Positions 1 to 39,082 of a stretch of DNA of 39,082 bases are shown here, one piece after another; the stretch's first letter is position 1, and each line of letters starts with the position of its first letter. The notes beneath the pieces are model-generated. The model worked only from the letters and a program-made list of their open reading frames with translations. It did not search any database and was not told where the DNA came from. The DNA comes from Bacteroidales bacterium (GTDB lineage: Bacteria > Bacteroidota > Bacteroidia > Bacteroidales > UBA932): the NCBI GenBank assembly GCA_021443565.1, contig JABUTS010000128.1, positions 1 through 39,082 on the forward strand. Direction: 5' to 3'. A program made the position numbers and the translations under genes.

Positions 1-52
1 CAGCACTGAAAACGGAAGTCATTCCGATTTTCTTTCCAATTAATCCAGGCAT
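1..52 (-). CDS. rplC: Ribosomal protein L3, N-terminal fragment (gene continues beyond left edge)
   Basis: Reverse complement of 1-52 reads ATG CCT GGA TTA ATT GGA AAG AAA ATC GGA ATG ACT TCC GTT TTC AGT GCT = MPGLIGKKIGMTSVFSA, the characteristic L3 N-terminus. Confidence 0.88.
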   Translation of the reverse strand, partial: MPGLIGKKIGMTSVFSA

Positions 53-113
53 TGGTTTGGTTAATTAATTGATTATAAATACTTTAATTTATTCCCCATA
101 GTTTTGGGGGCTG

Positions 114-143
114 CAAATATACGACGAAATATTTAATTTTCAA
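114..143 (-). promoter_or_regulatory. Bacteroidota-type promoter for rplC (TTG-N19-TATATTTG)
   Basis: Minus strand: TTG (143-141), 19 nt, TATATTTG (121-114), matching the Bacteroidota -33 TTG / -7 TAnnTTTG consensus. Confidence 0.6.
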
Positions 144-168
144 TGATTTGTAGGAAAAATACTTGACG

Positions 169-212
169 TTTTCAACATGGTTTTCAACATGGGGCCCGTC
201 CCTTGTTGAGAA
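169..212. repeat. Two tandem 12-mers TTTTCAACATGG (169-180, 181-192) plus an inverted diverged copy (201-212)
   Basis: Exact tandem 12-nt repeat; 201-212 CCTTGTTGAGAA is the reverse complement of TTCTCAACAAGG (10/12 match). Confidence 0.8.
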
Positions 213-223
213 TTCGGGAATAA

Positions 224-874
224 ATGGTTAACTTTATCGGGGATAAACACATGACAGACATGGACTCTGAACTTCAATGGATCATCACCAGGGTGGACGG
301 GAAGATAGCATCCGTCGACCTCGACTACAACGGACTGATGAGGATAGCCTCAGTGCTCTCGGGCATGAGGCCCGGACTTTCCAAATCGAAACGCCGGAGT
401 GCAGCGGCAAAGGCCCGCGGACTTGCAGACTCCGTAACCACCGAGAAGGTTTCCACTGACGAGCTGTTCCGCATCAGCGCCGCACTTGAGTGGGAGGACC
501 TGCGCCTCTTCGGGACGGAATTCCAGATAGGAGTCTGGAGACATCTCTTCGAGCTCAACCACCACGGCGCGGAGCCGAAGCTGCTGAGTTACTCCGAGTT
601 TGCCACCATCTGCGGCAACCGTCCGGGAATACGCGCCGTGGCCCACGCCGTAGGCCTCAACCCGATTCCGGTCATCATTCCCTGCCACTGGATTATACCA
701 AAGGAGTCGACAGACAGGATTGCGGAGATAGGCCAGGACGCCCGCAGCACAATTTTCAAGGGGACCGACATCTGGATTTTCGACAGCATTGACTTCGGTC
801 AGTACGCACTTGGCACCGACGTCAAGCGGCACATACTGGGACGTGAATTCTCCTACGGTGTACCTAACGAATAA
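224..874 (+). CDS. Divergent Ogt/MGMT-family methylated-DNA--protein-cysteine methyltransferase-like protein
   Basis: GTEFQIGVWRHLFEL...SYSEFATICGNRPGIRAVAHAVGLNPIPVIIPCHWII matches the AGT domain: the RAVaxAvgxNPiPviiPCH signature is kept, but PCHR is PCHW. Start could be ATG 224 or 251. Confidence 0.8.
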   Translation: MVNFIGDKHMTDMDSELQWIITRVDGKIASVDLDYNGLMRIASVLSGMRPGLSKSKRRSAAAKARGLADSVTTEKVSTDELFRISAALEWEDLRLFGTEFQIGVWRHLFELNHHGAEPKLLSYSEFATICGNRPGIRAVAHAVGLNPIPVIIPCHWIIPKESTDRIAEIGQDARSTIFKGTDIWIFDSIDFGQYALGTDVKRHILGREFSYGVPNE

Positions 875-928
875 GCCCTCGGAGAACGGGCATGGGCGCA
901 CGCATTCGCGCACATAAAAATTAATGTG

Positions 929-936
929 TATATTTG
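929..936 (+). promoter_or_regulatory. -7 box TATATTTG upstream of the surface-lipoprotein operon
   Basis: TAnnTTTG motif 30 nt upstream of the ATG at 966; it falls inside the longer ORF call starting at 924, so 966 is the likelier start. No clear -33 TTTG. Confidence 0.5.
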
Positions 937-965
937 CGACTGCTTTTGGCGTTCCACCTTATCGA

Positions 966-2840
966 ATGAAAGGCTTTATCAGGAGAATAGCACGCATAGG
1001 CTCATTCATCGCGTGTATCGTGGCAAGCTGCGCATCGCTGCACAGCTGCGTCGGTGACATTTTCCCCGACGGTCCTGGGACCGCTTCCGTGAAGGGTGTG
1101 ACGGTGGGCTTCAGTCTGGCGGGAAACACGGGCGGACCGGCCACAAGAACCGCAATCAACGAAAACGCCGACGGATTCGAATGGACACTTGGAGACAAGG
1201 TCAGCGTGTGGGCCAGGGTCCCCGGCGGGAATTTTGCATTCAGCAATCAGATTTTCAAACTCTACAAAAGAGGCCTCTTGACCACCGGCGAGAACGGGGA
1301 AATGGCATATTTCACATCCACCCTTTCTCAAGAAATGGCAAGGGGGACATATTCATATTTCCTGTGCTATCCAACCCCGGAAACGGTCAGCGGCACCAGC
1401 GTCAGTTTCAAGCTGCCTTCTGTTCAGGACGGAAGGGCTTCGGGTGGCGTGGACATAACTCTCTCCGGAGAAACCGAAGGCAGCGAGCTTAAGGCCGGAA
1501 ACGGGGAAGAGGACATAATCCCCCTTAACGCAGGCATGAAACATCTGCTGCACTTCTTCAGGTTCTACATTCCTCAGGGCGGCAACATATTGGGCGAGCC
1601 AGTGGAGAAAATAGTGCTTACCATGCCGAGGAACATTGCCGGCACAGTGAATGCGGACGTGACGAGTCCGTCTTCAGCCACTCTTGCCGACGGAGTGAAA
1701 ACCGTCACTCTGGAACTCTCTACGCCTATAGACGCGACTGTCGACATGCGAAAGTACGCTGTTGCCGGAGTCTTCCCTTCAGGCGGGGAATACGGCCCTG
1801 ACGATTTCATGGAGATAGAATTGTTTTCGGCCACAAGACACTCCCGGCTGGAACCCATAGCATTGGATGGCAGAAGTTTCGACGCCGGACACGTGACAGG
1901 CGTCATGCTCAGGCCGGAAAGTGCGGAGGACTACTTCGAAATCAGTTTCAGGCTTGACGGCAACCGCATCGGTCAGGACGTGGACAAGATCAGCCTCACC
2001 CTTCCTTCCGGCAGCGTTTGGCCCGGCACCAATTCCTCGACCTACGTGTGGGACGAGGCCGGAGTGATGAGGCTGGGCGACATGGTCACCATACGCACAT
2101 ACAGCCGGGACGCCTACAGGGCCCTTTCCGGAAAGGCCGTAATTGCCGGCTTCGAGTCGGAAGACGCCCTCGTATATCAGAATCTCACCATACCCGACCT
2201 CAGCGGCATCAACAAGACCTTGCAGATACTGAACGCGCCATACCTGTTCTTTGAAGATTTCAGCGGCATAGCCGGGGAATTCCACAGCTACGACAAGCAT
2301 GCCACGTCGAACCCGGGAGACAAGGACGGCTATCAGTTCCTGAACGGATGGTCCGGTGCCCGTGTGGGCGGATATCCCGGGACATCAATACGCATCGGTG
2401 CCCACAGGGAATCCCTCGCCACCTACCCGGCCCGCTGCGACTCGCCTTTCCTCTCAGGGCTCAAGAAAAACGCTGCAGGTTTCAGCTCAGAGGGCAAATC
2501 CATTTCACTGAACGTCACCTTCAACTATTCCATGAACAGGGAAAGCGGTGGCATCGGCACCGCCGACGTAGGTATGGAACTATATTTCGGATACTCAACC
2601 AAGAGCGGAGCCATCAGCAGCCAGGACAGCAACGGCTCCTATGGAGGCAAGATATACATGAAGGAATTCACAGGTTCCTTCACCAGCATAGAAAATGAAA
2701 TGACCCAGGTTCTCACCGGAATGGGCAACGACCGCAGGATTTCCTGGAAAACCTACTGCGAATACAACATAGGACCGAATAACAACACCTGCTTCCTTTA
2801 CCTTGACAACATCAGGGTATCGATAGCGGGAAACAGATAA
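966..2840 (+). CDS. Fimbrillin-like lipoprotein with C-terminal jelly-roll-like module
   Basis: Signal peptide plus lipobox-like Cys; fimbrillin-like VTVGFSLAG...ATRTAINENADGFEWTLGDKVSVWA...TYSYFLCYP; C-terminus FFEDFSG...NGWSGARVGGYPGTSIRIG...LYLDNIRVS. Start moved from 924 to 966 because of the -7 box. Confidence 0.6.
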   Translation: MKGFIRRIARIGSFIACIVASCASLHSCVGDIFPDGPGTASVKGVTVGFSLAGNTGGPATRTAINENADGFEWTLGDKVSVWARVPGGNFAFSNQIFKLYKRGLLTTGENGEMAYFTSTLSQEMARGTYSYFLCYPTPETVSGTSVSFKLPSVQDGRASGGVDITLSGETEGSELKAGNGEEDIIPLNAGMKHLLHFFRFYIPQGGNILGEPVEKIVLTMPRNIAGTVNADVTSPSSATLADGVKTVTLELSTPIDATVDMRKYAVAGVFPSGGEYGPDDFMEIELFSATRHSRLEPIALDGRSFDAGHVTGVMLRPESAEDYFEISFRLDGNRIGQDVDKISLTLPSGSVWPGTNSSTYVWDEAGVMRLGDMVTIRTYSRDAYRALSGKAVIAGFESEDALVYQNLTIPDLSGINKTLQILNAPYLFFEDFSGIAGEFHSYDKHATSNPGDKDGYQFLNGWSGARVGGYPGTSIRIGAHRESLATYPARCDSPFLSGLKKNAAGFSSEGKSISLNVTFNYSMNRESGGIGTADVGMELYFGYSTKSGAISSQDSNGSYGGKIYMKEFTGSFTSIENEMTQVLTGMGNDRRISWKTYCEYNIGPNNNTCFLYLDNIRVSIAGNR

Positions 2841-2859
2841 TGGAAACAAAAACAACGAT

Positions 2860-3612
2860 ATGAGAAAATCACTTACCAGAACGATGGCGAACCTGATGGC
2901 GGCCCTGGCTTTCCTTGCATCCTGCTCGGACATGGAAGACAACGGCGCCGGCAGGATACTTTTCATCGTGTCTTCAGAGTCAGAGGTCGCAGAAGTGACC
3001 AAGAGCAGCGTGGGAGACTACACACAACTGCCGGACGGAGGCGACTTCACGATTGTGGTGAAGGACTCGAAGGGCAAAATAGTCTATGAAGGGCTTGTAA
3101 GCAACTACCCCGCAGACAAGGAACTTGTTGTCGGGAACTATAACGTAACGGCATCTTATGGTTCGGTTACTGACGAGGGTTTCGGCAAGCCTTGCTTCAC
3201 CGGCTCCCAGTCTTTCACGGTGACCGGCGGTTCCACCAACGAGGTCAGCATCAGGGTTTCCCTCGCCAATTCTCTCGTAAGAGTGGTCTGCACAGACGCT
3301 TTCAGGAACTATTACACTTCATATTCCTTCACGTTGAAGACTGGTAACGGCAGTTCCATAAGTTTTGCTCAGGGAGAGACCCGGGCTGCCTTCGTGGACG
3401 CATACACCATATCTGTTGAAGGAGAACTCGTGAACCAGGGAGGAAAGGCCCAGACCTTCTCCAGGAGTTATACAAGCTCACTGGACCCAGCAACCTGCTA
3501 CACCCTGAAATTCGACGCGGGAAACATCGGAAGCGGCACGATCAGGATTTCGTTCGACAATAACGTTGACGACGTCAATCCGGGCTGGATGGAACTCAAC
3601 GACAAAATGTAG
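2860..3612 (+). CDS. DUF4493-type lipoprotein
   Basis: Lipobox FLASC|SDMED; IVSSESEVAEVTKSS...DFTIVVKDSKGKIVYEGLVSNYPADKELVVGNYNVTASYGSVTDEGFGKPCFTGSQSFTVTGG resembles DUF4493. Confidence 0.7.
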   Translation: MRKSLTRTMANLMAALAFLASCSDMEDNGAGRILFIVSSESEVAEVTKSSVGDYTQLPDGGDFTIVVKDSKGKIVYEGLVSNYPADKELVVGNYNVTASYGSVTDEGFGKPCFTGSQSFTVTGGSTNEVSIRVSLANSLVRVVCTDAFRNYYTSYSFTLKTGNGSSISFAQGETRAAFVDAYTISVEGELVNQGGKAQTFSRSYTSSLDPATCYTLKFDAGNIGSGTIRISFDNNVDDVNPGWMELNDKM

Positions 3613-3621
3613 GAGGAAACT

Positions 3622-4878
3622 ATGATGAAAAGGACATTTACCATACTTGCGGCCGCATCGGTGCTGCTTTGTTCATGCAAGGACGACCGCTTCAACTATG
3701 ACTACAAGGACAAGACCGGACTGCTCTCGCTGGACGGGTTCTCCCTGTCCATTGACAGCGAGGTCCTGACCAAGGCAACTTCCGAAGCATCCGGAGATTA
3801 TGTTCTCACCCTGCTGTCATCTGACGGAGAGCAGGTCTGGACCAAGACCTGGTCCGAGTTCAAGGCAGAACTGGCGGCCTCCCACGAAAAGGGCATATAC
3901 CTCACTGCCGGCAACTACACCATGGACGTGCGTTCAGTATCAGGGACACTTCCCGCAGCCGCTTTCGAGGCTCCGGTGTACGGTGCGGCGAAGCCTTTCG
4001 CGATTGAAGTCGGCAAGACCACGGAGCTCGGTGTCATTACCTGCAAGCTCCTGCAATGCGCCGTCCAGGTACGTTACAACGCTGATTTCCTCGGGATGGT
4101 AACCGGAGACGGAACCTGCTCGGTCGAAGTGGCCAGCGGCAGCCCGCTGGATTACGCTCTCAGCTACAATGGAGGCACCCCTACCTGCGACCTCAGGACA
4201 GGCTACTTCGCAGTGAACAACGGTGCAAACACTTCCATGGGCATCACCTTCAAAGGATCCATCGAGGGCAAGAACCAAAAGATGAAGACCTCGATAACAG
4301 GCATCAAGCCTCAGGAGCTTCACGTTGTCACCATCATGAAAAAACTTGACGAAACCGGCAACGCATCATTCGTAATAGTAATCGATGACCTTATCGCCGA
4401 TGCAGAACTTGTGAACGACGTGCGCGGCAACGAGGAAGGAGACGGAAACGACCCTCAGGCACCGGCTGGTGACGGCGGCATAGAACTCGTAAGCACTTGC
4501 AGCTACGACATCTCCGCTCCGGTAGTCGTACCGGCGGAAGGCTCGTTCCCATTCACCATGAAGGCTGTCATTCCTAACGGAGCCCGCAAGTTCACCGTGG
4601 ACATCGCATCCACCAACGAAGATTTCATAGGCTCGGTACAGCTGGTGGGCGGAACCACCCTCGACCTCATATTCCCATCTGATGCAGCTCTCGGAGTCTT
4701 CTCAATCGTTCCGTTCCCTCACGGGGAGGAGCTTCTCAACAAGACGGAAATAGACTTCGACCTTTCAGGAGCCCAGGGTCCTCTTCTCGCCTTCCCAGGC
4801 ACCCACACCTTCACGATGAACGTTGTAGATGCGAAGGGTTGCCGCAAGAGCATAGATGTTTCACTCACAGTCAGGTAA
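3622..4878 (+). CDS. DUF4493-type lipoprotein
   Basis: Lipobox VLLCSC|KDDR; LLSLDGFSLSIDSEVLTKATSEASGDYVLTLLSSDGEQVWTKTWSEF...GIYLTAGNYTMDVRSVSG resembles DUF4493. Confidence 0.7.
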   Translation: MMKRTFTILAAASVLLCSCKDDRFNYDYKDKTGLLSLDGFSLSIDSEVLTKATSEASGDYVLTLLSSDGEQVWTKTWSEFKAELAASHEKGIYLTAGNYTMDVRSVSGTLPAAAFEAPVYGAAKPFAIEVGKTTELGVITCKLLQCAVQVRYNADFLGMVTGDGTCSVEVASGSPLDYALSYNGGTPTCDLRTGYFAVNNGANTSMGITFKGSIEGKNQKMKTSITGIKPQELHVVTIMKKLDETGNASFVIVIDDLIADAELVNDVRGNEEGDGNDPQAPAGDGGIELVSTCSYDISAPVVVPAEGSFPFTMKAVIPNGARKFTVDIASTNEDFIGSVQLVGGTTLDLIFPSDAALGVFSIVPFPHGEELLNKTEIDFDLSGAQGPLLAFPGTHTFTMNVVDAKGCRKSIDVSLTVR

Positions 4879-4890
4879 GGAGGGACGGAT

Positions 4891-6714
4891 ATGAAAAAGA
4901 CAGGAATGCTGCTGCTTGCAGCCGCCATATCAGCAACTTCATGTGTGGACTACACCACCAGCGGGAACGCTGACGGAGGTCTCTCCCTCGAACTTGCAGT
5001 GAACGGCCTGCCCGAAACCAGGGCAGCCATGACAGAAACGGAACTTCTCAATTCCGCCATAGTCAGGATATACAAATCTGACTTCTCCGGCCTCGTACGC
5101 CAGTACGTCAAAGCCGATATGCCTGCGGTCCTGTATCTTCCGGCCGACGGATACCGCATTGACGTTGAAGCGGGAGAACTTGCCAAGGCGGAGCCTGCGG
5201 AAGCGTCGTGGGAGCAGATGAGCTGGAAGGGCTCTGCCAACGCCACTGTCACAGCCAGCTCAAACACCAGCGTGACGGTTACCGCCAAGGTGTGCAATGT
5301 AATCAGCAACGTCAGATTCGACCCGACCATGGCGGAGGCCTTTGAAAGCGGATATTCCCTCTCCATCGGACTGAGTGAAGGCAACAGCCTTGTGTACACC
5401 GCCGACAAGGACGGGAAGGACGGTTTCTTCATAGCCTCCGGCTTCGAGCCGTCCCTCAGCTGGCGTTTCGAAGGCACGCTGAAAAAGAACGGGACCAAAC
5501 TGACGAAGACGGGGAAAATAGATGCCGGGGAAAACGGGAAAAGATACGTTATGGGGCTCAAATACACGGAATCCGACGGCCTTCTGACCATGTCTGTCCT
5601 TGTTGACGACAGCGTGAACACCAAATACGACAACATCACCTTCATCGCGACCTCAACCGGAGTGGCGGAAACCGACCCGACCGACATCTGGGCGGGCCAT
5701 TTCAAGGCTGTCGCCGACGTGGACGAAGGGGAATATGACAAGGACAAGGTGTATTTCGAGTACAGGAAGACAGGCACGGAAAACTGGTCGAGAATCGGCG
5801 CGACGAGGGAAAGCGAGGGCAGTTTCTCGGCAAACATAGCAGAACTCCAGGCTGAGACCGAATACGAGTACAGGCTTGCCGTCACTCCTCTCTCAGGGGG
5901 CGACGAGGAGATTCTGGATGCGCCTTCGACCATAACGACAGATTCGGCGCCGGCACTTCCTAACGGCGGCTTTGAGACTACCAGCAACGCCGAAACCAGC
6001 AAATACCTGTCTCTGTACGACCCGTCTTCTTCATTCGAGGAGCTTCGCACCAAGTGGTGGGACAGCGGCAACGCAGGCTCAACCACAGTCGGATCGTCCT
6101 CCGTAATCTGCTACCCGGTCAGTGACACGCCGGACGGCAGCAGGCAGTCCATGTGCCTCCAGTCCAGATATGTGGTCATAAAATTCGCTGCCGGCAACCT
6201 TTTCAGCGGCCGTTTCGGTGATGTGGACATCAGCAGCGGAGGCGGTACCGTATACTTCGGAAGGCCGTTCAAGGGCCGTCCTACCGGTTTGAGGCTGTGG
6301 GTAAAATACTCCGGCGGAACCGTCAACCAGCAGGGTAACGCTCCTACCAGCCTCATCAAGAAGGGTGACTACGACAAGGCAATTGTCAGAATAGCCCTAG
6401 GCACATGGGACAAAAGGACGTACAAGGGCGACAACGACAGCCCTATTCTGGTCAACACCGCGGACGTTTCAACTTTCATCGACTACAATACCGACCCTTC
6501 TACAATCGCCTTGGGCGAACTCATCATCTCGTCTGACGGCAGCAACATAGCCCAGGGCTGGACAAAGGTAACCGTAGATCTCAATTACAAGGACACCAGG
6601 ACCTATCCTACCCACATAGTCGTCTCCATGGCTGCCTCCATGTATGGTGACTACTTCGCCGGCTATGACCAGAGCAAGCTCTGGGTGGACGGACTTGAAC
6701 TGCTTTACGAATAG
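4891..6714 (+). CDS. Lipoprotein with DUF4493-like N-terminus and PCMD-type (putative carbohydrate metabolism) C-terminal domain
   Basis: Lipobox ISATSC|VDYT; LPETRAAMTETE..; C-terminal LPNGGFETTSNAETSKYLSLYDPSSSFEELRTKWWDSGNAGSTTVGSSS...SRYVVIKFAAGNLFSGRF...LWVDGLELLYE, PCMD-like. Confidence 0.72.
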   Translation: MKKTGMLLLAAAISATSCVDYTTSGNADGGLSLELAVNGLPETRAAMTETELLNSAIVRIYKSDFSGLVRQYVKADMPAVLYLPADGYRIDVEAGELAKAEPAEASWEQMSWKGSANATVTASSNTSVTVTAKVCNVISNVRFDPTMAEAFESGYSLSIGLSEGNSLVYTADKDGKDGFFIASGFEPSLSWRFEGTLKKNGTKLTKTGKIDAGENGKRYVMGLKYTESDGLLTMSVLVDDSVNTKYDNITFIATSTGVAETDPTDIWAGHFKAVADVDEGEYDKDKVYFEYRKTGTENWSRIGATRESEGSFSANIAELQAETEYEYRLAVTPLSGGDEEILDAPSTITTDSAPALPNGGFETTSNAETSKYLSLYDPSSSFEELRTKWWDSGNAGSTTVGSSSVICYPVSDTPDGSRQSMCLQSRYVVIKFAAGNLFSGRFGDVDISSGGGTVYFGRPFKGRPTGLRLWVKYSGGTVNQQGNAPTSLIKKGDYDKAIVRIALGTWDKRTYKGDNDSPILVNTADVSTFIDYNTDPSTIALGELIISSDGSNIAQGWTKVTVDLNYKDTRTYPTHIVVSMAASMYGDYFAGYDQSKLWVDGLELLYE

Positions 6715-6716
6715 AA

Positions 6717-7460
6717 ATGAAGCACGGATTTCTCATAAGCTGCGCCTTTGCCGCCCTGCTGGCCTATGCTCCCGGAGCCTTTGCCCAGAAGCTTGACCGC
6801 GGTCTGTCCATCTCGTCCATGCCCACCTTCGTGGCAAAGGGCAGCTGGATGGTCGGCGGAAGTGCCAACTGGACTTTCCACGAGAACGAGAACTTCCGTT
6901 TCCTCGTGGCGGACGGAGTGAATTCTTCGGGCTACAAGGTGAATGTGAGCCCCGCCGTTTGCTATATGGTCAAGGACAACATGGGAGTAGGATTGAGAAT
7001 GGGTTATTCGAGGAGCAACCTGAAAATCGACGAGGCGGGAGTGGGAGTCGGCGACATAGGATTAGACATGGAAAACTACCATACCCTTAAGCATACCTTC
7101 CAGGTCCAGGGTATAATGCGCAACTATATACCCGTCGGCAATGCAAAGAAAATCGCCCTCTTCAACGAGGTCCAGCTCGGCTACAGGTTCGGCACCCGGA
7201 AAGTGGTGAACGGAGCGGAAGAGAAGTTCGACGGGAGTTACGGTAACATCAGGAACCTGGCCCTCAACCTCTGTCCGGGTATCGTGGCCTTTGCCAACGA
7301 CCATCTTGCGGTGGATGTGAACGTGAACATGCTGGGCCTGAGTTTCGGCAATACCGACCAGTCCCACAACCAGGTGGCCGGTGCGAGTTTCAACTCCACC
7401 GTCATGAACTTCCAGGTCAACATCCTTGCGATAGGCTTCGGACTTTATTATTATCTGTAG
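6717..7460 (+). CDS. Outer-membrane beta-barrel protein
   Basis: Signal peptide (ALLAYAPGAFAQ); alternating amphipathic strands; C-terminal aromatic GFGLYYYL; 2 nt after the preceding stop. Confidence 0.7.
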   Translation: MKHGFLISCAFAALLAYAPGAFAQKLDRGLSISSMPTFVAKGSWMVGGSANWTFHENENFRFLVADGVNSSGYKVNVSPAVCYMVKDNMGVGLRMGYSRSNLKIDEAGVGVGDIGLDMENYHTLKHTFQVQGIMRNYIPVGNAKKIALFNEVQLGYRFGTRKVVNGAEEKFDGSYGNIRNLALNLCPGIVAFANDHLAVDVNVNMLGLSFGNTDQSHNQVAGASFNSTVMNFQVNILAIGFGLYYYL

Positions 7461-7463
7461 GAC

Positions 7464-8183
7464 ATGAAGAAAAGCATAATACTCACGACGGCAGCGCTCC
7501 TGCTCTGCTTCGTTTCCTTCGGGCAGGAAGTCCGCAAGGACAAGCTCTTCATGCCTAAGGGGAATGCCGGCGCCGGACTCCAGGTTTCATATATTGACCT
7601 GGGCAGCAACGACAGCGACCTGATGATGCTGCTTCAGGGCATAAATGCCGACGGCACCTACTTCAGCTTTGCACCGTTCTTCACCTACTCGTACAGGAAC
7701 AACAAGGCGCTGGGCGCCCGTTTCAGATACTCTACGGCCAAGGCGGGAGTCTCGAACGCGGACCTAAGCCTGTTCAGCGAAGACCTGAGCCTGTCTGTCG
7801 AGAACCTCAGCGCGAAGCTGCGCTCATACCAGTTCCAGGTGTTCCGCCGTTCCTACATGGGTCTGGACAACAACGGACGCTTCGGACTTTTCAACGACCT
7901 GGTGCTTTCATACTCGAACTCCAGAAACAGTTTCATGTCCGGTGAGGACGACCTCGACGCTTACTTTCTTGCAAAGAAGGTGAAGCTGGGCATATGCCCT
8001 GGCATCATGATTTTCATACTCAACAACCTCAGCACTCATGTCTCGATGAGCATAGGAGGCGTGTCATACTCCCACACTGACTGCATCGAAAAGGGGGAGA
8101 AGGTCGGGAAGCGCGACTACATGAAAGCACACTTCGCGCCTGACGTCACCGACATATCCTTCGGCATGACATTCTATCTGTAG
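7464..8183 (+). CDS. Outer-membrane beta-barrel protein, paralogue of the preceding gene
   Basis: Signal peptide (LLLCFVSFGQ), similar length and layout; shared ICPGIM/LCPGIV and SFGMTFYL/GFGLYYYL-type segments. Confidence 0.68.
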   Translation: MKKSIILTTAALLLCFVSFGQEVRKDKLFMPKGNAGAGLQVSYIDLGSNDSDLMMLLQGINADGTYFSFAPFFTYSYRNNKALGARFRYSTAKAGVSNADLSLFSEDLSLSVENLSAKLRSYQFQVFRRSYMGLDNNGRFGLFNDLVLSYSNSRNSFMSGEDDLDAYFLAKKVKLGICPGIMIFILNNLSTHVSMSIGGVSYSHTDCIEKGEKVGKRDYMKAHFAPDVTDISFGMTFYL

Positions 8184-9794
8184 ATGAAATTCCTCCGCTT
8201 CATATCGACCTGCGCGACCGCTGCAGTCCTGCTCGAGGGCTGCATCAGGAACGACATTCCCGAGACTCCCGTACCGGGCGTCATAATCGCGCTCGAGGCC
8301 GATGGGGCGGAGTGCGAAATAGATGGGGAAAGGCGCTGTGTCATGCTCAATCTCGCAGAAGAGACGGATATACGCAACGTGACAGTAAGAAAGGTGGAAT
8401 TCAACGACAGCGGTGTGCAGTCCTCACTGCCGCTTGCAGGCACTCACGACCTGAGAAGTGACCTGAAGTTCGTCCTAAGCACCAGGAACACCGAAAGCAC
8501 CTGGACTTTGGGCGCACGGCAGGAAATCCGGCGCTGGTTCACGCTCGGCGGGCAGGTGGGCAAGACCTTCATCGACGAGGTGAACCGCAGAATCGTTCTC
8601 AAGGTTTCCTCTGACATGAACCGCAAGCAGCTTGACATCACCTCCATACACCTCGGGCCGGAGTCGCTCGTCAGCTACTCTCCCGACCCGTCCACCATCC
8701 ACGACTTCTCAAACGGCCAGGAAATCACCGTGCGCTGCCACGGCAGGGAGGAAGTCTGGACCATCTATGTGGAGAAGACGGAAACCGTGGTGGAACTGCT
8801 GGGCATCGACCCGTGGAGCAGGGTCGCATGGGTGAGGGCCAGCGGAATAGCCGGGCAGAAAAACGGCTTCCGCTACCGCATGAAGGGCGAAGAAGAGTGG
8901 ATTGAAGTGCCTGATGTCAAGGAGGACGGCGGACAGTTCAGTGCCATGATTGACGCCCTTGCACCTCTGACGGAATATGAATGCGTCGCATACTGCGGAG
9001 AAGACGTGAGCACGGAGGAACGCTTCACCACAGAAGGAGAGGCCCAGCTCCCCAACTCCGGTTTCGAGACCTTCACTCATGCAGAATCCGACAAGTACTA
9101 CTCGTTCTTTGACCCGGCCTCATCCTTCACCGAACTTCGCAGCAAATGGTGGTGCAGCGGAAACAAGGGCTCGACCACGGTCGGATCAAGCTACTGCATC
9201 ACTCTGCCTGACACCGAAGACTTCGCCGAAGGTGCAGCCTCGGCAAAACTCCAGTCCCAGTATGTGGTCATCAAGTTCGCCGCAGGCAACATCTTCTCCG
9301 GGGAATTCGACAGGACCATAGGCACTTCTGGTGGCGTAATCAACTTTGGCCGTCCTTTTGACCTCAGGCCGAGAAAGCTCAGCCTCATGCTCAAATACAG
9401 GTGCGGCAAAATCAGCGACAAGACCATGGGCGGCCACCCTGCCGACGATCCCGTGAAAGTCGGGGATAACGACCGCGCCAGCATCTGGGTTGCTCTCGGA
9501 ACATGGGATTTCCGCAAGTACGGAGGCACGGCAGACTGCCCTGTCCAGATCAACACCACCGACAAGGGCACATTCTTCAACCCTGCCGGTCCCGACGTTG
9601 TCGCCTATGGCAGCTTCATAACGGCCGAAAGCATCGAAAGCTGGACAAGGGTGGAGATTCCTCTGGACTATCTCACCACGTCCGTCCGCCCCACCCACAT
9701 AATAGTGTCCTGCGCGGCCAGCCTTCTCGGAGACTATTTCACCGGAAGCGCCGATTCCATTCTCTGGGTTGACGACCTAAGGCTTGAATACTAG
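8184..9794 (+). CDS. PCMD-type lipoprotein
   Basis: Lipobox VLLEGC|IRND; C-terminal LPNSGFETFTHAESDKYYSFFDPASSFTELRSKWWCSGNKGSTTVGSS...SQYVVIKFAAGNIFSGEF...LWVDDLRLEY, paralogous to the C-terminus of 4891-6714. Confidence 0.72.
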   Translation: MKFLRFISTCATAAVLLEGCIRNDIPETPVPGVIIALEADGAECEIDGERRCVMLNLAEETDIRNVTVRKVEFNDSGVQSSLPLAGTHDLRSDLKFVLSTRNTESTWTLGARQEIRRWFTLGGQVGKTFIDEVNRRIVLKVSSDMNRKQLDITSIHLGPESLVSYSPDPSTIHDFSNGQEITVRCHGREEVWTIYVEKTETVVELLGIDPWSRVAWVRASGIAGQKNGFRYRMKGEEEWIEVPDVKEDGGQFSAMIDALAPLTEYECVAYCGEDVSTEERFTTEGEAQLPNSGFETFTHAESDKYYSFFDPASSFTELRSKWWCSGNKGSTTVGSSYCITLPDTEDFAEGAASAKLQSQYVVIKFAAGNIFSGEFDRTIGTSGGVINFGRPFDLRPRKLSLMLKYRCGKISDKTMGGHPADDPVKVGDNDRASIWVALGTWDFRKYGGTADCPVQINTTDKGTFFNPAGPDVVAYGSFITAESIESWTRVEIPLDYLTTSVRPTHIIVSCAASLLGDYFTGSADSILWVDDLRLEY

Positions 9795-9819
9795 CCGCTG
9801 CGTCACAAAAAATAGATTT

Positions 9820-9852
9820 AAGCGCATCCTTTGTCAGGGTTGCGCTTTTTTT
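9820..9852 (+). terminator. Intrinsic terminator of the surface-protein operon
   Basis: AAGCGCATCCT...AGGGTTGCGCTT stem followed by a T-run (TTTTTTT). Confidence 0.8.
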
Positions 9853-9937
9853 GTGCGGATTTCGCCAATATTTTTGCTAATTTTATGGTTTGTAGGCTTT
9901 GGCCCCTAAAAGAACATGAAACCATAATAATTATAGC

Positions 9938-11254
9938 ATGACACTTTCTAGAAGAAAATTCCTGCAGACGACTGCAGCAGCCTCGGTATTCACGATACTG
10001 CCGAGGAAGGTGCTCGGAGCAATGAACACCGGAGTCCCGGGAGCCAACAAGTATGTTGCGCCCAGCGACCAGATTACCAAGGGACTGATCGGAACCGGAG
10101 GCATAGGCATGTCTTCCAACCACTTCACGTCAGACGACAAGTACCGTCTCGTGGCAGTATGCGACGTGGATAGGAACCACCTCGACAGGGCCGTGAAAGC
10201 CGGCGAAGCGCGCTTTGGCGAGAAACTTCAGGCCTACAGCGACTGGCGCGAGCTGGTTGCCGACCCGAATGTCGACGTTGTCCATATCGCCACACCGTCG
10301 CACTGGCACGGAATCATGTCCGTAACAGCGGCACGTGCAGGCAAGGACATCTTCTGCGAGAAGCCTATGACCAGGACCATAGCCGAAGGCGAAAAGGTGG
10401 TCGAGGAGGTGGGCCGTCACGGCCGCATCTTCAGGCTCAACACCTGGTTCCGCTTCAAGGACACGTTCTACGGACTCGGAACGACAGTGGAGCCTCTCAA
10501 GAAGCTGGTGGACAGCGGAGTGCTCGGATGGCCTCTTACGGTACGCATTTCCGGAGCGACGGGATTCGCATGGAAATTCTATTGGACCGGCAAGGAAAAC
10601 CTCATCCCAGAGCCCGTACCCGCAGAACTCGATTATGACATGTGGCTCGGCCCAGCTCCTTACAAGCCTTACAACCCTCACCGCGTCCACGGCACCTTCC
10701 GCGGATACTGGGACTATGAGAGCGGCGGACTCGGAGACATGGGACAGCACTACATCGACCCTGTGCAGTACATTCTCGGCAAGGACGACACCTATCCTGT
10801 GAAGGTGGAGGTCGACGCGCCGCAACAGCATCCCGACGCTGTAGGCACCTGGCGCAGCATCACCTACACCTACGAAGACGGCTGCCGTATCATACTCGAA
10901 GGAGAGGGCTATGAAAGCAAGGGCAAGGTTCCATATATCGAAGGACCTCTCGGCAAGGTTTACAAGGGCTTCGAATGTACCATTCCTAATGTCATGGACC
11001 TCATCGCCGAACTTCCGGACCCTACCCCGCGCCACACGGACTATCTCGAGTGCGTGAGGACCCGACAGCATTTCGCCCTGGACGAAAAGATTGGTCACCA
11101 CAGCTGCACCGTCGTCAATCTCGGCGCCTGCGCGCTCAGACTCGGACGCACACTCGAATTCGACCCGAAGACCTGCCGCTTCATCGGCGACGACGCCGCC
11201 AACCTGCTGCTCCGCCAGCCTATGCGCGCACCTTGGGAATCTTACATCTTCTAA
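9938..11254 (+). CDS. Tat-signal Gfo/Idh/MocA family oxidoreductase
   Basis: MTLSRRKFLQTTAAAS twin-arginine signal; GLIGTGGIG nucleotide-binding loop; DVVHIATPSHWHGIMSVTAARAGKDIFCEKPM family motif. Confidence 0.92.
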   Translation: MTLSRRKFLQTTAAASVFTILPRKVLGAMNTGVPGANKYVAPSDQITKGLIGTGGIGMSSNHFTSDDKYRLVAVCDVDRNHLDRAVKAGEARFGEKLQAYSDWRELVADPNVDVVHIATPSHWHGIMSVTAARAGKDIFCEKPMTRTIAEGEKVVEEVGRHGRIFRLNTWFRFKDTFYGLGTTVEPLKKLVDSGVLGWPLTVRISGATGFAWKFYWTGKENLIPEPVPAELDYDMWLGPAPYKPYNPHRVHGTFRGYWDYESGGLGDMGQHYIDPVQYILGKDDTYPVKVEVDAPQQHPDAVGTWRSITYTYEDGCRIILEGEGYESKGKVPYIEGPLGKVYKGFECTIPNVMDLIAELPDPTPRHTDYLECVRTRQHFALDEKIGHHSCTVVNLGACALRLGRTLEFDPKTCRFIGDDAANLLLRQPMRAPWESYIF

Positions 11255-11266
11255 ACCGTCAACGCA

Positions 11267-13705
11267 ATGAAAAAGAACATACTGATACTTTTTGCCCTTG
11301 TCCTGTCGCTGTCCACAGCCTTTGCACAGGACTCAAGGCAGCGCGCAAAGGAAACAATAGTCGCAGACGTGCTCGCTTCCATGCCGTCTCCTGACGCCGC
11401 AGCCTTCGACAGGAACATGGCAGACCTTGCCAAGGCAGCGCCCGCTTCAATCGAACTGCTTGCCGGAATGCTCGCTCCAGCTTCCGAAGGCAGGAACAAC
11501 CTCGTCGAGTACGCGCTCAGCGGCGTTGCTAAGTTCGCATCCAACCCTGCAAACTCACAGTACAAGGCAGCCGTCCTCGAAGGCCTCAGCAAAGGTGCCG
11601 CCGCATGTACCGACAAGTATAACAGGCAAACCATCGAATTCTACATGCGTCTTATGGGTGACGCTGCGGCAATAGTTGCCCCTGCCGCGGAAGAGGCACC
11701 TTCAAAGGCGGTTCTCGCCCAGGCAAAGAAAGCGCTCGTCCAGGGAAATTCTGGAGACATGTGCGCAGCTGCCATGAGCCTCATTTCCTCAACTGACAAC
11801 AAGGGTGCTCTCAAGCTCCTCTCCAAGGTCATGAAAAGCGAGGACAGGCCTCTCAGAAACGTGGCGATGAGCTTGGCTTCAGACAAGGCTGGCATTCCTG
11901 CAGTCGCATCCCTGCTCACCAAGGCATATCCGAAACTCTCGGATGCAGCCAGGACCGATGCAGTCAACTTCTTCGGCGCCAACGGCATAGCCGATGCAAT
12001 AGACCTCGTGGTTCCTGCAATGAATGAAGGCGGAGAACTTGGGCAGGCAGCGATTATGGCAGCAGGAAGGATAGGGGGAGAGGAGGCCCTCGCGGCCCTC
12101 ACCGGACTGCTTGCAAAAGGCGGTGACAAGAGCGCCCTCGCATTTGCCGCACTGAAATCGTTCAAGGGTGACATCAAGCCGGCCCTGCTCGGAGTCCTCT
12201 CCGGCGACAAGGGAAACATCAACGTCCTGAAACTCGCTTCTGCGATGCACCTCACCGCAGCTTCACCGGAACTGTTCTCCCTTGCATCTTCTTCGGATGC
12301 CGATCTGCGCGAACAGGGCATATCCCTGCTTCCGGGCCTTGTAACCTCAGCAGACGCCTCAAGGATTGCCGAGCTTCTCAACAAAGCCTCCGACAAGGAT
12401 GTGAAGCCTCTCCAGACCGCCCTGCTTGCGGCTCTCAAGAATGAGACCCCAGCCAGCCTGTTCAAAACAGCGAAGGATCTCGCCTCTTCAAGCAGCAGAC
12501 CTGCGCTCTATTTCCCGGCAATCGCTTCTTCGGGCACTGACGAGGCTGTGGATTACCTCTGCAGCGCATACAGGCAGGGTGACGAAAGCGCTCTGGCCTC
12601 TCTCGCAACCATCGAAAACATCAAGGTAGCTCCGGTGCTCTTCGAGGCAATCTCCGGCGGCAATCTTTCGCTGATAGACAAGTACGTCGGCATAGTCGGC
12701 AGGCATGAAACCGACCTTGGCAAGAAGTCCTTCGAACTCGCACGGGTGCTCAAGCTGTCCGGCGACGCACGACAGAAGGCTAGGATACTCGGCGAGATTG
12801 CCAACATCCCTACCATGAAGGCCTTCCTCAACGCAGGCTCATTCATCGACAGCGACAACGAAGACATAGCATACGCTGCTGCAGATGCCTTGAGGAAGAT
12901 TGCCGCAAAGACAGAAGAGGAACTTGACTACGGAACCATGACGGAGTATCTCGGAAAAGCCCAGACCATCTTCAGGGCCACAGGCGATGCCGACGACGGC
13001 TATGCAGCAGACGAAATCGGGAAAATTCTCCGCAACGCCGAGCCGGTGGCCGCAGCAGAGCTCAGCGCAGAGGAAAAGAAGCAGGGCTTCGAGATGCTTT
13101 TCGACGGCAAGGACCTTTCCAAGTGGCAGGGTGACCTCGAGGGCTACACCCCTGTCAACGGAAGCATACTCGTTTCAGCGGAATACGGCGCCGAGGGCAA
13201 CCTTTATACGAAGGAAAAGTACAAAGACTTCATCTTCCGCTTCGAGTTCTGCTTCCTCCGTGAGGGAGAGAACAACGGTGTGGGCATCAGGACCCCTATG
13301 GGTGTGGATGCCGCATACGAAGGAATGTGTGAGGTTCAGATTCTTGACCACGATGCTCCGATTTATGCAAACCTCAGGGAATATCAGGTACATGGCTCGG
13401 TCTACGGAGTAATTCCGGCCAAGAGGATAGTCCACAAGCCTCTCGGCGAATGGGGAACTGAGGAAATCGTCGTGAAGGGCAACCACATCAAGGTGACCGT
13501 AAACGGAGAAGTCATAGTTGACGGAGACGTGAAGAAGGCATGCAAGGGCCACAACGTCGCTCCCGACGGAAGCTCGAACAATCCTTACACCGTCGACCAC
13601 AGGAATCATCCGGGCTTATTCAACAAGGAAGGCTACATTTCCTTCTGCGGACACGGCGCAGGTCTCAAGCTTCGCAACATCCGCGTCCTCGACCTGTCAA
13701 AATAA
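11267..13705 (+). CDS. HEAT-like repeat protein with C-terminal DUF1080 / 3-keto-disaccharide hydrolase-type domain
   Basis: Signal peptide (ALVLSLSTAFAQ); long Ala/Leu-rich helical repeats; C-terminal EEKKQGFEMLFDGKDLSKWQGD...YKDFIFRFEFCFLREGENNGVGIRTP...CEVQILDHDA...HPGLFNKEGYISFCGHGAGLKLRNIRV is DUF1080-like. Confidence 0.88.
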   Translation: MKKNILILFALVLSLSTAFAQDSRQRAKETIVADVLASMPSPDAAAFDRNMADLAKAAPASIELLAGMLAPASEGRNNLVEYALSGVAKFASNPANSQYKAAVLEGLSKGAAACTDKYNRQTIEFYMRLMGDAAAIVAPAAEEAPSKAVLAQAKKALVQGNSGDMCAAAMSLISSTDNKGALKLLSKVMKSEDRPLRNVAMSLASDKAGIPAVASLLTKAYPKLSDAARTDAVNFFGANGIADAIDLVVPAMNEGGELGQAAIMAAGRIGGEEALAALTGLLAKGGDKSALAFAALKSFKGDIKPALLGVLSGDKGNINVLKLASAMHLTAASPELFSLASSSDADLREQGISLLPGLVTSADASRIAELLNKASDKDVKPLQTALLAALKNETPASLFKTAKDLASSSSRPALYFPAIASSGTDEAVDYLCSAYRQGDESALASLATIENIKVAPVLFEAISGGNLSLIDKYVGIVGRHETDLGKKSFELARVLKLSGDARQKARILGEIANIPTMKAFLNAGSFIDSDNEDIAYAAADALRKIAAKTEEELDYGTMTEYLGKAQTIFRATGDADDGYAADEIGKILRNAEPVAAAELSAEEKKQGFEMLFDGKDLSKWQGDLEGYTPVNGSILVSAEYGAEGNLYTKEKYKDFIFRFEFCFLREGENNGVGIRTPMGVDAAYEGMCEVQILDHDAPIYANLREYQVHGSVYGVIPAKRIVHKPLGEWGTEEIVVKGNHIKVTVNGEVIVDGDVKKACKGHNVAPDGSSNNPYTVDHRNHPGLFNKEGYISFCGHGAGLKLRNIRVLDLSK

Positions 13706-13771
13706 CCTGCAGGCTCAACACTCCCGGCCGGCTGTCCTGCAAGACAAACGGCACAAGTAACCGATACAACT

Positions 13772-13800
13772 AAAAACCCGGAACAATGTCCCGGGTTTTT
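13772..13800. terminator. Bidirectional intrinsic terminator between convergent genes
   Basis: AAAAACCCGG-AACAATGTC-CCGGGTTTTT perfect 10-bp stem with A/T tracts on both sides. Confidence 0.85.
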
Positions 13801-14400
13801 TCATCTGTGCCTGAGGGCAAGTTCCCTCTCCAGTTCCGGAATGCTTACGCCCATCTCCTCGAGGAGTACGAGGTAGTGGTAGATGAGGTCGCATGCCTCA
13901 TAGACAAAGCGGTCGCGGTTGCCGTCCACGGCCTCTATGATGCTCTCCGCAGCCTCCTCGCCCACCTTCTTGCTGATTGCCTTGACTCCCTTGATGAACA
14001 GCTTTGTGGTATAGGAGCCTTCCGGCATCTTTTCGTGCCTGTCCCTGATGAGTTTCGCCAGGGTGCGCACAAAGCCCTCATCTTCCGGAGTGTCGAAACA
14101 TGAGGTGGTGCCGCGATGGCAGGTGGGTCCTATAGGATCTGCCTTTATCAGAAGGGTGTCTGCGTCGCAGTCCCTGTACATCTCCCGCACGTTGAGGAAG
14201 TGGCCGCTGGTTTCGCCCTTGGTCCAAAGTTGTCCCCTCGTGCGGGAAAAGAAGGTCACACGCCCTTCCGCGACTGTCCTGTCGAAAGCCTCGCGATTCA
14301 TGTAGCCAAGCATCAGCACCTTCAGGGTGTCTGCATCCTGCACTATGACGGGCAGCAGGCCGTCGGCGCATTTAGAGAGATTGAATTCATCAAAAGTCAT
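13801..14400 (-). CDS. hisIE: Bifunctional phosphoribosyl-AMP cyclohydrolase / phosphoribosyl-ATP diphosphatase
   Basis: MTFDEFNLSKCADGLLPVIVQDADTLKVLMLGYMNREAFDRT...SGHFLNV...HRGTTSCFD plus HisE-type EEAAESIIEAVDGNRDRFVYEACDLIYHYLVLL. Start set to 14400, ATGA overlap with hisF, instead of the longer ORF. Confidence 0.93.
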   Translation of the reverse strand: MTFDEFNLSKCADGLLPVIVQDADTLKVLMLGYMNREAFDRTVAEGRVTFFSRTRGQLWTKGETSGHFLNVREMYRDCDADTLLIKADPIGPTCHRGTTSCFDTPEDEGFVRTLAKLIRDRHEKMPEGSYTTKLFIKGVKAISKKVGEEAAESIIEAVDGNRDRFVYEACDLIYHYLVLLEEMGVSIPELERELALRHR

Positions 14401-15218
14401 ATTCTGTCCTCCTGTAATCTTACTTCGATTCCCGCCTCGCGCAGTCTGGCCTTGAGCTCGCAGATTCTTATCTCCCCGTAGTGGAAGATGCTGGCGGCCA
14501 GAGCAGCGTCCGCACATCCTTCTGTAAGCACATCGGCTATATCCTTCACGCTGCCCGCACCGCCCGAGGCGATTACAGGTATGTCCAGCATGCCCGTAAG
14601 CTGAGAGAAGAGTTTGCATGGATAACCGGCCTTGGTGCCGTCGTGGTCCATGGAAGTGAGCAGTATCTCTCCCGCACCCCTCTCCTGCGCCTCGTGCGCC
14701 CACGAGAAAAGTTCCCTTTCAGTCATGCGTCGTCCCCCATGAGTCGACGCATGCCATAAGCCGGCCTCGCCAAAAGCTTCGAAACCCGGCTGAACGCCAG
14801 CACCCGGAAGCGGGCCGTCGCGTCTTGCATCTATGGCGACAACGCAGAACTGGCTGCCGTACCTTGCCGCTATCCTGTCTATGAGCGAAGGATCGGCTAT
14901 AGCTGCGCTGTTGATGCTTATCTTGTCTGCACCGGCGTCGAGCAGGCGTGACGCGTCATCGAGGGAAGATATGCCCCCTCCTATTGTGAAGGGAATGTTT
15001 ATCCTGTCTGCTATGCGGCTCACGAGAAGGGTGAAGGTCTGCCTTTCCTCCTGGGTGGCGCTGATGTCCAGATAGACCAGTTCGTCCGCACCCTCGGCAG
15101 CATAATATGCGCCCAGTTCCACGGCATCCCCGACCTCCTTCAAGCCCTCGAAATTGATTCCCTTGACCGTCATTCCGTTCTTGACGTCAAGACATGGTAT
15201 AATTCTCTTTGCAAGCAT
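14397..15218 (-). CDS. hisF: Imidazole glycerol phosphate synthase subunit HisF
   Basis: MLAKRIIPCLDVKNGMTVKGINFEGL...GADELVYLDISAT...PFTIGGGISS. Confidence 0.96.
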   Translation of the reverse strand: MLAKRIIPCLDVKNGMTVKGINFEGLKEVGDAVELGAYYAAEGADELVYLDISATQEERQTFTLLVSRIADRINIPFTIGGGISSLDDASRLLDAGADKISINSAAIADPSLIDRIAARYGSQFCVVAIDARRDGPLPGAGVQPGFEAFGEAGLWHASTHGGRRMTERELFSWAHEAQERGAGEILLTSMDHDGTKAGYPCKLFSQLTGMLDIPVIASGGAGSVKDIADVLTEGCADAALAASIFHYGEIRICELKARLREAGIEVRLQEDRI

Positions 15219-15221
15219 AGC

Positions 15222-15950
15222 CTATCTGCCTTCAATGAAGCTTCTGATGTCGTCCAGAGCTATTCTGTTTTCATATATCGCCTTGCCCACTATTACCTTC
15301 CTGAGCCCGGAGGCGTCAAGCCTCTCTATGTCTGCCATGGAAGCTATGCCGCCGGAAACGGTGAAATCCACCATGGGATACTTCTCCTGCAGACGGGTGT
15401 AAAGCCCGTCTGATGGACCCTGCAGCATTCCGTCCCTGGAAATGTCCGTGCATATCACCTGACTCAGTCCGCAAGGCAGGAAAGCGTCCACCAGTTCATC
15501 TATTCCCAAAGCAGTGCTCTCCAGCCAGCCGTTGACAGCCACGGCCCCATCCTTGAGGTCAGCTCCGAGCACCATCTTCCCCGGACCGAAAGCCGTCAGC
15601 CAGACCTTGAAGAGTTCAGGGTGAAGGGCCGCCGTACTGCCCACGACCGCATAGTCTCCTCCAGCGCTGAACACGCTCCTGAGGGCTGTTTCATCCTTGA
15701 TGCCGCCGCCCCATTCGAGTTTCACCAGGGAGAGGCCGGCAAGTTTTTCCAGCGTCCTGAGATTGCGCGGGCCGGACGCCTTGGCCCCGTCGAGGTCCAC
15801 AAGATGGACGCGGGTCACTCCGCAGTCGGCATAACGCCTCACCATGTCCTCAGGCACGGCATCATATACCTTCTGCCGAGAATAATCCCCCTGTGACAGG
15901 CGCACGCAACGGCCATCAATGATGTCTATGGCAGGTATTATCTGTATCAT
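15222..15950 (-). CDS. hisA: 1-(5-phosphoribosyl)-5-[(5-phosphoribosylamino)methylideneamino]imidazole-4-carboxamide isomerase
   Basis: MIQIIPAIDIIDGRCVRLSQGDYSRQKVY...VHLVDLDGA...VSGGIASMADI. Confidence 0.96.
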   Translation of the reverse strand: MIQIIPAIDIIDGRCVRLSQGDYSRQKVYDAVPEDMVRRYADCGVTRVHLVDLDGAKASGPRNLRTLEKLAGLSLVKLEWGGGIKDETALRSVFSAGGDYAVVGSTAALHPELFKVWLTAFGPGKMVLGADLKDGAVAVNGWLESTALGIDELVDAFLPCGLSQVICTDISRDGMLQGPSDGLYTRLQEKYPMVDFTVSGGIASMADIERLDASGLRKVIVGKAIYENRIALDDIRSFIEGR

Positions 15951-16534
15951 AGGGCAAGGAAATTGGCAAGTATCCTCTCACCCGCATCCCCGCTTTTCTC
16001 CGGATGGAACTGGGTGCCGTAGAAGTTTTCATATTTCAGCGCCGCACTGAACAGCCTGTTCCCGTGACGGCAGGTCGCGATGGTGTCACTGCAGAGGCTG
16101 GGATAGTAGGAATGGACGAAGTAAACGTGGGTGCCGCCCTTCATGCCCCTAAACAGCTTGCCGTCCAGATTGCCTATGGTGTTCCATCCCATGTGCGGGA
16201 CCTTCGCGTCGGGGGCGGCCTCGAAACGGCGCACGTGGGAGTCGAAGATATTCATGCACACTGCATTGCCTTCTTCGCTGTCGCGGCACATAACCTGCAG
16301 TCCCACGCATATTCCCAGCACCGGCTTGCGCAAGCCCCTTATGAGTTCAACCAGGCCGGCCCGGCGGAGATTCTCCATAGCCTCTGCTGCATTTCCCACT
16401 CCGGGCAGCAGGACCTTGTCGGCCCCTGCTATGGTCCCGGGATCGGCAGTCACCACATATTCTGCCCCGAGCCTTGTGAGAGCATTCTCCACACTACGGA
16501 GATTGCCCATTCCGTAATCGATTATGGCTACCAT
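15947..16534 (-). CDS. hisH: Imidazole glycerol phosphate synthase subunit HisH
   Basis: MVAIIDYGMGNLRSVENAL...VLLPGVGNAAEAM...PVLGICVGLQVM...VPHMGWNTI...YGTQFHPEKSG. Confidence 0.96.
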   Translation of the reverse strand: MVAIIDYGMGNLRSVENALTRLGAEYVVTADPGTIAGADKVLLPGVGNAAEAMENLRRAGLVELIRGLRKPVLGICVGLQVMCRDSEEGNAVCMNIFDSHVRRFEAAPDAKVPHMGWNTIGNLDGKLFRGMKGGTHVYFVHSYYPSLCSDTIATCRHGNRLFSAALKYENFYGTQFHPEKSGDAGERILANFLAL

Positions 16535-16536
16535 TA

Positions 16537-17616
16537 CTAAAGCACTCCCTTGCTTGAAGGCAGTTCCTGGCTGAAGACATTGCGCCTGACCGCAGACCGC
16601 AATGCCCTCGCATAAGCCTTGAACACGCCTTCGATAAGATGATGGTTATTCTCCCCCTTGGCCTCTATTCGGAGATTGCACCTTGAAGCCACGCAGAGAG
16701 ACTGGAAAAAGTGTCTGAACATCTCCGTAGGCACGTCTCCGACATATTCCCGGGAAAAAGTGACGTCCCAGGCAAAGTCTGCGCGGCCGCCGAAGTCCAA
16801 CAGTACCATGGCCCGGCTTTCATCCATTGGAAGCACGAAGCCGTAACGCTCTATCCCCCTCTTGCTGCCGAGGGCCCGGTGTATGGCCTCGCCGAGGGCA
16901 ATACCCACGTCCTCAATGGTATGGTGCTCGTCCACCTCCAGATCGCCCTTGCAAAGGGCAGTGAGGCTGACACCGGCGTGGTGGGGAATCTGACTAAGCA
17001 TGTGGTCGAAGAATTTGAGACCAGTGTCTATGCGGGTCTCTCCCCTGCCGTCAAGGTCCAGTTCAATGCATATCTGGGTTTCGGCGGTGCTTCGCTCAAT
17101 TACGGCTCGCCTCTCGCCCGAACGTATGGTCTCGACTATTCTGTTCCATGACTCAACCGGGTGCTCCGAGTCTATGCGGAGGCCTTTCGCGCCGAGATTG
17201 GCGGCTAGTTTCATGTCGGTTTCCCTGTCGCCTATCACATAGGAGGCGGCAAGGTCGTAATCTCCCGAAAGGTACTTTCCGAACATGCCCGTCCCCGGCT
17301 TGCGGTCAGGATGGTTGTCAGCAGGGATGTGGCGGTCAATCAGCTGGTCGTCGAAGACCACGCCTTCTCCAGCGAGCACTTCCAGCATGAAGTTGTGGTA
17401 AGGCCAGAAAGTTTCCTCCGGATAGCTGGCCGTTCCCAATCCGTCCTGGTTGGAGGCAAGAACGAACTCGAAGCCTAGCCCGGTAAGGGCCTTGAGGGCA
17501 CCTATTGCCCCGGGAACGAAGTGGAACTTGTCCCAGCTGTCGACCTGCTCGTTCTGTTCTATGGACGGCTCTATGATGATGGTGCCGTCGCGGTCGATGA
17601 ATAATGCCTTTTTCAT
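16537..17616 (-). CDS. hisB: Bifunctional histidinol-phosphatase / imidazoleglycerol-phosphate dehydratase
   Basis: N-terminal HAD LFIDRDGTIIIEP; C-terminal GLKFFDHMLSQIPHHAGVSL...DEHHTIEDVGIALGEA. Confidence 0.96.
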   Translation of the reverse strand: MKKALFIDRDGTIIIEPSIEQNEQVDSWDKFHFVPGAIGALKALTGLGFEFVLASNQDGLGTASYPEETFWPYHNFMLEVLAGEGVVFDDQLIDRHIPADNHPDRKPGTGMFGKYLSGDYDLAASYVIGDRETDMKLAANLGAKGLRIDSEHPVESWNRIVETIRSGERRAVIERSTAETQICIELDLDGRGETRIDTGLKFFDHMLSQIPHHAGVSLTALCKGDLEVDEHHTIEDVGIALGEAIHRALGSKRGIERYGFVLPMDESRAMVLLDFGGRADFAWDVTFSREYVGDVPTEMFRHFFQSLCVASRCNLRIEAKGENNHHLIEGVFKAYARALRSAVRRNVFSQELPSSKGVL

Positions 17617-17618
17617 GT

Positions 17619-18650
17619 CTATGCCCTGTATGTCGCGAGGGTGGCCCTCAGCTTATCGTTCTCACTCCCGAGACCTATTGTGATGCGGAGGCAGCCTGAG
17701 CAGCCTGCAACCCTGTTGCGGTTGCGCACGATGATGCCGTCCCCTATGAGATGGTCGTAAAGGGCGTCCGCGTCATCCACCTTCACGAGAAGAAAGTTCG
17801 CATCGCTCGGATATACCTTTTTTACGTATGGGAGGCCCGTCATATATTCAGCGAGGGCCCTTCTCTCCTTGATTATCTCCCTTATCTGAGCCTCCACCGG
17901 GCTGTCCAGCAGTTCGGAAACCTTGTCCAGTGCCGCCTGATTGATGTTGTAAGGATATTTGACCATAGACATAAGCTCTATGATTCTTTTGCAGGCGAAG
18001 GCCATTCCCAGTCTCAAGCCTGCCATTCCGTAGGCCTTGGACAGGGTCTGCAGCACTATGACGTTGCTGCGCCCGAGCACTTCGGAGCGTATGCTGCCCT
18101 TGGACGAGAAATCGGCATAGGCTTCGTCAACCACGAGTATGCCGTCGAAGCGGTCTGCGAGCGAAAGCAGCTCGCGGGAATCATAGGCATTGCCCGTAGG
18201 ATTGTTGGGAGAGCAGAGGAACATGACCCTGGTATTGTCGTCGCAGGCCTGCAGGAGAGCCTCGGCAGGCAGGTCGAACTCAGCTCCGAGCTGTACGGAA
18301 CGGACTTCAATGTCGTTGGTTGCAGCAGCCACCGCATACATACCATAGCTGGGGGCCATTGCAACCGCGTTGTCCACTCCGGGACGGCAAAACACCCTGA
18401 AGACCAAGTCTATGGCTTCGTCAGAGCCGTTCCCGAGAAAGATATTTTCCACCGGAAGGCCCTTTATCTTCGAAAGCTTTGCCTTCAGTGCCTTTTGGTG
18501 AGGGTCGGGATAGCGGTTGAATCCGTTGGGATACGGACTCTCGTTGGCGTCCAGGAAAATGCCGAGCGGGCCCTGATACTCATCCCTTGCCGTGGAGTAG
18601 GGGCATAGGGCAGCGATATTCGGCCTTATAAGTCTTTCTATGTCTTTCAT
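17619..18650 (-). CDS. hisC: Histidinol-phosphate aminotransferase
   Basis: SPNNPTGN, VDEAYADFS, LQTLSKAYGMAGLRLGMAFA; position in his operon. Confidence 0.95.
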   Translation of the reverse strand: MKDIERLIRPNIAALCPYSTARDEYQGPLGIFLDANESPYPNGFNRYPDPHQKALKAKLSKIKGLPVENIFLGNGSDEAIDLVFRVFCRPGVDNAVAMAPSYGMYAVAAATNDIEVRSVQLGAEFDLPAEALLQACDDNTRVMFLCSPNNPTGNAYDSRELLSLADRFDGILVVDEAYADFSSKGSIRSEVLGRSNVIVLQTLSKAYGMAGLRLGMAFACKRIIELMSMVKYPYNINQAALDKVSELLDSPVEAQIREIIKERRALAEYMTGLPYVKKVYPSDANFLLVKVDDADALYDHLIGDGIIVRNRNRVAGCSGCLRITIGLGSENDKLRATLATYRA

Positions 18651-19921
18651 AACCTGATCTTTACTGCATTGGCGTGAGCTTCAAGGCCTTCGGCCTGTGC
18701 CATCGTGACTATGGTCTTCGCGAGGCCTTCGAGACCTTCGCGGGTTATTTTCTGAAGAGTCATCTTGCGCATGAAGCTGTCTATGTTCACGCCGCTGTAT
18801 GATCGTGCCCACGACGAGGTGGGAAGGGTATGGTTGGTGCCTGACGCATAGTCGCCTGCGCTCTCGGGCGTCCAGCAGCCGATGAACACGCTGCCGGCTG
18901 AATGTATTCTGGCCGCCATGGCATCGGCATCCTTCATCTGAATGATAAGGTGCTCCGGCGCGTAGAGATTCGCGAAAGCCGCCATATCCTCGGAAGAGCC
19001 CAGCACGACCGAACGGCTGTGGCTGAGGGATGAAGCGATCATATCACCTCGAGGTAGCAGCGCGGCCTGACGTCCGACCTCCGCAAGCACCTTCTCCGTG
19101 AAGGCCGCATCATCGCACACCAGCACGGCCTGGCTGTCCCGCCCGTGCTCAGCCTGTGAGAGCAGGTCGGCTGCAACATACTCCGCCTTTGCCCCCGAAT
19201 CTGCCAGCACCATGACCTCCGACGGCCCCGCAGGCATGTCAATGGCAGTGCACTGTCCGCTTACAATCTGCTTCGCCATAGTGACAAAACGGTTGCCTGG
19301 GCCGAATATCTTGTCTACCTTCCCTATGCTTTCCGTTCCATACGCCATGGCAGCGACGGCTTGGGCACCCCCGACCTTGTAAACCTTGTCCACCCCGCAA
19401 CATCTTGCGGCATAGAGTACAGCCGGAGCCACCTTCCCGTCCCTGCCGCAAGGAGTGCACAGCACCCTCTCGGGGCAGCCGGCCACCATGGCAGGCACCG
19501 CCAGCATGAGCACGGTGGAGAAAAGCGGAGCCGTTCCCCCGGGGATGTAAAAGCCTACACGCCTAATTGCCACCGGACGCTGGATGCAGCACACACCCGG
19601 GGCCGTCTCCACCACCACTTCCTTCGGCAGCTGAGCCTTATGGAAAGCGTGGATGTTGGCATAGGCGGCTTCAATAGCCTCTTTCAATTCTCCGGAAACA
19701 GCCTCTGCCGCCTCCTCAAACTCGTCCTCGCCCACCAGAAGGCTTGCGGGACTCACCTTGTCTATCTCTTCAGACAGCTCGAAAAGAGCCTTGTCTCCAT
19801 CCTTGAGCACACGGGCGAGTATCCCGCGCACAATCTGCTCTATTCCCGCGTTGGACGAGGAATCAGCCCGCGAACATAAAGCCTCCCATTCAGAGCGGGG
19901 GGGATTTTCATGGATTTTCAT
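18647..19921 (-). CDS. hisD: Histidinol dehydrogenase
   Basis: RVGFYIPGGTAPLFSTVLMLAVPA, DMPAGPSEVMVLAD, LLSQAEHGRDSQAVLV, GDYASGTNHTLPT. Confidence 0.96.
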   Translation of the reverse strand: MKIHENPPRSEWEALCSRADSSSNAGIEQIVRGILARVLKDGDKALFELSEEIDKVSPASLLVGEDEFEEAAEAVSGELKEAIEAAYANIHAFHKAQLPKEVVVETAPGVCCIQRPVAIRRVGFYIPGGTAPLFSTVLMLAVPAMVAGCPERVLCTPCGRDGKVAPAVLYAARCCGVDKVYKVGGAQAVAAMAYGTESIGKVDKIFGPGNRFVTMAKQIVSGQCTAIDMPAGPSEVMVLADSGAKAEYVAADLLSQAEHGRDSQAVLVCDDAAFTEKVLAEVGRQAALLPRGDMIASSLSHSRSVVLGSSEDMAAFANLYAPEHLIIQMKDADAMAARIHSAGSVFIGCWTPESAGDYASGTNHTLPTSSWARSYSGVNIDSFMRKMTLQKITREGLEGLAKTIVTMAQAEGLEAHANAVKIRL

Positions 19922-19924
19922 GGT

Positions 19925-20776
19925 CTAAAGGATTATCTTGTCAAGGTCCACCACCAGTATACCCTCGGCCCCTATCGCCTTGAGAGCACGCACCTTGTCC
20001 CAGAGATCGCTCTCATTGACAACAGAGTGCAGGGAGCACCAGCCCTTTGATGCCAGGGGCATTACAGTAGGGCTGCGCATTGCCGGAAGTATCTCTATAG
20101 CCTTGTCGAGAGAAGCCTCCGGCAGATTCATCAGTATATATTTCTTCCCCCGACTCTCCTTCTCGGAGTTGATTCTGAACAGGATTTCGTCGAGTATCTT
20201 CCGAGAGTCGGCATCCATGTTCCTGTTGCCTATGAGCACAGCCTCGGACTCGAAAACAACCTCAACCTCCTTCAGACCGTTGGATACGAGGGTGCTTCCC
20301 GATGACACTATGTCAAAGATTCCGTCGGCTATACCGGCTGCCGGAGCGATTTCCACAGATCCCGTGATTACCTCCACCTCCGCGTTGATTCCGTTTTCGT
20401 TCAGCCATCGGCGGAGTATCACGGGATAGGAAGTGGCGATTTTCCTGCCGTTGAACCACTGAGGTCCGTCATAGTCCTCGCTCTTGGGGATGGCAAGCGA
20501 AATGCGGCATCCGCCGAAACCGAGGCGGGCAACCATTTCAACGTCAAGTTCCTTCTCGACCACCTCGTTGAGACCCACGATACCAAGAGTCGCCGTGCCG
20601 CTGGAAACCACCTGAGGAATGTCGTCATCCCTCAGATACAGCGCCTCGATAGGGAAATTGTTCGAACGCGAAACCAATTTGCGCTTTGGCTCGTCGATAT
20701 TGATTCCGATGCTCTTGAGAAGGGCAAGGCTCTCTTCGTTGAGGCGGCCCTTCGACTGAATTGCTACTCTTATCAT
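19925..20776 (-). CDS. hisG: ATP phosphoribosyltransferase (long form)
   Basis: IRVAIQSKGRLNEESLALL...RLGFGGCRISLAIP...ATSYPVILRRWL; C-terminal GAEGILVVDLDKIIL regulatory domain. Confidence 0.95.
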   Translation of the reverse strand: MIRVAIQSKGRLNEESLALLKSIGINIDEPKRKLVSRSNNFPIEALYLRDDDIPQVVSSGTATLGIVGLNEVVEKELDVEMVARLGFGGCRISLAIPKSEDYDGPQWFNGRKIATSYPVILRRWLNENGINAEVEVITGSVEIAPAAGIADGIFDIVSSGSTLVSNGLKEVEVVFESEAVLIGNRNMDADSRKILDEILFRINSEKESRGKKYILMNLPEASLDKAIEILPAMRSPTVMPLASKGWCSLHSVVNESDLWDKVRALKAIGAEGILVVDLDKIIL

Positions 20777-20822
20777 GTCAAATCCGTTTTTTGCTTCGTG
20801 TGCGGCATGCAGCCGGAATATG

Positions 20823-20854
20823 AAAAAAGGCTCGCCGCATCACGGTAAGCCTTT
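20823..20854 (-). terminator. Attenuator terminator hairpin upstream of hisG
   Basis: Minus strand AAAGGCTTACCG-TGATG-CGGCGAGCCTTTTTTCA: 12-position stem with one mismatch and one wobble, then a T-run. Confidence 0.8.
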
Positions 20855-20886
20855 CTTTTCCTGTAAATGTCACGCATATGACCGAC

Positions 20887-20946
20887 CTACCTTATTTCCT
20901 CTGAAATATGGTGGTGATGATGGATGTATGCGCGTGTATTTTTCAT
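20887..20946 (-). CDS. hisL: his operon leader peptide MKNTRAYIHHHHHISEEIR
   Basis: Minus strand ATG AAA AAT ACA CGC GCA TAC ATC CAT CAT CAC CAC CAT ATT TCA GAG GAA ATA AGG TAG; five consecutive His codons (20908-20922) upstream of a terminator and hisG. Too short for the supplied ORF track. Confidence 0.85.
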   Translation of the reverse strand: MKNTRAYIHHHHHISEEIR

Positions 20947-20954
20947 ATCCTCTG

Positions 20955-20986
20955 CAAGTGTAGGGAAAAAATCCGTAAAATGCAAA
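20955..20986 (-). promoter_or_regulatory. Putative Bacteroidota-type promoter for the his leader (TTTG-N20-TACACTTG)
   Basis: Minus strand TTTG (20986-20983), 20 nt, TACACTTG (20962-20955; one mismatch to TAnnTTTG). Confidence 0.55.
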
Positions 20987-20995
20987 TGCATGAGC

Positions 20996-22924
20996 CTAAC
21001 GGACTATTATCTCGTCCGGGAACAGGAACCCACCCGGGTTGCGGGCCACATAGCGTATGAAGCGGGCCCGGCCTTCGCACCTTGTGCCGAAGACTTCAAA
21101 ATCCAGCCCGGACACTGGCTCGGGACCTTCCCTCTCCTGCACGCCGGCAAGTGTGAACTCCTCGCCGTCGGGGGAATAATAGACCTCAACCGAAGAAGGG
21201 TAGCGCACCCCGTGCAGGGTAGCCTGCATGAAAGTGCACCCGACCGATGAAATATCCCTGACGGTTCCAAGGTCAAGGGTGATGTCGAGATCTGTCAAGA
21301 ATCCCGGCCAGCGGCCGTCCTTGTAATGCCAGCCACCGCAGAGCCCGTCATTAAGCGAGCCCTCTCCCGCAGAAGGATAGGACGGGCTGATGCAGCTTCC
21401 GTTGTTATAGGTCACCGGGCAGCCGACAGCCATGTGCTCCTGGGGAACAAGGCTTTCCCTGCGGTTTCCGTACTCGTTCGCGAGGTCGAAGACATTATAG
21501 CCCTTATCCCTGAAGCGGCCCGAAAGTCCGAGGGCGCGTCTGTGAAAGTCATCGTAGTCCTTGCGGGAAGGCTGCGACCATGCGACCTCGGCCAGTGCGA
21601 AGCCGCGCGGCCAGTACATGTATTCAGCCATTTCATCCGTCATCACGTACTCTGCCCAGAGATTGGCCTGCACACCCATGACACGGCCTTTCCCGTTTTC
21701 ATCCATACCCTCGGAAGGGTCGTAGGAATAGACCTTTGAAACGGGCATGTAGTTGCCGTAGGCGAGAGGCTCCTTGAAGGGGGCATCCTGGCGGGCGTCG
21801 ATATAGCACCATTCTCCCGGAGTCATTATGGCGGCATGGCCGGCTTCTATGGCAGCCCTGCCTCCATCGACTCCCCTCCACGACATGACCGTCGCATTGG
21901 GAGCGAGCCCTCCCTCCAGTATTTCATCCCAGCCTATGATATGGCGACCGTTCGCCTCGATGAATTTCTCAATGCGGGTTATGAGATAGCTCTGAAGCCC
22001 CTCCACCGTACTGATTCCCTCTTCCTCCATCCTTTTCTGACAGTCCGGACAGGTCCTCCAATGAACTTTTGGAGCCTCGTCGCCGCCTATGTGTATGTAT
22101 TCGGAAGGGAAGATATCCATCACCTCGGCGAGCACCTTCTCCAGAAACTCAAAGGTGCTCTCCTTTCCCGGACAAAGGTCGGGACAGGTGTAGGGCCGGC
22201 CTGTGCAGCAGGTCCACGGGAGAGCCGCGCACACCTCCTCGCTGTGGCCCGGCATCTCTATCTCCGGGACGACCGTGATGTGCCTCTCTGCCGCATAGGC
22301 GACAATCTCGCGCAGGTCTTCTTTTGTATAGTAACCGCCGTAGGCTCCGGGGGTTCCTTCGGAAACATATTTCCTGTCTCCCGTTATCCACCAATCCTCA
22401 TAGCTTGCACTGGTCCTCCAGGCGCCCGTCTTCGTAAGTTCGGGGTAGCTCTCCACCTCCATCCGCCATCCGGCCGCATCGGTAAGATGGATGTGCAGTC
22501 TGTTCAGCTTGACGGTTGCCATGGCGTCAAGATGGCGCAGCAGGAACTCCTTGCTGCGGAAATGGCGGGAAACGTCTGTCATCAGTCCCCTGTATTCATA
22601 GCGTGGAGCATCCTCGATACGGCAGCAGTCAACCTTCCACTTTTCCGCCTCCAAGGCAGAATAATCGCAGCCCGCCATCTGGGCAAGGGTGACGAGACCA
22701 TAGAATGTGCCGGCCGCGTCGGAAGAAGTCACGGTCACGCCTTTCCGGCCGACCTCGAGAATATACCCTTCGGAAGGAAGGTCCGCATCGTGAAGACGGA
22801 GAATCTGCGCTCCTGCATGGTGCCTGTAACAACCGACGCCGGCCTCGACGGAAGTCGGGACCGGCGTTATGTTGTCATATGTATGGGCTGTCCCTATGAG
22901 CGCAAGCAGAAGTTGCAGCATCAT
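20996..22924 (-). CDS. Glycoside hydrolase family 20 beta-N-acetylhexosaminidase, C-terminal F5/8-type-like module
   Basis: YRGLMTDVSRHFRSKEFLLRHLDAMATVKLNRLHIHLTDAAGWRMEVESYPELT, EIEMPGHSEE, YIHIGGDEAPK, IIGWDEILEGG; C-terminal ITLDLGTVRDISSVGCTF...SVEVYYSPDGEEF. Confidence 0.93.
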   Translation of the reverse strand: MMLQLLLALIGTAHTYDNITPVPTSVEAGVGCYRHHAGAQILRLHDADLPSEGYILEVGRKGVTVTSSDAAGTFYGLVTLAQMAGCDYSALEAEKWKVDCCRIEDAPRYEYRGLMTDVSRHFRSKEFLLRHLDAMATVKLNRLHIHLTDAAGWRMEVESYPELTKTGAWRTSASYEDWWITGDRKYVSEGTPGAYGGYYTKEDLREIVAYAAERHITVVPEIEMPGHSEEVCAALPWTCCTGRPYTCPDLCPGKESTFEFLEKVLAEVMDIFPSEYIHIGGDEAPKVHWRTCPDCQKRMEEEGISTVEGLQSYLITRIEKFIEANGRHIIGWDEILEGGLAPNATVMSWRGVDGGRAAIEAGHAAIMTPGEWCYIDARQDAPFKEPLAYGNYMPVSKVYSYDPSEGMDENGKGRVMGVQANLWAEYVMTDEMAEYMYWPRGFALAEVAWSQPSRKDYDDFHRRALGLSGRFRDKGYNVFDLANEYGNRRESLVPQEHMAVGCPVTYNNGSCISPSYPSAGEGSLNDGLCGGWHYKDGRWPGFLTDLDITLDLGTVRDISSVGCTFMQATLHGVRYPSSVEVYYSPDGEEFTLAGVQEREGPEPVSGLDFEVFGTRCEGRARFIRYVARNPGGFLFPDEIIVR

Positions 22925-22930
22925 GGGAAA

Positions 22931-23647
22931 TTATGCCATTATGAACGAAGTTACCGCTACGCTTACGAATACCACCCAGATGAGGGATGCGAAGAAGAGA
23001 CCTATACCGTTGAGTCTCTTGATCCAGGTCATATTGTTCCAACCGAGGGTCTGGAATGCACTCCAGAAGCCGTGGCCGAGGTGGAACCACAGGGCTGTGA
23101 ACCAGATGATGTAGAGCACAAGCACTGCCACGTTGCCGAATGTGGCCTCGAGGAGAAGGTATGGGTTGTTCTCGGCGACGCCCACTCCGAACATCTCCGG
23201 AAGCTGCATCTTTGCCCAGAAATGGGTGAGGTGGAAGGCGATGAAGCCTATTACTATGATTCCGAGGGCGAACATGTTCTTTGATGCCCATGACTCGGTC
23301 TTGGCCTTGCTTGAAACCTCATAACGCTTGTAGCCGCCGCGGGACTTGATGTTGCACCAGGTAAGGTAGCATGCGTAGATGATGTGAATCACGAAACCGA
23401 ACGCGAGAACCGGAACCATGATGGAGATGAACGGAGTCGACATGAAGTCACAGCCGAGCTTGAAGAGACCGTCGCCTGCTGAGAAGAGCTTCTCATCGGC
23501 AGCGACATTGCCCCAGGTACCGTTGAGCGCGTCTATCACTGCGAAGAAATTGATTGTTCCGTGCAGAAGAAGGAAAATGATGAGGAAAAGACCGCTGATG
23601 CTCATGATGAGCTTCTTTCCGATAGACGAAGTGAAAATGTTTGCCAT
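22931..23647 (-). CDS. sdhC: Succinate dehydrogenase / fumarate reductase cytochrome b subunit (b558 type)
   Basis: MANIFTSSIGKKLIMSISGLFLIIFLLLHGTINF...FHLTHFW...WFHLGHGFWSAFQTLGWNN with several TM segments and conserved His. Confidence 0.9.
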   Translation of the reverse strand: MANIFTSSIGKKLIMSISGLFLIIFLLLHGTINFFAVIDALNGTWGNVAADEKLFSAGDGLFKLGCDFMSTPFISIMVPVLAFGFVIHIIYACYLTWCNIKSRGGYKRYEVSSKAKTESWASKNMFALGIIVIGFIAFHLTHFWAKMQLPEMFGVGVAENNPYLLLEATFGNVAVLVLYIIWFTALWFHLGHGFWSAFQTLGWNNMTWIKRLNGIGLFFASLIWVVFVSVAVTSFIMA

Positions 23648-23652
23648 ATATG

Positions 23653-23925
23653 TTAGTTGTTTTTTTTCATTTCAGGTCTGCAAAGATAACTCTTTCTCCG
23701 AAAAGTACAAAGCACGAGAGAAAGAGCCACCCTGATTACGGCCGCCATTGCATAAAGTTCAAGTGCGAGAACGATGACAAAACCTATCATGGACAGTAGT
23801 TCGGACCACGGACGGTCGAATTTCAGTATCGCGAACGCATTGAACAGCTCTGCGGCAGCAAGGCAGCCGAGAAACCAGAATAGTTCCCTGCGCATCCTCT
23901 TTCCTGTGATTACTATGTCTTTCAT
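23653..23925 (-). CDS. Small membrane protein of unknown function (90 aa)
   Basis: Two hydrophobic helices (LFWFLGCLAAAELFNAFAIL; LLSMIGFVIVLALELYAMAAVIRVALSLVL); in series between flanking genes. Confidence 0.6.
   Translation of the reverse strand: MKDIVITGKRMRRELFWFLGCLAAAELFNAFAILKFDRPWSELLSMIGFVIVLALELYAMAAVIRVALSLVLCTFRRKSYLCRPEMKKNN
23681..23711 (-). promoter_or_regulatory. Promoter for sdhC (TTTG-N19-TATCTTTG), inside the 3' end of the upstream ORF
   Basis: Minus strand TTTG (23711-23708), 19 nt, TATCTTTG (23688-23681). Confidence 0.65.
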
Positions 23926-23928
23926 GGC

Positions 23929-25233
23929 CTAGAACTTCATATAAGGGATTTTGTACTCTTCCGGGAACGTGACCACCCTCCTTTCGTCCATAGCCTGGTT
24001 CCCAAGCAGGCAAAGGGCTGTCGAGCAGTATGCTTCCTCCACCACGTTCTCCGCCTTTTCACCAGTGATGCACGAGGTGCAGAAGGCCGCAAGAATCTTG
24101 TCGGAACCGTCAGCATCCGAGGAAACCATGCTCTCGCCGGAATTCACCGCCACATGGCCCTCCATAATAGGATGAGGCGTATAGGCGGATTTCAGTTCAG
24201 GCCGCCACGACGGACCGGCAGTGGGAACTGCCGCAAATATCTTCGTGTCTATTTCCCCGAAAAGACGTTTCATGCCCGGGACGAGATTATCTTCCTCGAG
24301 ATAGTAGACGCCTCTGGTAAGGTCAACCGTGCCGTCCTTTCCGAGTATCTGGTCCTCCATGCCGTTGAACTTGTTGGAGATGAGAGATTCGTAGGTGATC
24401 TTCCGGCCGTCGGAATAGCGGTAGGTCAGGCTCACGCTATCATAGACCTCGCGACCGTCCTTCCAGTAGACTATGTCGCCGAGACCGGCCACTTCCACGG
24501 GCATCTTCCCAGCCACCCAGTTGCAGACTTCAAGCTGATGGGTCGCAAGTTCGGTCATCAGGCCGGCAGAGTGTTCGCGGTAAAGTCTCCAGTTGATTTT
24601 GCGTTCAAGCTCGGGGGAAGGCACCGGACGCCTCCAGTCGGCGTTGCGGAACCAGTGGCAGCGCATGCCGGTGACTTCGCCTATGAGACCATCCTTAATC
24701 ATCTGCACGCCTTTAATGTACTTATCGTCATACATTCGCTGCATGCAATAGTAAAGCGCCCTGTCGGATGCGGAATATGCGTCATACACGCTCTTGCATT
24801 CGTCAAGTGTAAGCGCCATGGATTTCTCGCAGAAGACATGCTTCCCTGCCGCGAGAGAGTCGAGGGTGATGCGGGCGTGAGAACCCAGGGGTGTGGCTAT
24901 GATCACGCCGTCTATATCTTTCTGGTCAAGGAGTTCGTGGTAGTCGCTGTAAGTGCGCGCTCCCGGAAAGAGTGCATGGGCGGCTTCGAGATTGACAGGG
25001 TAGTCGTCACAAATCGCGACAAGCTCGGCGTGTTCAATCGTCTTGAGGTTATGGATATGGTACTGGCCTCTGGAGCCGGAACCGATGAGGGCAACCCTGG
25101 CTTTGCGACCGGCAACTTCTTCCCTGGCCGCCGGCGTGCAGCTCTTGAGCCATGGCATGGAGGCCAGCAGGGCTGCACCTCCGGTCATATAGCCGAGGTC
25201 CTTGAAAAAATTTCTTCTGTCTATTGTTTTCAT
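23929..25233 (-). CDS. Gfo/Idh/MocA family oxidoreductase with Tat/lipobox-like N-terminus
   Basis: MKTIDRRNFFKDLGYMTGGAALLASMPWLKSC; VALIGSGSRGQYH; GVIIATPLGSHARITLDSLAAGKHVFCEKSMA. Confidence 0.9.
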   Translation of the reverse strand: MKTIDRRNFFKDLGYMTGGAALLASMPWLKSCTPAAREEVAGRKARVALIGSGSRGQYHIHNLKTIEHAELVAICDDYPVNLEAAHALFPGARTYSDYHELLDQKDIDGVIIATPLGSHARITLDSLAAGKHVFCEKSMALTLDECKSVYDAYSASDRALYYCMQRMYDDKYIKGVQMIKDGLIGEVTGMRCHWFRNADWRRPVPSPELERKINWRLYREHSAGLMTELATHQLEVCNWVAGKMPVEVAGLGDIVYWKDGREVYDSVSLTYRYSDGRKITYESLISNKFNGMEDQILGKDGTVDLTRGVYYLEEDNLVPGMKRLFGEIDTKIFAAVPTAGPSWRPELKSAYTPHPIMEGHVAVNSGESMVSSDADGSDKILAAFCTSCITGEKAENVVEEAYCSTALCLLGNQAMDERRVVTFPEEYKIPYMKF

Positions 25234-25244
25234 GAGTCAAAACA

Positions 25245-25961
25245 TCAAAGCAAATATAGCCTTAATTCAGCATTCGGAAAATTCTTTTCCATGATTTCAG
25301 CCTCACTTTCATCCGCAAGCATCAGCGCCGTGCTCAGGATCTCGGCATCCAGAGGGTCCGGACACAGGGCCGTCGTCATCTTGCGCTCGAAATTACCCTT
25401 GCCCGTGCGCGGATCAACAATGTGCCCTGTATAGGCGGGAGTGTTGCCGGAGGTTGAAAGGGTTATCTCGTCCAGGCTTATTTCCTCGACCGCAAGCCCG
25501 GAATAGGGATCTTTCAGCGCCACCTTCCAGCTGTCTCCCGAAGGATGTCTGCCCATGGCAAGTATGGTGCTGCCGCCGAAACTGACGAAAGCGTCCCGCA
25601 CTCCTTCTCCCCTGAGCATGGGAGCAATCCTGCCCAGAGCATATCCCTTGGCGAAACCGCCGAAGTCAAGCCCTTTGAAACCATCCTTCCCGTTGTCGCA
25701 GGGACCACCTCCCGCTATGTCAAAAAGCCCGCAGGTGAGCTTCCTGTAGCAGAGCGCAAGCCTTATCGCGTCCGCAAGTTCTGCAGACGGTGCGCCCCCG
25801 GCATTGTATTTCGAGACGTCGCTGGACGGGTCAAAACGGTTGAACAGCTTGTCAAGCCGTACAAGTTCATCCCTGGCGCTCGCCCAAATCTGGGGCGCGT
25901 CATCAGAGGGGAGAACAAAATCCAGCCTCGTACCCATTATCATGAGAACTTCCGCAGTCAT
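25245..25961 (-). CDS. apbE: FAD:protein FMN transferase (ApbE family), short form
   Basis: MGTRLDFVLP; LDKLFNRFDPSSDVSKYNAG; FDIAGGG; GLDFGGFAKGYALGRI; STSGNTPAYTGHIVDPRTGKG. Confidence 0.87.
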   Translation of the reverse strand: MTAEVLMIMGTRLDFVLPSDDAPQIWASARDELVRLDKLFNRFDPSSDVSKYNAGGAPSAELADAIRLALCYRKLTCGLFDIAGGGPCDNGKDGFKGLDFGGFAKGYALGRIAPMLRGEGVRDAFVSFGGSTILAMGRHPSGDSWKVALKDPYSGLAVEEISLDEITLSTSGNTPAYTGHIVDPRTGKGNFERKMTTALCPDPLDAEILSTALMLADESEAEIMEKNFPNAELRLYLL

Positions 25962-25996
25962 GGCAGCTATTTGGCGTAAAATTATGAAAAATTGGT

Positions 25997-26004
25997 TACT
26001 TTTG
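25997..26004 (+). promoter_or_regulatory. -7 box TACTTTTG upstream of pyrH
   Basis: Matches TAnnTTTG; upstream TTTG (25970-25973) is 23 nt away, slightly long. Confidence 0.4.
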
Positions 26005-26056
26005 TGATGAACAAGCCCCGGAACGGGAAATTCTTTAACTGCAATACTTTCGAAAC

Positions 26057-26773
26057 TTGAGCAAACGTATGTATAAGAGAGTGCTTCTGAAACTTAGCGG
26101 CGAAAGCCTTGGCGGACCCTCCGGCAAAGGTATAAGCGAAGATATGCTTTCAGCCTATGCTGAAGAAATCGCGGAGGCCGTGAAAAACGGCCTGCAGGTC
26201 GCGATTGTAATTGGCGGAGGAAACATATTCCGCGGACTCCAGGGAACGGGCAAGGGCTTCGACAGGGTCAACGGAGACAAGATGGGCATGCTTGCCACGG
26301 TAATCAATTCTCTCGGTCTCGCAATGGCCATACGCAGTGCCGGAGTGGAAGCGGAGGTGTTCACGGCGACACCTATGCAGCCGATAGCACGGTACTACAT
26401 GCGTGACGACGCAGTGGCAGTGCTGGAGAAGGGCGGAGTGGCTCTCATCGCAGGAGGCACGGGCAATCCCTTCTTCACCACAGATTCGGGTGCCGCCCTC
26501 AGGGCCCTCGAAATCAAGGCAGACGCACTGCTCAAGGGCACCCGCGTAGACGGAGTCTATACCGCTGACCCGGAGAAGGACCCTTCTGCCGTCAAATTCG
26601 ACGAACTCAGTTTCGACAGGGCGATTTCCGACCATCTCAAGGTCATGGACCAGACAGCCTTCGCGCTATGCAGCGAAGGGAACATGCCGATAATCGTCTT
26701 TGACATGAACGAGAAAGGCAATCTCACCAGACTCGTCAGGGGAGAGAAGGTCGGCACCCTCGTGCATAAATAG
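26057..26773 (+). CDS. pyrH: UMP kinase
   Basis: YKRVLLKLSGESLGG...VAIVIGGGNIFRG...ATVINSLGLAMAIRSAGV...GGTGNPFFTTDSGAALRA. Start may be TTG 26057 or ATG 26069. Confidence 0.96.
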   Translation: MSKRMYKRVLLKLSGESLGGPSGKGISEDMLSAYAEEIAEAVKNGLQVAIVIGGGNIFRGLQGTGKGFDRVNGDKMGMLATVINSLGLAMAIRSAGVEAEVFTATPMQPIARYYMRDDAVAVLEKGGVALIAGGTGNPFFTTDSGAALRALEIKADALLKGTRVDGVYTADPEKDPSAVKFDELSFDRAISDHLKVMDQTAFALCSEGNMPIIVFDMNEKGNLTRLVRGEKVGTLVHK

Positions 26774-26797
26774 AACAACTTTTAAAACCAGATAATC

Positions 26798-27358
26798 ATG
26801 ATAGATCCGAACACCGTCCTTGCCAAGGCAAAGGAAGATATGTCAGACGCTGTCCTCTTCCTCGAGGAAGATCTCAAGACTTACCGCGCAGGTAAGGCCA
26901 ACCCTCTTGTTTTCAACAATGTGATGGTCAATTACTACGGCTCCCTCTGCCCTGTGCCTCAGGTCGCATCCGTGACAACCCCGGATGCAAGGACCCTTAT
27001 GATACAGCCGTGGGAGAAGAAGATGATACCTGTCATCGAGAAGGCCATCCTTGATGCCAACATAGGCCTCACTCCTCAGAACAACGGTGAAACCATACGC
27101 TGCACCGTTCCTGCTCTCACGGAGGAAAGGAGAAAGGAGCTCATCAAGAAGGCGAAATCATCGGGCGAAAGCAGCAAGATAGTTGTACGCAACGCCCGCC
27201 GTGACGCCATTGAAACCCTCAAGAAATCCATAAAGGAAGGTCTCGCAGAAGACATGGAAAAGGATTATGAGGAGAAGGTTCAGAAAGCCACCGACGAAGC
27301 TGTCAAGAAAATCGACAACCTCGTAAGCACTAAGGAAAAGGAGATCATGACTGTCTGA
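26798..27358 (+). CDS. frr: Ribosome recycling factor
   Basis: DLKTYRAGKANPLVFNNVMVNYYGSLCPVPQVASVTTPDARTLMIQPWEKKMIPVIEKAI; canonical pyrH-frr order. Confidence 0.96.
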   Translation: MIDPNTVLAKAKEDMSDAVLFLEEDLKTYRAGKANPLVFNNVMVNYYGSLCPVPQVASVTTPDARTLMIQPWEKKMIPVIEKAILDANIGLTPQNNGETIRCTVPALTEERRKELIKKAKSSGESSKIVVRNARRDAIETLKKSIKEGLAEDMEKDYEEKVQKATDEAVKKIDNLVSTKEKEIMTV

Positions 27359-28502
27359 GCAGTTCTCCAGTGATGAGGTCTGAAACGAAAAGGCGGGATT
27401 CGGGTATCCTTACCCTGTCCCCCTGAAGACTTTCGAGCCCCATACTTTCCACTGATGCCGGGTCTGTACCGACAAGAGATGCAGGAATGCCCTCTGACGT
27501 GCGCAGACCCAGCATTATTTTTTCATCCCTGACCTCTTCCGGTCCCAGGGTTTCTCTTTCGCGAACGCTTTCGAAATCCCCCGACACTGCCGCTTTCAGG
27601 TAGCCCTTGAGACTGGGGTTGTTCCATGTTCTCATGACCGGGTCTCCTCCCGGCAGGCTTGCAGGCAGCAGGGTATGCGCTCCGGGACCGAAGCCGGCAT
27701 AGGGTACCCTCCTCCAATAAGCGGCATTATGGACGGCCTCATGACCGGGAAGGGCGAAATTTGAGACCTCGTAATGGTGGTAACCCGCATCAGCCAGGAC
27801 TTTGCACAAGCTTGAATACTGCGCGGCGCAATCATCATCGTCCGCCTCGGAATACTTCCCCCTCTCGAGCAATTTTTCAATCGCGCTGCCCTCCTCTATG
27901 CTCAGCTGGTAGGCAGAAATATGCTCCGGATGCAGTTCCAGGGCCTGTGCCAGAGTACGCTCCCAGACCTCGGACGAGAATTCCACCTGCCCTCCTGCCA
28001 CTCCCTCGAAGCGCCCAAGTCCGAAAATCAGGTCTATGCCCAGATTCTTCACTCCTGCAGAGCGTAGCAGCCTCACGGCCGCCAGAGCCCCGGCCGCATC
28101 GTGACGCCTGTTCATGACCTTCAGCACTCCGGGGTCGAAGGACTGCACGCCCATGCTTATCCGGTTCACTCCCAGGGCGAGAAGCCCCCGCACGTAACCT
28201 TCTCCCTTCTCAAGCACGTCTTCCGGGTTCACCTCGACCGTGAACTCTTCGTAAGGGCCTCCGTGACCGCTGGCCTTCAGAGCCTCCAGAATGCGGGCGA
28301 ATGCAGAAAGAGGCAGCACCGATGGGGTGCCGCCTCCTATGTATAAAGTGTTGACTTCTTCCGTTATTTCTTCCGCCCTGGCCGTTATTTCCACGCAAAG
28401 GGCATTGACGAAAGCTTCAGTCCCGCACTTTGGCACAAGTTCGCTGTAGAACCCGCAATACGAGCAGAAACTCCTGCAGTATGGGACGTGGATGTAGATC
28501 AA
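27345..28502 (-). CDS. hemW: HemW-type radical SAM protein
   Basis: MIYIHVPYCRSFCSYCGF (CxxxCxxC); TLYIGGGTPSVLP; GVQSFDPGVLKVMNR; HNAAYW motif. Confidence 0.9.
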   Translation of the reverse strand: MIYIHVPYCRSFCSYCGFYSELVPKCGTEAFVNALCVEITARAEEITEEVNTLYIGGGTPSVLPLSAFARILEALKASGHGGPYEEFTVEVNPEDVLEKGEGYVRGLLALGVNRISMGVQSFDPGVLKVMNRRHDAAGALAAVRLLRSAGVKNLGIDLIFGLGRFEGVAGGQVEFSSEVWERTLAQALELHPEHISAYQLSIEEGSAIEKLLERGKYSEADDDDCAAQYSSLCKVLADAGYHHYEVSNFALPGHEAVHNAAYWRRVPYAGFGPGAHTLLPASLPGGDPVMRTWNNPSLKGYLKAAVSGDFESVRERETLGPEEVRDEKIMLGLRTSEGIPASLVGTDPASVESMGLESLQGDRVRIPESRLFVSDLITGELLRQS

Positions 28503-28504
28503 GA

Positions 28505-29440
28505 CTACCTGAGAACCATTTCGGCTGTCCCGACACGACCCTGACTTGTATATGCCTCAATCGTGTAGACACCCTTTTCGTAACTTGGCACGCCCTTGAC
28601 ATAAATTGCCAGACTGACCTCGCTGCCCTCATAGTCCACATCGCGGGATGCAGTGCAGGTCAGGCTCTCGCCTCCGCTGGTGAAGGAGCTGTAATGCTCG
28701 CCCAGAAGCAGATTGCCGGAAGGGTCTATAACCCTGATGTATACGGTCTTGCGTCCTCTCTCGGCAAGTTCGTTCTCTACAAGGGATATGGAAGCGATGA
28801 GATAGTCGGTTTTGGTGCTGCGGTCTGTCGCCTTGTCACCGTTGTATGCCGTGAGGGTAAGTCCGCGCGCCTTCATGATGGAGCCCTGTGCCACCTGGGC
28901 GCTGAGCGACTCGTTCTTCCTTGTCATCTCGTCAGCCCTGCGGTTGGCGGCGGCAGCCTGCTTGCGGGCATCCCTGGCCTCTACGGTAAGCTGCTGGTTG
29001 AGAGTGTTGAGGGAGTCTATCTGAACGATATAGCCCTTCATGATGGTGCGGAGGGTTCCGAGCTCGCGCTCGTATTTGCGCATCTTCGCGAGATTGGCCG
29101 CATTGGTCTTCTGGATGTTCTCAAGAAGTTCCGCCATCATTGCGTTGGACGAGTCCACCTGGGCCTTGAGTTCTGCATTGTCCACGCCGAGTTTTTCATT
29201 CTGTGCGAAGAGAGTGTCAAGTTCGGCGGAGGTGAGCTTGAGGCTGTCCACCCTTGCAAGAATCTCGAGCTTGTTCTCGTCAAGCATATTGTTGTAGTTG
29301 CGGTTCTTGAGTCCAATCCATATCACCGCGACGAGAAGCACGGCTGCCGCCAGTGCCATGAACACCACGATTTTCTTGAGCTTTGCCGCTTCTTCGGCAT
29401 ATATCCTGCTCCTTCTTTCTTCCTTGTCGAATTCTGCCAT
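28505..29440 (-). CDS. Membrane-anchored coiled-coil protein of unknown function
   Basis: One TM (IVVFMALAAAVLLVAVIWIGL), then long heptad-like segment and a C-terminal beta-rich domain. Confidence 0.75.
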   Translation of the reverse strand: MAEFDKEERRSRIYAEEAAKLKKIVVFMALAAAVLLVAVIWIGLKNRNYNNMLDENKLEILARVDSLKLTSAELDTLFAQNEKLGVDNAELKAQVDSSNAMMAELLENIQKTNAANLAKMRKYERELGTLRTIMKGYIVQIDSLNTLNQQLTVEARDARKQAAAANRRADEMTRKNESLSAQVAQGSIMKARGLTLTAYNGDKATDRSTKTDYLIASISLVENELAERGRKTVYIRVIDPSGNLLLGEHYSSFTSGGESLTCTASRDVDYEGSEVSLAIYVKGVPSYEKGVYTIEAYTSQGRVGTAEMVLR

Positions 29441-29466
29441 GATCTTGTCAGATTAAAGTTTTGCTG

Positions 29467-29474
29467 CAAATTTA
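29467..29474 (-). promoter_or_regulatory. -7 box TAAATTTG upstream of the coiled-coil gene
   Basis: TAnnTTTG on the minus strand, 26 nt before the ATG; no clear -33 TTTG. Confidence 0.4.
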
Positions 29475-29479
29475 GAAAA

Positions 29480-29953
29480 TTATTCCAAGTCTTCCTTCCG
29501 GGAGAACTTGTATTCCAGTCCGTTCACCACGCTGACCACTTCTCTGCGCGGACCCTCCACCTTCACTCCGAGGTCGCACCAGACCATGGTCACACGGTCC
29601 TCAAACATGAACTTCGCACGTGCAAAGGCGCTGCGGCGGCGGAAAGCCATATAATGGTCTTCCTCTCCCTCAAGCACATAGCCGTGTTCGTTCATCCACG
29701 AAACTATTCCGTCCCTGAAGCCGTCCCAGTCGCCGTGGATGTGGGCGTTCATCTTCATGTAGCCGAAAAGAGGGTACAGGAGCGACACCAGCGCGAAGAC
29801 CGCGAGTATCTTGTAAACCGAGGTCCAGCCCTCCCTGAACATAGTGTTTATGTCCTTGTCAACGAGATCCAGCGCCACGAAGAGCGCCATCACGGCCGTT
29901 ACGATCAGGCAGATGTAGACAAAATACTTTACTGCCCTCAAAAAATATCTCAT
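29480..29953 (-). CDS. Membrane protein of unknown function (157 aa)
   Basis: Two N-terminal TM helices; immediately downstream of the DUF3109 gene on the same strand. Confidence 0.7.
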   Translation of the reverse strand: MRYFLRAVKYFVYICLIVTAVMALFVALDLVDKDINTMFREGWTSVYKILAVFALVSLLYPLFGYMKMNAHIHGDWDGFRDGIVSWMNEHGYVLEGEEDHYMAFRRRSAFARAKFMFEDRVTMVWCDLGVKVEGPRREVVSVVNGLEYKFSRKEDLE

Positions 29954-29957
29954 ATCC

Positions 29958-30551
29958 TTATCTGTTTATATATTTGGCAGCTCCTTCGAGCTGACGGTAA
30001 AATTCCTCTCCGAACATCCTTTCCAAGGGTTCCTTCAGGAACTGGTAAACACGCACGCCCTCACGCCTGCCCTTCTCGAAAGCGTCCTTGCAGATATCCC
30101 AGCGGTGGAGGTTGAGAGCCCTCGTGCCATTGCGAAGGGTCGAAACGCGGATAGGGTAGAGCCAGCAGCTTATGGGCTTGCGGAAGTCTGACCCGCTCCC
30201 TTCGAACCAACGTCTTTCCATGGAGCAGAAGCAGTTGCCCGAGCCGTCGAAAAGGCAGTAGGCGCACTCTTCAGTGCCCGGCACGAGAGGTGTCACAAGA
30301 TCTCCGTCCACATCCACCTCGAAAAAGCCCTTTTCATCTATAACATCCCTGCCCTTTTCCGGCATCAAGGGTGAAAACAGGGGGTAGTTCTTCTCTATTG
30401 GCTCCAGTTCACATTCAAGCAAAGGCGCTCCACTGTCGCCTATCACGCAGCAGCAACCCTTGCACTTGGGGTAATCGCAGGCAAAATATTCCGTGAGTAT
30501 CTCCTCGGAAATTAGGCAGTCGTCAATCTGTATTATGGTACCGTGGTTCAT
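29958..30551 (-). CDS. DUF3109 family cysteine-rich protein
   Basis: MNHGTIIQIDDCLISEEILTEYFACDYPKCKGCCCVIGDSGAPL...ISCWLYPIRV...WDICKDAFEKG, typical DUF3109 Cys pattern. Confidence 0.85.
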   Translation of the reverse strand: MNHGTIIQIDDCLISEEILTEYFACDYPKCKGCCCVIGDSGAPLLECELEPIEKNYPLFSPLMPEKGRDVIDEKGFFEVDVDGDLVTPLVPGTEECAYCLFDGSGNCFCSMERRWFEGSGSDFRKPISCWLYPIRVSTLRNGTRALNLHRWDICKDAFEKGRREGVRVYQFLKEPLERMFGEEFYRQLEGAAKYINR

Positions 30552-33004
30552 TTTGCAGGCTTGTAATATGTTTCCGCCCTGCTGGCCGGCTTTATCTCCG
30601 AGAATATTCCCGAAACGGCAGCCGGTGCGAGCGCCTTTACTCTTTCGGCGGCAGTGGTGGAAAAATCCTTGCCGTCAAGGTATCTGAGGGTTATAGCCTC
30701 CAGCCAGTATTCCGGCCTGGCCTGCAGGCTCGCAAGCATCTTGCCAATCCTTGCCTTGTAAATTTCCATCCTCTTGCCGTCAACCGAGCCTTTTGCCAAT
30801 CTTTCCATGGCCTGGCCTGCAACGGCAGCCATCTCCTCTCCAGTCAGGGCGTTCTGCTCCCCCGTGACATAGACGGACAGACGCAGCCTGTCCCCTCCGA
30901 GGTCCAGACGGCTGTCAGCCCTGGCATAAAGCGGAGACAGCTCCGCTATCTCGTCCTCCAGCGCCATGCGGCAGGCTATGCCCGCAAAAAGGTTGTCAAG
31001 AGTTGCAGGGCACGACACTTCCGCCTCAATCATGGCGGCTGCCCTGGCTCCAGGAACGGTCCTGACCGCAATCTCCAACGGTGGGCCGGCTGCTTTCACC
31101 GCGGTTTCCTTGAGCCTTGTTGCAGGATAATGGAACCTGCTCATATATAGGTTAAGTTCCTTCTGCACGTCCAGGGGCTCCATCTCTCCCGCCAGCACCA
31201 GCAGGGCCGACCCGCAGGCGAGGAAGCGCTGGTGCAGCCATGAGTCAAGCTCCCTTATGAATTCCGGAGCCACATCCACGGCATGACGGCCGCCCAGCCT
31301 GTATCTCACATCCTCTGCGTCGAGGCTGTCGCTTTCGTTCGCCACCGCTGAAAGGGCCCTCGCCACGAGGGCAAGATCCTTCCCGCCAGACGTGCCGGAA
31401 ATCCTTATGGCAGAAGGAGTTATCTCTCTCTTCATCTGGAGTCCGTTTGCCATGAAGAACCTGTCTGCCCTTGTTGCGCTCATCCCCAACATACCCATTG
31501 ACGAGAAAATCTCAGAGACCATGTCCGAAGTCACGTTCTCGGGCAGTTTCAGCATGGCGGTCCCGCCCGGGAGAGTAAAGCGGTAATGAAGCAGTCCGCC
31601 GGTATTCATCTTTCTGTATATTACCCTGAGGCCACCAGGATAGGTCAGCAGGGTTCCTCCGGAAAGGGGCTCGGACTTCATGGATGACTTTGACTTGAGA
31701 CCCTCGCCAGGAAGCGAATCGACACTGAAAGGTTTCACCTCGGGCAGAACATCCACTTCCGGAATGCAGGCATCCACGGCTTCTTTCAGCACGGAATGGT
31801 CAAAGGCCGGCTGTCCGGCGAAAAGGCAGCTCAGCTTGAGATCGTGGTCCATGGTCATGACCGCTCCCGCATAGCTGTTGAAAGACTCCAGTTTCCGGGC
31901 CGGCTCCACCTGCCTCCTCGACACCAGTGACACGCACTCAGAGCCCGTAGGGATGCCAGCCCCGTAAAGGCAGGCCGAAATGCAGAGACGGACCCATTCC
32001 TCATTGGTGCGGCCGGGATTCAGCTGCATATTCCTCTCAAAACCGGCGGTAAGCGCCGACATCACGCTCGAATACTCCTCCAGACTGAAATCGCCCGAAG
32101 ACGCATGGTCAACCTCGGCGGCAAGCACACATGCAACCTTCAGCAGGTCTTCATCGGTCGTGACTATCTCTATCGAGTGTATTTCGTCTGAAGGCCCGTC
32201 CGCGCTGGACCTGAATACCGAGCGTATGTCAGAATACCTGACTCCAGCCCTCTTCAGGGCAGCCTCCAGCCTTGATTTCATCAGTTCTCCCAACTCGAGA
32301 GCCATCTCCTCGGCAACCACCGGGATGGCGGTCTCCATGCTCTTGGCCGGGAGGCGGGGCGCCCTGAATTCCAGTCTGGCACAGGCTCTTCCGTCCCGGC
32401 TCCGTCCCGTCACATAGTTCCGTCCCGGACTTTCCTGCCATGCGTATGCTTCCCCGTTGCCTGCCGACTTGCCGGCAGGCACCATCATCGACAAAGTGTT
32501 GAGTTTGGCCGTGACGTCAGCGACGTTGAAGTCTCCTGCCATTATTATCACATTGTCAGCACTGTTCCTTTCATCAGAAGTTCTCTCGACAAGAGCCATC
32601 ATATAAAGAAGCACGGAGTCAGCAAGGGCTGGGTTATGTGCCATGGGAACATTCCGAAGGCTGATGACGAGGGCGTCACCTTCTCGCGAGACATGACCGT
32701 CGGGCCCGGGTGCAAGCCGGTTGCGTGACGGGAAATCCCCCTTGAAACGCCACACGCTATCCATCCTGAAGTCTTTCGGGAAATCGGTCGCATTGCGGCG
32801 GACGAGAGCGATGTCTGAAACGCCGAACCCCGCTGCGTTTTGGACAAGGTAATACCTTATGCCGTTCGGGAGCGTGCCTGACGAGACGGCATTGTCACGG
32901 GCTAGCGCCGGCAGATCCTGGGCACAGAGTTCCCTATCCGGGCAAAGGGCGCAGAGCAGAAGCGCGGCGCAGAGTGCCGCCAATATTTTTTTCGGGTATG
33001 GCAT
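30548..33004 (-). CDS. M16 (insulinase/PqqL)-like protein lacking the HxxEH catalytic motif
   Basis: Signal peptide MPYPKKILAALCAALLLCALC; SGTLPNGIRYYLVQN opening; M16-like SADNVIIMAGDFNVADVTAKL and later repeats. Start moved from 33025 to 33004 because a TAAATTTG -7 box overlaps codons 2-4 of the longer ORF. Confidence 0.7.
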   Translation of the reverse strand: MPYPKKILAALCAALLLCALCPDRELCAQDLPALARDNAVSSGTLPNGIRYYLVQNAAGFGVSDIALVRRNATDFPKDFRMDSVWRFKGDFPSRNRLAPGPDGHVSREGDALVISLRNVPMAHNPALADSVLLYMMALVERTSDERNSADNVIIMAGDFNVADVTAKLNTLSMMVPAGKSAGNGEAYAWQESPGRNYVTGRSRDGRACARLEFRAPRLPAKSMETAIPVVAEEMALELGELMKSRLEAALKRAGVRYSDIRSVFRSSADGPSDEIHSIEIVTTDEDLLKVACVLAAEVDHASSGDFSLEEYSSVMSALTAGFERNMQLNPGRTNEEWVRLCISACLYGAGIPTGSECVSLVSRRQVEPARKLESFNSYAGAVMTMDHDLKLSCLFAGQPAFDHSVLKEAVDACIPEVDVLPEVKPFSVDSLPGEGLKSKSSMKSEPLSGGTLLTYPGGLRVIYRKMNTGGLLHYRFTLPGGTAMLKLPENVTSDMVSEIFSSMGMLGMSATRADRFFMANGLQMKREITPSAIRISGTSGGKDLALVARALSAVANESDSLDAEDVRYRLGGRHAVDVAPEFIRELDSWLHQRFLACGSALLVLAGEMEPLDVQKELNLYMSRFHYPATRLKETAVKAAGPPLEIAVRTVPGARAAAMIEAEVSCPATLDNLFAGIACRMALEDEIAELSPLYARADSRLDLGGDRLRLSVYVTGEQNALTGEEMAAVAGQAMERLAKGSVDGKRMEIYKARIGKMLASLQARPEYWLEAITLRYLDGKDFSTTAAERVKALAPAAVSGIFSEIKPASRAETYYKPAK

Positions 33005-33042
33005 AATTAATGCAAATTTAGTCAAACTTGTATAATTATAGC

Positions 33043-33114
33043 TTCGTGCAGACCACGAAACTGCCTTTTGTACGGCGGGTTTTCCCGCATGATTTCCGCC
33101 CTTCAGGGCTTTTT
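33043..33114 (+). ncRNA. Possible small structured RNA: three consecutive hairpins ending in a T-run
   Basis: TTCGTG-CAGAC-CACGAA; GCGGG-TTTT-CCCGC; GCCC-TTCA-GGGC then TTTTT, in the divergent intergenic region. No canonical -7 box found upstream. Confidence 0.25.
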
Positions 33115-33149
33115 GACATCATTTAATCGTTCCTTAATCCAAAAATTAT

Positions 33150-33157
33150 TATTTTTG
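33150..33157 (+). promoter_or_regulatory. -7 box TATTTTTG upstream of the TPR gene
   Basis: TAnnTTTG match about 60 nt before the ATG at 33219. Confidence 0.4.
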
Positions 33158-33218
33158 CAAAGATGGGGCCTGCGAAGCCCCCGCAGACGGAAAAAACAAA
33201 CTTTATATCAAATAACAC

Positions 33219-34151
33219 ATGAAGAAATTGATTCTCATCGCAGCAGCCCTCGTTTTCGGCGCTGGCGCAGCCTCGGCTCAGGACATGGCCCAGGCTACAG
33301 AAACTTTCAACAAGGGCGTTGAGGCCCTCCAGATCGGCAACAACTCAGGCGCAGTCACAGCTTTCAAGCAGGCCCTCACCATTGCACAGGCCTGCGGTGA
33401 TGAAGGTGCGGATATCGTGAACGACTGCAAGACCTATATTCCTCAGCTCATCCTTGCAACAGGTCAGGACCTCATCAAGGCCGGCAAGTACGAAGAGTCT
33501 GTGGCTAAACTTCAGGAAGCTGCAGCGGCAGCCAAGGAGTACGGCAACGCTGAAATAGAGGAGAAGGCTCTCGACATGATTCCTCAGGCTTACATGCAGG
33601 CTGCCAACGGCCTTCTCAAGGCAGGCAACGTGGAAGGCGGCATCGCACAGCTCCAGAAGGTTGTGGCGGCAGACACCACCAACGGCAAGGCTTTCCTCAT
33701 GCTCGGCCAGGTATACAGCAAGATCAACAAGAAAGAGGAAGCCGTAGCCGCTCTTGAATCGGCAGCCAAATTCGGTCAGGAAAGTGCAGCCAACTCACAG
33801 CTTGCAAACATCTACCTCAAGGAATCACAGGGCCTCCTCAAGACTTCCGTGAAGGATGCTCTCGAGACCGCCCTCAAGTCTGCATCTTACAAGGAGACTC
33901 CTTCGGCATACCAGATTGCCGGCAACGCAGCTTACAAACTCAACCAGTTTGCGGACGCGGCAAACTATTTTGAGAAGCAGGTTGAACTTGCGCCTACCGC
34001 AAGCTCTGTTCCTAATACCATCAACACCATCGCCACCTGCTACGAGAAGCTGGGCAACAAGGAAAAGGCCATCGAGTTCTTCACCAAGATTGAGAACGAC
34101 CCTCAGAAGGGAGAATATGCAAAGGGCCGCATCGCAGAGCTTAAGAAGTAA
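33219..34151 (+). CDS. Secreted tetratricopeptide repeat protein
   Basis: Signal peptide (LILIAAALVFGAGAASAQ) and several TPR-like units (ANGKAFLMLGQVYSKINKKEEAVAALESAAKF; TIATCYEKLGNKEKAIEFFTKI). Confidence 0.88.
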   Translation: MKKLILIAAALVFGAGAASAQDMAQATETFNKGVEALQIGNNSGAVTAFKQALTIAQACGDEGADIVNDCKTYIPQLILATGQDLIKAGKYEESVAKLQEAAAAAKEYGNAEIEEKALDMIPQAYMQAANGLLKAGNVEGGIAQLQKVVAADTTNGKAFLMLGQVYSKINKKEEAVAALESAAKFGQESAANSQLANIYLKESQGLLKTSVKDALETALKSASYKETPSAYQIAGNAAYKLNQFADAANYFEKQVELAPTASSVPNTINTIATCYEKLGNKEKAIEFFTKIENDPQKGEYAKGRIAELKK

Positions 34152-34160
34152 TTCGGCCGC

Positions 34161-36041
34161 ATGAGGCAGCTGGAGCTCCTCGCACCGGCGAGAAACAAGG
34201 ATATCGGCATCGCAGCAATAGACTGCGGTGCCGATGCCGTGTATATGGCAGGCCCGTCCTTCGGAGCACGCCAGGCCGCCGGCAACAGCATTGAGGACAT
34301 CAGGGAGCTTTGCAGCCATGCCCACCGGTTCGGCGCAAGGATATTCATCACCGTCAACACCATAGTCTACGACAGCGAGCTGGGCTCCGTATGGGAGTTG
34401 ATGAAGCAGGTGCAGGATGCGGGCGCGGACGCCCTGATAGTTCAGGATCTCGGTGTGATGAAGATGGCCAGCCGAGGATATGGGGGCGAGCCGGGGCTGG
34501 ACATACCGATCCACGCTTCCACCCAATGTTCCGTACGCGACAGCGAAAGGGCCCTATGGTTCAAGAGTCTCGGCTGCTCGAGGATAGTGCTCGAGAGAGA
34601 GATGAGCCTCGGCAGGATACGGGAAATTTCCACTGCCTTCGGCTCGGAAATCGAGTTCTTCGTGCACGGAGCGCTCTGCGTGTGCTACAGCGGGGAATGT
34701 TACCTTTCGGAACACATAGCCGGCAGAAGCGCGAACAGAGGCGCATGCGTACAGGCCTGCAGGTCCAAATATGACCTTGTGGACGGAGAGGGGAAGGTTC
34801 TCGCACGGAACAAGTCCCTGCTGTCCCTGAAAGACTACAGGCTGCTGGACAGGCTGGAAGACCTCGCCGATGCGGGTGTTTCTTCCTTCAAGATCGAGGG
34901 CAGGCTGAAGAACATGTCCTACGTCCGCAACGTCGTGAGAGAATACGCCCTCGCCCTCGACGGACTCGTGGCAAAGCATCCGGACAGATACTGCAGGGCG
35001 GCCTTCGGAAAGGTTTCCAAAGGCTTCACCCCTCAGGCGGACAAAACCTTCAACCGCGGATATACCTCTTTGTACATTGACGGTTCAAGAGGGCGCTGGG
35101 CGAGCCTTGAAGCGGCGAAATCCATGGGAGAGGAAGTCGGAACAATAGCCTCGGTGTCAAGGGACGGGCGCAGCCTGGTGCTCAGGTTGGCAAAAGGTGT
35201 GGGCCTTGCCAACGGTGACGGTTTTTCCTTCGTGGACAGGAGCGGCGAGGTCGTGGGATTCAGAGGAGACGTCTGTAGCGGAGCGAGGATAAATACGGGC
35301 AGGGCAATCAAGGGCGCTGAGCCCGGACTTACGGTTTTCCGCAACCTTGACGCCACTTTCGAAAAAGAGCTGGACAGGCAGACATGCATCAGGGAAATCT
35401 CCGTTTCCCTGGAGGCGGGGATAAGCTATGACGGAGAATACTTCAGGTTGGAAGTATCCGCCCTCAGCGAGGACGGACGCCGCTGCAGCGCTTCCGCAAG
35501 CACCTCCGACAAGGCAGACAACAAAGAAAGAAGCCTGAAAACCATAATGGACCAGCTTTCCAAGGGCAGCGGCATCTACCGATTCAACTTTTCCACGCCT
35601 GTCGCAGGAACAGACGGCCCTTTGCCTTTTTTTACCGCCTCCTGCCTCAACTCTCTCAGGAGGGAACTTGCGGAGCAACTGGACAGGATGGGCTGCAACT
35701 CCCGCCCCATTGCAACCAAAGGGCGCTGGGAGCCCTCCGGACATGTGGGCCCGGAAGGAAGCCGGGACAAGGCGCTTTTCAATGAAAACATTGCAAACGC
35801 CCTTGCTGAAGAGGTATGCCGCGAAGGCGGAGCCTCTTCAAGCGAGCCGGCTTACGAACTTACCCACCAGAGCGGAGCCGTCCTGATGCGCAGCCGTTAC
35901 TGCATAAGATACGAACTAGGTCTCTGCCCGGTCAGACAGGGCGCCCGGAAGACCGGAGCGCTATTCCTGATGAACAACGGCAGGCGGCTGGCTCTGGATT
36001 TCGACTGCTCATCCTGCGAGATGTTGGTCAGGAAGGCCTGA
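34161..36041 (+). CDS. U32 family peptidase / collagenase-like protein
   Basis: LELLAPARNKDIGIAAIDCGADAVYMAGPSFGAR; IEFFVHGALCVCYSGECYLSEHIAGRSANRGACVQACRSKYDL; SFKIEGRLKNMSYV. Confidence 0.93.
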   Translation: MRQLELLAPARNKDIGIAAIDCGADAVYMAGPSFGARQAAGNSIEDIRELCSHAHRFGARIFITVNTIVYDSELGSVWELMKQVQDAGADALIVQDLGVMKMASRGYGGEPGLDIPIHASTQCSVRDSERALWFKSLGCSRIVLEREMSLGRIREISTAFGSEIEFFVHGALCVCYSGECYLSEHIAGRSANRGACVQACRSKYDLVDGEGKVLARNKSLLSLKDYRLLDRLEDLADAGVSSFKIEGRLKNMSYVRNVVREYALALDGLVAKHPDRYCRAAFGKVSKGFTPQADKTFNRGYTSLYIDGSRGRWASLEAAKSMGEEVGTIASVSRDGRSLVLRLAKGVGLANGDGFSFVDRSGEVVGFRGDVCSGARINTGRAIKGAEPGLTVFRNLDATFEKELDRQTCIREISVSLEAGISYDGEYFRLEVSALSEDGRRCSASASTSDKADNKERSLKTIMDQLSKGSGIYRFNFSTPVAGTDGPLPFFTASCLNSLRRELAEQLDRMGCNSRPIATKGRWEPSGHVGPEGSRDKALFNENIANALAEEVCREGGASSSEPAYELTHQSGAVLMRSRYCIRYELGLCPVRQGARKTGALFLMNNGRRLALDFDCSSCEMLVRKA

Positions 36042-36053
36042 CAAGGGGGGCGC

Positions 36054-37322
36054 CTATTTCTCTTCAAATTCGAAAACCAATTCCACCGTGCCAAAAGAGA
36101 CCGGCTCATCTCTTTTCGCTTCGAAGTATCTGGAACTCAAGCTTCCTCTCCATATAATATCATCACGGGCATTTATTGGTAAGTTAACGCTGAAGCCGTA
36201 GGACTTGGACTGCACCATAACCTTGCCTTCGCAGGTCCAGCTCGACCTTGTTCCTCCGTCGTCCTCTACGATCATGAACGCGCATGACTCCAGCTGATCT
36301 GTCCAGTCCGATACCAGAAGCACGTTGCACTCTATGGGTTCGCCCAGCATCTTTCTCCTCGCCACCACCATGAAATCGGTTATCTGCGGGTTATAAAGTT
36401 TCAGTTCTGCCTCAGTCGAGGCTCTGAACGACTCCATGGCTCCAATTTTCACAAAATACTCAGATGCCCCGCAGAACCAGGTGTCGCCGTGTTCCTTCAT
36501 GGTCAGGCTCTTGAGAACCAGGCTGCGCAGAGGGGCTGAACCGTCCCCTCCGGCCCTGGTGACGGCCGCCCCCCCGGCCTTGGCAACTGCCTGCCCGTCT
36601 GCGTTCTCGGAAGCGGGACTGCCAATGGTCAGGAGACCTCCCTCACCCATCCATTCGGGATTATCCCTGCGTATGGTCTGCAGGGTCCTGAATGCACTGT
36701 CGTCATTGCTGTTTATCACCCACACAGGGTGTTGGGCGGCATATTTTTCGTCAACTTCCACTTCCTCCATTCCCCCTTCTCCAAGGCGGAAGCCCGTATT
36801 GACCAGGGAGCCGTCCGCGGGGTCCCAGGTGATGGTCGGCATCTCCGCTCCGTCCCAGTTTCCAGATTCGGGCCAGTAAATCTGGAGGCCGGAAGATGAG
36901 AGGGCCTCAAGGTATTTCTCGCAGGTCATTCCTCCGACAGCCTTGGTGGCAGTGCTCATGTTCAGGTCAAGATACTCCTTCAGCAGGTCGCGTATCGGAC
37001 GGGTATAACTGTGCCCTCCGTCTGCCAGAGGGGCGCGCGTGACCGCCTCGCCCACCCCCGAGCCGGGCGCCTCGAGCAGGTCTGTCAACATATACTCCTC
37101 GTCATAACCGTTGGACGAACTGGAACTCACCGCGTCATGAACCTCCTGCAGCTGCTCGTCACCGAGCGGCAGTTTCGAAAGCACGCGCGCAACATCTTCA
37201 AGACTCAGCACAACATCTTCCGCATCTTCCGGATCGGGGAACTGGCGCAAGTCCACAAATTCGCAGGAACATGTCGCGGCAAAACACAGGACCGCGACGG
37301 AAACAAGTTTCACTTTGCTCAT
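36054..37322 (-). CDS. Lipoprotein of unknown function (422 aa)
   Basis: Restart at MSKVKLVSVAVLCFAATCSCEF gives a signal peptide/lipobox; the longer ORF (to 37532) overlaps the 3' end of prmC. Confidence 0.75.
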   Translation of the reverse strand: MSKVKLVSVAVLCFAATCSCEFVDLRQFPDPEDAEDVVLSLEDVARVLSKLPLGDEQLQEVHDAVSSSSSNGYDEEYMLTDLLEAPGSGVGEAVTRAPLADGGHSYTRPIRDLLKEYLDLNMSTATKAVGGMTCEKYLEALSSSGLQIYWPESGNWDGAEMPTITWDPADGSLVNTGFRLGEGGMEEVEVDEKYAAQHPVWVINSNDDSAFRTLQTIRRDNPEWMGEGGLLTIGSPASENADGQAVAKAGGAAVTRAGGDGSAPLRSLVLKSLTMKEHGDTWFCGASEYFVKIGAMESFRASTEAELKLYNPQITDFMVVARRKMLGEPIECNVLLVSDWTDQLESCAFMIVEDDGGTRSSWTCEGKVMVQSKSYGFSVNLPINARDDIIWRGSLSSRYFEAKRDEPVSFGTVELVFEFEEK

Positions 37323-37410
37323 AATGAAAGTTTTTGTTGCAAAGTGACGGAATTGCTTCCGTTTACGGAAAATGAAAACGGATAAATTTGAAAAAAGGGC
37401 ATACAGAGCT

Positions 37411-38277
37411 CTACAACTGGGACTTTTCTGCTCTGACAAAGCGATCTTTGCTGCAAAGATCAGGTAAAACGGAGACGGATCCGAGCCCCGCCGACCTGAA
37501 CAGCGCTGCAGTTTCCTCCCCGAAAGCCTCATTTATCTCCACTATGCAGCAGCCTCCCGGCACAAGCAGTTTCGCTGCAGCCTCCGCTATCGCCCTGTAG
37601 AAGACGAGGGGATCGCTGTCGGCGACAAAGAGGGCAAGCGAGGGTTCATGTTCAAGCACGTTCGGGGCCATCGAGGCCTTCTCGCTCTCGCGCACATAAG
37701 GAGGATTGGAAAGCAGCAGCTCGCAGGGACCGAGACTTTCGAGGCTCTCCACGTCAAGCACGTCCTTCATGACGAAGCCGGGGGCGTTGGGAAGCCTGAA
37801 GGGTTGGGAAGCGGCGGTTCCGAGCGCTGCGGGGGAAATGTCCACACCAGTCACCCTCGCGTAAGGATGGCGCGAAGCGACAGTCCATGCAATGCAGCCG
37901 CTGCCGGTGCAGAGGTCATGCACACGTGAATGTTCCCGCCCTTCGAGAAATTCCGAGGCGAGCTTGCAGAGCATTTCGGTTTCCTGCCTCGGGATGAGCA
38001 CCGAAGGGTTCACGTTGAACTCGCTGCCACAGAATTGCGCCTTGCCGAGTATGTACTGCACGGGCTCGTTGGCGAGCAGGCGGTCCACCGCGTCTTCCAG
38101 CACTGGCAGCAAGGTCTCCGGCACTTCCCTGAGCGGGTCGAGGATATGGGCGAAGCGGTCTGCGCCAAGCAGTTTCTCGCAGAGAAGGGCCGTAATGGAA
38201 GAAGCCTCGCCTTTACCGAAGGAAGCGGCAAGGCTTTCATTGGTCTGCCTGATGAAGTCTGCGAGCAGCATGGGCAT
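37411..38277 (-). CDS. prmC: Peptide chain release factor N5-glutamine methyltransferase
   Basis: PVQYILGKAQFCGSEFNVNPSVLIPRQETEML; VHDLCTGSGCIAWTVA; LLLSNPPYVRESE. Confidence 0.94.
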   Translation of the reverse strand: MPMLLADFIRQTNESLAASFGKGEASSITALLCEKLLGADRFAHILDPLREVPETLLPVLEDAVDRLLANEPVQYILGKAQFCGSEFNVNPSVLIPRQETEMLCKLASEFLEGREHSRVHDLCTGSGCIAWTVASRHPYARVTGVDISPAALGTAASQPFRLPNAPGFVMKDVLDVESLESLGPCELLLSNPPYVRESEKASMAPNVLEHEPSLALFVADSDPLVFYRAIAEAAAKLLVPGGCCIVEINEAFGEETAALFRSAGLGSVSVLPDLCSKDRFVRAEKSQL

Positions 38278-38287
38278 CAGCGGGACT

Positions 38288-39082
38288 CTAAGAATTTTCT
38301 ATGATGGAAGAGAGGAACTCCGTAATGTCTATGCCGGCCTGCTTCACCATCTGAGGCACGAGAGACGCGGAGGTCATGCCGGGTATAGTGTTGATCTCGA
38401 GGAAATATAGCCCCTCGTCAGATAGTATGTAGTCTATCCTCACTACTCCGGAGCAGTCAAGGCGGCTGTATATTTTTCTGGAGGTTTCCTGAATGAGTTC
38501 CCTTTCCTCGTCGGTGATGCGTGCGGGACAGATTTCCTTGCTCTTGCCGTTATATTTCGCATCGTAGTCGAAGAACTCGTTTTCCGAAACTATCTCTATC
38601 ACGGGCAGAGCAACCGTTTCTCTGCCGTTGAAGTAGACCGCGTCCTGAAGCTCGCGTCCATTCACAGCCTCCTCAATGAGCATGGTCTTGCCCTCCGAAA
38701 AGGCGAGGGCTATGGCGCTTTCGAAATCCTCGATTTTCTTCACCTTGGTCACGCCGAAACTGGAGCCGCTGTCGGTAGGTTTCACGAACACGGGAAGCCC
38801 CAGTTTCTCCACAACCTTGGCGGGAAGGTCGGGAGTGAGTTCGTTCTTCCTCACGAAAATGTCCCTTGCCACCTTCACGAAATCCACGTCGTGGAGGTAG
38901 CTCTTGCATGAGAACTTGTCGAAGGTAATAGCCGAAACGAAGGAACTGCAGCTGCTGAAAGGTATGCCCAGCATCTCGAGATAGCCCTGCATCAGGCCGT
39001 TCTCACCGGGGGTGCCATGCTGCATGATGAAAGCGTAGTCGAACCTGACCTTCGAACCGTCGGGAAGGATGACGCTGAAATC
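38288..39082 (-). CDS. ddl: D-alanine--D-alanine ligase, 3' part (5' end beyond right edge)
   Basis: The frame is open to 39082 (DFSVILPDGSKVRFDYAFIMQHGTPGENGLMQGYLEMLGIPF); FVKPTDSGSSFGVTKV; YFLEINTIPGMTSASLVPQM. Confidence 0.94.
   Translation of the reverse strand, partial: DFSVILPDGSKVRFDYAFIMQHGTPGENGLMQGYLEMLGIPFSSCSSFVSAITFDKFSCKSYLHDVDFVKVARDIFVRKNELTPDLPAKVVEKLGLPVFVKPTDSGSSFGVTKVKKIEDFESAIALAFSEGKTMLIEEAVNGRELQDAVYFNGRETVALPVIEIVSENEFFDYDAKYNGKSKEICPARITDEERELIQETSRKIYSRLDCSGVVRIDYILSDEGLYFLEINTIPGMTSASLVPQMVKQAGIDITEFLSSIIENS

Follow-up and report, generated by a model that had tools for sequence, protein, structure and literature searches.

What surface structure is built by seven adjacent genes of a Bacteroidales bacterium whose products are all predicted to be exported? 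We examined these genes in the window, by which we mean the whole stretch of DNA that was analysed (39,082 nucleotides). ORF calling in the window placed all seven on the + strand between 966 and 9794, with intergenic gaps of 19, 9, 12, 2, 3 and 0 nt, in order (Table 1). The gene 1 reading frame opens at 924, and ATG966 is the likely start because the promoter box lies between the two. This box was not peculiar to the window: of 69 loci, 44 had TANNTTTG in the 110 nt before gene 1, where 5.4 would be expected, and a promoter-type box preceded any inner gene in no more than 6 of 69-80 (1.2-2.6 expected). At the other end, the RNA fold of 9795-9865 showed a terminator hairpin (-22 kcal/mol, z -2.37). 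The coordinates, box and hairpin confirmed a sequence-only reading of this DNA, which had described seven co-oriented genes with very small gaps running from a promoter box to a terminator.

That reading had also counted five lipoproteins and two beta-barrels, correctly: five products each carried a lipobox Cys and the remaining two were paralogous barrels. A Pfam search of the seven genes found no SusC/D, glycoside hydrolase or sigma/anti-sigma genes, as had been claimed, and the SusC/SusD pair that marks a polysaccharide utilisation locus was therefore missing from the unit. All subunits of the operon were single-copy, with no obvious repeated shaft gene.

Table 1. Positions and strands of the operon features in the window, with the evidence for each.
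Feature	Position	Strand	Basis
Promoter box TATATTTG, Bacteroidota -7 type, TAnnTTTG	929..936	+	sequence; enrichment upstream of gene 1
Gene 1, fimbrillin-like lipoprotein with C-terminal beta-rich domain	966..2840	+	lipobox Cys28; Mfa_like_1 in relatives
Gene 1 predicted cleavage site	after Arg61, codon 1146-1148	+	motif
Gene 2, DUF4493 lipoprotein, type V pilin-like two-domain fold (predicted)	2860..3612	+	Pfam, AF2, Foldseek
Gene 2 predicted cleavage site	after Lys48, codon 3001-3003	+	motif
Gene 3, DUF4493 lipoprotein with C-terminal region of ~150 residues	3622..4878	+	Pfam, motif
Gene 3 predicted cleavage site	after Lys51, codon 3772-3774	+	motif
Gene 4, lipoprotein with DUF4493, linker domain and PCMD	4891..6714	+	Pfam; PDB homologues
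Gene 4 predicted cleavage site	after Arg44, codon 5020-5022	+	motif
Gene 5, outer-membrane beta-barrel, ~10 strands, OmpW/OmpA-like	6717..7460	+	AF2, Foldseek
Gene 6, second outer-membrane barrel, gene 5 paralogue	7464..8183	+	alignment, 25% identity
Gene 7, lipoprotein with N-terminal DUF4960-protein-like domains, linker domain and PCMD	8184..9794	+	Pfam, profile match
Intrinsic terminator, AGCGCA...TGCGCT then T-run	about 9821..9853	+	RNA fold

The seven-gene block is a real conserved unit, common to many uncultured gut Bacteroidales. When named genomes were scanned with the gene 7 family, 156 relatives emerged, and the loci of the best 80 of these 156 were read; as they were picked by gene 7 alone, the remaining six genes were under no selection in the sampling. 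All seven genes were present in identical order in 61 of the 80. Most of the other loci were cut by contig ends, had the barrel pair inverted upstream (still retained in L104, L105, L107, L109 and L110) or had a DUF4493-PCMD protein where gene 1 would stand. None of the 80 loci encoded homologues of the genes that flank the operon in the window, and the boundaries are therefore those of the operon. Searches begun from gene 5 arrived at the same neighbourhoods. Across the order, the barrel was found at E ≤ 1e-8 in 50 of 393 genomes (~33 of them strong, from ~13 families); 20 of these barrel neighbourhoods were read and most held the same core, the minimal form being one or two barrels with gene 7 (L042, L176, L177). 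The sequence-only reading had proposed a dedicated, uncharacterised surface assembly and had named the lack of a conserved neighbourhood as a result that would speak against it; the neighbourhood proved to be conserved, and its fixed order supports the proposal. Relatives came from records titled Ca. Cryptobacteroides, Alistipes sp., Rikenellaceae, Bacteroidales and Barnesiella, many of them herbivore gut metagenomes. Within the genus the operon was patchy, occurring in about half of the sampled genomes (many of which are incomplete), and one-barrel and two-barrel types shared a gyrB-side location in different species. The literature that we searched, whose coverage does not extend to subscription journals, contained no mention of DUF4493, PF14900 or PF13201 and no prior description of the operon.

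Pfam matched DUF4493 in gene 2 (6.6e-41), gene 3 (9.8e-26) and gene 4 (3e-33, together with PCMD at 5.1e-34), while genes 1, 5 and 6 had no Pfam match of their own. The AlphaFold2 model of gene 2 (pLDDT 85.8) gave 32 Foldseek matches in the PDB at E ≤ 0.001. These were mostly Bacteroidales adhesin or fimbrial proteins, including 3gf8, 3pay, 4h40, 4gpv, 3up6, 5nfi, 3ufi and 4eps, and the list also held unrelated beta-sandwich proteins. Among the matches, 5nfi is Mfa2, and 3gf8 (BthFim2B) and 3pay (BovFim2B) have been termed putative anchors (PMC5789003). The type V pilin matches had a best E of 4e-8 and TM of 0.30-0.46, and we read them as showing that the modelled DUF4493 domain resembles type V pilins in its two-domain fold, not as a close match. 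Sequence-profile comparison found no link between DUF4493 and known pilin families. For gene 1, three of seven relatives matched Mfa_like_1 (best 1.6e-8). Its profile comparison with DUF4493 aligned just ~90 N-terminal columns (Prob 58), and that with gene 4 was confined to the signal region; we did not take either alignment as evidence of homology. Two-domain subunits of the pilin type are thus predicted here from the gene 2 model and from the relatives of gene 1. Gene 2 is a candidate shaft subunit and gene 4 a candidate tip adhesin. The C-terminal tail of gene 2 was conserved and flexible, and genes 2 and 3 lacked the Trp that shaft pilins are reported to have near the C-terminus.

Genes 1-4 had a T-[R/K]-[small] motif in common, about 25-32 residues past the lipid Cys. 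We counted T[RK][ASTGV] within 65 residues of that Cys and found it in 38/59 gene 1 proteins (9.3 expected), 56/77 gene 2 proteins (13.8 expected), 59/76 gene 3 proteins (12.8 expected) and 65/86 gene 4 proteins (12.0 expected). The motif was not enriched in gene 7 (19/83 proteins against 13.0 expected). An alternating hydrophobic stretch between the lipid Cys and the motif was nearly universal. In the gene 2 model a strand at residues 30-39 (block pLDDT 94) was followed by a loose loop bearing the motif (block pLDDT 66), much as in pro-Mfa1, pro-Mfa3 and pro-Mfa4 of Porphyromonas gingivalis, where proteolysis after Arg49, Arg43 and Arg54, respectively, releases the first strand (PMC5789003). 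The gap left in the cleaved Mfa pilins is thought to be filled by a strand of the next subunit, and the anchor Mfa2 has no cleavage site (PMC5789003). The motif statistics and the loop position therefore place a basic site, at which cleavage is predicted, behind the first strand of these lipoprotein precursors. The earlier claim that recognisable Fim/Mfa partners were lacking stood at the sequence level and gave way in two respects, the pilin-like fold predicted for DUF4493 and the motif of genes 1-4.

A protease with the matching Arg/Lys specificity is a further feature of type V pili, and in gut Bacteroidales the pilin protease has been named as a surface clostripain (review PMC12632263). 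Peptidase C11 was found in all operon-bearing genomes searched, 20/20 and then 24/24 further (a few genomes may overlap between the sets), including the window genome (G000), whose copy retains SHG and DAC. It was also present in 16/18 genomes of the same genus that had no operon. The window genome gave no match to gingipain C25, which was nearly absent from the genus. The basic residue of the motif (R or K) agreed within the locus in 202 of 225 gene pairs, against a mean of 114 under permutation and 122 from composition alone (largest 156). On the tree, each gene showed 4-6 R/K switches, and the independent pairs, too few to reach significance, almost never went in opposite directions. This agreement within loci suggests, but does not prove, that the subunits have a processing enzyme in common.

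Gene 7 also matched PCMD (3.4e-36), and the PCMD domains of genes 4 and 7 were homologous to 4jrl, 4het, 3hbz and 3s30, PDB entries that carry the label of putative glycoside hydrolases. The PCMD domain of BT2081 (3hbz) has the fold of a galactose-binding-like jelly roll and a deep pocket, and Asp259 and Asp338 were proposed as catalytic (PMC2954218). The equivalents of N200, F202, F206, D338 and F340 (BT2081 numbering) were conserved across 91 gene 7 and 88 gene 4 proteins, which thus have the PCMD domain with its pocket. At the D259 position of the same proteins Asp was outside the eight commonest residues, the position being mostly Q, S, R or K, so that the proposed catalytic pair is incomplete. 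The retention of the pocket residues and the replacement of D259 favour binding over hydrolysis. The lipoprotein start of gene 7 reads CIxNDLPYP and is without the cleavage motif, and its residues 33-199 gave a profile match (9e-6) to a DUF4960 surface protein in 8a9y, the glycan-binding protein of the levan utilisome. The Mfa2/FimB-family anchor (PF08842) had no match in the window genome and none in the operon. The protein that lacks the motif, as an uncleaved anchor would, is here a PCMD protein, and gene 7 is a candidate for the outer-membrane anchor.

The two barrels were paralogues (25% identity, 8.5e-19), and barrel relatives matched OMP_b-brl (1.7e-5). The gene 5 model (pLDDT 85.7) had ten strands and was nearest to OmpW (1.9e-5) and OmpA in Foldseek. 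It shares the predicted barrel fold of these small proteins and differs from them in having ten predicted strands rather than eight, and in belonging to a paralogue pair dedicated to one operon. Small barrels of the OmpW/OmpA type therefore fit the part of an anchor better than that of a wide pore for export.

We infer from these results the following chain, by which the operon would build a pilus-like lectin assembly on the cell surface and which, taken as a whole, we consider evenly balanced between right and wrong. Genes 1-4 would encode lipoprotein precursors whose fold is pilin-like (as predicted for DUF4493 and, for gene 1, by Mfa_like_1). These would reach the outer surface and be cut there at T-[R/K]-[small], losing the lipidated N-terminal strand; the likeliest protease is the clostripain-family (C11) enzyme of the genome. 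Loss of this strand would free a groove for strand exchange, giving a short hetero-oligomer of genes 1-4 with ligand-binding C-terminal domains on gene 4 and probably gene 1. Gene 7, having no enriched site, would retain its lipid and, in contact with the two small barrels, form the outer-membrane anchor; it may itself bind glycan. Several results weigh against this chain: TM-scores below 0.5 and no sequence-level pilin link for DUF4493, the unrelated beta-sandwich proteins among its matches, C11 in genomes that have no operon, the missing Mfa2/FimB anchor, single-copy subunits, the absence of the shaft Trp from genes 2 and 3, and the small number of independent R/K switches.

The main rival is a static surface complex for glycan capture, in which five lipid-anchored lectins, uncleaved and without a polymer, would surround the two barrels in the manner of SusCD accessory proteins. 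The DUF4960 match of gene 7, the pocket residues kept in both PCMD jelly rolls and the barrels on the same transcript are all consistent with it. However, it leaves unexplained both the motif excess in genes 1-4, with its lack in gene 7, and the pilin-like fold of DUF4493, and a barrel of SusC size is absent; we regard it as rather unlikely. The same PCMD domains could instead make genes 4 and 7 glycan-degrading enzymes with the rest accessory, as the PDB labels and the proposed catalytic role of Asp259/Asp338 (PMC2954218) suggest. Since Asp338 and the aromatic residues stay while the Asp259 position holds Q, S, R, K and others, we give this reading hardly any weight, the least of those considered.

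The barrels might also act as a translocon dedicated to the lipoproteins, exporting them or flipping them onto the surface. As the most constant partner of the operon, kept even when inverted, and with weak Foldseek matches to the polypeptide transporter FapF, they invite this reading, but their best matches are narrow and of OmpW/OmpA type, the FapF matches of gene 5 reach a TM of about 0.25-0.3, and single-barrel loci exist. Wide secretion pores are disfavoured by the fold, and we judge a translocon to be quite improbable. A maintained antigenic or phage-receptor locus, selected mainly for variability rather than for one ligand, would be in keeping with the patchy presence in the genus and with one- and two-barrel types at the same gyrB-side location, but the strong conservation of the gene order, the motif and the pocket makes it very improbable.

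Set beside known systems, the pilus-like assembly that we favour shares with type V pili (Fim/Mfa of P. gingivalis; BthFim, BovFim) its lipoprotein precursors, with one lipoprotein free of the cleavage motif, the placing of the basic motif relative to the Cys, the predicted two-domain fold of DUF4493 with the Mfa_like_1 match in gene 1 relatives, and ligand-binding-type C-terminal domains on tip-like subunits. It differs in that the DUF4493 subunits have no sequence-level pilin link, two barrels are co-transcribed, the anchor candidate is a PCMD protein rather than Mfa2/FimB, and polymerisation is inferred. The DUF4493 subunits, the barrels and the PCMD anchor candidate distinguish the operon from type V pili, and for want of the classic Mfa2/FimB anchor we do not class it as one. 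With the BT2081/PCMD family (PF13201) it has in common the C-terminal jelly roll and the five pocket residues. Unlike BT2081, its PCMD domains lack the proposed catalytic Asp259, are joined to DUF4493 in gene 4 and to different N-terminal domains in gene 7, and belong to a seven-gene unit of fixed order. The DUF4960 protein of 8a9y shares profile homology with gene 7 and is likewise a lipoprotein beside an outer-membrane barrel; in contrast to that system, the operon has no SusC/SusD, a different C-terminal domain and small barrels.

We tentatively propose, at rather less than even confidence, a distinct and widespread class of surface appendage in uncultured gut Bacteroidales, with DUF4493 strand-exchange subunits, PCMD lectin tips and, as a tether, a PCMD lipoprotein that stays uncleaved and docks on a barrel pair dedicated to it, and with an Arg/Lys site that switches jointly in the four subunits between lineages. 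The operon gives a testable role to DUF4493 and PCMD, domains of unknown or just putative function, and represents a conserved surface system of Ca. Cryptobacteroides and related gut lineages, which are mostly known only from metagenomes. For the fimbriae of P. gingivalis no assembly helper protein has been identified (PMC5789003). With barrels encoded in the same operon, a pilus-like unit would allow direct tests of how such polymers are anchored.

The predicted cleavage motif that follows the lipid-bearing Cys in the first four lipoproteins of the operon (genes 1-4), T-[R/K]-[small], was compared across about 60 operon loci (L050-L127). The choice between Arg and Lys in this motif ran counter to the R/K composition trend of the lineage. 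Some lineages had Arg in all four genes and others had Lys in all four. At five loci (L104, L105, L107, L109, and L110), the barrel pair was retained though inverted: it lies upstream, ahead of the genes for the lipoproteins, and is read divergently from them.

In the genus to which the window genome belongs, most genomes also carried stand-alone DUF4493 genes (about 350-460 aa) outside the operon. The window genome itself has one such lone lipoprotein gene, with a helicase-like ORF upstream.

The genes flanking the operon in the window are listed in the table. The alkyltransferase-type (Ogt) DNA-binding domain of the upstream protein was confined to residues about 98-163, and its N-terminal half showed no recognised domain. 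The first downstream pair is placed past the operon terminator and looks like a 3-keto-glycoside pathway pair.

Coordinates of the flanking genes and of the stand-alone DUF4493 gene
Feature	Location	Strand
216-aa Ogt-type protein	window 224-874	+
GFO_IDH_MocA oxidoreductase with TAT-like start, then HEAT-repeat protein with 3-keto-disaccharide hydrolase domain	window 9938-13705	+
Histidine biosynthesis cluster	window 13801-20776	-
GH20 enzyme with F5/8-type-C-like region, next after the histidine cluster	window 20996-22924	-
Long ORF, 825 aa, no Pfam match	window 30548-33025	-
Long ORF, 492 aa, no Pfam match	window 36054-37532	-
Lone DUF4493 lipoprotein, 399 aa (L004)	contig C158, 1279-2478	+

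Two operon versions, one with two barrels and the other with one, were found at an identical site, with a gyrB-like gene on one side and the same downstream gene on the other. One type was seen at L031 and L032 and the other at L040, L043, and L044, in different species. The two-barrel and one-barrel versions at this site resemble alternative alleles.
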